In this document: positions 1-64,000 of the stretch, piece after piece
Layout: the number at the start of each line of letters is the position of its first letter
Position numbering within the stretch: the first letter of the stretch is position 1
DNA from: a virus
IMG/VR virus record: IMGVR_UViG_3300036820_000014
Location: 1 to 64,000 of that record
Length of the DNA: 64,000 bases
Strand: one strand, 5' to 3'
The notes under the pieces: model-generated
Told to the model about the DNA's origin: nothing
The model's database searches: none
The model's input: only the letters and a program-made list of their open reading frames with translations
Translations under genes and position numbers: made by a program

Positions 1-161
1 AGCCCGCTCAACGGCTGAGCACCTAACGAATCCAACGTGCTCCCCCACACCGCATCGCACAAGTCTCGAAGGTTTAACCCTATACGCGAGTCGACCCCGG
101 CGGCGGACCGGGATCGTAAGGCCGACTCGCACTCATCCGAAGGGGGAACCTTCGATCGCGA

Positions 162-181
162 CCCTAATCATATGATTCGGG
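162..181. promoter_or_regulatory. 20-bp dyad in the left-edge noncoding stretch
   Basis: The stretch 1..199 holds no convincing gene. Its one clear structure is a near-perfect dyad, CCC-T-AATCAT/ATGATT-C-GGG, with a single mismatched pair and no loop. That shape suits a protein-binding site better than a terminator. A short GCTCA/TGAGC hairpin also lies at about 6..20. Function is unknown. Confidence 0.35.
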
Positions 182-199
182 TCTCCCTGTCACGCGGAT

Positions 200-346
200 T
201 CAACGACGGTTGCCTCGGCGTGATCGTTTGGCCTGCTCGGTCCGCTTGCGACGGATAGCCACCCGCTTGTCGACTGGACGCACCGAACCGGAGTGGCGAC
301 TACGCCTCGGCGACAGACCTAGCCATTGACCACCATCTGAGGGCAT
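200..346 (-). CDS. Small basic protein downstream of portal (hypothetical)
   Basis: A 48-codon frame starts at ATG three bases after the portal stop and ends at TGA. The C-terminal half is strongly basic (KRVAIRRKRTEQAKRSRRG), suggesting nucleic-acid binding if it is made. No Shine-Dalgarno sequence is visible, so it would depend on translational coupling to the portal gene. It could equally be a chance frame. Confidence 0.3.
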   Translation of the reverse strand: MPSDGGQWLGLSPRRSRHSGSVRPVDKRVAIRRKRTEQAKRSRRGNRR

Positions 347-349
347 GGC

Positions 350-2431
350 CTACCGTGCCACTAAAAGTCCGAGGGCCTCGGCCCAGTGTCCGGGGTCAAT
401 CACCGGCGAGTCATCGACGTAGAGCCGGTCGCGCACTGTAGCCACGACGAGCTGAGAACTACGGCTCGCCAGGTCGCTCGGGTCAGGCACGCCACACTCG
501 ACCGCCCAACGATAGACAGACTTGGCCATCGCTGAGCAGTCCGGACCGAGGAGATCATCGGGCTTGGCATAGGGCTCGACGAGAGCCGGGCCGAGAATGA
601 ACGACACTCGCGAGTTCGAGACACCATCGAGGGTTGCGGCATGAGGTGTAGGAGTCTTGCCGCCGGCGGGCGCGTACTTGGAGCGAAGACGGGCTCCGAT
701 ACGGTCGATCGTGCGCTCGACGGCGAGCTCGCCAGCTCCAGCGATTCGGGCTGCGAGAACCTCGTACGTCCTTACGGCCATCCCGGCATCGGCTGCGACT
801 TGCTTTGCCCGATCCTCGATCACCTTCTCCGCCCCCGACGACCCCGGTTGGACGGCCTTATCGGCATCGGCCAACGGCTGAGCGGCATCTGATGGTGGCG
901 CTGGCACGACCTCGCGGATCTTGGTGAGGCGAATGGCGTCGATACGACGGGTCTGCTCTTCGATGGTTGGGCCCTCACCCTGGAGTTGGAGTGCCTCGCG
1001 CAACTCGTCGTAGCGAACGGAGCCCTGGGTCTCGTCGTGGGTGAAGACCTCGACGATCTCCCTCACCCGGTCGGGGCGACTGACGAGCTGAGTGGCATCG
1101 AAGGTCACCGCGACCTGGAGAATCTCGTCTGGGTAACCGGCGTCGGAGATGCTGTCGGGGCTGATTCCTCGGGTCATCGCCATGGTGGGCCAGAGGATGC
1201 ACACGGTGAGCGCCTCGCAGAGAAGCTCGACCAGCGGCTCTATGTAGAGCTTGAAGGTGTCGATCGAGATTTGCGCCGCGTTGGCGAAGGTCGTGTCCAT
1301 GTGGCCACGGACTGCTTCGACGGGAAGGTCGAGGCCCTGAGCGAGTCGCTGGATAGCCTCGTCGCGCTTTAGGACCCCTTCCTGGTCCTCACCTTGGAAC
1401 GGGATGTGGCGGACCTTGTCGAGCAGGTCGGCTCGGCCCGTGAGGATGTAGGGCATGAACGCTGCGGCAGAGGCAGGATCATCGATCGCCTTCGCCCCGG
1501 TGTTCAAGATGTCAACGCTGAGCGGCTGCGTCTCTTCTGAGATTTGACCGTCTGGACCGACGTCGTCGTCGGGGTTGTCGAGCTCGTCGGGGATGAGCAG
1601 GACGCCGGCAGTGGCCATACGGCTTATGGCGGCCGCGTTCACTAACCGGGTGAGGATGACGAGTTCCTGCAGGATCTCCATGCAGGAGCGCACCGACGAG
1701 TCGGCGATCATCCCGTACTGAGCGTCCGGACGCCACACTCGGATGGGCTGGACGTCAGGACCCAACTCCTCGACCGGATACCCGGGCCCACCGAAGTATT
1801 GCCATTTACCGCTGTTGCCGTTTTTGATGAGCTCCTGATTCGATAGGACGTCGTAGACCCTGCCCACCGCTGATACCGAAGGGACCAAATAGCACTCGCC
1901 AGTTACGAAAACCTTCTCGCCGAACGCCCGCATGAGCCCCGACTGGCCACCGCGCTTGGCGCGCATGGTGCCGATGATCTTCTGGGCCTCGTCGGCCAGC
2001 GCGGGATCGAAGTCGTCGATCGGCTCTTCGCCGTCCATGCCGATGTCGACGGTCCCGTCTTGGTTCCGCTTTCCGACCGCGAGCTTGATCCGGGCGAGAC
2101 AGTTTCCGACGTAGAGCTTGGCGGAGTTCAGCTCGCCGACCTGGCGGGTGTAGCCCCACGCTTGGTGCTGCCAGTTCCGGGTGGAAGCGTTAGGGCTACC
2201 GGCATTGGAGTCGGAGGGATCTTGGATCTCGGCGGCCGCCGTCAGAGCATCGAAGGTCGCGGCGAGTTGCTTCGATTGCAGATTCATGTAGGTCTCGCGT
2301 GTCATGGCGCGAGCCCGCTGTCGTGCTTCTGACCGAGGCCTAACCGTCGGTTCGGGTCGCTCGAGGACGGCCGTAGATGAACGACCGGGTCCTGAGACAG
2401 TCCCATCGATGGGAGATTTACGAGCCGGCAC
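350..2431 (-). CDS. Phage portal protein
   Basis: 693 residues. The portal forms the ring at one capsid vertex through which DNA is packaged and to which the tail attaches. The segment VWRPDAQYGMIADSS followed by a long helix (about residues 235-280) and the loop around GVLLIPDELDNP are typical of actinophage portals. After about residue 520 the chain becomes helical and charged, as in the long C-terminal extensions of these portals. The GTG start has a GAGGT Shine-Dalgarno and follows the membrane-protein stop by 8 nt. The large terminase is upstream, separated by tRNAs and small genes. Capsid and protease genes would be expected beyond the left edge. Confidence 0.9.
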   Translation of the reverse strand: MPARKSPIDGTVSGPGRSSTAVLERPEPTVRPRSEARQRARAMTRETYMNLQSKQLAATFDALTAAAEIQDPSDSNAGSPNASTRNWQHQAWGYTRQVGELNSAKLYVGNCLARIKLAVGKRNQDGTVDIGMDGEEPIDDFDPALADEAQKIIGTMRAKRGGQSGLMRAFGEKVFVTGECYLVPSVSAVGRVYDVLSNQELIKNGNSGKWQYFGGPGYPVEELGPDVQPIRVWRPDAQYGMIADSSVRSCMEILQELVILTRLVNAAAISRMATAGVLLIPDELDNPDDDVGPDGQISEETQPLSVDILNTGAKAIDDPASAAAFMPYILTGRADLLDKVRHIPFQGEDQEGVLKRDEAIQRLAQGLDLPVEAVRGHMDTTFANAAQISIDTFKLYIEPLVELLCEALTVCILWPTMAMTRGISPDSISDAGYPDEILQVAVTFDATQLVSRPDRVREIVEVFTHDETQGSVRYDELREALQLQGEGPTIEEQTRRIDAIRLTKIREVVPAPPSDAAQPLADADKAVQPGSSGAEKVIEDRAKQVAADAGMAVRTYEVLAARIAGAGELAVERTIDRIGARLRSKYAPAGGKTPTPHAATLDGVSNSRVSFILGPALVEPYAKPDDLLGPDCSAMAKSVYRWAVECGVPDPSDLASRSSQLVVATVRDRLYVDDSPVIDPGHWAEALGLLVAR

Positions 2432-2439
2432 CTACGACC

Positions 2440-2799
2440 TCACGACCAGATCATGCCGAGCAGTCCGGCGGCGCCGGCGATACCGGGCCATGCCCAGACC
2501 GTCTCGGTCCAGGTGGGAACGAAGCCCGAAGCGTGGGCAAGAAGAGCGCCGGCGAGTGAGAGCCAAAGAGAAACGCACCACTGACAGTTGATGAACTTCT
2601 CGGGCCAACTCGGTTCGAGGTGTACCGACACCTTGGCATCGATCGGCCGAGAGTCCTCTTTACGAAGCGTCGGCCTCGGTTGCCATGGCCAGTGGCGATT
2701 GATCGCCACGCGTAACGGCAGCGTGATGTCATCACCAACAATGAGCCGGGTAACCCGCATCACTGCAAGAACTACTAGCGCGAGACCAATCGCCGTCAC
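2440..2799 (-). CDS. Small membrane protein, DUF1360-like
   Basis: 119 residues with a hydrophobic N-terminus (about 1-20), a Cys-containing segment CQWCVSLWLSLAG (about 73-85) and a hydrophobic C-terminus, so probably two or three membrane segments. The short W-C spacing within a membrane helix resembles DUF1360 proteins of phages and Gram-positive bacteria, whose function is unknown. It lies between a tiny basic gene and the portal gene in the same direction. Confidence 0.6.
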   Translation of the reverse strand: MTAIGLALVVLAVMRVTRLIVGDDITLPLRVAINRHWPWQPRPTLRKEDSRPIDAKVSVHLEPSWPEKFINCQWCVSLWLSLAGALLAHASGFVPTWTETVWAWPGIAGAAGLLGMIWS

Positions 2800-2863
2800 G
2801 GTGAACTCGCCCTCATCGGGTCGAATGGTACTGACGCAGAAACGGATTCGTCCGGATGCAGTG

Positions 2864-2986
2864 TCAGCGGGTCATGATCTTGAGCTTCTTAACGCCCTTG
2901 GCCCTCGAGGACGAACCTTTCCGAGCCGTCTTGTGACCCGGCGCACTCTTGACATTCGCTGTCGGACGAGCTGGACGCTTTGCCAT
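2864..2986 (-). CDS. Tiny lysine/arginine-rich protein
   Basis: 40 codons beginning MAKRPARPTANVKSAPGHK; about one residue in three is Lys or Arg. It sits directly downstream of the tRNA-Ser(TGA) gene. The frame stays open through the tRNAs, but only this part has protein-like composition. No strong Shine-Dalgarno is seen. A small DNA- or RNA-binding protein is possible; the function is not recognised. Confidence 0.4.
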   Translation of the reverse strand: MAKRPARPTANVKSAPGHKTARKGSSSRAKGVKKLKIMTR

Positions 2987-3006
2987 CAGGCGGAATGATA
3001 GATGCG

Positions 3007-3092
3007 CGGAAGGCCGAGGACTTGAACCCCAGGGCTGTGGACCCCAATCCGTTTTCAAGACGGTTCCGGCGCGCCTGTCCGGTTGACCTTCC
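3007..3092 (-). tRNA. tRNA-Ser (anticodon TGA, reads UCA)
   Basis: The reverse strand folds into a full class II tRNA. The acceptor is GGAAGGT/GCCTTCC, the D-stem is CCGG/CCGG, the anticodon loop is CTTGAAA with TGA at the centre, there is a GGG/CCC variable arm, and the T-arm TGGGG-TTCAAGT-CCTCG has the canonical T-loop. The discriminator base is G and the CCA end is not encoded. The long variable arm confirms serine. It lies 2 nt from a second serine tRNA. Confidence 0.9.
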
Positions 3093-3094
3093 AG

Positions 3095-3175
3095 CGGAGG
3101 GCTGAGGTCTCGATCCCCACGGTGACCCGCGAGCTGGTTAGCAACCAGTCCCGTCTCCTCGACGGTTAACCCTCC
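3095..3175 (-). tRNA. tRNA-Ser (anticodon GCT, reads AGC/AGU)
   Basis: Acceptor GGAGGGT/GCCCTCC, D-stem CCGT/ACGG, anticodon loop TTGCTAA with GCT, a short variable arm (GCGG-GTCA-CCGT) and a T-arm TGGGG/CCTCA. The T-loop reads ATCGAGA, so the usual T54 is A, and the length of about 81 nt is short for a serine tRNA. Both points make it slightly degenerate. No CCA is encoded. With the neighbouring TGA tRNA it forms a two-gene serine cluster between portal and terminase genes. Confidence 0.82.
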
Positions 3176-3225
3176 AGGTTCAGGAAGGCGAGGAACTTCG
3201 GGGGACGGTCGGAGATTAGGTCTGG

Positions 3226-3471
3226 TCACCTGCATACCCGAATGGACTCGTCAGTCTTCATCACGCGACGCGCCACCTCCGGAGGAGGACCGAGCGGCTG
3301 GTGTTCCGGGTCCACTGGATCGCACCGCTGCGAAAGATGAAACTCGACTGCGGGTGCTGTCCACACCTCTACTCGGTTGGTGTCGACTGTGATTGCGACC
3401 ACAAGCGTGCACTCATCGATCATGTCAAAAGGGCGAAGATCCGATGCTGGGAGTTCGATGACCTGCGCCAT
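3226..3471 (-). CDS. Hypothetical protein (ASDLRPFDMI type)
   Basis: 81 residues. The N-terminus VIELPASDLRPFDMIDE followed by beta-strand-like VVAITVDTNRVEVWT resembles small phage proteins with a beta-barrel-like fold, but no function is known. It starts 9 nt after the stop of the zinc-ribbon gene and is the last protein gene before the tRNA pair. Confidence 0.55.
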   Translation of the reverse strand: MAQVIELPASDLRPFDMIDECTLVVAITVDTNRVEVWTAPAVEFHLSQRCDPVDPEHQPLGPPPEVARRVMKTDESIRVCR

Positions 3472-3480
3472 TTGAGGGGC

Positions 3481-3627
3481 CTATACCGCCGAAAGGCGCT
3501 CGACCTCATCATCGTTCCAGTCGAACTCGTGGCCACACTCCGAGCACATGAGCATGGGGCATCCCTCGTCGTATTCGAGATGCACGCAATGGTCACAAAG
3601 AGATACTTGAAGACGACGACGGAGCAC
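3481..3627 (-). CDS. Tiny zinc-ribbon protein
   Basis: 48 codons with two CxxC pairs, CDHC near residue 11 and CSEC near residue 28, then an acidic tail ending DWNDDEVERLSAV. This spacing suits one structural zinc site. The GTG start is chosen because it is the first after the preceding gene; a TTG five codons upstream is also possible. It is typical of single-domain zinc ribbons in phage operons. Confidence 0.5.
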   Translation of the reverse strand: MLRRRLQVSLCDHCVHLEYDEGCPMLMCSECGHEFDWNDDEVERLSAV

Positions 3628-3651
3628 CTTGAGGTGGAACAAAACCCGCTG

Positions 3652-3771
3652 TCATGGGGTCGCGGCGTCGGGATCCAGCAGCATCACGGGCACATCGAAG
3701 GCCTTGGCGATCGCTCGCGTAGCACGCCGCCTACGAGATGGTCGCATCGCTTCGGTGGCCTCGGCAGTCAC
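3652..3771 (-). CDS. 39-residue basic hypothetical protein
   Basis: The GTG start overlaps the upstream stop as GTGA, which strongly suggests translational coupling. The peptide has an arginine cluster (MRPSRRRRATRAIAKAF) followed by DVPVMLLDPDA, resembling the end of a small helix-turn-helix or recognition-helix protein. The function is not recognised. Confidence 0.5.
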   Translation of the reverse strand: MTAEATEAMRPSRRRRATRAIAKAFDVPVMLLDPDAATP

Positions 3772-3962
3772 GGGGCCGAGCGTACCGAATGTGTCCAGTG
3801 CTTGTAGAACTCATCGTTGAGGATCCGTTCGATCACGCCATCGGCGCTGGGCTCATCACGACAGCGGACTAGCCGGTAATACACGGGGAGACTGACGCCA
3901 CGTAGGGCCAGCTTCAGCCTGAGTTCGTCATCGGCCAGATCACGCCACTCATCTCGGAGCAC
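3768..3962 (-). CDS. Hypothetical helical protein
   Basis: 64 residues from GTG 3962, or 74 from ATG 3989. The sequence DEWRDLADDELRLKLALRG is amphipathic helix; two further short helices follow. It overlaps the stop of the upstream gene by 14 nt and ends in a GTGA overlap with the next gene. No family is recognised. Confidence 0.5.
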   Translation of the reverse strand: MLRDEWRDLADDELRLKLALRGVSLPVYYRLVRCRDEPSADGVIERILNDEFYKHWTHSVRSAP

Positions 3963-4293
3963 GGAAATGCTCGGCGAGGCCGAAACCATTGCCAGCGTTA
4001 TGGGTGAGATTCGTACGGTCCACCGCTGCCACGGCTTTCCGTCGATCCCCGCCTCGGAGCAACGTCCGCCACTCGTCGACGGCGGCGGCACCGCGACCAG
4101 TCGCGGCACTCAGGGCCTCGGAGCGAGCCATGCTGGCCTGATCCCTGGGCACGCCACCCTTCGACCTCGCACCTCGAACCCGGACGTCAGGTCGCCAGCG
4201 CTTTGGACGTTCGACCGGTGCCGATGTGTCCGGCGTGTCGAGGACCGGGAGCGGAGTGCCGAAGTCGTCATCGTCCAGCTCGAACTCGTCCAT
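3949..4293 (-). CDS. Hypothetical protein downstream of large terminase
   Basis: 114 residues: an acidic N-terminus (MDEFELDDDDFG), a proline/basic middle and a helical C-terminal half. It begins 39 nt after the terminase stop. The short gap holds CTAGAAACTTGAAACTAG, a repeat of GAAACT flanked by CTAG, of unknown role. No Shine-Dalgarno is obvious. Function unknown. Confidence 0.5.
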   Translation of the reverse strand: MDEFELDDDDFGTPLPVLDTPDTSAPVERPKRWRPDVRVRGARSKGGVPRDQASMARSEALSAATGRGAAAVDEWRTLLRGGDRRKAVAAVDRTNLTHNAGNGFGLAEHFRAPR

Positions 4294-4332
4294 ACCGACA
4301 ACCTAGTTTCAAGTTTCTAGTTACTCGTCCCC

Positions 4333-5952
4333 CTAGCCGACGCTGCCAGCTCGGATCTCCCGCTGGGCTGCTCCGGAGCCACGGGCACGCCGGACACGGT
4401 GGATCCGTGACAAGGCCTGTGAGCAGGCGTCCACCATGTCATCGTGGGTCCCCTGGTTGAACGCCGACATCTCCTCAAGGAAAACCGGCACCCAGGGCGC
4501 CCAGCCTGGCAGGTGGACATCGCCCGCTTGGATGTAGCCGGATACCGCGACTAGTCGCGTGAACTTGTCGCCCTTGACGGGCACCGAGATGATGCCGGCG
4601 AGGCCCCTGCGTCGGACCAGATTGACCGAGTGGCGCTCGGGCTTGGTCATCCCAAGCTCGCCAGCCACATCGTCTGAGATTTCGTAGCCGGGCGCCGGCG
4701 TCCGGAGCGACTCCATGACCTCGGGCCCGTAACCGGCCGCCTCCACGAGGTGGAGCCGACAGGCCGGGTATCGGACGACTACGAGCGCCATGGCGTTTGT
4801 GGTGAGCGCCTGGGGCCACTGACCGCGTAGCTGGTCGATCAGCCAGCAGTCCTTGCCGGTGACGCCCCACACCTGGCCGACCGTATAGTCACCCGACTCC
4901 TTGTCCTTCAGCTTCATGTCCCACGAGCTCACGACACGATCGAAGGTGGTGGGCCAGAACGAGTCCTCTACCACCCACCAGTCCCGCTTGATGAGAAGGC
5001 CCTCTGGCGGACTTGGGCGCTGCTGCTCAAGCGCGGAGGCGAGGTACTCGCCCAGGGCTGCCGCTCGAGCCAACACCTCCTCCCGGTTGAAACGTTCGGG
5101 CTCGAGCAACTCGCCGGGTCGACGGCCTAGCGGGTCCGGCAGGCGCAGGATGGGGTCGACGGCGAGCGGGTCCGGAGCCTCGGCGATAGCTGGGAGGCGG
5201 ACGACGGTCCACTTGTCGGCGTGCTCGATCTCGGACGACTGACGGAGCCGGGCTTGGAAATCGTTCTCGTGCCACCTGGTGCCGGCTGAGATCTTCGGGG
5301 CATCGAAGCGCTGCAGACGGAGGCGGCACTGGGAGCGGTAGACATTCCATACTGACTCTCGCTGAGCCGCTGAGTGCGCCGCCTGCCAGCCTTTGATCAG
5401 GTCGTCCAGGAGTAGGACGTCTTGAGGAAAGCCGGTGATGGCTCCGCCGATGCCGACGCAATAGAGCCCGCCGCCCTCCGACGTCGTCCACTTCCCTCGA
5501 GCTCGCTGGTCGGGGCGAAGGCGGAATCGCAGCTTCGAGGCGTACCTCTCGGCGATGTCTCGGGCCTTGCCTCCCTCGTCGACCGCCTTGTCCGCGTCGT
5601 ACGAGACGTACATGATCCGTGTCTTCGGGCTCCGATCGAGGATCCACAGTGCGCCCCACATGATGAGCGTGGTTTTCCCGAGCTGAGATGGCAACCACCA
5701 TTCCTGGTTCGGGTCCTCGCCATTTACGGACTCGGCGAACTTGCGACCGAGCAGCTTGATGTAGGGCCAGAGCTTGTACTCGCCATCGGTCAGGTGGTGA
5801 GCGAAGGTGGCCGGGTTGGCTCGCCAGGGTGTGTCGTCTTCGAGCGCCTTGTCGACCGCTTTTCGTTCAGCCGGCGTGAGCTTCTGGAGAATCCGGGCGC
5901 GCTTCGGAGACGGGAGATCGATCAGCCATTCGACATCGATCGCCTGGGTCAC
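4333..5952 (-). CDS. terL: Terminase large subunit
   Basis: 539 residues from the GTG that overlaps the upstream stop (GTGA). It is the ATP-driven motor and nuclease that cuts and packages phage DNA through the portal. The N-terminal ATPase has a variant Walker A (LPSQLGKTT, about residues 87-95) and Walker B (DVLLLDD, about 180). The C-terminal RNase H-like nuclease shows the first acidic strand VSSWDMKLKD (about 345) and a late acidic motif around DDMVDAC (about 515). An upstream ATG at 6024 exists but would overlap the previous gene by 76 nt. The putative small subunit lies about 6.6 kb upstream, an unusually long separation. Confidence 0.92.
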   Translation of the reverse strand: MTQAIDVEWLIDLPSPKRARILQKLTPAERKAVDKALEDDTPWRANPATFAHHLTDGEYKLWPYIKLLGRKFAESVNGEDPNQEWWLPSQLGKTTLIMWGALWILDRSPKTRIMYVSYDADKAVDEGGKARDIAERYASKLRFRLRPDQRARGKWTTSEGGGLYCVGIGGAITGFPQDVLLLDDLIKGWQAAHSAAQRESVWNVYRSQCRLRLQRFDAPKISAGTRWHENDFQARLRQSSEIEHADKWTVVRLPAIAEAPDPLAVDPILRLPDPLGRRPGELLEPERFNREEVLARAAALGEYLASALEQQRPSPPEGLLIKRDWWVVEDSFWPTTFDRVVSSWDMKLKDKESGDYTVGQVWGVTGKDCWLIDQLRGQWPQALTTNAMALVVVRYPACRLHLVEAAGYGPEVMESLRTPAPGYEISDDVAGELGMTKPERHSVNLVRRRGLAGIISVPVKGDKFTRLVAVSGYIQAGDVHLPGWAPWVPVFLEEMSAFNQGTHDDMVDACSQALSRIHRVRRARGSGAAQREIRAGSVG

Positions 5953-6089
5953 TCCCAGTGCTCGTCGTGAAGTAACCCGATCCGGAGTCCGATTCGCTCG
6001 ACCCAGCAGAGAACGCAGAGCCAAGGATTATGCGCTTTGTCCCATCTCCAATGAGTGGGGCTGTTCTGAATGTAGATACCGCGCTTCAC
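5949..6089 (-). CDS. Tiny CxxC protein upstream of terL
   Basis: 46 codons between two GTGA overlaps, so it is translationally coupled on both sides. It contains a single CVLC pair within a Trp-rich segment (WRWDKAHNPWLCVLCW), perhaps a half zinc site. Function unknown. Confidence 0.5.
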   Translation of the reverse strand: MKRGIYIQNSPTHWRWDKAHNPWLCVLCWVERIGLRIGLLHDEHWE

Positions 6090-6295
6090 GGCATCCTCGG
6101 TCCGGCACCCGACGGCCTGGGCATGTTCGTCAGCTCGGGCCCGCATTCAGCCATGAGCCGATCGGCTCGTTGATACCTGATGCACTTCTCACCACAACGG
6201 CGGCAACGCTTGGTCATCGTGTGCCAGGTGTGATTTCTGTAGCGCCATCCGGATCCGATCCATGTGGTCTGGAACCGGTGGATGTGGAACCTCAC
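6086..6295 (-). CDS. Small Cys-containing basic protein
   Basis: 69 residues with CRRCGEKC near the middle, flanked by basic residues and preceded by several His residues, consistent with a small zinc site. The end overlaps the next gene by GTGA. The start GTG at 6295 overlaps a stop at 6292, but that stop belongs to a different frame from the gene I call next upstream. Function unknown. Confidence 0.45.
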   Translation of the reverse strand: MRFHIHRFQTTWIGSGWRYRNHTWHTMTKRCRRCGEKCIRYQRADRLMAECGPELTNMPRPSGAGPRMP

Positions 6296-6341
6296 GGCGA
6301 CAAGCTACGACCAACGGGCACGCCGGTGCTGGGCTTACCCG

Positions 6342-6590
6342 CTATGCCAGCTCCGACGTAGACGGTACTGAGGCCGTTCGCATCGTCGGAATGCCTCCGA
6401 CGTCGGTCAGTGTTCGCCAGGTCGATCGCTTGTGACGGTCGACTCCCGATCCGGATCGCAGTCCATCGATCCGTCGCCGACCATAGCCCTCTCGAATAGT
6501 TGGCAGGCGTCCGTCGTCGTTCCATCGAGCAAACCTCGGGGGTCGCTCTGCCTGATCCCAGTGCTTACAGTCGCGGCACAAGGGATTCAC
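6342..6590 (-). CDS. Hypothetical protein with CxxCKHW motif
   Basis: 82 residues starting at a GTG that overlaps the upstream stop (GTGA). The N-terminus NPLCRDCKHWDQAE is a common small-phage zinc motif. The second half looks less protein-like, and a competing frame (6292..6525) ends in a GTGA overlap with the next gene. A frameshift between the two is possible. Confidence 0.45.
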   Translation of the reverse strand: MNPLCRDCKHWDQAERPPRFARWNDDGRLPTIREGYGRRRIDGLRSGSGVDRHKRSTWRTLTDVGGIPTMRTASVPSTSELA

Positions 6591-7081
6591 AACTCGCCCC
6601 GCTCGACACTATCGAAGGTGTTGAAGAAACTCCCATGGGAGTGCCGATCGCCGTTGCCCACCGTGACTACCTGGGACTCGCTGTTGATGTTCAACATGTC
6701 GATCGAGTGCCCGCATGGGCCCAGAGAGAACTCACGCGCTCGAGGAAAGCCCGGTGTGATTAACCTAATCGTTTCCGCCCTGATCCCCCGTTCTCGCACC
6801 GTGGTAGCTGGCTCGTGACACGTCGGACAGTCGAGATCCTTGACCGTCAGGAACTCCCGAGGCTCGTGGACACCGTCCAGCTCATCGAGGACGGCCTGAA
6901 GCTCGACCAAGATCGGGTGGGAGAATCGTCCTGGGAGTTGCTCCTGCTCCAGGAGCTCACGCACTCGGCGGGCTGTCTGCACAACCGAGGCGATCTTCTG
7001 GTACTGGCTGGGGAACAAGTCGTCGTATATCGCTTGATCTAGAACCCCGCCGATAAGTTTCATGTCCAGCGGCTCGGTCAC
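6587..7081 (-). CDS. Hypothetical protein, helical N-terminus plus zinc site
   Basis: 164 residues. An amphipathic helical half (SQYQKIASVVQTARRVRELL) is followed by CPTC near residue 85 and CGHS near residue 122, which could bind one zinc. Both ends use overlaps (GTGA at the start and at the end), so it sits inside a tight operon. No family is recognised. Confidence 0.6.
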   Translation of the reverse strand: MTEPLDMKLIGGVLDQAIYDDLFPSQYQKIASVVQTARRVRELLEQEQLPGRFSHPILVELQAVLDELDGVHEPREFLTVKDLDCPTCHEPATTVRERGIRAETIRLITPGFPRAREFSLGPCGHSIDMLNINSESQVVTVGNGDRHSHGSFFNTFDSVERGEL

Positions 7082-7449
7082 CCTTCCCCCGTCTCAACCC
7101 TGTTTTGGAACAAGAGCACCCGCTGTGTGACGAGGTGACTCAACTCGTCTGGGAAGCCTGAATCAGCCGACGGTTTTGGATCTCGTAACCTGATCGTTCC
7201 CTCGCTCATAACCCTGAAGGACGGGAATGTGGTGGTCTTCACCGTCCTAGCACTGCCGTCTGGGTGAGGATCGATACGGGCGATCAGAGCGCCCTCTTGC
7301 GTCCAATACTCGGTGACCTCCCGGATGATGTTGTCCGCCAAACCGGTCCCGACGCAGTGAACGATCACGATCACCTCTTGGATCTGCGCGTTCCTAAGAC
7401 GCCCGCTCTCGAAGTCCGACTCGAATGTGGCACCCAAGTCCCGTCTCAT
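7078..7449 (-). CDS. Hypothetical protein
   Basis: 123 residues starting at an ATG that overlaps the upstream stop (ATGA). It appears to be an alpha/beta protein with strands around QEVIVIVHCVG and GALIARIDPHPDGS. The frame extends further upstream, but overlap evidence favours this start. Function unknown. Confidence 0.5.
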   Translation of the reverse strand: MRRDLGATFESDFESGRLRNAQIQEVIVIVHCVGTGLADNIIREVTEYWTQEGALIARIDPHPDGSARTVKTTTFPSFRVMSEGTIRLRDPKPSADSGFPDELSHLVTQRVLLFQNRVETGEG

Positions 7450-7811
7450 GTCGAAGCCTGGGCATCGGTGCTCGACCGGGTGCCGACCATGTTGTGAGGC
7501 CGGCCCTGGCTGACCCTCCACCCGGCACGTCTCCACACTTTCGGACACGGCACGCGAGCATCCCTCCACCCGATGCAGATGGCGCGAGTCGAACGGCTGG
7601 TCCGCTTCCGTGAGCAGCGGATCTGGTAGCCGCCCGCTTCCCAGTGAAAGGCGTCGAGCTCACGGCCACCATTCGGTCGGTCGATGTCGACCATGTCGCA
7701 GATGATGCGCGCCGGGTCGATGAGCGGGTGAGCTTCGCTGACGGTCCGAGCGTCCCAGGTGATGATCAGCTTGCCGAGGATCAGGTGTCGACCGTTCAAT
7801 TCGTGAATCAT
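7446..7811 (-). CDS. Hypothetical protein (beta-rich N-terminus)
   Basis: 121 residues. The ATG is preceded by a good Shine-Dalgarno (AAGGAAAG) and overlaps the upstream stop as ATGA. The first half, HLILGKLIITWDARTV, looks protein-like; the basic, Trp-rich end is less convincing, so the real protein might be shorter. No family is recognised. Confidence 0.5.
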   Translation of the reverse strand: MIHELNGRHLILGKLIITWDARTVSEAHPLIDPARIICDMVDIDRPNGGRELDAFHWEAGGYQIRCSRKRTSRSTRAICIGWRDARVPCPKVWRRAGWRVSQGRPHNMVGTRSSTDAQAST

Positions 7812-8026
7812 CGCTTCTTTCCTTTCGTCGCGAGATGAGCCTTGCGAGCCTTCTTACTTTTCGTACTTTTCGTACTCTTCGTGGCCTTCAGCCTGATCTC
7901 GGGTACCCAGACCAGCAAGAAGGCAGCCCATAACCATTTTTCCTTTATGCCTCCTTTTTGGTTTTCAGATTCGTTCCGCACCTCATGCACACGTCGCCGA
8001 CCCGTCGGTTCGAAGGGTGAGGGCAA
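7808..8026 (-). CDS. Small single-pass membrane protein with basic KST repeats
   Basis: The frame encodes a hydrophobic segment (KWLWAAFLLVWVPEI) and a lysine-rich tail (KATKSTKSTKSKKARKA) written by three 9-bp tandem repeats at 7856..7882. The start is uncertain: a GTG inside the end of the upstream gene or a later codon near its strong AAGGAGG sequence. The stop overlaps the next ATG (ATGA). A small membrane protein with a basic cytoplasmic tail is likely. Confidence 0.45.
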   Translation of the reverse strand: MPSPFEPTGRRRVHEVRNESENQKGGIKEKWLWAAFLLVWVPEIRLKATKSTKSTKSKKARKAHLATKGKKR

Positions 8027-8766
8027 CCGCTCGCGTCGGTGGTCGATGGCTTTGCGCGCGATCGCGCGCTAACCGGCTTGGCGTCGATCGCAGCGATCCC
8101 GAGAGAACGCCACCAGTCGAAAAGAGATTCGCCGGACTTGTCGGCCATGGCGCGGGCCTTCGTGGCGTATTCGAGCGACACAGTGAAGCGGATCTCCACC
8201 TCATCCTTAGTCACCTGAGCACCCACCAGACGTCCGTCTTGGACCATCTGGGCGAGCCGTTCTTCGAAGCCCTCGGTGACCTCCTCGGACGGTGTCACGC
8301 GCGCGTGACGCGCACCCTCTTCCACCTCGGCTTTTACCTTGGAAACGCGCAAACTTCGCCTCGTCCCCTTGGTCGCTTTCGCTACCTTTTCGACCACCTC
8401 AGGGAGGTTGGATTTAATGGCTTCGGCCTGACGGGCAGAGACCGTGCCGGGAGGCAACTTGACCCCAGCGGCTTGCTCAAGAGCCTGGGTCACCGATGCT
8501 TGGGTAAGCAGCCGGTAAGCGTTCTGGCGAGTCATATCGAACTCGGACTCGATGTACTGCTCCCACGATCCGTAGTCGAGTGCCAACCACGCTTGCCCGT
8601 TGTATGCCTCAGCCACGAGCTGGAACAGCCCTTCGGCGCCTTTGCGGATTCGATCGGTCAACCGCTTCGCCTGGATCTTGGTGAGCGTCGCCTGAATGTC
8701 CGTCATGAGTGTCCGGTTTAGCACCCCGAACGAGGGTTCGCCCAGGGGATTGGGAATGGTGGCCAT
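7945..8766 (-). CDS. DNA-binding protein with central HTH and C-terminal zinc knuckle
   Basis: 273 residues (about 253 if it starts at the second Met). The segment YGSWEQYIESEFDMTRQNAYRLL (about 65-87) resembles HTH proteins that recognise DNA during replication or partition; a basic linker (KGTRRSLRVSKVKAEVEEG) follows. The end has Cys and His residues (CPHPSNRRVGDVCMRCG) suggesting a zinc site. The start codon abuts the ATG of a plus-strand gene, leaving no room for promoters between them. The exact role is unknown. Confidence 0.6.
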   Translation of the reverse strand: MATIPNPLGEPSFGVLNRTLMTDIQATLTKIQAKRLTDRIRKGAEGLFQLVAEAYNGQAWLALDYGSWEQYIESEFDMTRQNAYRLLTQASVTQALEQAAGVKLPPGTVSARQAEAIKSNLPEVVEKVAKATKGTRRSLRVSKVKAEVEEGARHARVTPSEEVTEGFEERLAQMVQDGRLVGAQVTKDEVEIRFTVSLEYATKARAMADKSGESLFDWWRSLGIAAIDAKPVSARSRAKPSTTDASGCPHPSNRRVGDVCMRCGTNLKTKKEA

Positions 8767-8952
8767 ATGCGAATCGTCACCGTCTTCTGGTCACTCATCG
8801 TGCTCATGCTCTGGGTACTCGCCGTGTCGGGGTCCTGGCTCAAGTGGTGGGCCATCACGCCTCACGTGCTCGGGGTAATCGGCATCATCGTGGTCCTCGC
8901 CTTCGTGCTCGAGATCATCGTGGGCATGAAGCGGCCGAGGCCCCAGCGTTGA
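8767..8952 (+). CDS. Small two-helix membrane protein on the plus strand
   Basis: 61 residues with two clear membrane segments (VTVFWSLIVLMLWVLAV and VLGVIGIIVVLAFVLEII) and a basic C-terminus, so it is likely a real inner-membrane peptide. A GGTGG sequence precedes the ATG. It fills the only sizeable gap between two minus genes here. Its ATG directly abuts the start codon of the minus gene. Being a lone plus-strand gene it could be a small holin-like or moron gene; that is inference. Confidence 0.5.
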   Translation: MRIVTVFWSLIVLMLWVLAVSGSWLKWWAITPHVLGVIGIIVVLAFVLEIIVGMKRPRPQR

Positions 8953-8957
8953 CGGTC

Positions 8958-9251
8958 CTAGTCGATATCTGCGACGTCCTCATCGCCGACAAGATCGCTG
9001 CCGTGAACGGGACAATTCCTGTTGCAGGCGGCATATCCGTAGTCGTATTCCTGCCTGTGCTGGTTCCCGCAGATGCAGATGCGAGCGAGGACACCGAGCA
9101 GGATTGAGCGGAGCCGGGCGCGCTCGTTCAGCTCGGCCATGGCGACGGGATCCCTGAGATCGGCAAATGTGATCCCTCCTCGGCGAAAGGTGATCTTCGG
9201 GAAGGCGTCGCCGATCGGAGTCGTCGCCGGCCACGGGGTGAACCTGGTCAT
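8958..9251 (-). CDS. Hypothetical Cys-rich protein
   Basis: 97 residues with ICICGNQH and CNRNCPVHG, a plausible zinc-binding set in the C-terminal half; the N-terminal half has a helix LRDPVAMAELNERARLRSI. The ATG overlaps the stop of the ParB-like gene (ATGA), so the two are likely co-translated. Function unknown. Confidence 0.55.
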   Translation of the reverse strand: MTRFTPWPATTPIGDAFPKITFRRGGITFADLRDPVAMAELNERARLRSILLGVLARICICGNQHRQEYDYGYAACNRNCPVHGSDLVGDEDVADID

Positions 9252-9889
9252 CGGACGGGTGCCCCAAGCGGGTATGAGCAGCGAGGGCGATCCGAACGGT
9301 GGCCGTCCATGATCCGCACAACGTCCTCGGGCTTCGCGTCATCAGGGAGAGGCAACGATCCCAAACACACCATGCATCGGACGGTAGTCCACGTCTCGCG
9401 GCTTACAAGAGCCGAAGCTGGGAGGGGCACTCGACGCCGCCGACGGGAGGGTCGCTGCGGAGGGTCGATTAAAAGGATGCGCCGACAGATATAGGACTGG
9501 CTTCTGCCCACCCGGGCTGCCACCTCGTGTTGGCTCATTCCAGCATCGATCAAACGCTTGAAGGCTCGTGCCTCGTCAGCGGGCTCCAGGGATCGACGTT
9601 GAAGGTTTTCCGTCAGCATCACCACTTGAGCATCGAGTGGCGAAAGACCCTTCTCGACCACGGCCAGTACCTCATCGATGCCGAGCCTTTGAGCGACGGC
9701 GTGACGACGATGACCGGCGAGAATCCGAAAGCCACTCTCATCGTCATCGGGGATCACGATCAGCGGAGCGAGTATCCCGGACGCTCTAACCGACTCCTGG
9801 AGCTCGGAGAGATCGCCCATCGACGAACGGGGGTTGTCCACCGAGGGATGAAGATCGTTTATGTGAAGCAACTCCAGGGTGCGTGCCAT
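9248..9889 (-). CDS. ParB/sulfiredoxin-fold DNA-binding protein with HTH
   Basis: 213 residues. The N-terminal ParB-like domain has IDDLHPSVDNPR-type spacing (HINDLHPSVDNPR) and the core FRILAGHRRHAVAQRLG (about 53-69). Next come the typical LTENLQRRSLEP and an HTH (MSQHEVAARVGRSQSYICRRI, about 117-137). The C-terminus adds a Cys-containing tail. In phages such proteins bind DNA for transcription control or partition, and some are nucleases. It is one of two ParB-like genes in the window. Confidence 0.82.
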   Translation of the reverse strand: MARTLELLHINDLHPSVDNPRSSMGDLSELQESVRASGILAPLIVIPDDDESGFRILAGHRRHAVAQRLGIDEVLAVVEKGLSPLDAQVVMLTENLQRRSLEPADEARAFKRLIDAGMSQHEVAARVGRSQSYICRRILLIDPPQRPSRRRRRVPLPASALVSRETWTTVRCMVCLGSLPLPDDAKPEDVVRIMDGHRSDRPRCSYPLGAPVR

Positions 9890-9934
9890 CGGCTCTCGTC
9901 ATTGTGCCCGCGACCGCGATAGGCGCTGGGGGAT

Positions 9935-10237
9935 TCAGTTCATCGGCCATAGGACCACACATCCCACGGCGTCTTCGGGTGGGGTCGGGTAGTCCTCCTC
10001 CGTGTATCCGTCAGCATCGCGTGCCTCTGGGTCCATGAAAGTTTCGCCTACCCACGGCGTCCGAGGCTCGGCACGATAGAACACCGACGAGCAATCCGAG
10101 AGTGGCGAATATCTGTTCCCTTCGCCGTCACTGCTCAGAACAACGAGGCAGTCGTCTGAGAAGTCGTCAAGCCACGACCTGAGTACGGCAACCGTTATGG
10201 CGGGAGGCTGAGGCGGTTGCGAATTCGTGTCGCTCAT
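9935..10237 (-). CDS. Hypothetical phage protein (VxxLRxWLxxF type)
   Basis: 100 residues. ITVAVLRSWLDDFSDDCLVVLSSDGEGNRYSPL matches a widespread small family in which an N-terminal helix precedes two strands with an SxDxEGN turn; its function is unknown. The C-terminus is acidic. It overlaps the upstream gene by ATGA. Confidence 0.6.
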   Translation of the reverse strand: MSDTNSQPPQPPAITVAVLRSWLDDFSDDCLVVLSSDGEGNRYSPLSDCSSVFYRAEPRTPWVGETFMDPEARDADGYTEEDYPTPPEDAVGCVVLWPMN

Positions 10238-10533
10238 CGTTTGCCATTGCCGGCCGTGGCCGTCTTCATCCGCTCCAGCTCGTCAGCCGCCACCTGAACA
10301 GCACGGGCAACCTCGGGACGTTCGAGCGCCCGTTCGAGCTCAGCCATAGAAGGCCTGCGCGTACAGAGCGTCTCGTCGGCCCAGAAGAAGACCGAGAGCA
10401 GCCCACACAGAGGACACACCATGACGTCGCCGTCGTCTGGCAAGGAGCCCTTGTCGGTCTGGCCTTCGAGGCCCGTGTTGACCACCCAGCAATGAGCACA
10501 GTGGACCTGGAGCGGTTCGGCGCTAGCTGTCAC
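10234..10533 (-). CDS. Zinc-ribbon protein
   Basis: 99 residues with CAHC (about 12-15) and CPLCG (about 41-45), a single zinc ribbon, followed by a helix-rich half (MAELERALERPEVARAVQVA). Both ends overlap neighbours (GTGA in, ATGA out). It could be an adaptor or anti-host factor; nothing in the sequence decides. Confidence 0.6.
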   Translation of the reverse strand: MTASAEPLQVHCAHCWVVNTGLEGQTDKGSLPDDGDVMVCPLCGLLSVFFWADETLCTRRPSMAELERALERPEVARAVQVAADELERMKTATAGNGKR

Positions 10534-10739
10534 GGCAGAGCCGACGCCTCACGGCGCACCAGTGCGTCAGAGACACCCGAGGCCCTTGATATGGCCATCC
10601 AGGACTCGCCGGCGTCGTGAGCCTGAGCCCAGAGCCGTCTCCGCCTCTCGATCAACTGGTGACGTTCGGACATCACTTCAGCCAGGCTCAGTTGGAGCCT
10701 GACGAGTTCGTTGAGGACCTGAGCGGCCGGTGGTGTCAC
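10530..10739 (-). CDS. Small helix-turn-helix protein
   Basis: 69 residues: a charged helix (LSLAEVMSERHQLIERRRRL) then a HTH (AGESWMAISRASGVSDALVRREA) like sigma-region-4 or Xre-type small regulators. A similar architecture occurs in the gene at 19312..19548, so the two may be paralogues. GTGA overlaps on both sides. Confidence 0.6.
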   Translation of the reverse strand: MTPPAAQVLNELVRLQLSLAEVMSERHQLIERRRRLWAQAHDAGESWMAISRASGVSDALVRREASALP

Positions 10740-11149
10740 GCGCTGGGCAACTCGGTGAGATCCACGAACCAGCCGCAGCGAGGGAATGCCAGAACGCCGA
10801 TCATGGAGTCCTGGTGGAGCACCTCGCCGTCAGTGGTCACCACCACGGCCTGGGACCAGATGGCTGGCACCGAGTCATCAGCATCGAGCATGTTCACGTT
10901 GTCGATCGCTAGCCGCACAGTGTCGAGAGGAGCGCCCAGCCGGCGGAGTTGCCGAGCGAAGGCCACCTCCCTGACTTCGTCCATTGAGAACCCTCGCTGG
11001 GTACCTGTTCCGTCCGCCTGTCGAACCGGGCGAATGGTACCCACGCGGATCCAGTAATCCAACTCTCGGTAGGTGCACCCGACGAGTAGGCACACATCGG
11101 TCGATGACAGAAGCTCTTCGATGGTTGGGGTCGCGCTCACAAGATCCAC
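10736..11149 (-). CDS. MerR-type helix-turn-helix regulator
   Basis: 137 residues. STDVCLLVGCTYRELDYWIRVGTIRP is a MerR-like winged HTH with the RxLDYW recognition pattern, followed by FSMDEVREVAFARQLRRLGAP. The C-terminal half is a compact beta-rich domain instead of the usual coiled coil. No Shine-Dalgarno lies at the GTG start, and only about 30 nt separate it from the upstream gene. Confidence 0.72.
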   Translation of the reverse strand: MDLVSATPTIEELLSSTDVCLLVGCTYRELDYWIRVGTIRPVRQADGTGTQRGFSMDEVREVAFARQLRRLGAPLDTVRLAIDNVNMLDADDSVPAIWSQAVVVTTDGEVLHQDSMIGVLAFPRCGWFVDLTELPSA

Positions 11150-11179
11150 GCTACATCCGTACCCGAATGCGGGTGCGGA

Positions 11180-11398
11180 CTAATCCTCCTGAGCTAGTTC
11201 GATGTACAGGACCGAGGATCCTGGGATCACGACCCACCCGTTACGGGTGTCAACCGAGAGGCGCCAGCCGTCGCTCGGGTCCGAGATGACGAGGTTTTCA
11301 AACTTCTCTTTGACTTCCTCCATCTCCGCATCGCTAGGCCGCGCCCAGTCAAGCCCGCGGATGATCTTCCCACCCTTCAGGTGGATCTTCGTGATCAT
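11180..11398 (-). CDS. Hypothetical small protein
   Basis: 72 residues starting MITKIHLKGGKIIRGLDW after an excellent Shine-Dalgarno (GAAGGAGGAGA). It looks like a beta-rich fold with a helix (DAEMEEVKEKFENL). The longer frame upstream is ignored because of the ribosome-binding site. Function unknown. Confidence 0.6.
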   Translation of the reverse strand: MITKIHLKGGKIIRGLDWARPSDAEMEEVKEKFENLVISDPSDGWRLSVDTRNGWVVIPGSSVLYIELAQED

Positions 11399-11480
11399 GG
11401 CAATCTCCTCCTTCTCGTTCGGGTTCTCCCCTACAGACCTGCCCACGCTCCGGGCGGGAAGGGACTCGGCGTTCGGAGTG

Positions 11481-11924
11481 TCAACCACCGGCGAGCACCG
11501 CCGTTCGGACCTGCTCGATTTTGCCGAGCTCAGGCGGGGTCAGAGAATTGGACCTCATCAGCTCGTAGTAATACGGCAGGCGCTCTTCCGGCGTCAGATC
11601 CGACCAGCACGATTCGCACAACGGAAAGATCCCGAATCCCCGGTCGTTATAGGTAGTGACGTGGGGTTCGTGAAGGCTCTTCGTCTCGGTCCATGCCTCG
11701 GATTCCTGCCACCCATGACCGCAGCGGAAGCAGGATCCGAACCCCAGACTGGCAGCGAACCGCGATCGGCGCTCGTAGCCAGCAAGCTTCTCGGTGGGAG
11801 CCATGACCTTGGTGCCGTCGAAGTCGCCAGCCGGGGTCATGCTGGCAAACCAGACGCCGGGGAGCTGAGGTTCTGGTGCCTCTTGGATGCGTCGCCAGAA
11901 CTTACGCACTCGCTTAGGGCCCAT
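11481..11924 (-). CDS. Zinc-ribbon protein
   Basis: 147 residues. CFRCGHGW (about 65) and LCESCWSDLTPEERLPYYYELM (about 103-125) form a two-part zinc site like those of several other small proteins in this window. It overlaps the HAD-like gene by 11 nt. The role is unknown. Confidence 0.65.
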   Translation of the reverse strand: MGPKRVRKFWRRIQEAPEPQLPGVWFASMTPAGDFDGTKVMAPTEKLAGYERRSRFAASLGFGSCFRCGHGWQESEAWTETKSLHEPHVTTYNDRGFGIFPLCESCWSDLTPEERLPYYYELMRSNSLTPPELGKIEQVRTAVLAGG

Positions 11925-12333
11925 ATGGCGACTGGCCGACTAAGGCACTGATGCCGCTCAGTACCGCTTGCCAGTCTCCGGTGAATGGGACCGCCCGATC
12001 ATCGACGTAGGCGATGGCCCCCACCTTCTCGTGAGTGATGGCGTCGTACTCGAGGCGGTGTTTGTCCATCCAGGCGGTGATCCCGTCGAGGCCATCCTGG
12101 TGGTCGGCTCGCGTGCTGAAGATCACTATCCGGTAGCCCAGGCGGTGGAGGTTGGTGAGGAACTCGCCAGCGCCGAGGATTGGCGGTTCGTCGGCCGGCA
12201 CGCTGCCGCACCAACCAGCGGTATATGGGTGGAGCGTGCCATCGAAGTCGACACAGACGGTGCGTGCCAAGGTGGCGAACCAGTCCTTTCGTTGTTGAGC
12301 GTCAGCCCATGGTGGATAGACCTTCAGTCCCAC
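11914..12333 (-). CDS. HAD-like phosphatase
   Basis: 139 residues from a GTG that overlaps the upstream gene by 10 nt. The HAD motif I is VCVDFDGTLHPY with both catalytic aspartates (about 27-29); motif II is the Ser/Thr of IVIFSTRA (about 69); a lysine and the acidic pair (AYVDDRAV) supply motifs III and IV. Small HAD proteins in phages often act as nucleotide or polynucleotide 3-prime phosphatases. The substrate cannot be told from the sequence. Confidence 0.75.
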   Translation of the reverse strand: MGLKVYPPWADAQQRKDWFATLARTVCVDFDGTLHPYTAGWCGSVPADEPPILGAGEFLTNLHRLGYRIVIFSTRADHQDGLDGITAWMDKHRLEYDAITHEKVGAIAYVDDRAVPFTGDWQAVLSGISALVGQSPYGP

Positions 12334-12596
12334 GATGCAAGCTCTGGGTTCTCCTCGATCGGGGCCTCTCGATCGAGGTAGTCGTGAGCGATCGACCAGG
12401 CGTTCTGTGGATCCTCGCCGCAAAGCTCCAAAACCTGTTCGGCCTCCTCGATCCGGGCGATGAGGCCCCGGACGTAGTGGACCCGGATGTAGATGTCGGT
12501 CTTCCGGGTGGAACGTCCCCTGGCGAAGCCCGAGAGCCTCTGCTTGACCTGGGCCAGCTGCTCGTCTGAGATCGGACTGGCAGGGAACCTAGGCAT
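12324..12596 (-). CDS. Hypothetical helical protein
   Basis: 90 residues, mostly helical (EEQLAQVKQRLSG-type start, then HYVRGLIARIEEAEQVLELC). It overlaps the stop of the putative small terminase by 8 nt. The frame is open further upstream, but the ATG at 12596 is the natural start. Function unknown. Confidence 0.55.
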   Translation of the reverse strand: MPRFPASPISDEQLAQVKQRLSGFARGRSTRKTDIYIRVHYVRGLIARIEEAEQVLELCGEDPQNAWSIAHDYLDREAPIEENPELASWD

Positions 12597-13242
12597 CTGA
12601 GCTGGCCGCTGGTAGGACACGGAGCGTGGGCGGTTCGGCAGCGTCTCGGGCGATCTGACGCTCACGCTTGAGACGCTCGAGCTTGGCGTTCAGCTCGCCA
12701 ACGGTGATCTGTTCCACGGTGACGTCGCCGGTGAAGGTGACCTGTGGGGCCTGCTTGTAGAAGTCCTGGACCTTGGCGTACTGGTCGAATAGCCAGCGGA
12801 GGTGGCCCATCGCCTGGTCCGCTCGTTCGGCTCGCTCGGCTCGTTCCTCCGGCGTGGCGTTTCGAGCCTTGCCGGTAGTGGAGTCGATGACCTCGGTCTC
12901 TGAGCGGGTGGACGGGTCCCACCACCTGAGGATCTGGCGCTCGAGGCGGGCGAGGTGAAGCTGACGGGCCTCCTCTGTGGCCTTGGCCGTTCGCTGCATC
13001 TCGTCGACGAACTGGGCCTTGACCGTGTTCGGCTTCTTGCCAAGGCGTCGGCCCACCTCGGCGTAGGTGGCGCCGGCGAGGACGAGTGCGACGATCTGGC
13101 GGCGCTGGTCCAAGCGTCGGGCCTTGGCCTCCATGGAGAGCCGGGCACGGCGCTGCTTGTACGTCTCGGTCCGCGCGGTCGCCTGTGTGGTTCCTCGAAC
13201 GACTGGCGCGTTGCCGTGGGCGGAGGGCTCAGTCGTCGACAT
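12589..13242 (-). CDS. terS: Putative terminase small subunit (HTH DNA-binding)
   Basis: 217 residues. The N-terminal HTH (GATYAEVGRRLGKKPNTVKA, about 55-75) would bind DNA; a coiled helical middle (HLARLERQILRWW and following) suits oligomerisation; the C-terminus contains FDQYAKVQDFYKQAPQVTF. This layout fits small terminase subunits, though a general DNA-binding protein is not excluded. It lies about 6.6 kb upstream of the large subunit with many accessory genes between. ATG 13242 overlaps the upstream stop by 14 nt. Confidence 0.6.
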   Translation of the reverse strand: MSTTEPSAHGNAPVVRGTTQATARTETYKQRRARLSMEAKARRLDQRRQIVALVLAGATYAEVGRRLGKKPNTVKAQFVDEMQRTAKATEEARQLHLARLERQILRWWDPSTRSETEVIDSTTGKARNATPEERAERAERADQAMGHLRWLFDQYAKVQDFYKQAPQVTFTGDVTVEQITVGELNAKLERLKRERQIARDAAEPPTLRVLPAASSDA

Positions 13243-13519
13243 GCTCATAGGTTGCCTCAAACACGTCGGGCTTGCACGGGTACAACTCGTCCTTCACGCC
13301 ACGGATGATCCAGTCGTTTTCAACGGCCAGCATGTCGCCTTCGGGTGTCGGGATCACCAGGCCCAGACGGGCACTCCCATCGGGATACACCCACTCGCCA
13401 TGAGGCTGCGTCTCGTAATCCGTGCCCGCGCCGACGAACGCGCACATCTCCGACCAGTTATCCCATCGGAGCTGAAGCGCTTCGATGACGATCGGCTTCT
13501 TGCGGTAGCGGTCAGCCAC
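13229..13519 (-). CDS. Hypothetical phage protein, YRKKPxVIEA family (copy 1)
   Basis: 96 residues beginning MADRYRKKPIVIEALQL and ending WIIRGVKDELYPCKPDVFEATYE, the signature of a very common small phage protein of unknown function. A second copy is at 16463..16774. It is coupled to the upstream 29-residue membrane peptide by an 8-nt overlap. Confidence 0.7.
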   Translation of the reverse strand: MADRYRKKPIVIEALQLRWDNWSEMCAFVGAGTDYETQPHGEWVYPDGSARLGLVIPTPEGDMLAVENDWIIRGVKDELYPCKPDVFEATYEHVDD

Positions 13520-13601
13520 TAGCCAGCCAGATCAGGTTGCAAATGGCCGCGGCGACCAGCATGCCCCAGACGAATCCGGATACCCACGGGGTCGTCCTCA
13601 C
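13512..13601 (-). CDS. 29-residue transmembrane peptide
   Basis: GTG start overlapping the upstream stop (GTGA), then WVSGFVWGMLVAAAICNLIWL, a single perfect membrane helix, and a stop that overlaps the next start by 8 nt. The tight fit on both sides supports a real gene. It is inferred to insert in the host membrane; the role is unknown. Confidence 0.55.
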   Translation of the reverse strand: MRTTPWVSGFVWGMLVAAAICNLIWLASG

Positions 13602-13939
13602 TCCTGCCCCTTGAACATGACGGCAAGGAGGTGATCGTGGAGGGCTATGGCCATCCGCTCGGACCCGTCAGGCGAGTAGCCAGCGTCGAGGCATTGCTTC
13701 CTATAGCCGTCGACGGCTTCTCGCACGACCTTGAGGCTTTCGATGACCATCAGCATCGCTTCGGTGGCCTCGGCTAGTGGGTCAACCTTGGGTGTCTCTT
13801 CGGGTGTGACATTGGTGGCCATAACATTCCCTTCCTCTTTAAGAGCGCGGAAGCTCTCGCACAGGCATATCTCGCACGCGCCTCCGGTGCTGTAGTCGTG
13901 ATCGCTTTCGAGGTCGGAGCAGAGGCATCGGTTGGGCAT
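13598..13939 (-). CDS. Cys-rich protein with helical C-terminus
   Basis: 113 residues: CLCS and CEICLC in the first 30 residues, then a helical section (LAEATEAMLMVIESLKVVREAV). An internal ATG at about residue 40 has a good Shine-Dalgarno (GGAAGGG), so the C-terminal part may also be made alone. The N-terminal part overlaps the end of a truncated DUF1643 frame. Function unknown. Confidence 0.55.
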   Translation of the reverse strand: MPNRCLCSDLESDHDYSTGGACEICLCESFRALKEEGNVMATNVTPEETPKVDPLAEATEAMLMVIESLKVVREAVDGYRKQCLDAGYSPDGSERMAIALHDHLLAVMFKGQE

Positions 13940-14264
13940 CAGCGAACCTCTTCGAAGCTGTAAGGCCGAAGCTCTCTGGGTCCGGGTGGTCGAGCAGATG
14001 TTCCGGCTTGCTCGTCCTGAGCGCGTAGAGGTTGATCACGCTCATCGAGCCGTAACCCCATCGGTCGGCGAATCGCATGCAGCGCCCGATCGTCCGATCG
14101 TCGATGAAGCTGTCGGCTGTGGACGGGTTGAGCATGATCCAACAGAGCCGGGGGAGTCCGCTCCAGGACCGCACAAGTCGGTAGCGGTAAAGCTCATCGC
14201 CCGAGATGTCGGCGGACTTTACGACCAGTGGGGGATCGACCATGTCAGTAAGCCCGAGGATCAT
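13839..14264 (-). pseudogene. Truncated DUF1643-family gene
   Basis: The first 91 or so residues are a clear DUF1643 match: YRYRLVRSWSGLPRLCWIML, NPSTADSFIDDRTIGRC, RFADRWGYG and INLYALRTSKPEHLLDHPDP. Full-length members continue for about 60-70 more residues after this point. Here the frame runs on into unrelated basic sequence (KRSRLQHRRRVRD) that overlaps the next gene for 100 nt. I read this as loss of the C-terminal half by deletion. DUF1643 has no settled function. Confidence 0.6.
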
Positions 14265-14285
14265 CGTCGCTGAATAACTCCGAGC

Positions 14286-14537
14286 TCACCGTGCTGGCCT
14301 CATGTGGGGCGAATCGCTATAGCGGGCGAGGAACTCCATCAGCTCGTCTGTCGAGTCCCACCTGATGTCGCCACGCCGGCCGCACCAGCAGAGGAGGCGG
14401 TAGTCATCGCCCTTCCGCTCAAGCGCCACGTAGGTCCCGGGGTCGAGGCATGGGCAAGGTGGGAACCCTGGCCAGTCCGAAACGTCTCGATAGCCGAAGA
14501 CGATCTCCCAGCCCGGGTCGATGGTCGGCTGGCTCAC
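14286..14537 (-). CDS. Hypothetical Cys-containing protein
   Basis: 83 residues beginning with a GTG that overlaps the upstream stop (GTGA). CPC and CWCGRR near residues 28 and 50 could bind a metal. It ends with a helix-like ELMEFLARYSD. Function unknown. Confidence 0.55.
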   Translation of the reverse strand: MSQPTIDPGWEIVFGYRDVSDWPGFPPCPCLDPGTYVALERKGDDYRLLCWCGRRGDIRWDSTDELMEFLARYSDSPHMRPAR

Positions 14538-15241
14538 GTCGCCTCCGTGGCGTCGAGGGCTGCCAGGGCGTCGACAAGTGCCCCGAACTCGCATTCACGA
14601 TCGTGCTCGTTGGAGCCTTCCTCCACGTTCCTGATGTGAACGTGGCAAAACACGCACTCATGCGGCGAGTAGCCGCCGAACCCAAAGCCGTCGTCGAAGG
14701 CACATATCTTCCGCGCCGCTTTCACAACCCGCTCCATCTTTTCAAGGTCAGCCCAGATGTCCTCGTTGTCAGTGCGCGATCTATCCACCTCTTCGATGGC
14801 TTCTTCGTTAAGCCCCTTTTCGCAAAGTTGGCGGTCGAACTTGGATTGCATCTCGGTTGGCTTGGCTCCGAGCCGGATAGCGAGGTTGCGGTAGTAACAG
14901 GTCAAATCGATCCACCGCTGCTCTTCGTTCTCCAGGGCTTCTGCCTTACGTGCTGCGGTCACGGACTCAGCTGCTTCCACGACGTCGCACAGACGATTGA
15001 GTTCTCGGGCGAGGGCAGTGAGTTTCAACTCAGCTGCTCTACCGAGTCGCTCCTGTTCCGTTGTCCCACTCCGCCATGCGAGCGGAAGAGGCACGTACGC
15101 AATGACGGTCTCGTCGGCCACCGCTTCCCGAACGATGTTCATTCGTAGCGTTCCGAGGAGGCCGTAACTCAACTTCCACTTACCAGGCGTGATCCCTGAG
15201 AGAAGGGCCTGGATCTGCGCTAGTCGTTCGGGGCTGATCAC
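14534..15241 (-). CDS. Ead/Ea22-like phage protein
   Basis: 235 residues. The N-terminus (LLSGITPGKWKLSYGL) carries the ITPGxW motif typical of Ead/Ea22-like proteins, which sit in early accessory regions of phages and have no known function. Helical, acidic sequence follows, and CVFCHVHI plus nearby His residues near the end may bind zinc. A 15-codon frame fills part of the 63-nt gap upstream. Confidence 0.6.
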   Translation of the reverse strand: MISPERLAQIQALLSGITPGKWKLSYGLLGTLRMNIVREAVADETVIAYVPLPLAWRSGTTEQERLGRAAELKLTALARELNRLCDVVEAAESVTAARKAEALENEEQRWIDLTCYYRNLAIRLGAKPTEMQSKFDRQLCEKGLNEEAIEEVDRSRTDNEDIWADLEKMERVVKAARKICAFDDGFGFGGYSPHECVFCHVHIRNVEEGSNEHDRECEFGALVDALAALDATEAT

Positions 15242-15304
15242 AACGTCACGCTCTCATCCTCTCGGTAAGAGTTGGCGTCATTGCACATCGCATGGCAGGT
15301 GTGT

Positions 15305-15733
15305 CTAGGCACGACGCACCGTCCCGATCGCCGCAACGATGAGAGCTCCGGCCTTTATAAGACGTTCCTGGAGGCTGTCGATTGGCTTGCCATCGTTCGC
15401 CGAGATGAAACCCTTCTCGTCCCACGGCCACATCGACGATTCCGCCAGCAGGTACGCCACAGCTGCGCTCGAGAACTGTTCCGGGTCGTGCAGATCGTCG
15501 TGCGCCAGCGTGTATCCGAGCTCGATCTGACGCCGGCGTTCAATGGCGATCAGGTCAAGAGCTGCCCGATCGTCGTCCTGGATCTGCGCTCGGTGTTCGG
15601 GGGTGATCACAATGTCACCCTCGCTAACGTGCAGCATCACGACTGGAGGCCGGTGGCAGTCATCGTCGTGTCCGAACTTGGCAATGTCTGCACCACACCA
15701 CGGGCAGAAACGGGGCTGGCTTTCCTCACGCAT
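15305..15733 (-). CDS. Hypothetical protein (ERRRQIELGYTLAHDD family)
   Basis: 142 residues from an ATG in a TGATG overlap. CPWCGAD and a following CHRPP give a small zinc site. The C-terminal part matches a phage family with the pattern RRRQIELGYTLAHDDLHD ... SSAAVAYLLAE ... WPWDEKGF ... LIKAGALIVAAI; its function is unknown. It may relate to nucleotide-metabolising helical folds, but that is speculative. Confidence 0.65.
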   Translation of the reverse strand: MREESQPRFCPWCGADIAKFGHDDDCHRPPVVMLHVSEGDIVITPEHRAQIQDDDRAALDLIAIERRRQIELGYTLAHDDLHDPEQFSSAAVAYLLAESSMWPWDEKGFISANDGKPIDSLQERLIKAGALIVAAIGTVRRA

Positions 15734-15975
15734 CACTCTTCCTCCAATGCCCAATGCAGCATCCCAATGCGTGCAGACGGGCCGAGGCCCGGCGTGCTGA
15801 CACATCGAAGCGTCTCTGAATCGCTTACGCCCCCGTCGCTCACTCTCACTACAAGCACAGCGCCCGTGACGATCGGAGGACCCTCGAAGTCCACCGCATC
15901 AACTCCGTCCAGAAGTTCTTCGGTGTGAGCGGAGACCCATTCGGACAGAACTTCTCTGCAACTATCGAGCCTCAT
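15733..15975 (-). CDS. Hypothetical protein
   Basis: 80 residues starting MRLDSCREVLSEWVSAHTEELLDG after a purine-rich Shine-Dalgarno. Apparently alpha then beta (GAVLVVRVSD). It couples to the next gene by TGATG. No family recognised. Confidence 0.5.
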   Translation of the reverse strand: MRLDSCREVLSEWVSAHTEELLDGVDAVDFEGPPIVTGAVLVVRVSDGGVSDSETLRCVSTPGLGPSARIGMLHWALEEE

Positions 15976-16024
15976 CTGTCGTCTCGTCTCCCCTCGTTGT
16001 CGGAGCGGTGACCGGCGAAAAGGG

Positions 16025-16408
16025 TCACTGAAAACATCCGATCTTGGCGGCGAAGTCGAGCATCGAACCTTCACCGTCTTCCCGCCAGATCATGGGCACC
16101 CACATCAGATGGAGGCCAAGGCACCGCGCCTTGTCGTGAAAACACGATGGGCAATAGGTACCTCCTCGACTGCCGTGGACCCGTACGTAGAGATCGTCGC
16201 TCGACATCCACACCACGTACCTGCGCCCGCATTCGGAGCACACCTGCACATTGTCTCGGTGCCAGATGACCCGCCACATGGCGCGACACATCGCCCGATA
16301 CTTTCGCCGGCCTCCGAACCTCCGAATATCCGACTTGAGCAGGGCAAGCCAGTAGGAGAGATTGAGGTCGTGCGATACGCCCCTCGCCCCACCCTCGCTA
16401 CTCGTCAC
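16025..16408 (-). CDS. Zinc-ribbon protein, CxxCGRxYxxW type (copy 1)
   Basis: 127 residues from GTG 16408, which overlaps the stop of a 21-codon frame (GTGA). The zinc site is CSECGRRYVVW (about 57) and YCPSCFHDKARCLGLHLMW (about 84). The same arrangement occurs in 17644..18207, so this is a paralogue pair. Function unknown. Confidence 0.62.
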   Translation of the reverse strand: MTSSEGGARGVSHDLNLSYWLALLKSDIRRFGGRRKYRAMCRAMWRVIWHRDNVQVCSECGRRYVVWMSSDDLYVRVHGSRGGTYCPSCFHDKARCLGLHLMWVPMIWREDGEGSMLDFAAKIGCFQ

Positions 16409-16470
16409 GGCCTGGCTTCCCATGCTTTGCGAACGTCCCCCACCTCAGCCTCGCTTAGCGGGTCAGGCAT
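16405..16470 (-). CDS. 21-codon mini-ORF bridging two genes
   Basis: The ATG overlaps the stop of the upstream gene by 8 nt and the TGA overlaps the GTG of the zinc-ribbon gene. It begins MPDPLSEAEVGDVRKAWE, a plausible single helix. It may be a real microprotein or only a coupling device that keeps ribosomes on the message. Confidence 0.35.
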   Translation of the reverse strand: MPDPLSEAEVGDVRKAWEARP

Positions 16471-16774
16471 CGGTGACCTTCTCGTACGTCGCTTCGAAGA
16501 TGTCGGGCTTGCAGGAGTAGAACTCGTCCCTCAAACCTCGGATGATCCAGTCGCCTATATTCGCAGCCATCGTTCCTTCAAGCGTGCGAACAAGCATCAG
16601 CGGACTCCTGCCGCCCTCAAAGCGAAACAGCTCGGTGAGGGAGTATGTGTTGCCCTCGGGATTCTCCAGGTGGGGCCTCGCCCAGTCGCATATAGCTATG
16701 TAACTCTCGAAGCCCTTGAACTGCATTGCCTCAACGACAAAGGGCACGGGCTTCTTGCGGTATCGGTCACTCAT
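16463..16774 (-). CDS. Hypothetical phage protein, YRKKPxVIEA family (copy 2)
   Basis: 103 residues, MSDRYRKKPVPFVVEAMQF at the start and WIIRGLRDEFYSCKPDIFEATYE at the end. It is homologous to 13229..13519 but has a longer variable middle. It starts directly after the upstream TAA. Function unknown. Confidence 0.7.
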   Translation of the reverse strand: MSDRYRKKPVPFVVEAMQFKGFESYIAICDWARPHLENPEGNTYSLTELFRFEGGRSPLMLVRTLEGTMAANIGDWIIRGLRDEFYSCKPDIFEATYEKVTDA

Positions 16775-16999
16775 TTACTCGCTCCTCTCGTCGGGTCGGT
16801 TGGGGGGTGCGTCCATCGCTATCCAATGGCGCTTCATGACCCGTTCCGCTGTGTCACGGATCTCTTTGGCGTACCCGCCTTGCGGATCACGCATGATCGA
16901 GTCCACAGCTCTCAGCACGTCGCGGGTCCCAGCGTTCGGCCGCGCTATCTGCACGCGTGCAACCCATAGCTCTCGGATGACGTTGTCGAGACCGCTCAC
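16775..16999 (-). CDS. Hypothetical helical protein
   Basis: 74 residues of largely helical sequence (LDNVIRELWVARVQIARP, KEIRDTAERVMKRHW). The GTG start overlaps a 14-codon frame stop (GTGA). Function unknown. Confidence 0.5.
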   Translation of the reverse strand: MSGLDNVIRELWVARVQIARPNAGTRDVLRAVDSIMRDPQGGYAKEIRDTAERVMKRHWIAMDAPPNRPDERSE

Positions 17000-17040
17000 G
17001 TCGTCCCACCCGCCCGGTCTGTGACGGGGTGGTCAGACAT
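16996..17040 (-). CDS. 14-codon mini-ORF bridging two genes
   Basis: Encodes MSDHPVTDRAGGTT. Its ATG overlaps the end of the upstream gene by 8 nt and its TGA overlaps the next GTG (GTGA). It is too short for a fold; a coupling role is more likely than a product. Confidence 0.25.
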   Translation of the reverse strand: MSDHPVTDRAGGTT

Positions 17041-17332
17041 CGGCGTCCTCCACTTCGTCTTCCATGAGCCAGCCGAAGTGCGCGGCGACGAGACGGCGGG
17101 CCTTGGTGAGAACGTCGCAGGGGACATGCTCGGTATAGCGACGTTCCAAGAGCTCAAAGCCACGAAACCTGGAAATGAGGGGGAGGACGCCGTACTCTGA
17201 GTTGGTCGCTTCAACGATGCAACGGTGCATCATCTCGCTGGCCTCCTCCATTTGTTGCTGGGTCACGTCATCAGGAAGCGCTCCGGTCGCGATGTGGAGT
17301 GGTTCCCCTCCGCAAGTCCCGCAGACGCTCAC
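17033..17332 (-). CDS. Hypothetical protein with N-terminal CxxC
   Basis: 99 residues, SVCGTCGGEPLHIA at the start, then a long helix (QQQMEEASEMMHRCIVEATN) and another (LTKARRLVAAHFGWLM). The GTG overlaps the upstream mini-ORF stop. Function unknown. Confidence 0.55.
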   Translation of the reverse strand: MSVCGTCGGEPLHIATGALPDDVTQQQMEEASEMMHRCIVEATNSEYGVLPLISRFRGFELLERRYTEHVPCDVLTKARRLVAAHFGWLMEDEVEDADV

Positions 17333-17373
17333 CGTCGCGCCCCAAGTGCCAGCCGATCACGACACCGGATCAC
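17329..17373 (-). CDS. 14-codon mini-ORF bridging two genes
   Basis: Encodes VIRCRDRLALGARR, starting in a GTGA overlap with the upstream gene and ending in a GTGA overlap with the downstream gene. The same device is seen nearby at 16405 and 16996. Confidence 0.25.
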   Translation of the reverse strand: MIRCRDRLALGARR

Positions 17374-17651
17374 GAGACGTCCTCAGGCAGTTCGCCGAGC
17401 ACCATCCGCGTCGCCTTCTCGCAAATGAAAATCTCGTCGTGAGTGAGGTGACGATCCCACCAGAAGATTGAGTCCGACGGGCTAGAAGTGTCGACGTACT
17501 GCGGTTGCAGCCCGGCCTCGCTGATGGCAACCTCGAACTCGGCGGCAGCACTGATGCGCCATGCGTCGTACTCCCAGCGCTTCTCCCAATCGAAGGGCGC
17601 CCCAAGTGCCAGCCGACAGGTGGTCATGAGGCGACGGGGGTAGTCAGACAT
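17370..17651 (-). CDS. Hypothetical protein
   Basis: 93 residues starting MSDYPRRLMTTCRLALGAPF with an 8-nt overlap to the upstream gene. Alpha-helical segments surround WRISAAAEFEVAISEAG and DEIFICEKATRMVLGEL. No family recognised. Confidence 0.5.
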   Translation of the reverse strand: MSDYPRRLMTTCRLALGAPFDWEKRWEYDAWRISAAAEFEVAISEAGLQPQYVDTSSPSDSIFWWDRHLTHDEIFICEKATRMVLGELPEDVS

Positions 17652-18207
17652 TCCGCTGAGGCTCCACGCGCTCTGGGCACGGCTCGGTTCCGCACCTGTG
17701 ATCGCTTGCAGTCGGATGCAGTACGCGATGTGCCGACTGGGAGTCCATGTGCTGCTCCGCTTCGGCATTCACACGGCTGTCGCGATAGGTGACGCCCGGC
17801 ATCGTGTCCTCACGGTTCTCGTCCGGGTAGGGCGTCTCGTAGGGCCAGCCGAGCAGCCGAGCGATCGCACCCCAGTGGCCCTGCGGCACCTGAGCCTTCT
17901 CGTTGTCGTGAAAGTGCGGATCGGGTTCGCCCATAAGCAGCCGGTCGCGGACCGGATCGCCCCACCAGTTCGTCGTTGCGACGCCATCTCGGCGAGTCAC
18001 GATTGGAGTCCACGTCAGTCGGATACCTGCTTCATGGGCCAGCTTCTCGAAGCACCGAGGGCAGCGGGTGCCGTGGTAGTGGCCGATCAGCTCGTCCCAC
18101 AATGGTTGTGGAGAGTGCCAGAGCATGTACCCACGTCCGCAGATCCCGCAGACCTCGTGGCCATCGTGATCGGGATGAGTCATGTCCTCGAACGCCAGCT
18201 CGGACAT
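17644..18207 (-). CDS. Zinc-ribbon protein, CxxCGRxYxxW type (copy 2)
   Basis: 187 residues. CGICGRGYMLW and TRCPRCFEKLAHEAGIRLTW match the zinc module of 16025..16408, with an added C-terminal region rich in acidic and aromatic residues. The ATG lies in a TGATG overlap. Function unknown. Confidence 0.6.
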   Translation of the reverse strand: MSELAFEDMTHPDHDGHEVCGICGRGYMLWHSPQPLWDELIGHYHGTRCPRCFEKLAHEAGIRLTWTPIVTRRDGVATTNWWGDPVRDRLLMGEPDPHFHDNEKAQVPQGHWGAIARLLGWPYETPYPDENREDTMPGVTYRDSRVNAEAEQHMDSQSAHRVLHPTASDHRCGTEPCPERVEPQRNV

Positions 18208-18575
18208 CAATTCTCGTCTCCCTCGCAATCACGCCGGAACGTGTTGAGTTCCGGATCCCACTGGTAGCAGCACGCACCGACCAGCTTGTAGACGTCGTTG
18301 AGCGCATCCATATCGGGCTCGAACACGGTCATGCGCTTGCAATGGAGACACTGGCCACCATCGACAAGCCGACCGCAAAGCCGCAGAGCAGCGGTGGTCG
18401 GATTCCCTGCGGCGGCGGTCTCGAACCGTCCATCGGAGTACTTGGCAACGACGAACCACACCGTGGGCTCCTCGTCGTCGGACCACCGGACCTGGACCTC
18501 GTTGACGCCGGTTCGCCGCATGAGGTCAAAGGCAGCCCTGAACTGAGGCGGCATCGGGTTTGCCGTCTCGGTCAT
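18207..18575 (-). CDS. Hypothetical protein with CxxC
   Basis: 122 residues, starting at an ATG that overlaps the upstream stop (ATGA). It has VRWSDDEEPTVWFVVAKY beta-type sequence and CLHCKR near residue 76 with ACC later, perhaps a metal site. Function unknown. Confidence 0.5.
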   Translation of the reverse strand: MTETANPMPPQFRAAFDLMRRTGVNEVQVRWSDDEEPTVWFVVAKYSDGRFETAAAGNPTTAALRLCGRLVDGGQCLHCKRMTVFEPDMDALNDVYKLVGACCYQWDPELNTFRRDCEGDEN

Positions 18576-18736
18576 CGAATGCACCGCTTGACTCGCTCGG
18601 TCCCGTCGACGCGAAGCTCCGCCGTTAGGCCACCCAAGTCATCGTGCAACTCAGCCCCGGGAACGAGGAGGATGTCTCCGAGCTCGACGGCTCCGCACGG
18701 GACGAGTTCGGTCCTCTGAAACTGTTGCGGTGTCAC
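18572..18736 (-). CDS. 54-residue hypothetical protein
   Basis: Starts in a GTGA overlap with the upstream membrane peptide and ends in an ATGA overlap. The sequence (QRTELVPCGAVELGDILLVP) looks beta-rich. The gene is one of three consecutive tiny coupled genes. Confidence 0.5.
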   Translation of the reverse strand: MTPQQFQRTELVPCGAVELGDILLVPGAELHDDLGGLTAELRVDGTERVKRCIR

Positions 18737-18825
18737 TTCGGCTTCCGGTTGAACCAGGCCACGGCCACGAGCGCGGCCAAGAGAGCCACGAAGCAGATGA
18801 CGATCGATTCCTCAAGCCCGGTCAC
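18733..18825 (-). CDS. 30-residue single-pass membrane peptide
   Basis: VTGLEESIVICFVALLAALV then a basic tail (FNRKPK): one membrane helix with a positive-inside end. GTGA overlaps at both sides. Similar in style to the 29-residue peptide at 13512. Confidence 0.5.
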   Translation of the reverse strand: MTGLEESIVICFVALLAALVAVAWFNRKPK

Positions 18826-18926
18826 AATCGCTCCGTGTAGTTGGCGAGCATCGTGAGGTCGTGCTCTAAGACGATGAAGAGATCGGCGACCGCGTCAGCA
18901 TCGACAAGCTGGCTGGAGGTCCTCAT
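18822..18926 (-). CDS. 34-residue helical peptide
   Basis: Starts in an ATGA overlap with the zinc-ribbon gene and ends in a GTGA overlap. The sequence (ADAVADLFIVLEHDLTMLAN) is an amphipathic helix. Function unknown. Confidence 0.42.
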   Translation of the reverse strand: MRTSSQLVDADAVADLFIVLEHDLTMLANYTERL

Positions 18927-19315
18927 CGTTCCTCGACACGTTCATCCTGGGAGTTCTTATGAACGATCCGGCTCTTCCACAGCACCTTCGACGGTGCCCA
19001 GATACGCCACGAGTTCTGGCCCTCGGCGAGAAGCCAGACACCTCGCCATCGAGAGTGGGTGCTGGTGCCTACGCGAAGACCGAAGAGCACCCGACGGATT
19101 CGAGTATGCCAGCCGGTCGGGTCGGTCGACCTCTGAGGCGAGAGCACCCAGGCATTGAATGAGGCACCACACGCGGCGCATAGCTCGAACTCATCCCACT
19201 CATCGGGGGGCAGCACTCCCCACCATCCCTGAGGCATCTCGAAGGTGTTGCCGCGGAGACGCCCGCCAGCGTCAGCCACGGTGCGACATCGCCGACACTC
19301 GATTTTGCCTCTCAC
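18923..19315 (-). CDS. Zinc-ribbon protein
   Basis: 130 residues beginning at a GTG in a GTGA overlap. CRRC (about 8) and CAACGASFNAW (about 48) form a zinc site. The second half is basic and Trp-rich. Function unknown. Confidence 0.58.
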   Translation of the reverse strand: MRGKIECRRCRTVADAGGRLRGNTFEMPQGWWGVLPPDEWDEFELCAACGASFNAWVLSPQRSTDPTGWHTRIRRVLFGLRVGTSTHSRWRGVWLLAEGQNSWRIWAPSKVLWKSRIVHKNSQDERVEER

Positions 19316-19548
19316 GTCGCCGGCTCCCGGTTGCGAGCTGAGAGCTTGAGCGCCGCCGGTGTCACGCCGGCAACCCTGGCGATGCGGGACCAAGAAAGGC
19401 CGAGCTCCCTGAGCCGATCGACGATCCGGATTCGAGCATCGACGGCATCGCGCCGCTCATCGACGGCGAGCGAGAGCCGGGCTCCGACCGCGACCAGGTC
19501 CGCCAAGAGTTCCGGGATCTCGTCGTCGCCAGCCTTGACATGGGCCAT
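19312..19548 (-). CDS. Small helix-turn-helix protein
   Basis: 78 residues: a helix-rich start (IPELLADLVAVGARLSLAV) then a HTH (LSWSRIARVAGVTPAALKLSARN). Same architecture as 10530..10739. About 35 nt separate it from the upstream methyltransferase gene. Perhaps a local regulator. Confidence 0.6.
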   Translation of the reverse strand: MAHVKAGDDEIPELLADLVAVGARLSLAVDERRDAVDARIRIVDRLRELGLSWSRIARVAGVTPAALKLSARNREPAT

Positions 19549-19583
19549 CGGGCCGCATGGTAGCCCGCTACACCCGCAGCCAC

Positions 19584-20288
19584 CTACCCGTTCCTCTCGT
19601 AGACGTACAGGGCGTCATGGATCCCCTCCCATTGGGGGATGTCGACCTCTCTCACGACGTGCCAGCGCTTCTCGATCTGACGCCAGAACAGCCACCCGGC
19701 GCAGCATCCCCAGGACTCTTCGCCGACGTAGATGAACCGGTCGCCCGTGTAGAGACGGAGGGCGTTGTAGGCCATGCATTGACGCTGCTTGCGTGCCGTG
19801 GCCAGGTCGAACGGCTCAGTCCCCTCGAAGGGTGGCCAGCATAGAAACAGGGTTCGATCGGGTTCGATCCGGACCCACGACTCGGTTCCATAGTCGACAC
19901 GGGTCCACGTGGGGCTGCCCTGGAACCACCAGTTATCGCAAGAGTCGGGTGGATGACGATCGACGGCCACGACGTCGGCTCGAGCAAGGCGCAAGAGCCA
20001 TGCCCAGTAGCCCGTGCCGGCCCCGATTTCGAGGATGGGTGAGTAGCTGGCTATTGCCTCGATGGCCTCAGGTGTGGGGATGGCGTACGAGTAGCGGTTG
20101 ACAAGTCGATTGCGATCGTGGCGCGCGTCCTCCCATTGCTGCGCCCACAGGATGAGGTCATCCTGCGAGGACGACCTTGGGAGCGGGTCGCGGCGGACAC
20201 GCTGGAACTCGGTCAGGTACGGGTTGCCCATCATCGGGTCGATGGTGACTAGGGCCATCGAGGTCACGATCGTGCGTGCGTCGCTCAC
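19584..20288 (-). CDS. SAM-dependent methyltransferase
   Basis: 234 residues from a GTG in a GTGA overlap. The Rossmann motif I is ILEIGAGTGYWAWLL (about 83-97) followed by ADVVAVDRHPP, where the acidic residue ends strand 2. FLCWPPFEG may be the motif IV region (a PP pair after an aromatic), but no DPPY is seen, so the target is not clear. It could modify nucleic acid or a small molecule. Confidence 0.72.
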   Translation of the reverse strand: MSDARTIVTSMALVTIDPMMGNPYLTEFQRVRRDPLPRSSSQDDLILWAQQWEDARHDRNRLVNRYSYAIPTPEAIEAIASYSPILEIGAGTGYWAWLLRLARADVVAVDRHPPDSCDNWWFQGSPTWTRVDYGTESWVRIEPDRTLFLCWPPFEGTEPFDLATARKQRQCMAYNALRLYTGDRFIYVGEESWGCCAGWLFWRQIEKRWHVVREVDIPQWEGIHDALYVYERNG

Positions 20289-20467
20289 GGCCGCAGGCTC
20301 CCCAGCCTGTGCTGGACCTGGTACTCGAGCCATCTGATCCCCCAGCCACGGGTGAGCGGGAACGACGCCCTCTCTCGGCCGACCCGCAGGGAAGCGTGAC
20401 CTCGCCAGCCAGAGTCGGCGTGCAGCCCGAGGATGCGCATCACCTGGACCGGAGTGCCGGCGAGCAT
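20285..20467 (-). CDS. 60-residue basic hypothetical protein
   Basis: ATG 20467 is the first usable start after the nuclease stop. The peptide (MLAGTPVQVMRILGLHADSG and a basic end) is mildly protein-like. It couples to the methyltransferase by GTGA. Function unknown. Confidence 0.4.
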   Translation of the reverse strand: MLAGTPVQVMRILGLHADSGWRGHASLRVGRERASFPLTRGWGIRWLEYQVQHRLGSLRP

Positions 20468-20505
20468 GCGGATCCCGACGCCTGAGCGTGAGTAGCGGAA
20501 GACCG

Positions 20506-20916
20506 TCAGCGTTTCCGGGTCGGCCGCTGTGGCTTCCCGATGTCCGTGGGGTCCCACCCGTAGGTCCCCGGAGCCGTTGCCGGGGTAGCGAGCCAGCGGG
20601 CTATCTGGCTCAGATCGTCGGTGGGTCTGAGCACCCACGCGCGTCCAGTCGGGATGGCGGCGAACCGGGCGAGCCATTCGATCTGACCCTCCTGGAATGG
20701 CGTCGGCTTGCCCCGTGAGTCGAAGCCCTTTACCTCGATCGCCAGGATGAATGTCTGGCGGAGGCCCACCAAATCTGGCCAACCCTTCGCCGTTGTCGGA
20801 GTACGCCATCCGTGCTTGGTCCTCAACGGATACACGTGCATCGTGTCCCAGTGAAAGACGGTCAACGTCTCGACGAGGAGTTTCTGAAATTCGCTCTCCG
20901 GTAGGAGGTCCGTCAC
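20506..20916 (-). CDS. VRR-NUC domain nuclease
   Basis: 136 residues. The VRR-NUC core is visible: an N-terminal helix (PESEFQKLLVETLT), the acidic GWPDLVGLR (about 45-53), the E-x-K motif ILAIEVKG (about 57-64) and KPTPFQEGQIEWLARF (Q after the EVK). Such domains are structure-specific nucleases used in recombination and in phage Holliday-junction cutting. The GTG start follows GAAAGGGAG. Confidence 0.85.
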   Translation of the reverse strand: MTDLLPESEFQKLLVETLTVFHWDTMHVYPLRTKHGWRTPTTAKGWPDLVGLRQTFILAIEVKGFDSRGKPTPFQEGQIEWLARFAAIPTGRAWVLRPTDDLSQIARWLATPATAPGTYGWDPTDIGKPQRPTRKR

Positions 20917-20950
20917 GCACGCCTACTCCCTTTCAGTCCCGACGACGTCG

Positions 20951-20994
20951 GGCACGGTCCCCTCCCGTTAGGCCCGAGATTCTGGGACCGTGCC
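20951..20994. promoter_or_regulatory. Perfect 11-bp inverted repeat, 22-nt loop
   Basis: GGCACGGTCCC and GGGACCGTGCC pair exactly across a 22-nt spacer, in the gap between the Lys-rich gene and the nuclease gene. There is no T tract and the loop is large, so it is more likely an operator pair, RNA regulator or packaging-type site than a plain terminator. On the minus strand the arms sit beside repeats of CTAACGG. Confidence 0.55.
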
Positions 20995-21022
20995 GTTAGC
21001 CGTCAGGAAACCTACGGCCTTG

Positions 21023-21418
21023 TCAGGCGGATTTCGCAATCGCCGTCTTCGGACGAGGCGTGACCTGCTTGCGAGCAAGAGTCGCTTTCGACGGCGCTGG
21101 AATGCGGATGGCCGCTACCACCTTGTCTCCGCCAGACGGTGACCGCTTGGCTCTTACGGCCTTGACCTTCGAGGTGCTCGCTCGATGGCCAATTGCTACG
21201 CCGTTCGGCAATTCGACGTCCCAGTCGGTGCCGAGAGGATCCTTTACTCCGAGCCGCTTCAGGATCTCCGTCAGACGCTTCGTGCTCACACGGTCTGGCG
21301 ATTTGTTGTCGATACCTGAGGTCTGAAAGTAGGCGACCCCGGAGAGACTGTTTTGTCCCTTCCCCGGAGCGCTACTCAGCTGCTTTCCGCGGACGATAAA
21401 GTGTCCCTGGTCAGCCAT
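21023..21418 (-). CDS. Hypothetical protein with basic C-terminus
   Basis: 131 residues from an ATG with a strong GGGAAGGGAG Shine-Dalgarno. The C-terminal third is Lys/Arg/Pro-rich (RAKRSPSGGDKVVAAI), consistent with nucleic-acid binding. The N-terminal part (STKRLTEILKRLGVKDPL) is helical. No family recognised. Confidence 0.58.
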   Translation of the reverse strand: MADQGHFIVRGKQLSSAPGKGQNSLSGVAYFQTSGIDNKSPDRVSTKRLTEILKRLGVKDPLGTDWDVELPNGVAIGHRASTSKVKAVRAKRSPSGGDKVVAAIRIPAPSKATLARKQVTPRPKTAIAKSA

Positions 21419-21434
21419 GATCTGACTCCCTTCC

Positions 21435-21460
21435 CTTGGGTTGGATGTTGCGCAACCAAG
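21435..21460 (-). promoter_or_regulatory. Leader hairpin with CAACCCAA motif
   Basis: The leader contains CTTGGTTG and CAACCCAAG, which can pair across 9 nt with one bulge just upstream of the Shine-Dalgarno. The TCCAACCCAA string also appears in leaders near 34808, 36345, 52894 and 56236. The 17-bp dyad itself is absent here. Confidence 0.4.
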
Positions 21461-21493
21461 GTTCGCTTCTTCCATTGCGGAAAGCAAGCGGGA

Positions 21494-22582
21494 TCAGATC
21501 GGCTCCGCACCCAGCCCTCCGACACATCCAGGAGACAACCAAGCCCGCTCTCGGCCTCGGTTGGCTGAATTCCTTGTCTCTCCGGATGAGTTGCCCATCG
21601 CTCGACGAGCTCGCCACCACACGGTCCGCCAACCCGGCAAGTCAAAATCCTCGTTGTATCCCGCCACCACGATCCTCATCCCAGGAAGTGCTTCATTCTC
21701 TCGGCACCAACCCTGGATGGCATCGTGAAGATCATCGTCGACCTCGTGCGCATAAACCTCGGATCGCTCATTGAGCCGGTATGGGGGATCGAGGAATACG
21801 CCCATGCTGTTGGCACCACTCATCGCTCCCGTCGTAACGATGCGTGACCAGTTCCCCGACGCACATCGGACGCTTCGCAGACGGGCCGACAGATGACCGA
21901 ACCAGTCTTGGAGGTCTTCGTAGCTCCGCACTGTTGACTTACTGGCGTTCTGGGCATTGACCCGAGGGATGTGCCGGGTGACACCCTGGGCGCTCGTCAT
22001 GTGAGGCCGTTTGCGATCGACCCCATTGGCTTCACTGATGCGAGGGATTTGCTTTCTAAATCCTTTCGCCTCAGAGCGCCGACTCTTTTGGACTCGTCCA
22101 TCGACTACGCGCCACGGGCCAGTTCCGGAACACCAACCTGAGCCAATCCAATTCGATAGGCCCCACGCCCACCACCCGGCGATCTTTGCATCGCAGTAGT
22201 CCGGGTCGGCCTCGAGTCGGCTGGCTAACTCCGAGCCGTGGTTAACCAACCAGAGATGTCGTGCGGTGAGGTCCAGCTCGTGGACGTGGCTGTCGGCCCA
22301 GCGAGCGACCTCATCGGGGTCGGACTTGATCGCGCGCCAGAAGTTGGCGACATATCCATCCTTGTCATTAACCAATTCCCGACGTCGAGCACATTCTTGG
22401 ATCTCGAGCGGTCGCCTGAGCAGGACCGCCAGTGATCCGCCAAATGGCTCTGCGAAGACGTCCGGATTGCCGAGAGCCCTCCACACAAGAGGAGCGAGTT
22501 GGCTCTTTCCGCCGAAGTAGGGAAAGGGTGCCGCCAGCCGAGGGTCTATTGCTTCAGCCACTCGGTCCCACACTTCGGGCAC
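21494..22582 (-). CDS. DNA adenine methylase (D12/Dam class)
   Basis: 362 residues at most. Motifs of the D12 N6-adenine family are clear: FPYFGGKSQLAPLV (about 20-33), VFAEPFGGSLAVLL (about 41-54), the helical motif with NDKDGYVANFWRAI, and catalytic DPPY (in GVFLDPPYRL, about 267). The C-terminus (after RAMGNSSGETRN) is unlike the family. The start is one of three in-frame GTG codons overlapping the ParB-like gene by 16-37 nt. It probably protects phage DNA from host restriction. Confidence 0.86.
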   Translation of the reverse strand: MPEVWDRVAEAIDPRLAAPFPYFGGKSQLAPLVWRALGNPDVFAEPFGGSLAVLLRRPLEIQECARRRELVNDKDGYVANFWRAIKSDPDEVARWADSHVHELDLTARHLWLVNHGSELASRLEADPDYCDAKIAGWWAWGLSNWIGSGWCSGTGPWRVVDGRVQKSRRSEAKGFRKQIPRISEANGVDRKRPHMTSAQGVTRHIPRVNAQNASKSTVRSYEDLQDWFGHLSARLRSVRCASGNWSRIVTTGAMSGANSMGVFLDPPYRLNERSEVYAHEVDDDLHDAIQGWCRENEALPGMRIVVAGYNEDFDLPGWRTVWWRARRAMGNSSGETRNSANRGRERAWLSPGCVGGLGAEPI

Positions 22583-23148
22583 TGGAGCGTCTCGGGCTCC
22601 TTGCGCGCATCGAAGCTGACTCGCTCGGTCTGAGCCGAGTCCTCAGCCTGGATCGAATCGAGGATCGCTCCGACGTCGACCTGGTCGAATCCGATTCCTT
22701 CAAGCGAGCCGGCGTTCGCGTGGGTCTCGATGATGGCGGTCAGGTTCGGGACGTGCCATCCGCCTAACTCCACAAGTCGGTTGACCCCGACGAGCATGGC
22801 CCGTGCCTCGTCGTCATCGATGGAGGACCAGCCCTCGTAGACCGGAGCCATCCAGACTCCGTCCTCGTCTATCACGATCCCCTCAGGTAAGTCTTCGGCA
22901 GAGTCCGCCATCTCGGCCAGTAGCGCATCCGTGCGGCCGTGGCCTTCGGCTATCAGACCCGTGCGTCCGTCGATGACGATGGGAGAGATGAAGCCGAAGC
23001 GTCGGATCGATGCTCGAATCTCTGCGTCAGCGTGGAGCTTCGGGTTGTCCGGATTCGGCGGGAGGTCCGTGATCCGCCTATAGCCGAGGCTCCTGGGCGA
23101 GATCACCGCGTCGGGGACGGCCGCGTCGGGAGTTGCAAGATCTGTCAC
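22546..23148 (-). CDS. ParB-like protein with C-terminal zinc site
   Basis: 200 residues from GTG 23148. The ParB/sulfiredoxin core reads ITDLPPNPDNPKLH then FGFISPIVIDGRTGLIAEGHGRTDALL (about 60-86). The C-terminus ends ALQCPKCGTEWLKQ-like, with one CxxC. In phages such ParB-like proteins often sit beside DNA methylases, as here with the adenine methylase just downstream. Possible role in recognising the modification target. Confidence 0.78.
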   Translation of the reverse strand: MTDLATPDAAVPDAVISPRSLGYRRITDLPPNPDNPKLHADAEIRASIRRFGFISPIVIDGRTGLIAEGHGRTDALLAEMADSAEDLPEGIVIDEDGVWMAPVYEGWSSIDDDEARAMLVGVNRLVELGGWHVPNLTAIIETHANAGSLEGIGFDQVDVGAILDSIQAEDSAQTERVSFDARKEPETLQCPKCGTEWLKQ

Positions 23149-23158
23149 TGGCCGGATG

Positions 23159-23533
23159 TTACGGCCGGGCGAGCCATCCCGCTTCTCTTGCTTCGATCGG
23201 ATGCTGGTTATGGATCCAGTCATGGCACTCGAGGCAGATGTGCAAGAGGTTGGTCAGGAGATTCTTGCCCCCGTCAGAGACGGGAAGGACGTGATGGCGG
23301 TGCTCGCCCCAGTAGTGGCACTTGGCCGAGACGAGGATCTCGCACACACCGTGCGACCTCTCGAGCAACGCCGGCGTGATGGCGTCCAACTCGTCGAGGA
23401 AGGCCCGTTTCTCCGGACTGATCCGACGCAGCCCTTTCCGACGCGGCCGAAGCGGAGCGCGCTTTAAGCGGGTTTCCGAACGCTTCATCTCGGTCCGTTT
23501 CATCTGAACCGGATGCCGGCTTTCACCGCTCAT
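23159..23533 (-). CDS. HNH endonuclease
   Basis: 124 residues. HNH core: HRHHVLPVSDGGKNLLTNLLH (the first H and N/H residues) with the zinc pairs C-x-n-C (CEILVSAKC, about 64) and ICLECHDWIHNQH (about 98). The N-terminal 40 residues are strongly basic, useful for DNA binding. The ATG overlaps the upstream stop by 11 nt. It may act in packaging or as a homing enzyme. Confidence 0.85.
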   Translation of the reverse strand: MSGESRHPVQMKRTEMKRSETRLKRAPLRPRRKGLRRISPEKRAFLDELDAITPALLERSHGVCEILVSAKCHYWGEHRHHVLPVSDGGKNLLTNLLHICLECHDWIHNQHPIEAREAGWLARP

Positions 23534-23732
23534 CTTTCCGTGGCCACTCAGCGAGGACCTGAGGTGTTCCCTTCACGTACTCCCGGTGCTTGCCGCTGTG
23601 AGCTGGCGGACGGTTGCAGACCGGATCACGCTCGAGTTTCCACCGGGTCATCTCGACTCGCTGGTCCCAGGTCGGGGTCTCGCCGCATAGGTGTGCCGCT
23701 ACGACTGGCGGTGTGCCGCGTCGAGGACTCAC
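23523..23732 (-). CDS. Small CxxPAxHSGxH-type protein
   Basis: 69 residues from a GTG overlapping the upstream stop. CGETPTWDQRVEMTRW then VCNRPPAHSGKHREY, a short Cys/His motif (C-x-n-PxxH-SGxH) common in actinophage proteins and probably a metal site. Function unknown. Confidence 0.55.
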   Translation of the reverse strand: MSPRRGTPPVVAAHLCGETPTWDQRVEMTRWKLERDPVCNRPPAHSGKHREYVKGTPQVLAEWPRKDER

Positions 23733-23983
23733 GCCGGTGCGAGATGGCCAAGCGAGCGACGGAACTGACCGCGGCGCCTGCGTCTCTGGTTCTCCATGAT
23801 CCCTTCGAACCCGGTCCCGCAAGCCGGACAGAGATCATGGACCAGGCCATCCCACTCACGACGGGCCCAGCCTTTTCTCTGGGCTCGGTGCCGGGCGTCT
23901 CCGATGGTCAGCACCGTGTCGCCGACCGCTATGTCGATGCGGTTCCGACAGAGGTCGCAACGGATGGTGATGAGGGCGATCAC
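23729..23983 (-). CDS. Zinc-ribbon protein
   Basis: 84 residues. IRCDLCRNRIDI (about 8) and LCPACGTGFEG (about 51) form the ribbon; the end is basic (NQRRRRRGQFRRSL), suggesting nucleic-acid contact. GTGA overlap at both ends. Function unknown. Confidence 0.62.
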   Translation of the reverse strand: MIALITIRCDLCRNRIDIAVGDTVLTIGDARHRAQRKGWARREWDGLVHDLCPACGTGFEGIMENQRRRRRGQFRRSLGHLAPA

Positions 23984-24201
23984 TCAGATGACTCCTTTGC
24001 CGCGTCTAGGGCGATGCCCTGGACGACTTCTGAATCGACGAAGTTCACGACCAGGCCACCGCGGTAGCCGACCATTGCCGCCAGAAGCCAGCGAGGAAGG
24101 CCGCAGAGCATGACGATCGCTCGCTCCGGATCATCACGGACGAGGGTCGTGTACTCGGTGGAGGCTCGGATGGCAGCGAGATTGTCAGGACTGAGATCCA
24201 C
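23980..24201 (-). CDS. Hypothetical protein, first gene after an operator site
   Basis: 73 residues starting GTG with GAAGAGGTG upstream. The sequence has a helical N-terminus (NLAAIRASTEYTTLV) and strand-like LLAAMVGYRGGLVVNF. It directly follows the 17-bp dyad at 24218..24234, so it probably heads a transcription unit. Function unknown. Confidence 0.55.
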   Translation of the reverse strand: MDLSPDNLAAIRASTEYTTLVRDDPERAIVMLCGLPRWLLAAMVGYRGGLVVNFVDSEVVQGIALDAAKESSE

Positions 24202-24216
24202 CGCCGCACCTCTTCG

Positions 24217-24234
24217 ACTATAGCCACGCTTTAG
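24217..24234 (-). promoter_or_regulatory. Operator-like dyad, site E, with -10-like TATAGT
   Basis: The plus strand reads CTATAG-CCACG-CTTTAG (24218..24234), matching CTAWAR-N5-YTWTAG. Read on the minus strand, TATAGT (24222..24217) would be the -10 box. It is the weakest of five sites because no -35 is seen and the start codon is only about 16 nt away. Confidence 0.45.
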
Positions 24235-24298
24235 CCAAGCGGCTCGTTGGCACCCGCTCGAAGAGTACGCGGGACCGACCCTGGGATGGCGGTCCTTT

Positions 24299-24484
24299 TC
24301 ACCGCCTCGGTCCGGCGTACCAACGACGAATCTCCTCCTGGTCGCGCGTCAGCCCTTCGACCTCATCTACAGCCTGCATCGTGGCGAACACGATGAAGTC
24401 AGCCATGCTGGTCTGCAACCCAGCGCAGACGGTCTTGATGCGTGTTATCTGAGACGGCGAGAACTGGACATCTCGATTGCCCAA
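24299..24484 (-). CDS. Small ribbon-helix-helix-like protein
   Basis: 61 residues from a TTG start preceded by GAGGACTAGGA. VQFSPSQITRIKTVCAGLQTS and MADFIVFATMQAVDEVEGL suggest strand-helix-helix, as in Arc/CopG DNA-binding proteins. It follows the next gene upstream by about 14 nt. Confidence 0.48.
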   Translation of the reverse strand: MGNRDVQFSPSQITRIKTVCAGLQTSMADFIVFATMQAVDEVEGLTRDQEEIRRWYAGPRR

Positions 24485-24497
24485 GTCCTAGTCCTCG

Positions 24498-24926
24498 TCA
24501 CCATCGTCGTCGTTCAGGGTCATCTTCCTCGCCGACTGGGTCGACCCCTACCAACCTGAACTGGCCTTTCGCTTCTTGCGTATCGCGCTCGCGCTTGTCT
24601 GCCACCTTGCCAACCATCTTGTCGAGCCGCGTGCCGGTGTCTTTGCGATCATCGATCATCACGATCACCGCATCAAACTCCTCGATCTGATGTATTCCAA
24701 GCAGCAAGCCGTCCTCTTTCGAGTAGACGTTGGCATAGCTGGTCTTGCGCTGGCGGATCCGCATCAGACAGTCCTCGTAGCCGTCTGTCTGGAAGACGTG
24801 CGGTGCTATGTCCACCGAGTCCTCCAGCCCGTTGCCCGTCTTCTTGATGACGATCGACTGGCCGAGAATCGGTAGCCCGTTGTGCTCGCCGAGGTCGTTG
24901 TCTTCGTCAGTGTTTGCCACGGTCAT
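24498..24926 (-). CDS. Hypothetical replication-region protein
   Basis: 142 residues from an ATG preceded by AGAGAGGAACC. Middle part: GQSIVIKKTGNGLEDSVDIA and FDAVIVMIDDRKDTG; the ends are acidic. It does not match a family I know. It sits beside the methyltransferase genes and may be a DNA-binding adaptor. Confidence 0.5.
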   Translation of the reverse strand: MTVANTDEDNDLGEHNGLPILGQSIVIKKTGNGLEDSVDIAPHVFQTDGYEDCLMRIRQRKTSYANVYSKEDGLLLGIHQIEEFDAVIVMIDDRKDTGTRLDKMVGKVADKRERDTQEAKGQFRLVGVDPVGEEDDPERRRW

Positions 24927-26644
24927 TTGGTTCCTCTCTGTTGTTGGATCATGCGTCGGCCTATCCACTCTGCGACCGGAACGCAAACGGCATTGCCGAG
25001 CGTGCGGTATCGAGCTGAGTCGTTCAGAGTCGAGGTCCAGTCATCGGGGAATCCCTGGAGTCGTTCCACCTCCAGGGGCGTTAATCGTCGGACAGCGAGA
25101 CTCCCCTGTGCTGATTCGTTTTCACCGCTCGTGGATCGCCCCACCGCTTGAACCTCTGATAATGCTTGTCGCACAGGCCCAAGCCCTTCTGAGGCTTGCC
25201 ACATACCGTGCAAAGTGCACGTCCGCAATGCTCCTTCATGTGACAGGAACGACAAATACGTATCAAGTTGGTCGGCGAGTTGTTCAGGTGGTCGCCGTCC
25301 CGGTGGTGGACGTCCCTCGCTGAGGATCTCCCGCACTTCGAGCATGGTCCCGGTGGACAGATGGCCCGCGCTCGTCTGTGCGTTGTGGACCAGTTCGGGG
25401 TCTTGCTCAGGTATCGCCCAGTGAACCCCATCGCCATGCACTTCTGATGGCAGAACTTCCGGCGTTCGAAGTGGAACAAGGACTCCAAGACACCATTCGA
25501 CAAACGCTTCCTCTCCAACCTCTTCCCGCAGGACTCGCAGTACCGCTCCGGATCTGGCTTCCTCGGCATCGGCACGCGAATCACTGTAACCACCGGGTGA
25601 GGCTAGGACAGCAGTCGCGGTCCTAGCCGTGTGCCCGATCGCATCGAGGGTGTCGGTGCGGTCAGTCTCTTCCCATCGCTCGCAATCATCGGAGTCATGC
25701 GCCCGTTGCGCCTTGCGGTAGGCCACGACACGAACGCCTCGCTCGGTCGTCTTTGCTCCGTCGGTAGCCGAGATGGTCGGTGCCAGGTCGGTCGGAGTGG
25801 CCACCAGATCGGCTCCTTGCCCTGACTCTGGGTAGATCGAGAAGGCGACCAGGTGATGGGGTTCTTTTGCCTCATGGGCCGCAATTGGCGCGATCTGCTC
25901 CACCTCGTCCCACCATTCGTGGCCCGTCTCGGACGACACCGATACGCGCTCGTGCACGGCTACTCGGGCGCTGATGGCTGCTCCAGATTGGCCGACTGCT
26001 CCAGCGCTTGCCGCAAGCGTCCCGGCAACTCGCGACCCCGTCTCCCTGCTCGGCGGAGAATCCCCATCGCAGCTCTCGGGCTCAAAAAGTACCGAGAGTG
26101 CACCGGCTCTGTCTCCAAGACATCCGACAATGAAGACACGGCGGCGGCGCTGGGCCACTCCGAAGAATTGAGCGTCAAGCACCCGGTAGGCCCACCCATA
26201 CCCGAGTTCGGCCAGGGTTCCGAGAACCGTTGCCATGTCAGCTCCAGGACAGCATCCGGCACACTCGGCGTCATCGCATCCGGTGGGCTTGTGGCCCGAC
26301 GAAAGCAGTCCAGGGACGTTCTCGATGAGAACCCAACGGGGAGCAAGCGCCTCACTGACACGTACGAACTCGGTGAAAAGTCCGGATCGCTCGCCAGCCA
26401 GTCCCTTACGACGTCCAGCCACACTGACGTCTTGGCACGGGAATCCTCCGCAGAGAACATCGACTCTTGGGGCATCGGGACCTATCTCTTTCACATCATC
26501 GAAGCGGAGCATCTCCGGCCAGTGGAACTCCAGAACTTTGCGCGCGTCGGGATCGATCTCGCACTGCCAGGCACACGTCATCCCCGCTCGTTCGAGCCCC
26601 AGTCCTATGCCTTCGATCCCACTGAAGAGGGAACCGAATCTCAC
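24923..26644 (-). CDS. C5-cytosine DNA methyltransferase interrupted by an HNH frame
   Basis: 573 codons. The C5-methylase motifs appear in order: I (MRFGSLFSGIEGIGLG), IV with the catalytic Cys in GGFPCQDVSVAG (about 72), VI (LIENVPGLLSS), VIII (AQRRRRVFIVG), IX (RRLTPLEVERLQGFPDDW) and X (YRTLGNAV). Between VIII and IX lies about 170 codons unlike a target-recognition domain; this segment overlaps a second frame that encodes an HNH nuclease. Without it the enzyme would be about 400 residues, normal for phage members. Whether the long frame makes active enzyme, or the insert is removed as an intron, is not known. Confidence 0.85.
   Translation of the reverse strand: MRFGSLFSGIEGIGLGLERAGMTCAWQCEIDPDARKVLEFHWPEMLRFDDVKEIGPDAPRVDVLCGGFPCQDVSVAGRRKGLAGERSGLFTEFVRVSEALAPRWVLIENVPGLLSSGHKPTGCDDAECAGCCPGADMATVLGTLAELGYGWAYRVLDAQFFGVAQRRRRVFIVGCLGDRAGALSVLFEPESCDGDSPPSRETGSRVAGTLAASAGAVGQSGAAISARVAVHERVSVSSETGHEWWDEVEQIAPIAAHEAKEPHHLVAFSIYPESGQGADLVATPTDLAPTISATDGAKTTERGVRVVAYRKAQRAHDSDDCERWEETDRTDTLDAIGHTARTATAVLASPGGYSDSRADAEEARSGAVLRVLREEVGEEAFVEWCLGVLVPLRTPEVLPSEVHGDGVHWAIPEQDPELVHNAQTSAGHLSTGTMLEVREILSEGRPPPGRRPPEQLADQLDTYLSFLSHEGALRTCTLHGMWQASEGLGPVRQALSEVQAVGRSTSGENESAQGSLAVRRLTPLEVERLQGFPDDWTSTLNDSARYRTLGNAVCVPVAEWIGRRMIQQQRGTK
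25081..25569 (-). CDS. HNH endonuclease nested out of frame in the methyltransferase gene
   Basis: 162 residues from ATG 25569. It begins with basic sequence and CESCGKRLERKRL, has a second Cys pair (CHQKC, about 40), then the HNH core CSKCGRSSARDVHHRDGDHLNN and RICRSCHMKEH (about 75-112), and ends with CTVCGKPQKG and CDKHYQRF. The frame differs from that of the host methylase and its stop falls within the codons of motif IX (RRLTP). This is the layout of a homing-type endonuclease inserted in a conserved gene. Confidence 0.8.
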   Translation of the reverse strand: MPRKPDPERYCESCGKRLERKRLSNGVLESLFHFERRKFCHQKCMAMGFTGRYLSKTPNWSTTHRRARAICPPGPCSKCGRSSARDVHHRDGDHLNNSPTNLIRICRSCHMKEHCGRALCTVCGKPQKGLGLCDKHYQRFKRWGDPRAVKTNQHRGVSLSDD

Positions 26645-26874
26645 GCGTGGGCCCTGCCCCTGCAGGTGGCGAAGTGAGCGAAGCGACGTGGGCCTTCATG
26701 GACCTCGTCCTTTTTCAGGATCCTCACCATTGGCACATCGGAGTCTGGATCGATCATCACGACCTTGGCCTTGTCGCCTTTGTCTGGCCACGGGTTGACG
26801 GGCATGCGCTTGCCCTTCTCAGTCACACACCACACGATCGCCACGCCGCAACGATTGCATTTGGTTGTCTTCAC
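26641..26874 (-). CDS. Zinc-ribbon protein
   Basis: 77 residues. MKTTKCNRCGVAIVW, then KRMPVNPWPDK and a late CRGRAH, a one-site zinc fold found beside many phage replication genes. The end overlaps the methyltransferase GTG (GTGA). Function unknown. Confidence 0.65.
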   Translation of the reverse strand: MKTTKCNRCGVAIVWCVTEKGKRMPVNPWPDKGDKAKVVMIDPDSDVPMVRILKKDEVHEGPRRFAHFATCRGRAHA

Positions 26875-28193
26875 GCCGTCTCCTCCTCTACGCCACGTCC
26901 TAACTCGAGCAACCGGCCTGCGGGAGACGCTGGCGTCGTGTCCTCGACAGACAGGAACATCCCAACCCGCTCGCGTGCCAGGTCGGCGTTCCGCCCATCG
27001 ATGTCAATCCCCACGGCGGTACGACCGTGACCAGTGGCCACCATGAGCGTCGTGCCACTGCCGGCGAATGGATCCAAGACGCACCCAGGGCGGTAGTCGT
27101 CGTGAGAGCAGGCTGTCCAACCGAGGGTGGTGGCGACTCGGTCCATGGTTGGCTTTCCAGCTGCACCCGTTCCGTTCGTGCGTCCATCGGGTTCTTTCAG
27201 GTCACGTCGCTGCCCAGTGGTCCCACCTGACCCGCGGACGTAAGAGACATCGACCATCCGCCTCGACGGCTCCCCACACACCCGACAAACACGTTCCGGG
27301 CACATCGACTTGATAAAGGGCACACACAGGTCGGCCGGCCAGGTCGCATAGTGCGATCCCTTGTAGGGCGATGTCGGGATCACCAGGTAGGACGGGAACT
27401 CCTGGTCTTCGTCCATCTCGATCCAGTCGAGGGGTGGCGCGCCCGCCTCGTTGATCGGTGAATTGCGAAATCGCTCTCCCTTGTCGTTCAGCGACACGTC
27501 CTTGCGCTCGTGGCGGTTGTCATCGGGGAACTTGTGCGGCGTCCGCACCGCGTCCTGGTCGTAGTAACGCGTCCGGCTCTTGCACGCCACGGTCAGATAG
27601 CTCGTAGCGGGTCTGAACTTGTCCCCCAGCGCGCCGACGGGTGGGTTCGGACGATTCCACGCCACCAGATTCCTGATGCGCCAGGGGTCGATGGTGCGCT
27701 CTGGACGGAGCAGGTTGCGCCCGTAGGCGAGCGACCAGGCGAAGAGGGTGGGGATGCCGGTGAGGGACTTGTCAAGGGGCCAGCCGAGGCGAGCCTTCGT
27801 CATTCGCCCCGGGCCCGTGCGCTCCATCGTGGACTCGACGCGGCGGGCATAGGCGCTGCCCGTGAACGCGGGCTGAGCGGCTCGCAGGCCGTTGTCGGTG
27901 TAGTCCCCGCCCGCCCCGCCGCTTCCGCTGTAGGTGTCGCCGAGCTCGAACACCAGCGAACCGTGCGGCGCGAGCACGCGGTCACAGGCCTCCACCACGT
28001 CGAGCAAGTCGTCGAGGAAGCCAGCCGGCGTCGGCTCCGATCCGATCTCCTTGGATTTCTCGGGATGATCGGGTGGTAGGTAACTCCGCAGAGCAAGAAA
28101 CGGAGGAGAACTCAGTATCAGGTCGACGGATTCGTCTGGCAACGAAGCCAGGCCATCGAGGACGTCGCCGACGATGAACCGCGCGGTGCTCAC
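26871..28193 (-). CDS. DNA methyltransferase, beta class (N4-cytosine or N6-adenine)
   Basis: 440 residues. Motif IV comes first, VDLILSSPPFLALRSYL (about 22-38), and motif I late, VLDPFAGSGTTLMVA (about 367-381), which is the beta order. SPPF favours N4-cytosine but N6-adenine is possible. CRVCGEP (about 303) adds a zinc-like site. Start is GTG, coupled by GTGA to the HerA-like gene. It is one of three DNA-modifying enzymes in this operon. Confidence 0.85.
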   Translation of the reverse strand: MSTARFIVGDVLDGLASLPDESVDLILSSPPFLALRSYLPPDHPEKSKEIGSEPTPAGFLDDLLDVVEACDRVLAPHGSLVFELGDTYSGSGGAGGDYTDNGLRAAQPAFTGSAYARRVESTMERTGPGRMTKARLGWPLDKSLTGIPTLFAWSLAYGRNLLRPERTIDPWRIRNLVAWNRPNPPVGALGDKFRPATSYLTVACKSRTRYYDQDAVRTPHKFPDDNRHERKDVSLNDKGERFRNSPINEAGAPPLDWIEMDEDQEFPSYLVIPTSPYKGSHYATWPADLCVPFIKSMCPERVCRVCGEPSRRMVDVSYVRGSGGTTGQRRDLKEPDGRTNGTGAAGKPTMDRVATTLGWTACSHDDYRPGCVLDPFAGSGTTLMVATGHGRTAVGIDIDGRNADLARERVGMFLSVEDTTPASPAGRLLELGRGVEEETA

Positions 28194-29971
28194 CCAGCAT
28201 CCAAGAACAAGACATCGCAGGCCACCACATAGCCCTTGTCGGGATAGTCGATGAGACCCAGGGTCCTCAGACGGCCGAGGATGTTTCCGAAGGTGCCTCC
28301 GATATTGGGTCCGACCGAGTACCCCGCGATCTCGCCGGCGTGCTGCTTGGTGAGTGCGTCAGGGTAGGCCGCGATGATCCCCGAGAGCACCCGGCCTTCC
28401 GGATCGGTGAGCTTAGAGAGGACCTCACCCTGCAACCCCTCGCTCGTGCGCTCGATGTCCGGCGCGACAGCGAGATGGCGCCCCTCGTCCGTGAGCCGCA
28501 CCCGTCCGGATACCGGATAGTCGAGGAGCCCAGCGCCTCGAAGCTGACCCAGGAGATTGCCGAACGTGCCGCCCACACTCTTTCCGACCCGATAGCCGGC
28601 GATGAAACCCGTCTGGATCTTCGTGGGTTGATCGAACCCGACCTCGCGGAGCCAGGCGAGGGCATCCAAGATCCTGTGCTGCGGCTTGGTGAGGTTGTAG
28701 AGGTCGGTACCGGAGACGGGCTTAGGCGCTCTGACGGAGTCGTGGTCAGAGCCGTGGCGCACCGATTCGCCGCGCGCCTTGGCGGGAGTGGCCACGCGCT
28801 GGTTGAGTTTGCGCTCGAACTCGATCACATTGCCGCGCTGAGTCGTCTCCCATCTCAGTCGCTCCTGGACCTCGCCGAGTAACCCGCTCCAAGGCTCAAG
28901 CGCTTCTTCGAGCCGGATGACAAGCGATTCATCGATGACTGGAACCTCTATGCGCTCGATGATGCGCTCGGGCTCGGGTAGGACGATCGTTCCAGCCTTG
29001 ACCAACTCGGCTGTGAGCTCGGCGATGCGGCGCTTGAGCTCCTTCGGGTCATCGGCCTTGGCGCGCTCGATCGTGTCGGCCATCTGTTCCTTGATCGCAG
29101 CCAGGTCGACGTCGGCCAGCTTCACTGGCGGACGAGTGGCCTTCCTGCCGACGAGTGGCGTCGCACCCGAGTCGAAGGTACGCCGCCGGCGGAAGCGGAC
29201 CCGATCGATCGCCTTCAGCCAGCTCGGCGAGATTACGAAGGACTCTCCGTCGTCCAGCGTCGGCAGCTCGCGGACGAGGTCGGCACCGCTCGCGTGGTAG
29301 TCACACCATCCGAGGATCTTCTTGCGGTCAGGAGGCCCGGTCGTCCGCATGGCAAAGAGCGTGCCCACCTGAGTGAGCACGTCGTTGTTGAGCGATGCTG
29401 ACCGTTGGGTTATTAGCGTGGCTCCGATGCCTCGGAATCGGCCACGCTTGACGATCTGCTCAAACGCTCCGACGACCTCGGCCGCTTCGCCTCGGACCAT
29501 CTGAGGGATGTACTCGTCGGCCTCTTCGCAGAACAGGTGAAGCGGTTCGCGGTTGAACCGGTAGAGCCGCTTGGCGAAGTCCCGGAGGAACCGGCGCTGG
29601 TCGGCTCTCGTCATCTCCGACACATCGAGCACGCACGTGAGACGGTGCTCTACGACAAGATCGGCGATGAGGTTGCCAGATGACGGCTCGAGCGGGACGT
29701 CGCCGTGCAGGCCGCCGAACACGACGATCGACAGGCCAGCCCCAGAGCCATCGCCCGATGACCTGAGGCCCCACCAATCACCCTTCGGATCCACCGCCAC
29801 CCAGGGAAGCTCATGGTCGTACATCTCCTCAGCGAGGACAGCGGCGGCGTTCGACTTGCCGGCACCTTTCACCGCCAAGATCCCGAAGGTCTCGGTCACT
29901 CCTTGCAGCGGGATCTTGAACGTCGCGCCAGCTTCGGACTTACCGAGATGGAGGTACTGGTCCCTACTCAC
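28190..29971 (-). CDS. HerA-like ATPase with two C-terminal winged-helix domains
   Basis: 593 residues. The N-terminal HerA/FtsK-type ATPase has Walker A VKGAGKSN (34-41), GDWWG (about 64), Walker B LHLFCEEADEY (about 144-154), sensor-like TLITQRSASLNND and an Arg-containing PPDRKKI. A coiled-coil linker (about 290-390) leads to two similar winged-helix repeats: LTKPQHRILDAL... (about 427-505) and LTDPEGRVLSG... (521-593), which share IGGTFGNILGRLR-like sequence. Likely a hexameric DNA motor. No NurA partner is seen; the VRR-NUC at 20506 is one candidate. Confidence 0.85.
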   Translation of the reverse strand: MSRDQYLHLGKSEAGATFKIPLQGVTETFGILAVKGAGKSNAAAVLAEEMYDHELPWVAVDPKGDWWGLRSSGDGSGAGLSIVVFGGLHGDVPLEPSSGNLIADLVVEHRLTCVLDVSEMTRADQRRFLRDFAKRLYRFNREPLHLFCEEADEYIPQMVRGEAAEVVGAFEQIVKRGRFRGIGATLITQRSASLNNDVLTQVGTLFAMRTTGPPDRKKILGWCDYHASGADLVRELPTLDDGESFVISPSWLKAIDRVRFRRRRTFDSGATPLVGRKATRPPVKLADVDLAAIKEQMADTIERAKADDPKELKRRIAELTAELVKAGTIVLPEPERIIERIEVPVIDESLVIRLEEALEPWSGLLGEVQERLRWETTQRGNVIEFERKLNQRVATPAKARGESVRHGSDHDSVRAPKPVSGTDLYNLTKPQHRILDALAWLREVGFDQPTKIQTGFIAGYRVGKSVGGTFGNLLGQLRGAGLLDYPVSGRVRLTDEGRHLAVAPDIERTSEGLQGEVLSKLTDPEGRVLSGIIAAYPDALTKQHAGEIAGYSVGPNIGGTFGNILGRLRTLGLIDYPDKGYVVACDVLFLDAG

Positions 29972-30237
29972 TTGCGTCTCCCCTTCGGTTGGCTAGCCGC
30001 CTGGCACCGCGGGTGCGTGCAGATGGCCTTGTCGTGGTCGATCTTCATATGGCCACCTGACCAGTAGTCCCAGTCCCCCGGCTTGCATATCTGGCACGGT
30101 CGTTCGAATGCATAGCCACGACCGTCTGTGGTCCGGACGGTTCCGACCGGGATCTCATCAGTCCCACCGCACTCGGGACACGGCCCGGGCGGATCCATGC
30201 CCGAGGTGAGGATGAGCGGCGCTCCGTCGTCGGTCAC
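29968..30237 (-). CDS. Zinc-ribbon protein
   Basis: 89 residues. CPECGGTDEIP (about 20) and CQICKPGDW (about 48) make a zinc ribbon; ICTHPRCQAAS adds a further Cys/His pair; the tail is basic. It is coupled by GTGA to both neighbours in the replication operon. Function unknown. Confidence 0.65.
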   Translation of the reverse strand: MTDDGAPLILTSGMDPPGPCPECGGTDEIPVGTVRTTDGRGYAFERPCQICKPGDWDYWSGGHMKIDHDKAICTHPRCQAASQPKGRRK

Positions 30238-30788
30238 GGTGCCCTTCCCAGCGCCAGGAACTCGTCAGCTCGCCCTAGAGCCCCACACTTGTCGAGATAG
30301 GTCGCCAGGGCTGGTGGAACCGTCTGGCCCGCCACGCGGTGCCTCGCCGAGCTGGACCCGTAGACCTTGGCGAACTGGCCGCGCAGGACACCGGGCTCGG
30401 TCGAGTTACAAATCTCCTCCCAGCCGAGAGCGGACACGGCCGAGGCGATAGCCGGGTGCGACCACTCAGGAGTGGCGTACCGACCGACCGAGCGGACCTT
30501 GTCGAGCATCTCGGTCATGGCCTCGTCGACATCGGGGATCCTCGGCGCATCGATTGCCATCGCTTGGATGCTTTGAGCCTGCTCGCGTACCTTGCCCGGC
30601 GCCGGTGGGAACTCACGGTAGGCCAGGCTGGCAAGAGCGGCCTGGACCAGGTCGGCGTCGAGATCCCCGAGCACGTCGCGCCAGACCTTGAGCCGGACCT
30701 CCTGGAGGAACTGATGTTCCGGAATCCGGAAGGCGGTCCAGGTCTCCTCGCACCAGAGCCACGCGAGTTGGATCTCGCCGTCGGTCAC
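30234..30788 (-). CDS. Putative helicase loader / replisome protein
   Basis: 184 residues from a GTG in a GTGA overlap. The N-terminal part (LVQAALASLAYREFPPAPGKVREQ, about 40-62) has the FPPAPGxV pattern seen in phage proteins that recruit the replicative helicase; the rest is helical. Its position directly after the replication initiator supports this role. Confidence 0.6.
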   Translation of the reverse strand: MTDGEIQLAWLWCEETWTAFRIPEHQFLQEVRLKVWRDVLGDLDADLVQAALASLAYREFPPAPGKVREQAQSIQAMAIDAPRIPDVDEAMTEMLDKVRSVGRYATPEWSHPAIASAVSALGWEEICNSTEPGVLRGQFAKVYGSSSARHRVAGQTVPPALATYLDKCGALGRADEFLALGRAP

Positions 30789-31531
30789 CGTGCCTCCTCG
30801 GGTCGGTATCGAGACACCAGGCGATCGGCGACGCCAGAGGCACCCGAGGTGCCGCTGCGGGGTCGAGCCTTCGAGATGGCTGTCTGGAGGCCAGCCACGG
30901 TCCACGTGATGTCGCCCGCCTTGATCGCCCGCTCGACATCGGGGACGGAGCGACCTTTGCGAAGAGCGCGCTCGATGAGTTTCATCACAGCAGGGAACAC
31001 GTTGCCGTTCGCTCGGGCGAGGTCGGGCTTCTCGGGCTGCTCGAAAGCAAGGATGGTGAGCCGGTGAGCTGCACGCGTCAGAGGGTCATCGGTTGGCTTT
31101 GCCGCCGCGCCGTTAGGCGCAAGAGTTGGGTTGCTTGGGTTGTCTTTGGTTAGTAACAGTGCGTTGTCACCGTTGTCACCCTTTACGGTCGCCGTTGTCA
31201 CCCTTTCGCGCTCCTCATGTCCCCCTTTAGCCTCCCCCGAAAGGGTGACAGATTGTCCCGCTTTAGGACGGAGCAACCGGTACTCCGGAGTCCTTCCACG
31301 TCCGGTCGTCGAGGACAGCGCTTCGAGGTAGCCAGTTTCCACGAGGGCAGCCAATGTGCGAGTCACCGTCCGCTCCGAGCACCGGGCCTTGCGGGCCAGG
31401 TCCGCCCGTTTCAGCCAGAGGCGGTTGTCGTTCATGTCGTTCGCCACGTCGGCGAGGGCCAGGTGAACGACGAGCATGTCACCGGAGCACGGTGAGTGAT
31501 CGAAGACCCAGCCGACAGCGGACGCGCTCAT
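30785..31531 (-). CDS. Replication initiation protein with winged helix
   Basis: 248 residues from the ATG behind GGGAGGTCC; the longer frame upstream is not used. The N-terminal HTH (LALADVANDMNDNRLWLKRADLARKARCSERTVTRTLAALV) with TGYLEAL is a HTH_36-type domain like those of phage replication initiators. A low-complexity linker and a helical C-terminal domain follow (RAAHRLTILAFEQPEKPDLA). The next gene is the putative loader. Confidence 0.72.
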   Translation of the reverse strand: MSASAVGWVFDHSPCSGDMLVVHLALADVANDMNDNRLWLKRADLARKARCSERTVTRTLAALVETGYLEALSSTTGRGRTPEYRLLRPKAGQSVTLSGEAKGGHEERERVTTATVKGDNGDNALLLTKDNPSNPTLAPNGAAAKPTDDPLTRAAHRLTILAFEQPEKPDLARANGNVFPAVMKLIERALRKGRSVPDVERAIKAGDITWTVAGLQTAISKARPRSGTSGASGVADRLVSRYRPEEAR

Positions 31532-31643
31532 GCCATTGGACCTCCCGTCTCCGACACACCGACTCGGTGACGGTACCTGCAAGACCCGGGTGCTTCCAGA
31601 GGTGTAACCGGTGGAAATGTTGCGGGCGACGTGTGGAAAACAC

Positions 31644-31922
31644 CTAGACATCCAGGGGAAGAGGGGGGACAAACTCGACGAATCCCAGGCGGGAGGCGAT
31701 CTGGAGCGGTTGGGTCGGGTGCCGGTCGAAAAAACCTCTACAGACGGCGTTGTCTTTCCCGAGCGTTGAGTGACAGATGATGGCCGACTCGTTCGCCTTG
31801 GCATCGCTGACCATCTCGGCGAGCCGACCAGGGTTGAGGTGCATCAGGTTCCCAGGCCGGAATACACAAGTTGCACACAATTGTGCACAAACGTGGACAC
31901 GTCCGTGCCGGTAGGCGTTCAC
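31644..31922 (-). CDS. Cys-rich phage protein (CATCVFRPGN family)
   Basis: 92 residues from a GTG in a GTGA overlap. CATCVFRPGNLMHLNPGRL (about 16-34) and AIICHSTLGKDNAVCRGFF (about 47-65) are the fingerprint of a common small actinophage protein, probably metal binding. It ends the early recombination operon. Function unknown. Confidence 0.68.
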   Translation of the reverse strand: MNAYRHGRVHVCAQLCATCVFRPGNLMHLNPGRLAEMVSDAKANESAIICHSTLGKDNAVCRGFFDRHPTQPLQIASRLGFVEFVPPLPLDV

Positions 31923-32479
31923 GTGCTTGGCTTGCCCATGACCGCGCGATATATCGCGCGGGCCCACCTGGCATCTCCGAGTGCGGTATGACGAGCGAAC
32001 TGGTCGGGGTTCACTCCCACCAGACCGGACAGGTACTCCGAATCCCACGGAGGCTCCTCGATATGGTCGAACCCCCCCTGGGAAGACGAACCGGCGACAA
32101 AGCCCGCCGCCAGAGCCTCAACATCGATGAGGTGGTAATGCCACCGAGGCGACCGGCCGTGATGCCACATGAGCCGACGTAGGCGCTCCTCGTCGAAACT
32201 GGGGACGGCACCGACGATGTGAGTGCCGGACTCGATGTAAAGCCATAGGCGCGAGGCGGCATATGCGGGATGGACCGCAGCCCGAGCGTTATACCGATCA
32301 TGAAAGCCGCTGATCTCAAGCGCCTTGGGGTGAGCGAGAGAGATGTCTCGGTCGGTCACCTGGATTTGGAACTCCACCTCCTCGCCAGATGGCAGGATCA
32401 ACCCCACTTCCCATACGGGGTTGAAGTCCGGATCCAGACCAAGGGTTTCGGTATCGAGGAAACAGACCGGTGCGCTCAC
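31919..32479 (-). CDS. DnaQ-like (DEDDh) exonuclease
   Basis: 186 residues. Exo I: CFLDTETLGLD with D9 and E11; Exo II: THIVGAVPSFD (about 95); Exo III: HTALGDARWARAIY with the conserved His and Asp (about 168-175). Such 3-5 prime exonucleases serve in phage replication or recombination. It is coupled to the RecT-like gene by GTGA. Confidence 0.85.
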   Translation of the reverse strand: MSAPVCFLDTETLGLDPDFNPVWEVGLILPSGEEVEFQIQVTDRDISLAHPKALEISGFHDRYNARAAVHPAYAASRLWLYIESGTHIVGAVPSFDEERLRRLMWHHGRSPRWHYHLIDVEALAAGFVAGSSSQGGFDHIEEPPWDSEYLSGLVGVNPDQFARHTALGDARWARAIYRAVMGKPST

Positions 32480-34161
32480 TCTGGGTCCCTCGCTCCGGCT
32501 GCCTCACGGGCAAGCAGCGTGATTAGTTGGTGGCGACGGACGACTTCGTCCTCCTGGTGAGGTATGGCGCCCCGCTCCAAGAGCGAGTTAATCACTCCGT
32601 CGTTATCGATGAACGAGACGAACTCGAGCAGCACATCGGCCATGGCGCTTGGTAATCCCTCGGGCATGCCGGCTCCGGGGTCATCGGCTGACGCCACATC
32701 CTTCGGGCACAGAGGCGGGTGAGGAAGGAAGTCGCCGGGCTCGTGGTCGGCAATCGTGTGGCCTTCGATCCGCTCTCCACACCAGCACCAGACGGGTCGA
32801 CTTGGCGGCGTGTCTACGGCATGGGGATCGGTCGGAGGAGCCTCGTCTTCAGCCGATGCCTCAGGTTGCTCCTGAGCGCCAGCGGGCTCGTCGGTAGGTG
32901 GTTCCGGAACCGGTTTGGTACCGGTTCCCAGCCCGATCCAAAAAGCGAGACCTCGTGCGAGGTCTGCGAGCACGGCTGTACCCGCTGCGGACTGGTCCCA
33001 GCCCCGAGACTTGGCCTGGGCCTGGATCCCTCGGATGAGCGCCGTAGCCACCCTCACCTGTGGGCCCGTCGTGAGATCCCGAGGGCTCGCCGGTAGCTTC
33101 TGTCCCGATACCTGGGCGTTGTTCCACCGGTCCCTCAGATCCTTACGACCATCTGGGTCGAGGGCCATCGCAGCGATCTGGAGCTCGACGAGCGCGTGGG
33201 GATCGGCCGGCTCGTCGGTCGACTGTGAACCAGAGTGTGAAGTGCCGCCCTTCGAGTCGAAGCCCTCAGGGAGTTCGAGCGTGTCCAGGTCGATGGGATC
33301 CCCGTTCTGATCCGTCAGTGCGCCAAGCTCGTCAGGGTTGTAGAGCCCGAGCGCCGCCTCCGGGAAGTAGACGTCGGAGCACCGCTGAGCGGCTCGCCAC
33401 CAGAGCATGTCCCTCGGGTACGTCTGATAGTTGTTCTTGCACCGCATCCGGACGTGGTCCTGGTTGTAGTCGTGCTTGGCGTTCCATCTCCGGCAATGCT
33501 CGGCGTGGTCATCGGGCTTGCAGTCATCGCACACCAGGTCGGCGCGCTGAGCGTCCTCCCAGGTGAAAGAGATCGGGTCGACCGGCTTACCATCGACTGG
33601 ATCCAACAGAGCCTTTCCGTCAGGACCGACGGCATAGGCCTGAGAGGCGAAGATGCTGTTGCCTCGTCCCGGACGGATCGACCCGGAGCCGAGCTGACGG
33701 AGGCGGGCGTTCAGGAGCTTCGGAGCGATCGAGGGCTTGCCATCGATCACGTAGATGAGGTTCACCGCTGCGGTCAGCGGGACACCCAGATCCCGGCCGG
33801 TCAGAAGGATCACCAGCATGTCGTAGGGCTTGCCTCGAAGCGCCTTCGGTGCCAACTCGGACGACGACAGCATCTTCGCCATGAGACATAGCTGGAGGAA
33901 CTCGTCACGCCCGGGGATCCCCGGCTGGTCGATCGCATACTCAGCCGCCCTTGTGATGGCGACCTCGGCGGCCGTGGGCTCTTTGCGATTGCGGACCTCG
34001 AGGGCCACCTCATCGACGAGTACGGCTTCCGGCTGAGGCGATTCAGCGGTGGCGGGTTTGCCGCGCTCTTCTTCGGGAACCTCCGAAGTCTCACCCTCTG
34101 GTTCTGGTTGAGGGCCGAGGTCTTTTAACGCCTTGGCCCGTATGGCATCGGTGATGGTCAT
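32476..34161 (-). CDS. RecT-like single-strand annealing protein
   Basis: 561 residues. The core has SELAPKALRGKPYDMLVILL, TGRDLGVPLTAAVNLIYVID and GKPSIAPKLLNARLRQLG (about 90-155), then YPRDMLWWRAAQRC and YFPEAALGLYNPDELG, all typical of RecT-like proteins that anneal single-stranded DNA. The C-terminus carries acidic low-complexity sequence and a Cys/His cluster (WCWCGERIEGHTI, about 458) that may bind zinc. ATGA overlap with the Gam-like gene. Confidence 0.85.
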   Translation of the reverse strand: MTITDAIRAKALKDLGPQPEPEGETSEVPEEERGKPATAESPQPEAVLVDEVALEVRNRKEPTAAEVAITRAAEYAIDQPGIPGRDEFLQLCLMAKMLSSSELAPKALRGKPYDMLVILLTGRDLGVPLTAAVNLIYVIDGKPSIAPKLLNARLRQLGSGSIRPGRGNSIFASQAYAVGPDGKALLDPVDGKPVDPISFTWEDAQRADLVCDDCKPDDHAEHCRRWNAKHDYNQDHVRMRCKNNYQTYPRDMLWWRAAQRCSDVYFPEAALGLYNPDELGALTDQNGDPIDLDTLELPEGFDSKGGTSHSGSQSTDEPADPHALVELQIAAMALDPDGRKDLRDRWNNAQVSGQKLPASPRDLTTGPQVRVATALIRGIQAQAKSRGWDQSAAGTAVLADLARGLAFWIGLGTGTKPVPEPPTDEPAGAQEQPEASAEDEAPPTDPHAVDTPPSRPVWCWCGERIEGHTIADHEPGDFLPHPPLCPKDVASADDPGAGMPEGLPSAMADVLLEFVSFIDNDGVINSLLERGAIPHQEDEVVRRHQLITLLAREAAGARDPE

Positions 34162-34793
34162 TTGCGGGTCTCCTTTTCCAGCTCGTAGCTGAACCTGTCC
34201 TCGGCCGGTTTGAAGAAGGTCACGCCAGGAACGGGCACCGGCTCGGCTCCCTCCTCGGCTGGCGGCAAGAGGACAGGGACGGCTTTCCCTTTCTCGCCGC
34301 CCTCGGTGGCCTCAGCGGCCATCTTGTCGGCCACTCGTGGCAGCTTCCCAAGCGCCTGGCGGTTGACATCGACGTTCACCCGTACCAACTCGTCATGGCC
34401 CGAAGTCAGCGCCCAGGCCTTGAACGCGTCCTCATCGGCCACAACGACCCGGCCGGGGAGTGCCTTCATCCGGACGGTGCCGTGAGGCAGCGACAGGGTC
34501 TTCACCTTGGCTTGCTTCATCTCAGGGCGGGCATAGGCCTCGACGATCGCTTCGATCCGTCTGAGTTGCGCCTCGGCCGCTTTGGTGCGGTCGGCCAGCC
34601 AGCCGTCCAGACGCTCACGTTCGGCGTCGTAGACGACCTTGACATCTCGGAGATCGGCCTGGAGCCGCATGCCCTTTCGGAGCAGCCAGTCCAGCTGCTC
34701 TCGGCTATTGGGCGGTGGGACATCCTCGCCCTCGGGAAGCGGATCCCCGATGAATTCATCGAGGTCGCGCTCCCAGAAACCAGAGTCGCTCAC
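34158..34793 (-). CDS. Gam/Gp157-like host-nuclease inhibitor
   Basis: 211 residues from a GTG behind AAGGAGG. The helical start (SDSGFWERDLDEFI) and then a long helix ending RRIEAIVEAYARPEM precede a small beta domain (AKVKTLSLPHGTVRMKALPG, then AFKAWAL). This resembles siphovirus Gp157 and Gam-like proteins that protect DNA ends from host nucleases. The C-terminal Pro-rich tail is not family-like. It is the first gene after operator B and is followed by the RecT-like gene. Confidence 0.7.
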   Translation of the reverse strand: MSDSGFWERDLDEFIGDPLPEGEDVPPPNSREQLDWLLRKGMRLQADLRDVKVVYDAERERLDGWLADRTKAAEAQLRRIEAIVEAYARPEMKQAKVKTLSLPHGTVRMKALPGRVVVADEDAFKAWALTSGHDELVRVNVDVNRQALGKLPRVADKMAAEATEGGEKGKAVPVLLPPAEEGAEPVPVPGVTFFKPAEDRFSYELEKETRK

Positions 34794-34822
34794 GGTCCTC
34801 CTTGTCTGATGGGTTGGAGTTA

Positions 34823-34839
34823 CTAAAACGGAACTATAG
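34823..34839 (-). promoter_or_regulatory. Operator-like dyad, site B, with -10-like TATAGT
   Basis: Plus strand CTAAAA-CGGAA-CTATAG. On the minus strand TATAGT (34838..34833) is a good -10; the leader then reads TAACTCCAACCCA and AAGGAGG before the GTG at 34793. No clear -35 is visible. It heads the Gam-RecT-exonuclease operon. Confidence 0.65.
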
Positions 34840-34870
34840 CGACGGGTTGCGACATCGGCCCAGACGCGGC

Positions 34871-34898
34871 GAAGGCGGAGCACTGAGGCCCCGCCTTC
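34871..34898. terminator. 8-bp stem hairpin upstream of site B
   Basis: GAAGGCGG and CCGCCTTC pair over a 12-nt loop, between the end of the early gene cluster (stop at 34955) and operator B. There is no T tract on either side. It could end the upstream transcript or insulate the two operons. Confidence 0.38.
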
Positions 34899-34954
34899 TC
34901 GCCCGCACTGAATCTCCAACCCAAAATTGGGAACCAGTGGCGAAGTGGTGAAAG

Positions 34955-35326
34955 TTAGTCGCGTGCGGCCGTGGATGCCCGTTGGACAGCGGCCAGAAAA
35001 GCCGCCGCCGCTGGGGAATAGTCGCCGCTGACCAGATGGATGGGACGGGGCACTACACCGAAGGGCCAGCCCAGGCGCTCGAACTGGATCACCACACCCA
35101 TGAGGGCTGAGAGCATCCGACTCTCGGCATGGCTGAGGGTCGGCAATCCGTGGAGTTGCCACTCGGCGGCACGCTCCCATGCTCGCTGGAACGTGAACAC
35201 ATCGAGGTGGGTGAGTGCCTCGAAAGCATCACTGCCTCGGCGCTCACATTCTCGGCATCCATCCACAAGGATCTGGCCCGGGTCGTAACCGGGCAGCGAT
35301 GAGTGAGCAGCGTGTGTGCTCATCAT
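34955..35326 (-). CDS. Hypothetical protein with CxxC
   Basis: 123 residues. ILVDGCRECERRGSDAFEAL (about 20-38) has a Cys pair, then mostly helices (FERLGWPFGVVPRP). It starts at one of two adjacent ATG codons in an ATGA overlap. It is the last gene of the early unit. Function unknown. Confidence 0.58.
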   Translation of the reverse strand: MMSTHAAHSSLPGYDPGQILVDGCRECERRGSDAFEALTHLDVFTFQRAWERAAEWQLHGLPTLSHAESRMLSALMGVVIQFERLGWPFGVVPRPIHLVSGDYSPAAAAFLAAVQRASTAARD

Positions 35327-35607
35327 CGTTCCATCGTCTCCTCGTGAACGTGGTCGTGCTCTCGGTTGCGGTGGTCGGCGGCGTGAACGGCACGGAAGTA
35401 CCGGGCCGGAGCGTCACTACCCAACCAGGCGGCGAAGTCGATCTCGTTCATGGACCACCGGAATCCGCTGTCCTGATCGGCCTCGTCCCACGCGGTGCCG
35501 AGCGGACCCTTGTGCTCAACCCTCAAGTGAAAGATGAGGGTTGACTCCTCATCGGATCCATCAAGCGGTGCGTCATCTATGTGACCCGAGGCTCGGAAGT
35601 TGCTCAT
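35323..35607 (-). CDS. Hypothetical protein
   Basis: 94 residues from the ATG overlapping the upstream stop (ATGA). RWSMNEIDFAAWLGSDAPARYF (about 50-71) and a His-rich C-terminus (HAADHRNREHDHVHEE), possibly metal binding. Function unknown. Confidence 0.52.
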   Translation of the reverse strand: MSNFRASGHIDDAPLDGSDEESTLIFHLRVEHKGPLGTAWDEADQDSGFRWSMNEIDFAAWLGSDAPARYFRAVHAADHRNREHDHVHEETMER

Positions 35608-35834
35608 CCGATGCACTCCACCAGCGAGGTCTCGGACTCGTAGAGGAAAGTGACAACGATGCCCCAGGTCTCAAGCGACGCACCAGCGATTCCAGCGTCA
35701 GCGAGCAGGCGTGCCCGTAGGTGGGCGTCAGTGGCCACCTCCTCGGCGGTAACGACACCGTCGGCACAAGCGATGATCCGTGCGGCCTTGCGGGCACGTG
35801 CAGCCGTGGCGTAGGCGTTGTAGGCGGCGCTCAT
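35604..35834 (-). CDS. Hypothetical small helical protein
   Basis: 76 residues, ATG behind GAGGCGGGACA. MSAAYNAYATAARARKAARII, then CADGVVTAEEVATDAHLRARLLADAG, mostly helical. It ends in an ATGA overlap. Function unknown. Confidence 0.52.
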   Translation of the reverse strand: MSAAYNAYATAARARKAARIIACADGVVTAEEVATDAHLRARLLADAGIAGASLETWGIVVTFLYESETSLVECIG

Positions 35835-35995
35835 TGTCCCGCCTCGCCCAGAAGCGAGAGTTCGTGCTCCCACTCGGCTATAGACTTGTTGATCCGTTCG
35901 ACCTCGTACTCCATGCCGTGGCGCTCGGCCACGGCGAGCATCCGCCTGTAGCCCTTGAGTTGGCGCTCGGCCGTCGCCCTAGAAGGCCCTCTCAC
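35831..35995 (-). CDS. 54-residue coiled-coil protein
   Basis: Starts in a GTGA overlap with the first early gene and ends in an ATGA overlap. The sequence is charged and helical (ATAERQLKGYRRMLAVAERH, INKSIAEWEHELSLL), a likely coiled coil. Function unknown. Confidence 0.55.
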   Translation of the reverse strand: MRGPSRATAERQLKGYRRMLAVAERHGMEYEVERINKSIAEWEHELSLLGEAGQ

Positions 35996-36330
35996 GCCGC
36001 CATCCCCTTTTCAATGGCGGATGCAACGCGGAGGGCGACCCCGGACTTGCTGAGCCGGTAGTACCCGCCAGTCAGGCCAGCGTGACCACCGACCGAGGCT
36101 CCATCGGTGCCCCACACGCTGCCTGGGCGGACCATCGGAAGCCTCGAAAGGAGCGACGGGCCGATGCCGTCACAGCGGACGTAGGCGCTCCTGTCGCCAG
36201 CGGTGAAGGTCGTGGTGACCGAGACGACCGCGTCGCCACCGTGACTCCTGATCTCGACGGTGAAGCCCTCGGCCACACAGGCTGCGAGGAACTCGTTGGC
36301 TATGGTGCCGGCCTTGCTGGTGCTTGCCAT
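35992..36330 (-). CDS. Hypothetical protein, first gene after operator A
   Basis: 112 residues from ATG 36330 with GGGAGG. Strand-rich beginning (FTVEIRSHGGDAVVSVTTTF) and a Gly-rich middle (GTDGASVGGHAGLTGGYYRL); no family recognised. It heads a five-gene early unit driven from site A. Confidence 0.55.
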   Translation of the reverse strand: MASTSKAGTIANEFLAACVAEGFTVEIRSHGGDAVVSVTTTFTAGDRSAYVRCDGIGPSLLSRLPMVRPGSVWGTDGASVGGHAGLTGGYYRLSKSGVALRVASAIEKGMAA

Positions 36331-36357
36331 TGCTGGCCTCCCTTTGGGTTGGAGTTA

Positions 36358-36396
36358 CTAAAATCCGATTATAGCGGAGGCCATTGGAACAGCCAA
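36358..36396 (-). promoter_or_regulatory. Operator-like dyad, site A, with full promoter
   Basis: The dyad is CTAAAA-TCCGA-TTATAG (36358..36374). On the minus strand it holds the -10 TATAAT (36373..36368). A matching -35 TTGGCT lies at 36396..36391, 17 nt upstream. The leader continues TAACTCCAACCCAAAGGGAGG to the ATG. This is the best promoter in the window and is positioned to be switched off by a protein bound to the dyad. Confidence 0.75.
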
Positions 36397-36411
36397 GTCG
36401 GGAAACCCCGG

Positions 36412-36981
36412 CTACCCCGGATTGCAATGATTGGGTGCCGAGGCGCAGAGACCAGCCAGCTTTGTGTCGATCGAGCTGAGCTCGGCGAGGATGAGCGCCT
36501 GCTTGGATTCGAGAACCGTGACCGTCAGGCCAGCCTCCTTGAGAATCTGGCCGACCGTCGTGTTGCCTGACACCTGGAGGGTCTGTTCTCTTTTGATCTC
36601 CACGACGAGCGACTTGATATCGGCATCCTCGGCGGCCAACTCGTTTGTCTGAGCCTTGATTGCGTTGAGAGTTCCGGTGTGGTTGTTCAGACCCGTCTGG
36701 AGATCTCCGAGCGCTGTCTGGAGGTCCATCTCTGTCGTGGCGAGGCCCGAGACGATTGTTGTGAGTTGGGTTACCTCCGAGTTGGTCGATTTCGAGTTCG
36801 AGTCGCTCTTGGTAAAAGCCAGAGAGCCGAGGACTATTGCAACGATCAGACCGACCACCGTTATGGCCGTGATCCATGCGGATCCCTTGTCGAGGAACCG
36901 GCTCCAGAGAGAACGGTCCTCCTTCTTTGCACGCATCTCCGCGCCGTTGTCGTAGACGGCGACTGCCTCATCGGAGGTCAC
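36412..36981 (-). CDS. Membrane-anchored coiled-coil protein
   Basis: 189 residues from a GTG overlapping the upstream stop. A cytosolic basic stretch (about 15-35) is followed by one membrane helix (ITAITVVGLIVAIVLGSLAF, about 37-56), then a long coiled coil with Thr/Ser/Leu repeats to residue 170 and a Cys near the end. The layout resembles phage spanin-like or tail-associated membrane proteins. It sits just beyond the lysis genes. Confidence 0.55.
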   Translation of the reverse strand: MTSDEAVAVYDNGAEMRAKKEDRSLWSRFLDKGSAWITAITVVGLIVAIVLGSLAFTKSDSNSKSTNSEVTQLTTIVSGLATTEMDLQTALGDLQTGLNNHTGTLNAIKAQTNELAAEDADIKSLVVEIKREQTLQVSGNTTVGQILKEAGLTVTVLESKQALILAELSSIDTKLAGLCASAPNHCNPG

Positions 36982-37214
36982 TTGTGCCGCCTGTCGTCGG
37001 GCATGTTGTGAATCTCCCAATCCCCCATGTGGAGTTCCATGCGCTTTATCGAGCCCGGTTGGATCTCTCCGTTCGAGTCTTTGTACCCGAGGAGAGACGC
37101 CTTCTCTAGTCTCCATTGGCGGTTCTCCTTTGCTTTCTGGCTTACGTATCGAGCTGAGCCTCCCGCTAATAGAACGGTCAAGCCAGCGATGACTGCCCAT
37201 ATGCCGTCACTCAT
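36978..37214 (-). CDS. Small membrane protein
   Basis: 78 residues with an N-terminal membrane helix (IWAVIAGLTVLLAGGSA) and a basic, polar tail. The ATG has a GGGGAGCAG ribosome site. Its stop overlaps the next GTG. Possibly part of a lysis module. Confidence 0.55.
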   Translation of the reverse strand: MSDGIWAVIAGLTVLLAGGSARYVSQKAKENRQWRLEKASLLGYKDSNGEIQPGSIKRMELHMGDWEIHNMPDDRRHK

Positions 37215-37247
37215 CTGCTCCCCGCTCCACGAACCTCAAAGCAGTTA

Positions 37248-37979
37248 CTAGGGCTCCACCGTGTACGGACCGGCGTCAGGGAATCTGGTGAGCCCGTTCT
37301 GGGTAGCGTCATCAACCCCCCAGTTCTCCTTACCTGGCGGCTGACCGCCGGCTGCGCGGAAGTGCAACAGATGGCCGAGTCCCACCTTCACACTCGAGGC
37401 GACCCCGAAGCAGTGGATGGTTCCGTCGGAACCTTCGAACGCGGTTAGAGCCATGTCTTCTTCTCCTTCTGGTAGCGGTGGTGTGGGCAATGGACTGGGT
37501 GGAGCGGGATCAAACGCCGTGATACGTGCGACACCCATGAGGAAAATGTCGACATCGTTAGGGACCTGCGATATCTCTACCCGCCCTCGCACTCCTGGCG
37601 CGACAAATGTTTCGGGGGCCTGGATCATCTGGCCGTTCCCGAGATAGACGCCGGTGTGGGCTGGCTGGGACTGGCTGTCGCTGGGGACATTGAACTCGAG
37701 GAGGTCGCCTGGCAGAGCCTTGGCCAGGGCCTGTCCAATATTTTGGACAGCGAAGGGGTCAGGGCTAACCCATATGGCCTTCAGGTTGTTTCTGCCGGCC
37801 TTGGCGTCGGCCCACATCTCCTCGGTGGTTCGCGAGAGAGCAACTCCTTGTCTGCCGGCGCTGTACTGCTCAATGCCCGAGCAGTCGAAGCCGACGTCAG
37901 GGGAGCTCCCGCCGAGCACGTAGAGGATGCCCAGCTGTGCATGAAGGACGGCCAGGAAACCGCCGACGGAGCCGGGCAC
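37248..37979 (-). CDS. NlpC/P60-type endolysin
   Basis: 243 residues. YVLGGSSPDVGFDCSGIEQY contains the catalytic Cys (about 33), LSRTTEEMWA follows, and the catalytic His is in AHTGVYLGNGQM (about 107-118). The proline-rich segment after residue 155 links to a second part starting MALTAFEGSDGTIHCFG, which has its own GGAGAAGAAGAC upstream and could be made separately. It cuts peptidoglycan peptides at lysis. The GTG overlaps the holin stop (TAGTG). Confidence 0.82.
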   Translation of the reverse strand: MPGSVGGFLAVLHAQLGILYVLGGSSPDVGFDCSGIEQYSAGRQGVALSRTTEEMWADAKAGRNNLKAIWVSPDPFAVQNIGQALAKALPGDLLEFNVPSDSQSQPAHTGVYLGNGQMIQAPETFVAPGVRGRVEISQVPNDVDIFLMGVARITAFDPAPPSPLPTPPLPEGEEDMALTAFEGSDGTIHCFGVASSVKVGLGHLLHFRAAGGQPPGKENWGVDDATQNGLTRFPDAGPYTVEP

Positions 37980-38326
37980 TAGCCCGCTCCTATTCCGAAG
38001 CGAGCGGTTGCTCGAGCGATGCGGTCAGAGGCACCCGTCGGGCGATAGAGCCCGTAGTAGCTGGCGACCGAGGTGACCCAGGCGACCGCTATGGCCAGAA
38101 GGATCTGCTCCCAGTGTGCGACGTCGAGGATCCCACCGCTGAGAGCTGACGAGAGGACACCAGCCACAGCCGACAGTAACAAGTTCGCAATTGCTTTCAG
38201 CCATGCCGGCGCGGTCAACTGAGTGAGCACCGCCGTTAGTGCGGGCACGACGGCCGTGCCGGCGAGTGCCGACCAGAGCGCCGTCGGGGCAAGTGTGGCG
38301 GCAGCGATGAGGACGAGGAGCATCAT
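37979..38326 (-). CDS. Holin-like membrane protein
   Basis: 115 residues with about three membrane segments: MLLVLIAAATLAPTALW, IANLLLSAVAGVLSSAL and ILLAIAVAWVTSVASY. Charged end. Located between a peptidase-like gene and the NlpC/P60 lysin, the usual holin position. Starts at an ATG overlapping the upstream stop. Confidence 0.75.
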   Translation of the reverse strand: MMLLVLIAAATLAPTALWSALAGTAVVPALTAVLTQLTAPAWLKAIANLLLSAVAGVLSSALSGGILDVAHWEQILLAIAVAWVTSVASYYGLYRPTGASDRIARATARFGIGAG

Positions 38327-39240
38327 CGATCTTTGATGAGGTGCTCGATGTCCTCGATTACATCCTCGGCCTCATGCTCGACACGCTTGATGAAGCCCTC
38401 GCCGGGCTCGGTCGGTGCAGGAGGGTTGGCCGACTGAGGGATCTGGGCGAGGTCGCTTTCGAGCTGCGTCTCGTTGAACCCGCCGTCCGGGTCAGTACCG
38501 TTGGCGGCGATCCAGTCGCTTGAGACGGGAGCCCAAATCTCCTCGAGGTAGGCGGTCCGGAACGCCGGCGTGACGATGTACCAACCACCCCAACTCGGCG
38601 TCTTCCAGTTCTCCGAGGCGGCATAAGCGGCGGCCAGAGTGGAGTGGCCACCCCATGAGCCAGGCTCCCAGTCCCCGGTCAACGGCTGGCCCGCAGGGAC
38701 ATCCCAGGTAGTCCCCATGGACTGAGCCGCGACCGGGAGCGCCCACGCTAGATCGAGACCACCGCAGAGCCACATCATCTGTTGAGCGAGCGAGTTGTTG
38801 TCGAGTGGCACCGACGCGAACGCCCCGAGCTTGTGGACCTTGCCGTTCTGATCCACGATCCCGGTCGACTTCAGGTAGCCAAGAACGTTCGAGATGACCG
38901 CTCCCTGGTCGGTTGAGGGGTTGCCGGGGACATAGCCGCCGACTACCTCGTAGAGCTTCTCGATGATCGCGTCAGGAAGGGTGAGGACGACGCCCAAGGC
39001 GATCGCCGTCCACAACTGGATCTGGTGGCCGACCTCGGCACACGTGCAGTCGCCGAGCTGATCGTTCAGCATCATGCCCAGATTCGTTATGAGGGTCGTC
39101 TGATCCCACAGCGGTGGGTTTTCAGGAAGCCCAGACAGGGTCATGTACCGAGCAACGGTCAACCTCTCGGCATCGAAGAGCGACTCCTGGCGTCCGAGTC
39201 GCTTGCCTTCTACGGTGACGAGTTCGTTACGAGCGGCCAT
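38323..39240 (-). CDS. C39-like cysteine peptidase, virion or lysis associated
   Basis: 305 residues. The central LGDCTCAEVGHQIQLWTA (about 62-80) carries the nucleophile-type Cys; the GGHSTLAAAYAASENWKTPSWGGWYIVT segment (about 197-225) supplies a likely His. These are features of papain/C39-like phage peptidases seen near lysis genes. The acidic C-terminal helix (VEHEAEDVIEDIEHLIKDR) is odd. Could cleave peptidoglycan peptides or virion proteins. Confidence 0.7.
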   Translation of the reverse strand: MAARNELVTVEGKRLGRQESLFDAERLTVARYMTLSGLPENPPLWDQTTLITNLGMMLNDQLGDCTCAEVGHQIQLWTAIALGVVLTLPDAIIEKLYEVVGGYVPGNPSTDQGAVISNVLGYLKSTGIVDQNGKVHKLGAFASVPLDNNSLAQQMMWLCGGLDLAWALPVAAQSMGTTWDVPAGQPLTGDWEPGSWGGHSTLAAAYAASENWKTPSWGGWYIVTPAFRTAYLEEIWAPVSSDWIAANGTDPDGGFNETQLESDLAQIPQSANPPAPTEPGEGFIKRVEHEAEDVIEDIEHLIKDR

Positions 39241-39280
39241 CGGCGGATGCTATCTATCGACGCCCGAAAGACGGCGGACT

Positions 39281-39826
39281 TCAAACCGTGGTGTCGAGGC
39301 TGGCGAGCTGGACCTGGGCTCCGACAAGTACCGAACCACCTGTGCCAGTAGTGAGTGCTCCAGTCGATACCGTCACGTTCTCGGAATCGACCACCGTGAG
39401 TATCTGCGTGCCTGTTGCGAATATGCCGGGAGCAAAGAGGTACGAGCCAATGTCATCATCGGTGAAGTCGCCCGAGTCCGACTCGAGCGTTAGGTCGCCC
39501 TGAGTCGTGACGGCGTCACTAAGTTGCCTCGAACCGGGTGGTTCGGACGGGACCGAGATGTAGTAGCTCCGTACGGTGGCGCCGGAGATGTTCTCGACGA
39601 CCTCGTACAAAGTCGCTGGCACCGTCTGGTCGTTGGCAACAAGCGACTGAGCAATGGCGCCATTGACGAGCTCGGCCGGGACCTTGGTCTGGGGAACAGA
39701 CTCGCCGGTGTCCTCGTTGGTCATCGCCGCTGTGAGAGTGAATTCGACATCGCCATTGGGCGTCGAGCCGTCGGACCCGGTCCAGTCCCTCAAGACCATG
39801 ATCGTCGTCAACTGGCGGAGAATCAC
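39281..39826 (-). CDS. Tail or fibre protein with FTDDDIG domain
   Basis: 181 residues, beta-rich. First part (VRDWTGSDGSTPNG-like, VEFTLTAAM) is followed by a C-terminal repeat-type domain: SGDFTDDDIGSYLFAPGIF, GTQILTVVDSENVTVS, found also in the minor tail protein (42548) and the right-edge protein. Likely a virion surface module. Coupled by GTGA to the next gene. Confidence 0.58.
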   Translation of the reverse strand: MILRQLTTIMVLRDWTGSDGSTPNGDVEFTLTAAMTNEDTGESVPQTKVPAELVNGAIAQSLVANDQTVPATLYEVVENISGATVRSYYISVPSEPPGSRQLSDAVTTQGDLTLESDSGDFTDDDIGSYLFAPGIFATGTQILTVVDSENVTVSTGALTTGTGGSVLVGAQVQLASLDTTV

Positions 39827-40074
39827 GGCTTCCTCTCGTAGGGCGGTACCTCTGGCGAGTGCCTGATTAGATGGTCGAGTTTTTCATGCAGCTCACCGAG
39901 AAAGTGGCGATGCACCCAGCCCTTTACCTTGTTGCGGAGCAACGGCCAGACGGCCGTGGCCACACACATCCCAACGAGGGTGTACTCGGCCGAGGCGAGG
40001 AGATCACCCCAGATACCTCCAGATCCGCCAGCCGGCCAGATCCAGATAGGAAAGAACCCAGTCGCCAGGACCAC
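39823..40074 (-). CDS. Small membrane protein
   Basis: 83 residues with two hydrophobic stretches (FFPIWIWPAGGSGG and YTLVGMCVATAVWPLL) and a basic amphipathic C-terminus (HRHFLGELHEKLDHLIRHSP). Located between tail-fibre and lysis genes. Function unknown; a second holin component is possible. Confidence 0.5.
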   Translation of the reverse strand: MVLATGFFPIWIWPAGGSGGIWGDLLASAEYTLVGMCVATAVWPLLRNKVKGWVHRHFLGELHEKLDHLIRHSPEVPPYERKP

Positions 40075-40086
40075 GACGGTCCTCTG

Positions 40087-40434
40087 CTATTCGCCTGACG
40101 AATCCCCGTCTCCGTCAACGATCTCGGCGTCCACGACATCGTCGTCATCGCCGTCGTCATCCGTGACGGGTTCGCCATGCTCGGACACTCCAGCGGGCGT
40201 ATGCGTCCGCTGCACGCCGGGAGTCGTCACGTTGTCCTGAATCACCCCGGCGAATGGATAGGGCTCGGCATGTTCGGCTTCGGACGTCTCGGGTTCTGGC
40301 TCAGCTACCTCTTCGGGATCCGAGTCATCGAGCTTGGGTGCTGGGTTCGGAGGTGGAGTCTCGCCAGGCCGAGGGGGGATCGGGACCTTGGGTGCAGGAA
40401 CGCCTGCCTTCTTCTCACCGGACTGGTCTGACAA
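40087..40434 (-). CDS. Disordered acidic/proline-rich protein
   Basis: 115 residues with a Pro-rich first half (PAPKVPIPPRPGETPPP) and an acidic second half (VTDDDGDDDDVVDAEIVDG). No ordered domain is evident. TTG start behind GGGAGGATCC. May be a flexible virion linker. Confidence 0.5.
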   Translation of the reverse strand: MSDQSGEKKAGVPAPKVPIPPRPGETPPPNPAPKLDDSDPEEVAEPEPETSEAEHAEPYPFAGVIQDNVTTPGVQRTHTPAGVSEHGEPVTDDDGDDDDVVDAEIVDGDGDSSGE

Positions 40435-40446
40435 CGGGGATCCTCC

Positions 40447-40863
40447 CTACTTGACGATGACGATGCCCGATACGGGCCTGGACTTGATGTGCGAACCGCT
40501 TATTTCAATGACGCTTACGCCAGCAGAAGTCGGGTGCTCTTGCAAGGTGCAATACCTCAGGAGATCGTCCCCGTCGGAAAACTCAATCGTTTCGATTGAG
40601 TCAGGGAAGACGCCGACCGTGGCCATTCCGAATCCCGTGGCATCGAGTGCGATCGCTATCGGATAGCCCTCGCGGATCTCTTGCTTTTCGGCGACCGGTT
40701 CCACCGGTTCCGTCACTGGTCCCGGATCGTCCTCGTCCTCGTCTTCGGTCGCGAACACCTCTGCCGAATCGATCCCATCGGCGAGCACGGCGCTCCCGGT
40801 CATTGCCTCCGGTGCCTCGTCTTCGGAGTCGTGATCCACGGCGCGGATGATAGTTACCCTCAA
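40447..40863 (-). CDS. Hypothetical acidic protein
   Basis: 138 residues: acidic middle (ATEDEDEDDPGPVTEPVEP) and a beta-rich C-terminus (GMATVGVFPDSIETIEF). Start is TTG 40863 or GTG 40836. It sits between the Asp-box tail protein and the disordered protein. Confidence 0.45.
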   Translation of the reverse strand: MRVTIIRAVDHDSEDEAPEAMTGSAVLADGIDSAEVFATEDEDEDDPGPVTEPVEPVAEKQEIREGYPIAIALDATGFGMATVGVFPDSIETIEFSDGDDLLRYCTLQEHPTSAGVSVIEISGSHIKSRPVSGIVIVK

Positions 40864-40881
40864 GGAGTGGTACGGGGACGG

Positions 40882-41973
40882 TCAGGCCGTCGTGCCGACT
40901 GCCCAGTTCCCCGACGCCGGTGCCGGCTTTAAGCCCACTGCGATGAAGAGACCGAGGGCCTCGGACCAGCAGATGTCCTGAATGATGAAGCCATCGAGCG
41001 GAGTTGTCTGGAGGGTCCAACTATTGAAGCCGTCTGTACTCGTAATGATGCTGGCGGCAGCTCCATCTGTGGAGAAAACACTGGCGACCCAGGTGTCCGT
41101 GTTCCCGAAGCACAGGCCCCAAATGCCGTAGGGAATCGAGTCCGCTCCGGTAGGAGCAAAGTCCGAGCCGTCGGCGCTCGAGAAGACATACATGGTGTTC
41201 GACGGCCCGCTAAGCGGCTGGTAGCCCAAGCACATAAACATGTCGTCGCCATAGGCGATGGCTCCGGCGACCGGCCCTCCGTCGCCTTCATCAACACCGG
41301 CGAGCATGTCCTGGGGCGTTTGCCATGAGCCGGAACTCCATTGGGTCGCAATGAGGTGCTCGGGGAGCAGGACACCGTCGGACGTTTCCCACGAGGCGAT
41401 AACCACCACGTTCTCCCCGTCTGAGGCATACCCGTAATACTCGATGATCCCTGACGCTCCCCCCGTAGCCCAGGCGGGTTCTGGGTCAGATGCCCAACCA
41501 ATCGGATCCCCTGTACCGAGATTCGTCAGGACGGATGTATTGATCGGAGCCGAAAACACCCCATCGGCAATGCTGCTGTCGGCGAAGCCGTTAATCGGTG
41601 GCCCGTTGTCAGGTATAGACCCGGCGTATTGCCCGAGATCGGTCCAGCTAAGACCGTCATCGGATTGCTGCGTGTCGGTTGTATCGCCTGGCGCGATCGA
41701 ACCGACGACCCACAGACCTAATTCGGGTAGCCACCGCACTGATCCCGATGAGGAGTTGAACCCTGGGAAGCCGCCGACCAGCGAACTCGTAACGGCATCC
41801 CACGTAACCCCATCTGTGCTCGTCACAAGCGGGTTCGTAGCTCCGACGCTGAGAGCCACGATTCGATCCTCGTTGGCTGACACTGACGCGCCGAAGCCGC
41901 CGCTGTCCCAAGTGGGGTTGTCTTGGAGCGTCCAGGTCACCCCGTCGGGGCTCGTCATGATCGTGTCGGCCAT
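40882..41973 (-). CDS. Asp-box beta-propeller tail protein
   Basis: 363 residues with repeated S-x-D-G-x-x-W motifs (SPDGVTWT at 8, STDGVTWD at about 52, SDDGLSWT about 104, STDGFNSWT near 320), the Asp-box pattern of sialidase-like beta-propellers. The repeats are spread over the chain as in a propeller. It is most likely a receptor-binding or surface-glycan-recognising tail protein. Translation is coupled to the preceding gene (TAATG). Confidence 0.7.
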   Translation of the reverse strand: MADTIMTSPDGVTWTLQDNPTWDSGGFGASVSANEDRIVALSVGATNPLVTSTDGVTWDAVTSSLVGGFPGFNSSSGSVRWLPELGLWVVGSIAPGDTTDTQQSDDGLSWTDLGQYAGSIPDNGPPINGFADSSIADGVFSAPINTSVLTNLGTGDPIGWASDPEPAWATGGASGIIEYYGYASDGENVVVIASWETSDGVLLPEHLIATQWSSGSWQTPQDMLAGVDEGDGGPVAGAIAYGDDMFMCLGYQPLSGPSNTMYVFSSADGSDFAPTGADSIPYGIWGLCFGNTDTWVASVFSTDGAAASIITSTDGFNSWTLQTTPLDGFIIQDICWSEALGLFIAVGLKPAPASGNWAVGTTA

Positions 41974-42551
41974 TAGGCCGTCGCCAGTCCTACGGTTACG
42001 CCCAACTCAACATGGATCACGAGGTCCGAATTGCTCTCCCCAATGTCGGTGGTAACGATCGTGAGTAGATCCGTGTAGGGCACGAGTTGCTGCACCGTCG
42101 TCACCAGCATCCGCCCCGAGCTCGCTGCATCGAAGCTGAATGATTGCAGCACCGTGCCGTTGTAAAGCAAGTTGAACTCGACCGGCCCAGTGTCAAAGGC
42201 TCCGAGATCAGCCGCCACGGCGACCGGGGCGCATGGGAATCGCGAATGCCATGGAGGAGAGCTGGCGAGGCTAAGTGCGCCCTGAAGGTGGAACGTGGCC
42301 TCGGCGAACGTCGGGCGAGGCCAGAACCCCCCGCTTGCAACATCCATGCTGGCGGCGTGACCGTCTTGGGCCTGCGACATTTGGTTCGAGTCCGCGAGCT
42401 GGTGAAGCAGGAGGTTGGCCTGGGCTCGGTTCGCCTGGAGGGCATAGATGGCGCGATCAATGTCGTCCAGCTTTCGAATGAGCGTGGACCAATCGACCGG
42501 TGCCTTCGACGTCGGTCCAGTCGGGTAGGGGATCGGTCCGGTCGTAGTCAT
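41973..42551 (-). CDS. Minor tail protein
   Basis: 192 residues. A helical N-terminal part (LIRKLDDIDRAIYALQANRA) suggests a trimeric stalk, followed by a beta-rich domain (TGPVEFNLLYNGTVLQSFSF). Lies between the large minor tail gene and the Asp-box gene, with ATGA/TAATG overlaps. Likely part of the tail tip. Confidence 0.58.
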   Translation of the reverse strand: MTTTGPIPYPTGPTSKAPVDWSTLIRKLDDIDRAIYALQANRAQANLLLHQLADSNQMSQAQDGHAASMDVASGGFWPRPTFAEATFHLQGALSLASSPPWHSRFPCAPVAVAADLGAFDTGPVEFNLLYNGTVLQSFSFDAASSGRMLVTTVQQLVPYTDLLTIVTTDIGESNSDLVIHVELGVTVGLATA

Positions 42552-44476
42552 GATGCGTTGATGGTCATGAGACCGAGTGCTAACTCCTCGGTCGGGGGGT
42601 AGAGGGTTATCTGGGCGATCCTCATCAACTCGGGGCCGTAGGTCAGCCAGCCGTAGGAGAACCTCGCGGGGATCACATCACCAGTCGCCACCCGGCCCAT
42701 GAGGCCCCGAGGCCCGTCCGCGCGCTGGCGAGCGGTGGGCAACGCCTGAGCTCGAAGCGTCTTTGTCAGGTAGGCCTCGGCCGTACCGGTCAACGTCGAG
42801 AGTGGCTGATCGGGGTAGGCCGATTGTGATTTGTCCAGGATGATTCCGCCGACCCCGAGGGTCTCGCCGGAAAGGCTCAACTGCGCCGGCTTCGTCATCA
42901 CGACGGTTGTGGACGAACTCACGCTTTCGATAGTCGTGCCGATGCTGAGTGCACCGTGTCGGCTGTAGATCCCCTGGCCAATGTCATCGTCGGTGAAGTC
43001 GGCCGTGGCTGACGTGGCCGTAGTCGAGCCTTGGGTGAAGACCCCATCGAATACGACTCGACCGCCGAGGGAGCTCGGGAACGCTGCGTAACCGATCTCC
43101 GCTGCAGGACCGGTCTGGCCTTGACCGAGGACACGCTGAGCGGTGGCAACCTGGGAACCGTCGACGCCACCTTCTAGGTCGGTCACATCGCCAAGGTCGA
43201 TCTCGACCGGATAGTTATATTTCGTAGAGCCCTTGCCGGGGTTCGAGTACAGATGCAGCCATCGCTGGTGGCCGGTGGCATCCCATTGGAACTCGTAGTC
43301 GGCCACGCCGATCGATGGGAACTCCTGGAGCGCGTCGAGGATCCCCTGGTTGTCGGAAAACTGGTAGGCCCGCTGCAGGACAGTTCCCGTCAGACCGCCG
43401 GTGGTCGGGCCCCAAGCCATCGGGGACTTGCCACGGTTCGGGTCTTGGGCGTAATGGATGATGAGACTGACGATGTCGAAGACGTCAGAACCGTCCGAAG
43501 CCGATGACACCGACTCGGGAACCGCTGCCGTGCATGCGTCCCAGACGACGCTCGTTGCCGGGCAGTAGAGACGGAAGTCGAGTGTCCAGGTCGTGAACGG
43601 TGGGACCTCGATCGTGGTTTCCAGCCGGGTCCAGATGCCCTTCGGCGTTGTATTCGTGATCTCCTGGAAAGAGACCGCGACGAGGTTGTCGTCCGAATCG
43701 GTTGCCTGGAGATAGAGCCCTCGCTGTTGCCATGCCTGACCGTGCCAAGCCACGGCGGGGTCGATCCACACCCAGGCGGCGAAGTCGATCTCATCGCCGT
43801 CTCCGCCCGAGGTGAACGTAACCTCCTGGTGGAGGTAGACGTTGGCCTCGAGCGTCCCCTGCGCGAGCCGCGCGGCCTTCTTGCCGACCAGGACAACGCG
43901 CGTTTCCTCCTCGATGAAGATGTCCGACGTCGCTGACCAGTTCACGAGCGGGCCCAGCTCGAAGCTCGGGTTCAGGAGGTAGTTGGTGGTGACCGGTCCG
44001 AAAAGCAACTGTTGGAGAACCCATAGGAAGCCCTGGCACGTGAGGTGCACCTGGTCCTTGTCGAAGGTCGCGCTCACCGGCCAGCCCCACCAGATGAGCA
44101 CCTGGTCTCGCCATATCTGAATCTCAGCAACGCCCGGGATTGACTCGATCGGCAAGAGCGAAGCGTGCGGATCGGTGATCGAGAAGTCGATGAGCGCTTG
44201 GCCGAGGTCGTCTAGGTCCCACTCGACCTGAGTCGGAACGGCCGTAGTGAGTTTGCCGGTAGCGATGCCGTACTTGTCACAGACGATGACCTCGTAATCG
44301 TGCAAGCCGCCGGGCCCCGGAACAGGGTTCGGCATTGGTGGCTCCGCGTAAGCGCTGAACCATGCACGAGAGACGGCGCGTGAAAAGAACGCTGCGTCGG
44401 TCGGCGGCGGCGGCGGCGGCGTTGGGGCAAACCATGCGCGCGATACCGCACGTGAGAAGAAGGCCGCGTCGGTCAT
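42548..44476 (-). CDS. Minor tail / baseplate protein with N-terminal repeat
   Basis: 642 residues from the ATG in an ATGA overlap. It opens with a 15-residue direct repeat TDAAFFSRAVSRAWF (2-16 and 26-40) separated by a polyproline run. Then comes a siphophage tail domain (HDYEVIVCDKYGIATGKL, VAEIQIWRDQVLIWWGWPVS) typical of actinophage minor tail proteins after Dit. A Gly/Thr segment contains the FTDDDIGQGIYSRHG module shared with 39281. Expected in the tail tip. Confidence 0.75.
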   Translation of the reverse strand: MTDAAFFSRAVSRAWFAPTPPPPPPTDAAFFSRAVSRAWFSAYAEPPMPNPVPGPGGLHDYEVIVCDKYGIATGKLTTAVPTQVEWDLDDLGQALIDFSITDPHASLLPIESIPGVAEIQIWRDQVLIWWGWPVSATFDKDQVHLTCQGFLWVLQQLLFGPVTTNYLLNPSFELGPLVNWSATSDIFIEEETRVVLVGKKAARLAQGTLEANVYLHQEVTFTSGGDGDEIDFAAWVWIDPAVAWHGQAWQQRGLYLQATDSDDNLVAVSFQEITNTTPKGIWTRLETTIEVPPFTTWTLDFRLYCPATSVVWDACTAAVPESVSSASDGSDVFDIVSLIIHYAQDPNRGKSPMAWGPTTGGLTGTVLQRAYQFSDNQGILDALQEFPSIGVADYEFQWDATGHQRWLHLYSNPGKGSTKYNYPVEIDLGDVTDLEGGVDGSQVATAQRVLGQGQTGPAAEIGYAAFPSSLGGRVVFDGVFTQGSTTATSATADFTDDDIGQGIYSRHGALSIGTTIESVSSSTTVVMTKPAQLSLSGETLGVGGIILDKSQSAYPDQPLSTLTGTAEAYLTKTLRAQALPTARQRADGPRGLMGRVATGDVIPARFSYGWLTYGPELMRIAQITLYPPTEELALGLMTINAS

Positions 44477-45384
44477 ACCCAAGCGGGGTAGTACGAGATC
44501 GAACCGCCGATCGTGTCCGGAGAAACAGCCAGTTCGGTTGTGCCGACAGGAGCCACCAGCATTGGCGTCTCCAAATTGCGCAGGTAGTAGTAGTTGTTCC
44601 CGTCAGCGTCTTCGATCGTTTCGTTGTAGAAGTCGATGACGAGTGTCGACGGGATGTTTCCCAGCGTTGGTGCGCCGGCCGGCACTGTGGGCTTCCTAAT
44701 CTGCATGACCAGGCTGCCGAGAGTGAGGCTGATCGGCCCATCGCCGCCCCCTGTATCGGTGAGCGTCACCACCATGTTCGAGCTGGGCGTATTGCCGCTG
44801 TTCGCGATGTTGAGCGTCCCGTCAGAAAGGTCAGCGGTGGAGGCTTCCTGGGTGTACTTGAACGGGTCCTCGGCGTAGAACTCCAATTCCGCCTTGAACA
44901 GATAGACGGTCGACCCCGGCGGTATCCCGACTAACGGATCCAGGTCTCCTTCCTGGCTCTGAGCCGCGAGTGTGGTGTACCCCAGATCGGTGTAGGTCAG
45001 CTTTCCTTGATTCGAGTTGCCAGACCGCACGATCGTTATCTGCTTCGGCACCTCCTCATAGACGTAGAAGGTGCCAGTCGCGCCGGTCAGGTCGAGTGCG
45101 CCGGCGAGCAAGTACTTAGAGGCCTGGCGATTGACCTCAGTGGTGGCGTGCCCGTAGATCGTCATTACGATCGAGCGTCCGCGATAGTGCAAGTCGGAGG
45201 GGATCTCTCCTTGAGCTCGTGGAGTGTTGCCGATCTTCGTGAGCATCGACACACGCATGTCCGGAGAATCCCAGCCTCCGACGTCGTCTTGAAGTGTCCA
45301 GTAGGTGCCCTCGGCGTCGGCAGTCCCGGTGTTAACCGGGATCACTCCGTTGATGTTGTATTCGGTAAATCCGAAGTCATTCAT
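44473..45384 (-). CDS. Distal tail (Dit-like) protein
   Basis: 303 residues located directly after the tape measure gene with ATGA overlap, the standard Dit position. SIVMTIYGHATTEVNRQASKYLLAG and KAELEFYAEDPFKYT (about 165-180) are typical of the N-terminal Dit domain; a beta-sandwich C-terminal part follows (SSNMVVTLTDTGGGDGPISL). It forms the ring joining tail tube and tip. Confidence 0.78.
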   Translation of the reverse strand: MNDFGFTEYNINGVIPVNTGTADAEGTYWTLQDDVGGWDSPDMRVSMLTKIGNTPRAQGEIPSDLHYRGRSIVMTIYGHATTEVNRQASKYLLAGALDLTGATGTFYVYEEVPKQITIVRSGNSNQGKLTYTDLGYTTLAAQSQEGDLDPLVGIPPGSTVYLFKAELEFYAEDPFKYTQEASTADLSDGTLNIANSGNTPSSNMVVTLTDTGGGDGPISLTLGSLVMQIRKPTVPAGAPTLGNIPSTLVIDFYNETIEDADGNNYYYLRNLETPMLVAPVGTTELAVSPDTIGGSISYYPAWV

Positions 45385-48300
45385 CGGGCGAGCTTCGCTC
45401 CTACGGTGCGGCCAGCCGCTCGAGATGCCCCGTCACTGGCGGACCTCGGAAGCCCCGCTCCTGGCATCAGGGTGAGTTTCTGCGTCTTCTGCATCTCTTC
45501 GAGTTGCTGACGCATGAGAAGAGCCATGGCTCGAAGTTGCGTTAGCTCCTGCTGGTGCAGAGAGAACTCGCGCTCGGCGAGCTCGTGGCCTTGGCTGAAG
45601 TGAGCTGTGCAGTCAGCGAGCGCCTGGTTGGCCGAAGCCGCGAGCGCGGACGTCGAGGCTTCGATCTCGGTGATAAGGCGGATCTTCTCGACGCCTTGCT
45701 GCACCTCGGCGGTCTCCAAGATCACCAGACGAGAGAGGCTGTCCTTCTGTGTCGTGGATAGCTCCAGGCCTCGGATCTGGAGTTCGGATCCGGACAATGC
45801 CAGCGTGAGCATCCGATCATCGGTGAAGTTGACCTGCTCGAGCACCTGGGTCTGGCGGAGAAGCGAGTCCACCTGGCGCTGCAATAGCGAGAGCGTCACT
45901 GCTGGAGCGATAGGCGCGGCCTCGACGCGGTGCTCGGCGAACGACCGAGCCATGAGCGCCAGTTTCTCTCTGGTGATGGTGACGTCGTCTCTGATCGCCA
46001 GAGTGAGAACCTCAATTGCTGGGATGAGATCCTGCTCCACGCGCGCCGAGTTCCGCAGCGTCGCAATCGACTCGTTGAGACGAAGCGCGAGAGAAGGCAC
46101 CGAAGCCTGGAGACGGGTCATGGATTGCACAAGGCCCGGTGTCTCTGCAACAAGCTGAGCCAGCGTCGCCGTAAGCCGTTCGTACAATTCGCGTGTCTGG
46201 GTTCTGACCACCGCCGTTGAGGAGCCTTCAGCGTGAGCCTGAAGTCCAATGTTCAAAGTCGGATTCAGGCGAGCGAACTCCGCCGTTATCTTGGCCACGA
46301 ACTGACGGATGGCTTCGACCATGACGCTGAAGCGAGAGGTGAATCCCACCGCGATCCCTTCGGGAATGGCTTCTCCGATAGGCACCATCGTCTTTGCTGG
46401 CGAAGCGACACCGAAGTCAGCCGAAATCTTGTCGATCGTCGCAGCCGTCATCTTGCCCGCCGCCGCTAGAAGGTTTGGATTGCTGTTGATGATTCCGGCG
46501 ACCACGCCAGCGGTCACCTCCTGGCCGGCGTTGGTGGCGAGGCCTGCCGCCTTCTTCCACCGAGCATTGAACTCGGCGACGAACTTGTCGGCTTGTGCTG
46601 TCTGGCCAGTCGAGATCAGGTTCGTGAATGTGACGAGGTTTCCCTTCTTGGCAAAGTCCGACAACTCCGCTCCGGTGATGTGCAGCTGGTTGGCGAGAGC
46701 TCCGAGGTTCGGGATGGCCTTCGAAACGAGGTCCTGGTGCTTGACGAAGACATCGTTCGTTCCGGCCAGAGATGCTCCAAGTTTGTAGAGGGGGTCCTTC
46801 GTCGAGTCGGCCCACTTAGCGATGCTCTGTATGCCGCCCACAAGACCGGTGATCAGCTTGATGAAGGGCTGAAGGATCGCGGTGATGATCTTGACCGCAC
46901 CGGCTAGAGCGCCGCCCAGCACCTTCGCGACGTCAGCGATGACTCCGGACAGCGGCGTCAGGAGTTTGAGCAGCGGAGAAATCAGATCGACCACCAGGGT
47001 CAACAGTGGTGCGAGCAGCGGAGTAAGGGCCTTCAATAACTGACCGAGTGGTGCGAGCAACGGAGTAAGTGCCGAGAGCACCTGGCCGATGGCCTTACCG
47101 AGCGAGCCGATCACCGGTGCAATAACCGCGAGGATCGACTGGAGCGGGCCAGCAAGGGCCTTGACGATCTGTTCGATTATCGGCGCGAGCACCTTGAAGA
47201 GTCCAGCAACGACGGTGAGAGCCGGGCCCAGAATCGAGGACAGCGCCGACACCAGGGTTCCGATGACCGGGGCTAGGGCTCGGATAACCGGAGCAAGAGT
47301 CTGTCCAAGCTGGCTGACGAGCTGACCCAGAATCGTGATGATCTGATCGATAGGCGGCATCAGCGCCTTGAACGCCGGCATGAGGGCTTGGATCAAAGTC
47401 TCATTGAGGAATGCGATCGCAGAAAGCAAAGGCTCGAGTCCCTTGACGATCTCGGCGAAGGCTGGACCCAGCGCCTTTACGAGGTCATCGACGATCGCTT
47501 CGATGGGTGGCAAGAGATCCGCCAGTGCCGGCGCCAGGTCCTTAACGATGCTGTCGACAAGGCCCCCGATCGGCACAAGCAATTGGATCAACGGTGGGAG
47601 CAGGAGCCCCACCGCCTTTATCACCGTGTCGAACACGGGAGCGAGAAGCTTGATGGCATCGACCAGGCCGACCCCGAGGATCTTGACCAGGTTCCCGATG
47701 ACCGGGCCGAGCGTGTTGAACACCGGACCGAGCGCCGTGAAAGCGGCCGACAGTTCCTTTCCCAAGATGGCGATGACCGGCGTGAGCGGCTTCAGAAGTT
47801 CTGTCAGCGCCTTGAGCACGACCTGGCCGAGCGGGATCAGAGCGTCTTCGACCGAGGCCTTGAGTGACTTCCATGTGCCGGAAAACGTGTTCAGTTTGTC
47901 CTGGGCCGCTTTGCTTGCGGCACCTGAACGAGTGACAGCTGCGGCGGCCTTGTCGTAGGCCGGCACTCCGGCCTCGATGATCTGCCCGACCTTCTGTGCC
48001 GAGGTCGCGCCGAAGAGGTTCTGATCGGCGAGATCCCGAGCCGCTGGCGTGAGTTTCGCCAGAGCTGGTTGCAACTGAGCGATCAGCTTCCGCATGCCCT
48101 CGAACTTGCCGCCGACGTCGATCGTCGAGATGCCGAGCTGCTTCAGGGTGGCGTTGACCTTGCTGTTGCCGACAGCCGACCCGTCTTGGATGTTCTTCAG
48201 GCTCGTCGCCGCCTGCCCCGCCTTCGTCTGAGCCGCAGCGACATTCTGGAGTGCGACCGAGTGGCGTTGCTGGGCAGCGGTCACGGCAAGTTCGGCCGAC

Positions 48301-49562
48301 TTAATCGCTTCCTGCTGAGCGATCGTCGGATCGGCCGCGTCGTTGTATTCGGTCGTTGCGGCAGTGAGACGTTGTTGAGCGGCAATAACCGAACTCATCG
48401 ATTCGGTCGCCGAGTTTTGGGCTGACTTGATCGAGAGGCCAGCCTTGGTGACGGAATCCTGAGCGGTTTGAAGCGATTTGGCGGTCGCGGTGCCGGCGTT
48501 ACCGACCTCACCCAAGAAGTGCTGGAACGCTGAGCCCAGAGCGTTGATGCCTCGGGTCCCTTGGAGCCCGGCGCTATTGGCCGCGTCGATGATCAGGGTC
48601 GAGGTGCCGGCGAGACTGGGCGACAGATCGCCGAGTGTGGAGTGAAGACGAGCGAGTGATGTAGTCAGGCTGGTAACAGGCACTCCAAGCGCGCTCGAGG
48701 TATTGAACAGGACGTTGCTCGCGGCGGCCGTTCCTTTGACCTGGATCGAGAATGCGCGCATGACTGTCGCCAAAGCCGAAGTGGTGGCTCCGAGGTCGCT
48801 GTTCGATGCCTCTGCCAGATCCGCCGCTGACTTCATAAACAGGAGGTCTTGGCTCGCAGTCAGTGCATGGCCTTGGAGTGTGGCGAGCTGAGCCGACACG
48901 GGCGCGAGCGCCGCAACCATTTGAGACGCGCCGAAGGTCGTGGTCCCGGCCGTGCTCAGCAGCGCCTTGCCGATAGCGTTCGCCTGCGCCTGGGTAATCC
49001 CAGCAACTCCTTGCAACTGAGCGACGGCCGTCTGGAACTTCACCGCCGTATCGGCAGCGATCCCTCCGATGGCGGCAATGCCCAGCGCCGTTCCGCCTAC
49101 GATTTTCGACCCCAACGATGCGAAGATCCCACCGCTCGCCTCGGCGTCTGAAGCAGCGGACTTCTGTGCTGCAGCGGCCTCGCCCGCGGCGACCTTCTGT
49201 GTCTCGGCCGTCTTGACGCTGGCCCCACGAATCGCATCGGACGCGGCCGTGATTCGCTCGGCCGAAGTCTCGGACGCCGCTGCCAGGCCGGCCAGCGAGT
49301 CCGCCCCTACCGACTCCGTCAGCTTGAGTTGGTCGGCGATGCTCTTGTTGGAATCATCGATCTTGACGCCAGCACCTTCGACCTTGGCGGCGGCGTCGTC
49401 GGCGCTTGTGCCCAACTTGTCGTAGGCACCCTGGTCTGCTGTCGTGTCGAGCGTCGGCGTCGCAGTCTGAGCGGCGAACGCCGCGTCGATCTTGGCCTGG
49501 GTCTCCTCATCGAACCCGGTAAGGAGGGGCCGCAGGGCGACCCAGGCCTCGCCGACGATCAC
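45381..49562 (-). CDS. Tape measure protein
   Basis: 1393 residues, by far the longest gene. It has N-terminal coiled coils, a hydrophobic central part with many P-L-L/L-A-P-L-like repeats (LLAPLGQLLKALTPLLAPLL, about 815-840) and a C-terminal charged coiled coil. It sets tail length and is released into the host at infection. At about 1.5 angstrom per residue the tail would be about 210 nm. Preceded by the two chaperone frames. Confidence 0.93.
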   Translation of the reverse strand: MIVGEAWVALRPLLTGFDEETQAKIDAAFAAQTATPTLDTTADQGAYDKLGTSADDAAAKVEGAGVKIDDSNKSIADQLKLTESVGADSLAGLAAASETSAERITAASDAIRGASVKTAETQKVAAGEAAAAQKSAASDAEASGGIFASLGSKIVGGTALGIAAIGGIAADTAVKFQTAVAQLQGVAGITQAQANAIGKALLSTAGTTTFGASQMVAALAPVSAQLATLQGHALTASQDLLFMKSAADLAEASNSDLGATTSALATVMRAFSIQVKGTAAASNVLFNTSSALGVPVTSLTTSLARLHSTLGDLSPSLAGTSTLIIDAANSAGLQGTRGINALGSAFQHFLGEVGNAGTATAKSLQTAQDSVTKAGLSIKSAQNSATESMSSVIAAQQRLTAATTEYNDAADPTIAQQEAIKSAELAVTAAQQRHSVALQNVAAAQTKAGQAATSLKNIQDGSAVGNSKVNATLKQLGISTIDVGGKFEGMRKLIAQLQPALAKLTPAARDLADQNLFGATSAQKVGQIIEAGVPAYDKAAAAVTRSGAASKAAQDKLNTFSGTWKSLKASVEDALIPLGQVVLKALTELLKPLTPVIAILGKELSAAFTALGPVFNTLGPVIGNLVKILGVGLVDAIKLLAPVFDTVIKAVGLLLPPLIQLLVPIGGLVDSIVKDLAPALADLLPPIEAIVDDLVKALGPAFAEIVKGLEPLLSAIAFLNETLIQALMPAFKALMPPIDQIITILGQLVSQLGQTLAPVIRALAPVIGTLVSALSSILGPALTVVAGLFKVLAPIIEQIVKALAGPLQSILAVIAPVIGSLGKAIGQVLSALTPLLAPLGQLLKALTPLLAPLLTLVVDLISPLLKLLTPLSGVIADVAKVLGGALAGAVKIITAILQPFIKLITGLVGGIQSIAKWADSTKDPLYKLGASLAGTNDVFVKHQDLVSKAIPNLGALANQLHITGAELSDFAKKGNLVTFTNLISTGQTAQADKFVAEFNARWKKAAGLATNAGQEVTAGVVAGIINSNPNLLAAAGKMTAATIDKISADFGVASPAKTMVPIGEAIPEGIAVGFTSRFSVMVEAIRQFVAKITAEFARLNPTLNIGLQAHAEGSSTAVVRTQTRELYERLTATLAQLVAETPGLVQSMTRLQASVPSLALRLNESIATLRNSARVEQDLIPAIEVLTLAIRDDVTITREKLALMARSFAEHRVEAAPIAPAVTLSLLQRQVDSLLRQTQVLEQVNFTDDRMLTLALSGSELQIRGLELSTTQKDSLSRLVILETAEVQQGVEKIRLITEIEASTSALAASANQALADCTAHFSQGHELAEREFSLHQQELTQLRAMALLMRQQLEEMQKTQKLTLMPGAGLPRSASDGASRAAGRTVGAKLAR

Positions 49563-49979
49563 TTAGGTAGTCGCTTCCGGAAGAGCCGTGGCTTGTCGCT
49601 TCTGGAACTCCTCGAGGTCTCGTTGCCGTTGCGCCCAGGCGCGCTCGACAAAGGCGTCGACGTTTCTGACTCCCAGTCCCTTCGCCGTCCGACGTGCCGA
49701 AGCGTCCTGCTCGCGTGCCGCCTGCTCGGCGGACTTGCGGGCTTTCTCCTCTGGCCAGTCCAGGGACAGGTCGATCTCTCTTCGCCTGTCCGGGTCGAAC
49801 GCGACGTTCTCGACAATGAGCGCGTAGGCCAGATTGAGCAGCCGACGGAGCGGCAGATCAGTCGGGTCGACGTTGGCAAGAACGCAACGTGCATCTATCA
49901 GAGGCCAGTTTTCGTCCGCCCACGCCGCGAGGGCGAGGACGGCGTGGTAGGGCGGCCGGTATCTACCTCCGTAACCCAC
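49563..49979 (-). CDS. Tail assembly chaperone, second (-1) frame
   Basis: 138 codons, overlapping the first chaperone frame by 82 nt in the -1 register and ending just before the tape measure gene. In siphophages this product is normally made as a fusion by a programmed frameshift. Its free start (GTG 49979) has no Shine-Dalgarno. C-terminal half is charged and helical (EEKARKSAEQAAREQDASAR). Confidence 0.78.
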   Translation of the reverse strand: MGYGGRYRPPYHAVLALAAWADENWPLIDARCVLANVDPTDLPLRRLLNLAYALIVENVAFDPDRRREIDLSLDWPEEKARKSAEQAAREQDASARRTAKGLGVRNVDAFVERAWAQRQRDLEEFQKRQATALPEATT

Positions 49980-50287
49980 GCAATGATGTCTCCAAGGACC
50001 GCTGCGTCGATGATCGGAGACCCGGGGCCAGTGCGTTGACAGAACTCCGCGAACCGCGCGTACTCCTCCTTGTCCATGGCTTTACGGAAAAACTCCAACC
50101 ACGAGTCGGTGTCTTGAGACACGGCGGACCCGGTAACGCGAAGCGTCGTGAATTGAGGCACCCGATGGGGATAGACAACGAACTGCTCGGACAGCGACGT
50201 CCCTTCATCGTCTTGGTAAGCGAGCTTGAACGTCTCGCTCTGTTCTTCCTTCGCCCTGTGGGCGATTTCGAATTGCTTCACTGGCAC
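49898..50287 (-). CDS. Tail assembly chaperone, first frame
   Basis: 129 residues from GTG 50287, 10 nt after AAAAGGAG. FKLAYQDDEGTSLSEQFVVY and DSWLEFFRKAMDKEEYARF are typical of G-type chaperones. Ends with a basic tail after GDIIAWVTEVD. Frameshift candidates in the overlap or just before it are CCCCGGG (plus coordinates 50021..50027) and ACGAAAACT (49907..49915). I could not identify the true slippery site. Confidence 0.8.
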   Translation of the reverse strand: MPVKQFEIAHRAKEEQSETFKLAYQDDEGTSLSEQFVVYPHRVPQFTTLRVTGSAVSQDTDSWLEFFRKAMDKEEYARFAEFCQRTGPGSPIIDAAVLGDIIAWVTEVDTGRPTTPSSPSRRGRTKTGL

Positions 50288-50309
50288 TTGGGGGTTGCTC
50301 CTTTTCTCG

Positions 50310-50777
50310 TCAGACTCCGCCGCCGGATTCGAGGCACACGGCCTGCATGGCTCTAGTGACGAAGTCGTTCTTTTTGGGGGGTGGGTGTGACTTGACGTAC
50401 TTGCGAAAAACGGGAGCGCCGTCCTTGAACCACCGCAGGACGCCATCGGGATCTTTGGGCTCGATCGGGTACGGTCCGCCGGACGGAGCGACCAGTAGCC
50501 CGAGCGCGGAAACGTCCGAGCTCGATCCGCCGCCGCGTGTGAGCGTCGATCCGATCAGGATCATGGGTGTCTCACCGAAGATCAGTCGGCGCTCCATGGT
50601 GTCGCGCAGGTGCTTGCTGGTTCGTGGCTGGCCGTCGTCGCCCGCCTCTTTGCCAACAGGGCAGTCGGCGATTGCCACCGCCAGGATCCGGTCGGCGAAC
50701 TGGCGCCATTGCGGGCTCTGGGATACGGCGGAGTTCAGAACTGGCTGACCGTACGAGACATAACGAGCGCCCGTCAC
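50310..50777 (-). CDS. HK97 Gp10-like neck protein
   Basis: 155 residues from a GTG overlapping the upstream stop. RQFADRILAVAIADCPVG... (about 28-45), SKHLRDTMERRL (about 54-65) and a beta-hairpin (FGETPMILIGSTLT) fit the Gp10 family of siphophage head-tail connectors. A late loop with DPDGVLRWFKDGAPVF and KSHPPPKKNDFV is also characteristic. It acts at the tail-terminator/neck interface. Confidence 0.8.
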   Translation of the reverse strand: MTGARYVSYGQPVLNSAVSQSPQWRQFADRILAVAIADCPVGKEAGDDGQPRTSKHLRDTMERRLIFGETPMILIGSTLTRGGGSSSDVSALGLLVAPSGGPYPIEPKDPDGVLRWFKDGAPVFRKYVKSHPPPKKNDFVTRAMQAVCLESGGGV

Positions 50778-50977
50778 TTGTTGCCACAGCACATCTGGGT
50801 GAGCACCTCAGGAGGCGCCTCGCCTCGGTTGCCGGTCTCTGAGATGAGGCCAGCTGCAAGCCATCCTTCAAGGCGCGCGTCGTTCTCGTCGACGTCGGCC
50901 CAGCGACCGGCGGTCAGCCGACCTACGCCGCAATTGGCGAAGACTCGCCTCTTTCCCGCTTCGAGTCGCCCGGCCAT
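50774..50977 (-). CDS. Small neck-region protein
   Basis: 67 residues. RLTAGRWADVDENDARLEGW (about 20-39) resembles short proteins that accompany connectors in actinophages. Starts at an ATG next to the dyad at 50978..51001. Ends in GTGA overlap with the Gp10-like gene. Confidence 0.5.
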   Translation of the reverse strand: MAGRLEAGKRRVFANCGVGRLTAGRWADVDENDARLEGWLAAGLISETGNRGEAPPEVLTQMCCGNK

Positions 50978-51001
50978 TCATGAATGGTTCACGATTCATG
51001 A
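50978..51001. promoter_or_regulatory. TCATGAAT-N8-ATTCATGA dyad
   Basis: Two perfect 8-bp inverted half-sites flank GGTTCACG. It touches the ATG of the minus gene at 50977 and lies about 70 nt upstream of the plus-strand HTH gene, so it is a candidate operator controlling both directions. Unrelated in sequence to the CTAWAR sites. Confidence 0.55.
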
Positions 51002-51068
51002 CCCATTAGATAGCCCTATGGCGACTAGGTAATGCGCCAGAGTTTCAGGGCGATTAGAAACGGCACCC

Positions 51069-51554
51069 ATGGAAGAGGACCGTCTGACCTACTGGACGCG
51101 ATACCCAGACCTAGAAACAGGACCGCTCTGGGTGGGATTGCACCTGCACCGCAGAGCTGGCGCAACTGTGCTCGTCGGGCTCGAAACCTGGACCGAGGCA
51201 CCCGGACGGGCCAGACGCTCGCTCGGTCCGGAAGCACCTGACAACGATGAGCTCCAGCTCTGGCCACCTCGGCCGTTGCATCTGGCGGATCTGCGCCGGC
51301 TGAGGTTCCGGGAGTTGCTCGACCAGCTATTCGCTGCGCTCCGAGATCGGGACCTCGCCGTGAACTGGCGGCCAGCTCGGCCAGGACGGCCAAAGGTCTA
51401 CGACGATGCCCACTACGAGCGAGTCGCTGGTATTTACCTCAGGGCGAGGGCCAGCAAGAGCCCGCCTGTACAGGCCGTACAGGCGACCTGGAACGTCTCA
51501 CGGGGCACAGCGGCCGGTTGGGTGGCCAAGGCTCGAGCCGCCGGTTGGTTGTGA
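51069..51554 (+). CDS. Plus-strand HTH regulator
   Basis: 161 residues. The N-terminal part is unusual (TYWTRYPDLETGPLWVGL and beta-like sequence). The C-terminal HTH VYDDAHYERVAGIYLRARAS then QATWNVSRGTAAGWVAKARA is typical of small actinobacterial regulators. The only plus gene within the tail region; the dyad at 50978 lies in its promoter region. The far end meets the virion gene at 51689 head-on. Confidence 0.68.
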   Translation: MEEDRLTYWTRYPDLETGPLWVGLHLHRRAGATVLVGLETWTEAPGRARRSLGPEAPDNDELQLWPPRPLHLADLRRLRFRELLDQLFAALRDRDLAVNWRPARPGRPKVYDDAHYERVAGIYLRARASKSPPVQAVQATWNVSRGTAAGWVAKARAAGWL

Positions 51555-51671
51555 CCCCACACGCGCAGCGACTCCGAGCCTGGGACCGGATCACCATGCT
51601 GGGCATCGGTCCTTCATCAGCTCGGGGCCACGGACTCCAGCCAATGGAAGAGACGGGAGGCTGCGCCGTTA

Positions 51672-51693
51672 GGTAAGAGTGAGGACTCTTACC
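51672..51693. terminator. Bidirectional hairpin terminator candidate
   Basis: GGTAAGAGT-GAGG-ACTCTTACC: a perfect 9-bp stem with a 4-nt loop between the convergent plus HTH gene and the minus virion gene, overlapping the stop of the latter. T tracts are weak, but the stem is strong. Confidence 0.6.
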
Positions 51694-52060
51694 CGGTGAC
51701 GCTCATCGTCAGCTCGGCGGCTTCCCCCGCGCTGACCGTGACCTCTACCGAACCGGACTCGCCGAAAGGCTGACCGGAAGGGTCATCAACCGCAGAGCCG
51801 TCCGAGTTGATGAGAGGAACCGGAGCGAGGTTCGCTGTGCCCTCGGCAACCATCGTGAGAGGCGCCGACCACAGGCCAGGCGTGGCTCCAGCTACGGCAT
51901 CGCCTACGGTCAGAGCCGCCGGATTGTCCGAGGTCGCGGAGGGTGCGATCGGGAAACCTGTAACCGAGTCGTTCGGCCCGGCGGTGTCGTCCAGGTGGTC
52001 ATCGGTGAATTGGAAAACGGCTGCGCCATCGGTGGTGTCGACGGTAAAACTTGTTCCCAT
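51689..52060 (-). CDS. Putative virion protein with beta-rich fold
   Basis: 123 residues from an ATG behind AAGGAGCCC. GTSFTVDTTDGAAVFQFTDD..., then Ala/Gly/Val-rich strands (GSVEVTVSAGEAAELTM), suggestive of an immunoglobulin-like or tail-tube/decoration fold. The same frame is open to a GTG at 52222, adding 54 residues with IELHVHFHWPEQPLQVQV; the interval 52061..52276 otherwise holds only small ambiguous frames. It precedes the neck genes. Confidence 0.55.
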   Translation of the reverse strand: MGTSFTVDTTDGAAVFQFTDDHLDDTAGPNDSVTGFPIAPSATSDNPAALTVGDAVAGATPGLWSAPLTMVAEGTANLAPVPLINSDGSAVDDPSGQPFGESGSVEVTVSAGEAAELTMSVTG

Positions 52061-52276
52061 TTTGGGCTCCTTAGTGACGGTCATGGCGAGCCACGATGCT
52101 CTCCGGGGATTCGGTACGACCTGGACCTGAAGCGGTTGCTCAGGCCAGTGGAAGTGGACGTGTAGCTCGATCGACGTCGGCGCCAGAGCGTCGACTGCGG
52201 GAACCTCGTCGTCTGCGTCCACCGCGGCGCACGATAGCGCGGGAAGTCGGTCATCGCTCAGCTCGGTGGTTGGTGG

Positions 52277-52552
52277 TCATCCTCCAGCCACATGGAGCCC
52301 AGTCGCTTCACGGAGTAGCTGGTGGGCCATCGCTGTGGCCATCTCCAAAGGGAAGGGGAAGATCTGGCTACCTGTCGAGTGCTCGATCCTGAGCGCTACG
52401 GCCGGCACGGCCTTCCCCTGGTCGTCTTGACCCATGACCCGTTCCACGCCGAACGCCATGGGTAGCCCAAGCATGACGTTCATGAAGGGTTCGAGGGTGG
52501 TTCTTTGTGTCCCGTCAGGATCGTGTCCGTTGTCCGCTGCCATCGTCGGCAA
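52277..52552 (-). CDS. Hypothetical small protein (IEHSTGSQ type)
   Basis: 91 residues. VPAVALRIEHSTGSQIFPFP and LEMATAMAHQLLREATGL resemble a small actinophage family of unknown function. Two ATG starts are possible (52552, 52543). It lies downstream of the terminator at 52662 and opens the tail gene block. Confidence 0.55.
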   Translation of the reverse strand: MPTMAADNGHDPDGTQRTTLEPFMNVMLGLPMAFGVERVMGQDDQGKAVPAVALRIEHSTGSQIFPFPLEMATAMAHQLLREATGLHVAGG

Positions 52553-52574
52553 CCTAGTACCGAGACGCGAAGGG

Positions 52575-52599
52575 AGCCAGGGTCGGACGAACCCTGGCT
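52575..52599. terminator. Hairpin AGCCAGGGT/ACCCTGGCT
   Basis: A 9-bp perfect stem with a 7-nt loop. A GGGAG/CTCCC extension outside it continues the pairing with a bulge. It lies 23 nt upstream of the gene at 52552. No T tract; perhaps a processing or leader hairpin, or a second terminator. Confidence 0.4.
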
Positions 52600-52661
52600 C
52601 TCCCTCCGAGGACGGCGTGAACGTCCGGCTCGCACGCTATCGAATGCGGCCCTCAAATAAC

Positions 52662-52700
52662 CGAGGCCCCGGGGTGGGGGGAACCCGACCCGGGGCCTCG
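52662..52700 (-). terminator. Rho-independent terminator
   Basis: A 13/14-nt GC-rich inverted repeat (CGAGGCCCCGGGT) pairs with one bulged base across a 12-nt loop. On the minus strand it is followed by GTTATTT. It directly follows the 51-residue gene, so that gene forms its own short transcription unit. Confidence 0.75.
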
Positions 52701-52728
52701 ACGGCGGTGCAGATACATCAGCTAGCGG

Positions 52729-52884
52729 TTACCGCCTGCCGATGAGCAGGTCCGCAGCCGCCTCTTCGATGAGCCACGAGGCGACGCCTCCCACGGGTTC
52801 CCTCACAGCCCCCGTAGCGGTCACCTCGTACCCGCACCCATCGAGCACTTCGAGCGTCTGGTTGTGCTTCCAATTCTGTGGCAT
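52729..52884 (-). CDS. 51-residue protein in its own operator-controlled unit
   Basis: Starts MPQNWKHNQTLEVLDGCGYE with GGAGGAACC before the ATG; ends SWLIEEAAADLLIGRR. The composition is ordinary and the fold probably alpha/beta. It lies between operator C and a strong terminator and so is expressed alone under repressor control, like a lysogeny-related or immunity gene. No family recognised. Confidence 0.62.
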   Translation of the reverse strand: MPQNWKHNQTLEVLDGCGYEVTATGAVREPVGGVASWLIEEAAADLLIGRR

Positions 52885-52916
52885 TTGGTTCCTCCGTTTG
52901 GGTTGGTGCCCACAGT

Positions 52917-52943
52917 CTATAACTCTGTTTTAGCGGATGCCAA
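52917..52943 (-). promoter_or_regulatory. Operator-like dyad, site C, with promoter
   Basis: Dyad CTATAA-CTCTG-TTTTAG (52917..52933). On the minus strand, -10 TATAGA (52921..52916) is spaced 16 nt from -35 TTGGCA (52943..52938). The leader continues GCACCAACCCAAACGGAGGAACC to the ATG at 52884. Confidence 0.7.
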
Positions 52944-52953
52944 TCGAGTCCCC

Positions 52954-53118
52954 TCAGGCGCTCGCCGCCAGTTTCCAGAACCTCCTGTCGAGGCAGACCC
53001 GGCAGGTCCGGTCAGTTACGGATTCGCTCACCTGGTGCTCCCAGACGAAGATGCCGCACTCAGTCACGACCGGGCGACCTGATCGGAGGTCGGCATCGTT
53101 GACCAGGTGGAGCATCAT
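52954..53118 (-). CDS. 54-residue zinc-binding protein
   Basis: VNDADLRSGRPVVTECGIFVW and VTDRTCRVCLDRRFWKL, with CxxC and an upstream Cys, form a probable zinc site. The pattern RPVVTECG-x-n-C-x-x-C is familiar from small actinophage proteins. Starts ATGATG in an overlap with the upstream stop. Confidence 0.58.
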   Translation of the reverse strand: MMLHLVNDADLRSGRPVVTECGIFVWEHQVSESVTDRTCRVCLDRRFWKLAASA

Positions 53119-53279
53119 GGGAGCGATCTCAGTGCCCGGTGAGAGAAAGGGTCAGGCACAAGACGCCATCCGGAGGGAGGCGCCATCTTGAGGTCCCAGA
53201 ACCGCGACCAGTCGAACGGCCATCCTCCTCTTTCCCAATAGCCCAGCCACCCATCCTCGAAGCACCCGAAAGGACTCAT
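53115..53279 (-). CDS. 54-residue Trp-rich protein
   Basis: Begins MSPFGCFEDGWLGYWERGGW; aromatic and Gly/Pro-rich. Starts in an ATGA overlap and ends in an ATGATG overlap. No family recognised. Confidence 0.45.
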   Translation of the reverse strand: MSPFGCFEDGWLGYWERGGWPFDWSRFWDLKMAPPSGWRLVPDPFSHRALRSLP

Positions 53280-53653
53280 TGGCGCTCCAGCCGCCTCAGA
53301 TCCTCAAGACTTACAGCCGCCGCATGGGCCAGCTCACGTGCCCGATCAGCGGTAAAGGCGTAATCGTTCAGTTGGCTCACTTCCCAGGCCACGTCGACTC
53401 TCGCCCCACAGGGATGTGTGAACCTCGCTATGACGGGGTGAGCACGGTCATTGAGGCGCACAATCACGGTTGGATCGGGTGCTGGCACGTCCCCACCGCA
53501 CCCTCGACACTCCGAGAACGGAGAGCCGAGGACGACCAGCCAACGGCGGCGGATGCCTGTCATCGGATCCAGGCCGGAATGGACAGCCGCCGATAGAGCG
53601 GGGTCGATTTCTTGCACCGCCTCGGTGACCTCGGCGTACTGCATGGGTCTCAC
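53276..53653 (-). CDS. Zinc-binding hypothetical protein
   Basis: 125 residues from a GTG overlapping the upstream stop. CRGCGGDVPAPDPTVIV (about 48) and a later FTHPCGARVDVAW give a Cys/His metal site; a C-terminal helix (DRARELAHAAAVSLEDLRRL) follows. Function unknown. Confidence 0.55.
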   Translation of the reverse strand: MRPMQYAEVTEAVQEIDPALSAAVHSGLDPMTGIRRRWLVVLGSPFSECRGCGGDVPAPDPTVIVRLNDRAHPVIARFTHPCGARVDVAWEVSQLNDYAFTADRARELAHAAAVSLEDLRRLERQ

Positions 53654-54036
53654 GATGCCCGGGCCCTGAGTTCGGCGGTCGGACCGAGGAAGACATCCTC
53701 CGGCTCGATGAACCCGTCTGCCGTCTTGAGCGGCCGGCACGACACACAATCCGTGCCTCGGTGCCAGACTCCTCGCTCCCGAATGACGAGCTGACCACCG
53801 CAATTCTGGCAATAGAAGACCCGAGGATTGGTGGGCTTGGCGGCACAATCCCCGCAGCACTTGACCGTTTGCCAGACGCCGCCGAAAGCCGGAGCGCCCG
53901 TATCGAGGTAACGATTCCCGATAGCGATGGTCCCCCGGCACTCACCGCACCGGTGCTCCTTCTTGCGGGCGGTCCGCCAGACCACCCGCTTGCCATGCAC
54001 CGATCGCCAGAAGCCTTCGACGGTCAGCGTGCTCAC
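53650..54036 (-). CDS. Double zinc-ribbon protein
   Basis: 128 residues from a GTG overlapping the upstream stop. Two Cys sets: HRCGECRGTIAIG with CCGDCAAK (about 30 and 61), and FYCQNCGGQL with DCVSCRPLK (about 75 and 96). Probable zinc ribbons in tandem; a nucleic-acid-binding role is possible. Confidence 0.65.
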   Translation of the reverse strand: MSTLTVEGFWRSVHGKRVVWRTARKKEHRCGECRGTIAIGNRYLDTGAPAFGGVWQTVKCCGDCAAKPTNPRVFYCQNCGGQLVIRERGVWHRGTDCVSCRPLKTADGFIEPEDVFLGPTAELRARAS

Positions 54037-54194
54037 TGGTGGCACCTACACCCGCCGTCCGAACAGTTCTCGGCGACCCGGTTGCAACCATCCTCGTCTT
54101 GGCGAGGACAGCCGCACCCGACGCACAGGTGGTTGCCGTAGCCGCCGAGTGGCGACTTGCTTTCGAGGTCGGGCTTCGTCTCCGGAAGGTTCAT
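54033..54194 (-). CDS. 53-residue Cys-rich protein
   Basis: The ATG overlaps the helicase stop. CVGCGCPRQDEDGCNRVAEN and CSDGGCRCHQ hold eight Cys and several acidic residues, consistent with a metal cluster or zinc site. GTGA overlap with the next gene. Confidence 0.55.
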   Translation of the reverse strand: MNLPETKPDLESKSPLGGYGNHLCVGCGCPRQDEDGCNRVAENCSDGGCRCHQ

Positions 54195-61140: not shown

Positions 61141-62959
61141 TCGCTTCACCTCCTTTCGTGCTTTTGGTTGCGACTTTTTCATAGCCCACACGGGCCTTTT
61201 CCTGCTCAGCAAACCAATCGACGTTGTTCGCGTCGAACGTGGCATGACCATCGTGGTGGACATAGCACCCGTCAGCGATGACCAGGTCGCCGAAGGCCTT
61301 CAGCTTCCGGCAGAGGTCGTCGTCTTCATAGCCGCCCATCGAGTCGTTGAACTTCCGGAAGCGCCCGACCTTGTTGAACATCTCAGCCTCGACCGCCAGG
61401 CAGAAGCCGACGAGACGATCCGTCTTACGACTACGACCCTGGTGAGACTTGAGCCATTCGGCGGAGAACTCCTCGAGGTCATCGATCTCCGGCGCCTCCT
61501 CGACAATTTGCGGCCCGCTCACGCATCCCGCTCGAGCGCCTGATGCGACAACGGTCTCGGAGCGAAGGTGACCGATCAGCTCGTTTAGCCAGCCCTCGGT
61601 GACGATGACGTCGTTGTTCAAGAACACCAGCGTCGGGTTGGTAGCCGCCTCTGCCCCGGCGTTGCAGGCTGCGGCGAACCCGCGGTTGGGCGCGGCCCAG
61701 CCGATCTCCTTTAGTCGCTTGTCCTTGAATCGCCACTGAACTGAACAGATCGCGCCAACACCAGCTGTTTTATCTGTCGAACCGTCATTGACAAGAACAA
61801 CCTCGTCATCGGTGTTGAGTGTCGGGAGTAGCGCGTCGAGGCACCGTTCGGTCATGGCCCAGGCGTTCCACACCGGCACGATTACAGAGACGGCAGGACG
61901 ACCCCAGTGGGCGCGCATCTTCGAGAGATCGGCTAGGAGTTGACCATCGACCGCGTAGCCTTCCGCCGCCTTGGCTCCGAGTTCCAGTTCCTCGAGCGAC
62001 CTATCGAGATCCCCGAGCCGCTCGAAAGCGACGGCGAGGTAGTGGTGAAACCGCCACGGCAACGAGTCGTCTCGGAGGTAGTGGGTAACAGGCGGACACG
62101 CGAGCCCACGCTCGGCGGCTTCGATCACATCGACATGGCGCTTGAGGTCCGATGACCACGCGGCCTTGGCGAACCATGCTCCGGGCTCGTCGGGTGCCTC
62201 GACGGTTCCCTGGTGAACCCAGAAGAGCACGTCCTCGTCTTGAGCTCCCGTCTTCGAGCTGGCCATCGCCAGCCATCGACACGTCGCGGCCCGCTCGTTC
62301 GGCGTTCCTGTCGTGAGGTCCATCGCCCGTTGGCCTGTTCTGAGGACCTCGAGCCAGTCCTGACGTAGCCCGTACTCTCGGCTCAGGTAGGCCCACATGC
62401 GGAAATCACTGGGCTGCTCCGAGACGGCGAGCTCCAAGAGGCCGAGGTATTGAGTCCTCGGCTTTGAGTTGTCAGGCCGATGCTTGATGAGCGCACCTTC
62501 GATGAAGACAGCATGCTCCTCTCGCATGGGATAGGGCACCGCGACCTCGTGACACGGTGCGACCCACCGGTAGCCCTTGCGGCCGTGGATCCGATTGACC
62601 TGCCACCGCGCGCCAGTGTCGATCTCGATGAAGCCTCGCTCGAACGGACCTGCCTTTTCCCACGCACGCCGGACGGCCTTGATGAATCCAGGAGCGAGGA
62701 CCTCGTCCATGTCGAGCGAGATGCACAGGTCCACGTCGACCGGCAGAAGCGCCAGTGCAGCGTTCCTGGCGTCATCGAACCGCCAGGGGTCGATCGAGAT
62801 GGACGAGACGGTGACACCGACATTCCTTAGCGCCTTGACCGTTCCATCCGTCGAGCCGGTATCAGCGACGAACCGGAAGTCAGCTTGCGCGCACGAGGTC
62901 GCCCACCGTCTCGCGTGAGCGACCTCGTTGTAAGCAACTGTATAGACCGCGATCTTCAC
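61079..62959 (-). CDS. Two-domain glycosyltransferase (GT2 + TPR-like + GT2)
   Basis: 626 residues from GTG 62959; the longer frame upstream overlaps another gene and is not used. First GT-A domain: KIAVYTVAYNEVAHARRW (1-18), VADTGSTDGTVKAL (about 30-43) and the DxD-like SLDMDEVL (about 78). A middle section with TPR-like helices (about 180-330). Second GT2 domain: VSVIVPVWNAWAMTERCLDAL (about 362), VLVNDGSTDK (about 392), VFLNNDVIVTEGW (about 440), EDDDLCRKLKAFGD. Would add sugars to phage proteins, or modify host or virion glycans; the collagen-like protein just upstream is a possible target. Confidence 0.84.
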   Translation of the reverse strand: MKIAVYTVAYNEVAHARRWATSCAQADFRFVADTGSTDGTVKALRNVGVTVSSISIDPWRFDDARNAALALLPVDVDLCISLDMDEVLAPGFIKAVRRAWEKAGPFERGFIEIDTGARWQVNRIHGRKGYRWVAPCHEVAVPYPMREEHAVFIEGALIKHRPDNSKPRTQYLGLLELAVSEQPSDFRMWAYLSREYGLRQDWLEVLRTGQRAMDLTTGTPNERAATCRWLAMASSKTGAQDEDVLFWVHQGTVEAPDEPGAWFAKAAWSSDLKRHVDVIEAAERGLACPPVTHYLRDDSLPWRFHHYLAVAFERLGDLDRSLEELELGAKAAEGYAVDGQLLADLSKMRAHWGRPAVSVIVPVWNAWAMTERCLDALLPTLNTDDEVVLVNDGSTDKTAGVGAICSVQWRFKDKRLKEIGWAAPNRGFAAACNAGAEAATNPTLVFLNNDVIVTEGWLNELIGHLRSETVVASGARAGCVSGPQIVEEAPEIDDLEEFSAEWLKSHQGRSRKTDRLVGFCLAVEAEMFNKVGRFRKFNDSMGGYEDDDLCRKLKAFGDLVIADGCYVHHDGHATFDANNVDWFAEQEKARVGYEKVATKSTKGGEANVQHQRGEVSRADRRAASRA

Positions 62960-62972
62960 GGCCTGGATTCTG

Positions 62973-63167
62973 TCAGGCGCCAGTCGGCCCCGTCGGCCCC
63001 GTCGGGCCAGTGACACCTGTTCCGCCTGTCCCACCCGTGCCACCGGTTGGACCGGTAGCGCCAGCGGGCGTGGCAAAGACGAAGGCAGTGCCATTCCAGG
63101 TCGGGACCTGACCGGTCAGAGGGGGAGGACCGGTGACAACTGGCGGATTCGGGAACTCGGTAGCCAT
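62973..63167 (-). CDS. Collagen-like virion protein
   Basis: 64 residues from an ATG with AAGGAG. A Pro-rich start (MATEFPNPPVVTGPPPLTG) leads to Gly-X-Thr-type repeats (GATGPTGGTGGTGGTGVTG), a short collagen-like trimer region. Such repeats occur in phage tail fibres. The last gene before the glycosyltransferase. Confidence 0.7.
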   Translation of the reverse strand: MATEFPNPPVVTGPPPLTGQVPTWNGTAFVFATPAGATGPTGGTGGTGGTGVTGPTGPTGPTGA

Positions 63168-63202
63168 GTCTTCTCCTTGTCGAAACGGATTCGGACGAGC
63201 GC

Positions 63203-64000
63203 TTAGGCGACGGGCAGCGTCTGGTAGCCAGGCTGGAGCGGGGACGGAAGCTCGAAGTCGCAAAGCTGGTCGCAGAACGCCGTGGTATCGACGGGAGCGC
63301 CGACGGCCGGCATCGCCGAGGTGCGCCAGTCATCGAGAGGCCCGGTTCCAAAGTTCGGGTTCTCGATCGCCCACCCTCGGAACATCGGAGTCTCTTCTTT
63401 GTCTTCCTTCGACCAACCGTCCCAGAAGAGGAACGCACGGAAGACGCCGACTCTGAGCCACGCTGAACCCGGAATCGTGGCCGTGCCGGCCGAAGGGTAC
63501 GGCGTGGTGCCCTGGTAACCGGTGCCTCGGACGATGAGCCTCGACCAGACCTCGATCGACACTCCGTTCGGACACGGCACGGTGAGCAGATGCGGGAACG
63601 CATACCCGATCGTCGAGACGGGTTGGGCACCCAAGGTGATCGAGACGCCGGTCAAGCTTGTGGTCGACACGGCGCTAACACGCACCTCTGTGGCCGAGAT
63701 GTACTCCGAGACGTAGGCCCCGGTCGCGACGCCAGTGCCGGTGACGGAGCGGCCGACGTCAGTGTCCACAAAGGATGCGTCGGCGGCCGAGGTGATGATG
63801 TTCGATTCGAATGCCACGACGCCATCGGCGAAGGTGCGCCCCGCCGTGCCGGAAGCCGTGAGGATCTGGCCACCGCCGAGGAGTTCCTGCTGTTCGGGAT
63901 CCCAGTCACCGAGGCTGAGGTTCACGTCCCACCGCTTGTAGCGGTCGCAGTCCTTGTAACTGATGACCGGGACGCCGCACGCGGACTTCGGAGTGATCTC
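63203..64000 (-). CDS. Virion structural protein, cut by the right edge
   Basis: At least 265 residues; the frame is open to the window end, so the true start is outside. The visible part begins ITPKSACGVPVISYKDCDRY, then NLSLGDWDPEQQELLGGGQI, a repeat-type beta region with the SFVDTDVGRSVTGTGVATGA module and an RxGVFRAFLFWDGWSKEDKE segment. The pattern resembles actinophage major-tail or related tail proteins, but no family is certain. Confidence 0.62.
   Translation of the reverse strand, partial: EITPKSACGVPVISYKDCDRYKRWDVNLSLGDWDPEQQELLGGGQILTASGTAGRTFADGVVAFESNIITSAADASFVDTDVGRSVTGTGVATGAYVSEYISATEVRVSAVSTTSLTGVSITLGAQPVSTIGYAFPHLLTVPCPNGVSIEVWSRLIVRGTGYQGTTPYPSAGTATIPGSAWLRVGVFRAFLFWDGWSKEDKEETPMFRGWAIENPNFGTGPLDDWRTSAMPAVGAPVDTTAFCDQLCDFELPSPLQPGYQTLPVA

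Follow-up and report, generated by a model that had tools for sequence, protein, structure and literature searches.

Self-splicing introns and inteins are seen as the main means by which homing genes enter coding sequences, and HNH genes of the I-HmuI type, like free-standing HNH genes, lie within introns or between genes and share no codons with a host gene. In mycobacteriophage methylases that carry the "ShiLan domain", first described in PMC9957025, an HNH gene was shown in 2025 to lie out of frame within the methylase gene (PMC11855218; Genes 2025;16:178). The ShiLan host frame contains no stop, no sign of splicing was seen, and homing was proposed; its HNH was reported without a ribosome-binding site (PMC11855218).

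The window, that is, the whole stretch of 64,000 nucleotides that was analysed (positions 1 to 64,000 of IMG/VR virus record IMGVR_UViG_3300036820_000014), contains an arrangement of the same kind. A C5-cytosine DNA methyltransferase (MTase) gene encloses the whole of an HNH endonuclease ORF in its +1 frame (26644-25593 = 1051, remainder 1; Table 1). Very probably this is a frame-sharing homing element, neither intron nor intein, in which the host frame reads through and the HNH is started internally.

Table 1. Positions of the features discussed in the window and at related loci.
Feature	Record	Position	Strand	Remarks
C5-cytosine DNA methyltransferase (MTase) ORF	window	24923..26644	-	573 codons, GTG start, read through insert
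MTase motifs I-VIII	window	26120..26644	-	SGIEG, GGFPCQ, ENVPG, AQRRRRVF in translation; upstream of linker and insert
MTase motif IX (RRLTPLEVERLQGF)	window	25049..25090	-	from translation and alignment; directly behind insert, overlaps HNH stop
MTase-frame reading of insert	window	25085..25591	-	about 165 residues, stop-free linker peptide; approximate at the left end of the insert, which is not exactly defined
HNH endonuclease ORF	window	25081..25593	-	170 codons, +1 frame of MTase; PHROG 1271; stop TGA 25081-25083
HNH zinc-type Cys group 1 (C19, C22, C48, C52)	window	25438..25539	-	invariant in 28 relatives
HNH core and Cys group 2 (C84, C87, H96 H97, N105 N109, C114 C117 H118 H122)	window	25228..25344	-	invariant columns
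HNH Cys group 3 (C128, C131, C141)	window	25171..25212	-	nearly invariant
Further ORF in N-terminal half of MTase	window	25960..26475	-	171 codons, +1 frame of MTase
Another HNH gene	window	23159..23533	-	PHROG 740
N6/N4-type DNA methylase	window	26871..28193	-	PF01555
SANT-type nested HNH	L009	2187-2957		
SANT-type nested HNH	L010	2406-3062		
SANT-type nested HNH	L011	2640-3248		
SANT-type nested HNH	L216	2391-3047		
SANT-type nested HNH	L217	3001-3615		
SANT-type nested HNH	L218	3001-3591		
SANT-type nested HNH	L224	1680-2297		
MTase, Constella	L224	1180-2979		
MTase, NihilNomen	L225	1180-2297		
Uninserted C5 MTase	L099	838-2655		
Free-standing HNH relative	L099	2692-3219		
MTase with intein-like insert	L072	1459-4680		
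Motif-IX stop	L013	1883		CTT TAG CTT GAR
Motif-IX stop	L015	4660		CTT TAG CTT GAR
Motif-IX stop	L066	4630		CTT TAG CTT GAR
Motif-IX stop	L065	4723		CTT TGA CTT GAG
Motif-IX stop	L076	2695		CTT TAA C CTT GAG
Motif-IX stop	L085	4477		CTT TAA A CTC GAA
Motif-IX stop	L227	10970		without HNH

A sequence-only reading of this DNA had noted an MTase frame open for 573 codons, a complete HNH frame with three zinc-type Cys groups inside it, an HNH stop within motif IX codons and an insertion just before motif IX, and each of these observations was borne out. The MTase ORF matches PF00145 in two stretches (E 2.3e-62) and also PHROG 116; this and motifs I, IV, VI, VIII, IX and X identify the host gene as a C5-cytosine MTase. 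Confidence in a structure model of the inserted MTase is mostly high for the N-terminal core and for the end with motifs IX and X, and low for most of the insert and for the linker (residues 194-362). Motif IX was located directly behind the insert by translation and alignment, and its first residues, VRRLT, are encoded by MTase codons that contain the TGA of the HNH.

All three Cys groups of the HNH protein are present in 28 aligned relatives, in which H96, H97, N105, N109, H118, H122 and the Cys residues are invariant or nearly so. The protein matches PHROG 1271 (E 1e-11), its match to Pfam HNH_3 is below the family cut-off, and it has many relatives at 49-65% identity; an HNH frame with no homologues, which the earlier reading had listed among the findings that would speak against it, did not occur. 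Its AlphaFold model is good (pLDDT 87, about 90 in the HNH core). A Foldseek search with this model gave no match at E below 0.001, and VIA-align gave Z 4.0 with I-HmuI and 5.3 with Gme HNH, modest values that stand among unrelated rows. A chance ORF is ruled out by the homologues and by the synonymous shuffles described below.

The HNH frame itself is present as an ORF, but its opening precedes the start used by the family, and alignment with relatives places the start in the window probably at GTG 25575 or ATG 25569. No clear Shine-Dalgarno sequence was found before this start. Most HNH copies have an ATG at one fixed position, preceded in several copies (L001, L008, L063, L114) by an AGGAG- or GGAGG-like sequence, and in the group inserted between motifs IX and X the GGAG ahead of the ATG belongs to host codons for DYLEL. 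Because many copies have an in-frame stop only 8-20 codons ahead of a conserved Pro, ribosomes are unlikely to enter the HNH frame by shifting at a distant upstream point, and the HNH would most simply be translated by internal initiation.

Relatives were sought with the HNH protein and then with its alignment, and every distinct HNH scoring at least 85 bits was examined. This yielded at least 76 distinct nested copies, from the window, viral contigs, bacterial contigs and Staphylococcus phage CUB-EPI_14; the bacterial genome contigs with relatives belong to Dokdonella, a Peptococcaceae MAG, an Acidobacteriia MAG, Virgibacillus, Treponema and Akkermansia. The HNH is always in the +1 frame of the host, and the host frame is free of stops across it in 76 of 76 copies, so the element appears to be translated through. 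All 21 host proteins tested against Pfam match PF00145, and the other hosts, some of them fragments, were classed as C5 MTases by their motifs; an end resembling motif X is all that can be recognised in L101, L104 and L107, which may be split MTases. In complete loci MTase motifs are present on both sides of the insert, with IX and X intact behind it, and codons of the host's motif IX supply the HNH stop in 36 of the 76 copies (counted by eye). The window host-frame peptide gave no matches when used directly as a query; a search with the same peptide from one relative found only loci that also carry the HNH, and the alignment of these peptides is too variable to scan with. At one locus, L099, a free-standing HNH relative lies directly behind an uninserted C5 MTase, possibly a forerunner state.

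Selection on the two frames was examined at 15 loci by holding the HNH protein fixed, shuffling synonymous codons within each sequence and counting stops in the host frame. The shuffles predict 3.7-11 host-frame stops and none was observed at any of the 15 loci (P 0 to 0.007 per locus); about 5.0 were expected in the window (P = 0.0016), and the 14 relatives gave P 0 to 0.007. That the MTase frame is a mere shadow of the HNH, open as a by-product of its sequence, is ruled out by four relatives in the same score range (L099, L100, L102, L106) that are not nested in an open frame and hold 9-23 stops there. Differences among closely related copies number 281, 390 and 737 at HNH codon positions 1, 2 and 3, respectively, and since the third position varies most, the HNH protein is the main target of selection. 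Conservation of the host-frame peptide in 27 copies below 62% identity, measured against a null in which the HNH is fixed and stops are forbidden, reached z 12.8, versus z 6.2 in the unused frame, where the excess measures residual ancestry. A Trp of the host-frame peptide is kept in 23 of these 27 copies while the overlapping HNH residue changes. These comparisons demonstrate two maintained reading frames; beyond the host frame being kept open, some of its residues seem to matter, an effect that is small and in part residual ancestry.

The segment is absent from 77 of the 80 MTases most similar in the C-terminal part, and among these best matches intact MTases with the segment and no HNH frame, the other finding that would have counted against the earlier reading, did not turn up. 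The Staphylococcus phages IME-SA4 (83% identical DNA in aligned pieces) and SpP likewise have an MTase without the insert. The suggested alignment with related phage MTases thus supplied alleles free of the insert, but none gave the empty site of the window to the exact base; among sequenced phage MTases the closest is 54% identical over 47% of the protein. Base-exact ends of the mobile unit are visible for the L003/L004 pair only. The element that these two share at about 97% DNA identity begins about 41 nt ahead of the HNH ATG and extends to motif IX. To the left of it, beyond a sharp edge, their MTase DNA is about 60% identical, and on the right identity falls back to about 60%; the pair shows recent transfer of the unit between diverged hosts.

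Across the family, identities of the host core and of the HNH are weakly correlated (Spearman 0.30). On a tree of the MTase core the presence of the insert changes state at least 19 times, versus 34.9 on average with shuffled labels, a rough count because the uninserted MTases were sampled by similarity. The insert occupies more than one position: two are clear, one before motif IX (the window and most others) and one between IX and X (L017, L078, L079, L083, L087, L091-L093, L096), and further copies are close to motif X (L088, L095, L097, L098, L103 and others). A mobile insert is well supported by these comparisons, since a 97%-identical element is found between hosts that are about 60% identical, its distribution is patchy and its position varies.

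Mobility, and the fact that HNH nucleases often reside in group I introns, would also suit a self-splicing intron (group I or II) with an HNH ORF, the open MTase frame being a coincidence. The check for intron folds that had been proposed speaks against this, as the Rfam covariance models found no family at the gathering threshold in the window or in ten relatives; the host frame is open in every copy, and the HNH ORF occupies nearly the whole unit and leaves no room for a ribozyme. We consider an intron very improbable. An unusual intein, in which the host-frame peptide would excise itself from the MTase, can be given next to no credence: although the insert is in frame and would be translated, and one related MTase (L072) has a true intein-like insert, a Hint splicing domain was not found in the host frame, PF00145 was the only Pfam domain in 21 hosts, and the alignment has no conserved Cys, Ser or Thr at the start or Asn at the end. 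The insert is also of low confidence in the structure model, and its host-frame residues change along with the HNH codons.

The segment sits between motifs VIII and IX, where the target-recognition sequence lies, and it has some conservation at the level of residues, for example the Trp in 23 of 27 copies; it might then be the original target-recognition part of the MTase, with the HNH overprinted later rather than arriving as an insert. We regard this as decidedly unlikely, as most related MTases are without the segment, the segment also occurs after motif IX and near motif X, a free-standing HNH relative lies beside an uninserted MTase, and the HNH is the better conserved frame. It is unlikely, too, that the inserted MTase is dead and its open frame merely in slow decay. 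Phage MTases are often dispensable, as stated for ShiLan gp65 (PMC11855218), and six relatives have a stop just behind the insert, but the frame is open in copies as divergent as 35-60% HNH identity, which is unexpected under neutrality, and complete loci retain undamaged motifs IX and X after the insert.

The explanation that we prefer remains a homing element that shares its codons with the host gene. In about 0.55 kb it would encode a zinc-finger HNH endonuclease, placed in the +1 frame relative to the C5-cytosine MTase, with codons apparently chosen so as to leave the MTase frame without stops. Translation of the MTase would then run through the insert and add about 160 residues to the flexible linker that joins motifs VIII and IX; neither intron nor intein would be needed, because the HNH gene, translated in the host frame, would yield a linker peptide that is tolerated. 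The HNH protein would be made from the same mRNA by internal initiation and presumably cuts insert-free MTase alleles near motif IX, and repair would then copy the element in. We infer that both proteins are expressed, that cutting and homing take place and that the MTase still works. In six relatives, however, motif IX contains a stop close behind the insert, so some host genes may be broken or recoded.

In these six HNH-bearing MTases the host-frame stop is inside motif IX between two Leu codons, and beyond it the MTase continues undamaged. All six would regain RRLTPLEC if the ribosome hopped from CTT to the following CTT or CTC; read-through would suit only some of them, as would a +1 shift. 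When all viral contigs were scanned for this pattern, one further MTase alone, without an HNH, had the motif-IX stop, so the stop goes with the HNH. It may be a recoding signal, a repair footprint or a sign of decay. Other observations concern single loci. In the MTase of L072 the intein-like insert immediately follows the motif IV catalytic Cys (GGTPC/FPAGALV...HN/CQSYS); a nested HNH is present as well, its frame truncated by a stop but the host frame still open. The further ORF in the N-terminal half of the window MTase has similar +1 peptides in relatives (..YFLSPRA..GILRRA.RRG..LP..L..AL) and a weak match to PHROG 16143; tblastn gave no match in phages, and its openness is not beyond chance with the MTase fixed (P 0.095). 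Another HNH gene and an N6/N4-type DNA methylase gene are neighbours of the MTase in the window.

On balance, we lean towards seeing frame sharing as a general third way beside introns and inteins, by which at least four nuclease types have entered phage DNA-methyltransferase genes (the zinc-finger HNH in +1, a SANT-like HNH in +2, the ShiLan HNH and the Pacc40 AP2/HNH), with the host-frame peptide of the present family selected as a harmless linker. The many copies point to a route with neither intron nor intein, in which the nuclease is written so that the other frame stays open, and they would turn an odd published case into a broad, testable class. They also make long same-strand gene overlaps traceable while these move between genes, and they warn annotators that a second protein can hide in MTase genes.

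The SANT-like type is a second, unrelated HNH family with Myb/SANT-like repeats, found in C5 MTases in the +2 frame directly behind motif VIII. It is like the window family in its C5 MTase host and open host frame, but differs in domain make-up, and comparison of the two profiles is weak (prob 7.7); its HNH core resembles that of ShiLan. An example is gp105 within gp104 of Mycobacterium phage Constella, annotated in the record, and NihilNomen has an allele without it. To the right of the nested HNH the MTases of these two phages share 96% identity, but to its left they differ strongly, as though that part had been exchanged along with the insert, and in both the C-terminal part is a separate ORF. 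L009-L011 carry both elements, and in L216 a stop interrupts the SANT-type HNH frame but not the host frame. The I-HmuI-like homing endonucleases and free-standing phage HNH genes have the HNH core in common with the window family. The Pacc40 gp60 insertion (PMC11855218) is likewise an out-of-frame nuclease-like ORF in a methylase gene, with free-standing relatives beside uninserted methylases; it differs in encoding an AP2/HNH-like protein, in the +2 frame of a helicase-methylase gene.

The closest parallel is ShiLan. The window family has, as ShiLan does, an HNH out of frame in a methylase, a host frame free of stops, alleles without the insert, a patchy distribution and a poorly structured host-frame peptide, with no intron or intein found. 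The host of ShiLan, gp65, is an N6_N4-type methylase (PF01555), whereas the window family resides in C5 MTases; the ShiLan HNH is in the +2 frame, that of the window family in +1, and the two HNH proteins are only remotely similar. ShiLan is a mycobacteriophage element with no ribosome-binding site, whereas the 76 distinct copies of the window family are spread over phages and bacteria and several have one. Because of the +1 frame, the C5 host and the weak HNH similarity, the window family, which would work like the ShiLan element, is a different element. As judged from these comparisons, it is a much larger, new variant of the already published ShiLan principle.

Follow-up and report, generated by a model that had tools for sequence, protein, structure and literature searches.

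A family of ATPases carried by phages and plasmids combines a motor of the FtsK-HerA superfamily with two C-terminal winged helices (wH1 and wH2), whose recognition helices match within each protein; this domain order and the matched pair are common to the homologues. Taken as a whole, we consider it somewhat probable that these proteins are element-specific double-stranded DNA (dsDNA) translocases addressed by their twin reader.

A HerA-type motor with twin winged helices

The ATPase gene studied here lies in a 64,000-nt stretch of IMG/VR virus record IMGVR_UViG_3300036820_000014 (the whole analyzed stretch, referred to as the window). Its open reading frame begins with GTG, encodes 593 aa, and overlaps each neighbor by 4 bases (29968-30237 upstream and 26871-28193 downstream). 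The following features were assigned:

28190-29971, minus strand: HerA/FtsK-type ATPase with coiled coil and twin winged helices (ORF, Pfam, AlphaFold2, HerA-like fold)
29147-29971, minus strand: motor core, aa 1-275 (model, fold alignment, residue numbering)
29852-29866, minus strand: Walker A GAGKS, aa 36-40 (G38 and K39 invariant, 83 sequences)
29516-29542, minus strand: Walker B and catalytic Glu, LHLFCEEAD, aa 144-152 (E150 invariant, 83 sequences)
28799-29104, minus strand: two long helices (coiled-coil region), aa 290-327 and 348-391 (DSSP on the model)
28706-28801, minus strand: low-confidence, disordered linker, aa 391-422 (pLDDT <50)
28469-28693, minus strand: winged helix 1, aa 427-501 (models; MarR/DtxR-type winged-helix matches)
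28547-28573, minus strand: wH1 recognition helix GGTFGNLLG, aa 467-475 (model helix 469-479; matched-column analysis)
28202-28411, minus strand: winged helix 2, aa 521-590 (full and C-terminal models)
28274-28300, minus strand: wH2 recognition helix GGTFGNILG, aa 558-566 (model; 8 of 9 residues the same as in wH1)

The protein belongs to the FtsK-HerA superfamily of P-loop motors. It matched the Pfam families DUF87 (E 1e-7) and HerA_C (E 2.8e-6), both above the curated cutoffs, and its predicted core (model residues 2-269) aligned with HerA 8xau over 248 residues at a Z score of 30.3, while structure comparison also revealed resemblance of the core fold to the VirB4, TrwB, and FtsK motors. We take GAGKS (aa 36-40) to be Walker A, LHLFCEEAD (aa 144-152) to be Walker B with the catalytic Glu, and TQR (aa 188-190) to be the QR motif; G38, K39, E150, and R190 were invariant across 83 sequences. 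Since only about 35 residues precede the P-loop, with model residue 2 aligning with HerA residues 109-157, the protein has no N-terminal HAS barrel (∼100 residues in HerA). The NCBIfam equivalog for HerA (NF040819) was not reached (62 bits versus a cutoff of 970), and PF01580 (FtsK_SpoIIIE) gave no match in the ATPase up to E 1. Moreover, no membrane anchor was found in the ATPase (top Kyte-Doolittle mean over 19 residues, 1.12), and a Pfam search of it found no nuclease or other effector domain.

The full-length AlphaFold2 model had a pLDDT of 88.3, and the C-terminal part modeled alone reached 93.5. In a structure search, the C-terminal model gave MarR/DtxR-type winged-helix matches (Z about 10 across about 70 residues); the C-terminal part alone gave general winged-helix matches only, with a best Foldseek E of 0.028. 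The initial annotation, made from the sequence alone, had claimed complete Walker motifs, an FtsK/HerA-like motor, a coiled coil, and two similar winged helices, and had held the locus to be more than a routine gene. All of this is borne out by the above-cutoff Pfam matches, the alignment with HerA, the invariant catalytic residues, and the presence in the model of helices 290-327 and 348-391 followed by two winged helices.

Family members were found on viral and bacterial contigs and on actinobacterial plasmids; the carriers include soil phages and plasmids. One scan confirmed 275 viral loci, 80 of which were retained. After removal of five members without both winged helices (L035, L038, L051, L054, and L058) from the 140 collected, the remaining 135 were reduced to 87 non-redundant proteins at a core identity of <70%, among which L047, with a misaligned wH1, was retained. 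Analysis A2 used 83 of 87 references (without L047, L056, L062, and L070), and analysis A4 used 78 of 82 (without L047, L056, L070, and L115). A literature search, with most subscription journals beyond its reach, found no paper on a family combining this ATPase with twin winged helices.

The two recognition helices match and change together

Across the nine recognition-helix columns of the 87 non-redundant proteins, identity between wH1 and wH2 of the same protein was 0.876, compared with 0.333 when partners were re-paired at random 2000 times (maximum, 0.423) and 0.394 when the closest motor relative, at a mean core identity of 0.62, supplied the partner; the protein's own partner was the better match in 84 of the 87. 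For the remainder of the domains, identity was 0.290 within proteins and 0.238 at random. In the protein from the window, wH1 and wH2 agreed at 8 of the 9 recognition-helix columns, at 18 of the 22 "face" columns, and at 15 of the remaining 51. The column profile of excess matching peaked at the recognition helix, the starts of helix 1 and helix 2, and the wing, which, from known winged-helix geometry, we take to be the DNA-contact face. It is very likely that both winged helices read the same DNA half-site.

This matching has been kept through repeated change, with the reading faces of the two winged helices under joint selection. On the core tree, 61 changes were counted in wH1 at column 72, 60 in wH2, and 62 joint, whereas a scaffold column gave 31, 49, and 61, respectively; on the tree of the winged-helix scaffold, the same test gave 53, 49, and 53. 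The key residue changed about 50 to 60 times on the trees, nearly always in both winged helices together. In addition, for 76 of the 87 proteins the match within the protein was better than that with the nearest scaffold relative. Between the protein from the window and L085, for instance, the same three columns in both winged helices changed from G to S, T to N, and G to S. Gene conversion is unlikely as the main cause of the matching, because different codons encode 48% of the matched recognition-helix residues; codons agreed in 354 of 676 cases (0.524, slightly above the 0.436 expected), and gene conversion, or a codon context common to both, may still contribute to some extent. Furthermore, L106 and L094 share 70% identity over aa 1-374, while their winged-helix parts do not align: reader modules have been exchanged between conserved motors.

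Proposed mechanism and search for a cis-acting site

In the mechanism that we favor, HerA-type motor domains would form a ring, probably a hexamer, which the twin reader would bring to one cis-acting address on phage or plasmid DNA, where the two winged helices, having the same DNA-reading face, would recognize a single half-site that is present in two copies. The reader would load the ring and probably orient it, and the loaded ring may then travel along the element's own DNA in early phage life, with replication, segregation, or transfer-like processing as candidate tasks. Against this mechanism speak the searches for a cis-acting site described below, which found none, the match of the core to the terminase-annotated PHROG 2666, and the fact that winged-helix domains can alternatively bind proteins or function in autoregulation alone. 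A broader generalization, which we put forward tentatively and as somewhat doubtful, is that soluble, membrane-free addressed pumps may be common to phages and plasmids, with a conserved HerA-type motor joined, in the manner of a cassette, to interchangeable twin readers. The need of each element for a private address (incompatibility-like selection) would then keep the two readers of a chain identical on the DNA face and would have made them switch in step dozens of times.

Several repeat and shared-word searches of the family loci found no cis-acting site for the twin reader. Spaced 6-/7-mer pairs shared within recognition-helix groups were only GC-rich, mostly period-3 words. The candidate GCTCACGCTCAC, present in L109 and L116, was rejected; its places do not correspond, and it is absent from the other group members, L091 and L127. 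Iterated 9-/7-mer arrays occurred in 40 of 135 loci versus 5 shuffled ones, with a shuffle that does not model coding bias; since most of those inspected fall within ORFs that are of low complexity or resemble replication initiators (for L017, L022, L030, L064, and L111, the latter assignment was made by reading translations), the arrays provide no evidence for this ATPase. Repeats adjoining the ATPase gene showed no enrichment, and period 10/11 arrays near the gene were single cases only. In the linker DNA just before wH1, repeats were found in 5 of 87 sequence windows (p<=0.01, codon shuffling), compared with about 0.8 per position elsewhere, which is suggestive only; the low complexity of linker DNA accounts for the larger raw peak. 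Aside from isolated stray copies and, in L111, a separate array, these units did not recur elsewhere in their loci. A search for contigs sharing the reader of the protein from the window found one, which was already known.

Genomic neighborhood and alternative explanations

Upstream of the ATPase gene lie genes for RecT-like and Gam-like proteins, an exonuclease, an O-like initiator, and a P-like loader, and downstream are N6/N4 and C5 methylases. The early operon with replication and methylase genes described by the initial annotation thus stands, while the upstream "zinc ribbon" of its account matched Pfam weakly (E 0.0055, short of the cutoff). The window also contains a portal gene and two further features that bear on the alternatives:

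26871-28193, minus strand: N6/N4 DNA methylase, adjoining gene with a 4-base overlap with the ATPase (PF01555, E 1.3e-20)
4333-6024, minus strand: the phage's own terminase large subunit, TerL (phrog_38, E 1.5e-80)

When 6362 ORFs of 86 loci and of the locus of this phage were clustered, no neighbor proved universal among the 87 loci. The clusters comprised DUF5131 (17 of 87 loci), C5 methylase (13), ParB (11), N6/N4 methylase (10), ASCH (9), HNH (8), HTH_36/O-like protein (7), DUF4326 (7), and TerL (6), the methylase counts applying to the fetched flanks. Larger neighbor clusters were shadow frames of the ATPase gene itself. The initial annotation had reasoned that its proposal would fail if the homologues were packaging motors or unrelated NTPases with no conserved neighbors; a universal neighbor is indeed absent, but the homologues, which share the whole domain order and the matched winged-helix pair, do not belong to either kind of protein.

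The consecutive order of O-like initiator (30785-31804), P-like loader (30234-30905), and ATPase, together with iteron-like repeats inside the O-like gene, would suit a ring loaded at the phage origin and acting with these two proteins as an extra helicase or fork remodeler. We consider such a role fairly unlikely, given that HerA/FtsK motors track duplex DNA, that O-like genes were near only the 7 of 87 members noted above, and that the O-like profile overlapped an array in L147 only.

Quite unlikely, in our view, is a weapon of competition, in which the reader would target a rival phage, plasmid, or host sequence for the motor to strip or disable, with reader diversity reflecting an arms race. 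The fast, joint change of the putative specificity, the exchange of readers, and a distant similarity to HerA of defense systems and MADS mad8 would agree with it; however, the protein carries no effector domain, the gene is carried by mobile elements themselves, and NurA (PF09376) was found in 0 of 50 viral records, some of which are possibly fragments (control genomes were positive in 7 of 14).

The ATPase-methylase system suggested by the initial annotation, whether restriction-like or anti-restriction, is very unlikely. The 4-base overlap in this phage and the methylase clusters speak for it, but the gene-pair search did not find the pair conserved: among the 50 viral records with a non-redundant member, 12 had PF01555, 13 had PF00145, and 17 had either, leaving 33 with neither family; many of the records are fragments, and several of the 33 span 57 to 189 kb. 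A C5 or N6/N4 methylase was located <=600 bases from the ATPase in L102, L133, L021, L145, L026, L116, and this phage (86 loci plus this one). Because methylases occur in 17 of 50 records and NurA in none, no restriction-like pair is conserved.

Transcriptional autoregulation by the winged-helix pair, with an unrelated task for the ATPase, would accord with folds nearest to MarR/DtxR-type repressors. Yet the gene sits inside an operon with 4-base overlaps and no gap upstream, and the 250 bases before it show no repeat enrichment; this explanation is very unlikely. A genome-packaging motor, suggested by the match of PHROG 2666 (annotated terminase) to the core (E 5.8e-16) and by the core fold shared with archaeal B204 packaging NTPases, was rejected as highly improbable, since this phage encodes a TerL and a portal itself, 27 of 50 records contain a TerL belonging to one of the three families searched, and family members also occur on plasmids whose examined stretches contain no virion genes.

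Implications and comparison with known systems

If the addressed-translocase mechanism is true, the family would offer a direct route to how winged helices choose DNA, each protein stating its specificity twice, and would raise the question of what use an addressed DNA pump is, early in infection, to a tailed phage whose terminase is normal. Under the broader generalization, the movement of phage DNA would rest on self-recognition, and the natural winged-helix pairs would be a ready set for deriving a recognition code. Reader exchange also points to natural domain boundaries at which motors with a chosen address could be assembled in laboratory strains.

HerA of NurA-HerA repair and of Sir2-HerA and DUF4297-HerA defense has the same motor fold (Z 24-30), whereas here the HAS barrel and effector partner are absent and a coiled coil and twin winged helices are present instead. 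MADS mad8 (PADLOC PDLC04140) is a core-only HerA-like ATPase (E 2.1e-7, aligned over nearly the whole profile), whose 314-position profile stops near the core end and has no winged-helix pair. Thermus TdtA, from the mobile element ICETh1, is a hexameric ATPase of the HerA family, and its gene is followed by one for an N4/N6 methylase; TdtA differs in an upstream NurA-like nuclease and belongs to a set searched with HAS-barrel motifs, and the available part of its description mentions no winged helix (PMC5365140). TraN of pIP501 likewise has two winged-helix motifs per chain, which contact two operator half-sites beside oriT, but it is a 122-residue regulator without a motor, and its motifs use unlike residues (R23, N24, and Q28 versus H82 and R86) (PMC10877727).

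A DNA-reading domain is already known to address some motors (FtsK/KOPS and TraB/clt), each of which has one reader and has been studied in few cases; here, a large natural family provides many motors with differing, internally matched readers. Streptomyces TraB is a single-protein hexameric dsDNA translocase with C-terminal recognition of the element-specific site clt; it resembles the present family in being carried by mobile elements and in the predicted single-protein translocase with a C-terminal reader, but it is FtsK-type, whereas here the core is HerA-type, soluble, and joined to two matched winged helices (PMC3218068, PMC5365140). In FtsK, a motor of the same superfamily, the C-terminal winged helix of the gamma domain reads a short motif (KOPS) and sets the loading place and direction of the ring; FtsK is membrane anchored, with one winged helix per chain and a fixed motif, in contrast to the twin winged helices, lack of a membrane segment, and element-varying putative specificity here (PMC2680272). 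The best reading is that the ATPase may work like FtsK gamma or Streptomyces TraB, but as a soluble motor with a twin reader.

Architecture and genomic setting of the ATPase

The ATPase gene lies in the first 64 kb of a virus record of 78,258 bases and overlaps each neighbouring gene by 4 bases:

28190-29971, minus strand, ATPase open reading frame, 593 residues

Its product exceeded the Pfam cut-offs for both DUF87 and HerA_C, and its top sequence matches in the PDB were HerA proteins. The AlphaFold2 model (78 sequences; full-length pLDDT, 88.3) predicted a compact core up to residue ~275, long helices at residues 290-327 and 348-391, a disordered segment at 391-422, and then two winged helices (wH1 and wH2), whose helices were unchanged when the C-terminal 171 residues were modelled alone (pLDDT, 93.5). 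The motor core superposed on HerA (8xau; Z 30.3 over 248 residues) and more loosely on the VirB4, TrwB, and FtsK motors. Because only ~35 residues precede the P-loop and the alignable part of HerA starts near residue 110-150, the HAS barrel is missing from the ATPase.

The initial annotation had placed the gene in a phage early operon, and the surroundings agree. Genes for RecT-like, Gam-like, exonuclease, O-like initiator, and P-like loader proteins share its strand and lie upstream, N6/N4 and C5 methylase genes follow downstream, and the phage encodes its own large terminase subunit (TerL) and portal; the operon belongs to a tailed phage and serves early DNA metabolism. Other features observed in the window were as follows:

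350-6024, portal and terminase, at the record's left end
21494-23223, minus strand, ParB-like protein gene that overlaps one for a Dam-like methylase, another methylase-type module of the phage
24923-26644, minus strand, C5 methylase frame
25081-25593, minus strand, HNH-endonuclease-like ORF nested in the open C5 methylase gene but read in a different frame (PHROG 1271, E 1.1e-11; Pfam HNH_3, only 0.0012)
25960-26475, second frame nested in the C5 methylase gene (methyltransferase PHROG match, E 9e-7)
30785-31804, minus strand, O-like initiator, with GTTGTCACCCTTT-like repeats at 31162-31250, two of them direct and a third copy, CGAAAGGGTGACA, inverted
61079-63094, glycosyltransferase-like genes

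The repeats at 31162-31250 resemble lambda-O-type origin iterons, and AAAGGGTGAC-type repeats occur within an initiator-like frame at another locus of the family (L030).

Distribution and gene neighbourhoods of the family

Close relatives were encoded on four viral contigs (50-52% identity over almost the full length), and one record of the phage collection encoded a full-length relative (MW202482, annotated 'hera helicase'). A handful of actinobacterial plasmids also encoded full-length relatives, with 10 of 163 plasmid records having a single matching place that spanned 80% or more of the query. When a 12-sequence alignment was used as the profile for a wider search, relatives were encoded in 275 of 325 candidate stretches of viral contigs (80 kept) and in 71 of 232 candidates of genome contigs, the last ones being distant HerA proteins. 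The family set comprised 140 sequences including that of the window, each the query itself or scoring at least 300 against this profile; both wH domains were present in 135, and 87 were left at <70% core identity. No description of this ATPase family was found in the open-access literature searched.

Non-redundant members came from 50 viral records, some of which may be fragments; among these, a methylase of at least one of two families was encoded in 17 (PF01555 in 12 and PF00145 in 13), TerL of the three families searched in 27 (PF03354, 11; phrog_2, 8; phrog_38, 9), and NurA in none. Neighbour clustering revealed no universal companion gene. A ParB-like cluster member occurred at 11 of the 87 loci, <200 bases from the ATPase gene in five (L016, L119, L056, L014, and L022), which may hint at segregation, though not as a general role. 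On one Mycolicibacterium contig (L046), the gene sits among those for a DUF2201-type VWA protein, an AAA protein, DUF4236, and a C5 methylase; on another (L050), a phage-type integrase lies 2.5 kb away. The former is the RefSeq copy of BCTA01000038.1, described in a Mycolicibacterium survey as a possible AICE that carries an 'FtsK-like DNA translocase' (extract of PMC8190616).

Repeat arrays were also observed directly upstream of two ATPase genes. At L111 (~5560-7460), a conserved 10-base element recurs in an array that flanks a coding stretch; GAGCGAGCCA alternates with GAGCGCACCA-like copies, ~8 variable bases lie between them, and GAGCGAGCC recurs in 25 exact copies at 36-base spacing. At L148 (6893-7490), >10 copies of ATACTGGC are distributed over the two strands, and one pair forms a direct tandem. 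In 5 of 87 members, the final 150 bases of linker DNA contained significant direct repeats, and at L145 (9122-9181) the linker DNA preceding wH1 contains the 10-base tandem repeat ATGAAATCCC.

The two winged helices carry matched recognition helices

When both winged helices of each of the 135 proteins were placed in a single alignment, the two domains differed at scaffold positions as much within one protein as across proteins, the exception being the nine recognition-helix columns, which matched within the same protein. Agreement at column 72 was 0.89 within a protein versus 0.11 between proteins, and that at columns 68-70, 73, and 76 was 0.94-0.99 versus 0.27-0.56. Additional excess agreement was seen at the starts of helices 1 and 2, immediately ahead of the recognition helix, and in the wing, the face with which winged helices usually contact DNA. 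Across the 87 proteins, nine-column identity was 0.876 within a protein versus 0.333 after random re-pairing (2000 permutations; highest, 0.423); the wH1 helix strings took 78 different forms. Between the window protein and that of L085, three face positions changed, each alike in both domains (G to S, T to N, and G to S).

Gene conversion may have contributed to the helix matching but is unlikely to be its main explanation, with the same codon at 354 of 676 matched helix residues (0.524, against an expectation of 0.436 given the codon usage of each gene) and at 645 of 1307 wider-face matches (0.493 versus 0.435). Relatedness was controlled for in several ways. With the partner taken from the nearest motor relative, nine-column identity was 0.394 (n=87), and a protein's own partner was better in 84 cases, equal in 2, and worse in 1; against the nearest scaffold relative, the self-match was better in 76 of 87, equal in 8, and worse in 3. 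On the motor-core tree, column 72 required 61 changes in wH1, 60 in wH2, and 62 jointly, and columns 68, 69, 70, 73, 74, and 76 behaved likewise, whereas scaffold columns differed (column 25: 31, 49, and joint 61; column 85: 36, 37, and joint 57); such parsimony counts on short-sequence trees are approximate, but the columns contrast strongly. The same count on the wH-scaffold tree gave 53, 49, and joint 53.

Helix identity between proteins stayed flat at 0.31-0.38 as core identity climbed from 0.3 to 0.8, and two members (L106 and L094), each with a matched wH pair, were 70% identical over residues 1-374 with no alignable reader (winged-helix region) in common, showing that readers turn over on conserved motors, via recombination or very fast change.

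Proposed mechanism and comparison with known systems

HerA and its relatives form rings that move duplex DNA. The two readers of the ATPase very probably read an identical half-site, and its address would be a duplicated half-site on the element's own DNA; eleven analyses for a cis-site of the twin reader found no site and gave hints at most. The joint evolution of the readers is likely to surprise specialists, and it opens both function and recognition code to testing.

In FtsK, the gamma winged helix sets direction by loading the ring to one side of its motif (extract of PMC2680272), and TraB locates clt by its C-terminal recognition part (extracts of PMC5365140 and PMC3218068). The ATPase would have this logic in common with both, but differs by its two readers. 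A motor with a winged-helix address is of an already known kind, while the novelty lies in a soluble HerA core without the barrel, in twin matched readers, and in dozens of joint specificity switches.

Follow-up and report, generated by a model that had tools for sequence, protein, structure and literature searches.

A 51-codon orphan gene as a probable member of a small operator-linked group of non-structural genes in an unclassified phage

A 51-codon orphan gene of an unclassified phage probably belongs to a small regulon of non-structural genes, the promoters of which would overlap one common operator. The gene lies in a window of 64,000 nucleotides that covers most of the full virus record (78,258 bases); the record ends in a 127-base exact repeat (1-127 = 78132-78258) and thus closes as an apparent circle of 78,131 bp that is probably complete. 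Its minus strand carries 85 of the 93 ORFs picked by coding statistics, among them a non-structural block running from 56280 to 52662, which is opened by a dyad at 56264 and in which the 51-codon gene, preceded by a second dyad at 52917, comes last in order with a hairpin (52700-52662) behind it. This reading would give an unclassified phage a concrete regulon and would add an independent second example of the promoter-dyad and start-site-element layout known from cluster K; the orphan genes under dyad promoters would become sensible candidates for host-takeover functions.

The 51-codon gene and its immediate surroundings

The elements at the locus, in the direction of the minus strand, are as follows.

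52938..52943 (-): -35-like hexamer TTGGCA, from a sequence scan
52917..52933 (-): 17-bp dyad CTAAAAC-AGA-GTTATAG (CTAAAACAGAGTTATAG), operator candidate, from a pattern search
52921-52916 (-): -10-like TATAGA, within the 3' arm of the dyad
52919-52914 (-): TAGACT, the -10 of the initial annotation, with an 18-bp spacer
52897..52908 (-): leader element CACCAACCCAAA, one mismatch to the shared 12-mer, from alignment
52891..52895 (-): Shine-Dalgarno GGAGG, read from the sequence
52729..52884 (-): 51-codon orphan gene with ATG start, from the ORF list and coding score
52662..52700 (-): GC-rich hairpin, terminator candidate, with a perfect 12-bp stem and a moderate T tail
52572..52602 (-): second hairpin, ahead of the next gene, from a hairpin scan

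With a codon score for which 25 minus-strand ORFs, each 300 codons or longer, served as training set, the 51-codon ORF (52884-52729) obtained 0.276 bits per codon. Among 123 spurious ORFs inside long genes, 42-60 codons in length, none attained this value (maximum, 0.259), and the gene called by the initial annotation is probably real. That annotation had recognised no relative of the protein, and none emerged here: no homologue was found in PHROGs, Pfam, NCBIfam, PADLOC or PDB sequences, nor in phage records, plasmid records, IMG/VR or GTDB genomes, the last two scans requiring exact short peptide matches and hence detecting close relatives only. A comparison with 23 related records, run without a positive control, likewise gave no match above chance level. 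Matches to phrog_30309 (E 0.27), PDB 3fd0 (E 0.89) and plasmid sequences (E of at least 1) were set aside as chance level, and a single-sequence AlphaFold2 model (mean pLDDT 56, pTM 0.24) was too poor for fold comparison. As a tentative guess from its context, somewhat more doubtful than not, the small product might be an accessory protein that is made early and acts on the host.

Upstream of the gene, promoter-like hexamers overlap the dyad (6 of its 7 arm positions pair) on the minus strand, in keeping with the -35/-10 promoter inside a dyad operator originally annotated, and GGAGG at 52895-52891 bears out the good Shine-Dalgarno. Two -10 registers tie at 9/12 (TTGGCA-16-TATAGA and TTGGCA-18-TAGACT). 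Between 50000 and 56000 the TAGACT register is the sole promoter-like match, which is about the chance number given a shuffled mean of 0.7. One such match per 6 kb being expected by chance, and the protein having no homologue, consensus-like parts might simply have assembled around a spurious ORF; the coding score and the recurrence of dyad and leader documented below oppose this, and we consider such an assembly scarcely credible.

Downstream, the hairpin at 52700-52662 has a 15-nt loop and a folding energy of -34.5 kcal/mol, and is one of only two perfect hairpins in the genome with arms of 12 bp or more and a loop of 3-20; 5 of 20 shuffled genomes contained any hairpin of this kind. What had been described as a 13-bp terminator with a T-rich tail therefore stands as a hairpin with a strong and perfect 12-bp stem, but the T content of its tail (GGTTATTTGAGG) is only moderate, with 5 T among the 7 bases following GG (GGTTATTTG). 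The combined promoter and terminator scan, with its loop limit of 8, did not list this hairpin, and it was also missed by a hairpin scan allowing loops up to 12, which returned 12 hairpins where 4 shuffles gave 6-13 and thus shows no enrichment of hairpins in general. Nothing terminator-like was seen from the stop of the upstream gene (52954) to the 52917 promoter, and read-through from upstream is therefore expected. The proposal of a self-contained unit thus holds for the promoter-like site of its own and for the hairpin that follows, but not for separation from upstream. From its own promoter the gene would receive additional transcription, or transcription with a different timing, and the hairpin would terminate the whole block.

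Recurrence of the dyad and leader before other genes

Allowing at most one mismatch, the dyad pattern CTAWAAY-NNN-RTTWTAG occurs at four places in the 78,258 bases (34823, 36358, 52917 and 56264), and a search of the whole record with CTAWAAYNNNRTTWTAG gave zero mismatches at 36358, 52917 and 56264, one at 34823 and two at 24218. The sites beyond the 51-codon locus, together with a leader-like element, are listed here.

56264..56280 (-): exact dyad, leader 56248-56237; opens the block with a 169-aa gene and a UvrD-like helicase
36358..36374 (-): exact dyad, leader 36354-36343; precedes an orphan 112-aa gene
34823..34839 (-): dyad with one mismatch, leader 34819-34808; precedes the Mu-Gam-like gene starting at 34790
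24218..24234 (-): weaker dyad with two mismatches and without leader, 17 nt ahead of an orphan 73-aa gene (24201-23980)
21435..21446 (-): leader-like element with two mismatches and without dyad, directly ahead of a gene start

All four good dyads lie on the minus strand no more than 70 nt from a start, and behind each comes a leader that departs from CTCCAACCCAAA at 0-2 positions, then a Shine-Dalgarno, then the start codon. Whereas the genome holds three exact dyads, 300 dinucleotide-preserving shuffles yielded none; in 60 further shuffles no site with zero or one mismatch appeared and sites with two averaged 0.13 per shuffle, although these figures overstate the surprise somewhat because the consensus was derived from the same small set of four sites. 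A plainer pattern with three mismatches allowed gave 10 sites versus 5.8 expected, so only the well-matched sites are meaningful. Because the dyad recurs, it is beyond chance, and because it recurs before other genes of the record, the operator label it had been given holds.

Promoter similarity coincides with these dyads to differing degrees. A scan of both strands of the whole genome for TTGACA-16..18-TATAAT (-10 at least 5/6, total at least 9) passed only two places. At 36358, TTGGCT-17-TATAAT matches the sigma70 consensus at 10/12, the sole such score on either strand; sites 34823 and 56264 share the -10 TATAGT and lack a good -35. Overall, the -10 is clear at three of the four dyad sites and the -35 at two. 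Sites 34823 and 36358 have the -10 in the first arm, sites 52917 and 56264 in the second, an 11-bp shift that approximates one helical turn and would fit a symmetric site bound by a dimer on one face.

Wherever they can be identified, the genes downstream of the dyads are non-structural. Gene 34790-34158 is Mu-Gam-like (Pfam 1.2e-15, PHROG 6.6e-17); its longest ORF begins further upstream, crossing the dyad, and we took GTG 34790 as the start because leader and Shine-Dalgarno precede it and ORF 35326-34955 occupies the upstream part. A Cys-containing 169-aa gene (56219-55710) lies ahead of the UvrD-like helicase; neither it (scanned with six extra N-terminal residues, an ATG lying that far upstream), the 112-aa gene (36330-35992) nor the 51-aa gene matched any family above cut-off, and no relatives of the other dyad-leader genes were found.

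Taken as a regulon, the account we favour, its members would each possess a sigma70-like promoter with the -10 region overlapping the 17-bp symmetric site. Binding of this dyad by a dimeric regulator that the phage encodes, most likely a repressor, would cover the -10 and switch all these promoters off or on together, and the short mRNA leader would contribute another common element, beside the Shine-Dalgarno. Alternatively, the dyad may belong to the promoter itself, as a sequence favoured by an RNA polymerase that the phage has modified or by a phage sigma factor, marking a timed middle-promoter class. The arms do contain TATAAT, TATAGT or TATAGA, the dyads mark only non-structural genes where these are identifiable, and the product of 12589-13260 shows a sub-threshold Sigma70_r4_2 match (20 bits against a cut-off of 25.7), although it scores higher with other HTH models. 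The occurrence of the -10 in different arms at different sites is unexpected for a directional polymerase site, however, and no sigma-factor model exceeded its cut-off among the 30 selected proteins scanned, which leaves this alternative unlikely.

Candidate regulators and control at the RNA level

The operator reading calls for a DNA-binding regulator, and HTH-bearing candidates comprise a MerR-like gene (10736-11149), two HTH-like genes (12589-13260 and 19312-19548) and a ParB-like gene; no result links 10736-11149, 19312-19548 or 12589-13260 to the dyad. Lysogeny had been suggested as one role for the 51-codon gene, and an immunity or lysogeny function might be read from a small gene under an operator with a separate hairpin in a genome that encodes a ParB-like protein. 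Against this, tyrosine integrase (PF00589), serine recombinase (PF00239) and ParA-type ATPase (PF13614) models gave no match in the record, little of which should be missing as it closes on itself, and HTH_3 matches all fell below cut-off, the better one inside the ParB-like gene, leaving no CI-type HTH above that threshold. A lysogeny role is thus weakly supported at best, and we think it very unlikely that the gene serves immunity or lysogeny.

Regulation might instead act mainly on RNA, the leader CTCCAACCCAAA beside the Shine-Dalgarno being the working element to which a protein or an RNA binds, a role suggested for the SAS elements discussed below, and the dyad being secondary. All four dyad sites carry the leader, which also occurs at one place lacking a dyad. 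An exact copy of the 12-mer occurs on the opposite strand (34914..34925, +) in the gap that precedes the Mu-Gam-like gene; shuffled genomes contain a mean of 0.007 copies of this 12-mer, both strands counted. This antisense 12-mer pairs over 10 bp with the leader of the Mu-Gam-like gene in a 181-nt read-through RNA (energy z -3.4), and the mean duplex energy of the antisense with the four cassettes lies below that of each of the 300 shuffled antisense sequences. When the read-through segment at 34823 is shorter, however, the full helix cannot form and Shine-Dalgarno pairing does not rise; the shorter segments of the four sites show no common change in Shine-Dalgarno pairing, and since the four leaders share no fold that sequesters the Shine-Dalgarno, a leader hairpin of this kind is not supported as the common mechanism. 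Moreover, duplex energy places the 51-codon gene only about 11th among 90 entries (some duplicates), with unrelated starts above it. RNA-level control as the main principle accordingly seems distinctly improbable to us. A combined scheme, in which the operator would set transcription of the regulon while an antisense RNA from the Mu-Gam-like gap would pair with all leaders, that of the 51-codon gene included, and co-set translation, appears highly speculative and very improbable. Behind the antisense 12-mer in the minus-strand direction, an 11-bp hairpin was observed at 34871-34898.

Comparison with known phage elements and related records

Multi-promoter phage repressors act through a symmetric operator that overlaps the -10 of several promoters. 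The symmetric site described here similarly overlaps the -10 of several promoters; unlike those systems, the present genome yielded no identified repressor, integrase or divergent immunity region. A search for L5 stoperators gave only five sites with two mismatches and plays no part in the present reading.

The closest parallel in layout is provided by the ESAS and SAS elements of cluster K mycobacteriophages. There, an inverted-repeat promoter is followed by a start-site element in non-structural regions, both are repeated in one orientation, and each also occurs alone; the ESAS inverted repeats are imperfect, 15-17 bp long with a spacer of 4-14 bp, and surround a SigA-like promoter, while the SAS has a 13-bp consensus a few bases from start codons (Pope 2011, PMC3203893; Adephagia 2024, PMC11373665; Yasnaya_Polyana 2025, PMC12699233). 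One such element in phage Adephagia precedes a small toxic gene, gp91, which is HicA-like, and the role of the layout is there still called unclear (PMC11373665). As in that system, the present phage combines an inverted-repeat promoter with a short element beside the start codon, its leader precedes the four dyad genes and one gene without a dyad, all on the minus strand, and leader and dyad each also occur without the other; the additional exact leader copy on the plus strand has no gene behind it. Unlike the ESAS, the arms here are 7 bp with a 3-bp spacer, copies are fewer and the sequence is unrelated (the SAS consensus has zero matches with up to two mismatches on both strands of the 78,131 bases), and no match found places this phage in cluster K. 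By this comparison, the arrangement is analogous to ESAS/SAS rather than a member of it.

Beyond this parallel, Rfam gave no match, and no description of the dyad or leader motif was found in the literature covered (titles and abstracts, and open-licence full texts). Megablast of 50000-60000 against 50,697 phage records returned no match. The terminase is about 28-33% identical to those of 20 listed records, the top-ranked of which are Microbacterium and Arthrobacter phages; relatives of the helicase were found at 21 loci (best identity, 53%), which held no exact dyad and no match to the 51-aa protein beyond chance level. Of the 23 records located by way of relatives of the helicase or the terminase, only two had a dyad with at most one mismatch, at one site each, and none was exact. 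Over IMG/VR, the combined leader and dyad pattern hit three loci, all of 33-34% GC and judged to be chance; two of the three are identical around the match, which is not ahead of a comparable start.

An 18-kb contig (L006) represents a near-identical strain: across the portal and at the ends of the record identity is 100% and 99.7%, and it falls to about 94.7% at window positions 3817-4989; the contig does not extend as far as the dyad sites. When the compared loci were searched for repeated 17-bp dyads of their own, no comparable set was found, the exceptions being GC-rich repeats in several loci and GATATAC-type dyads in one (L020), where three closely spaced GATATAC..GTATATC dyads at 10323-10408 are perhaps operators of another phage.
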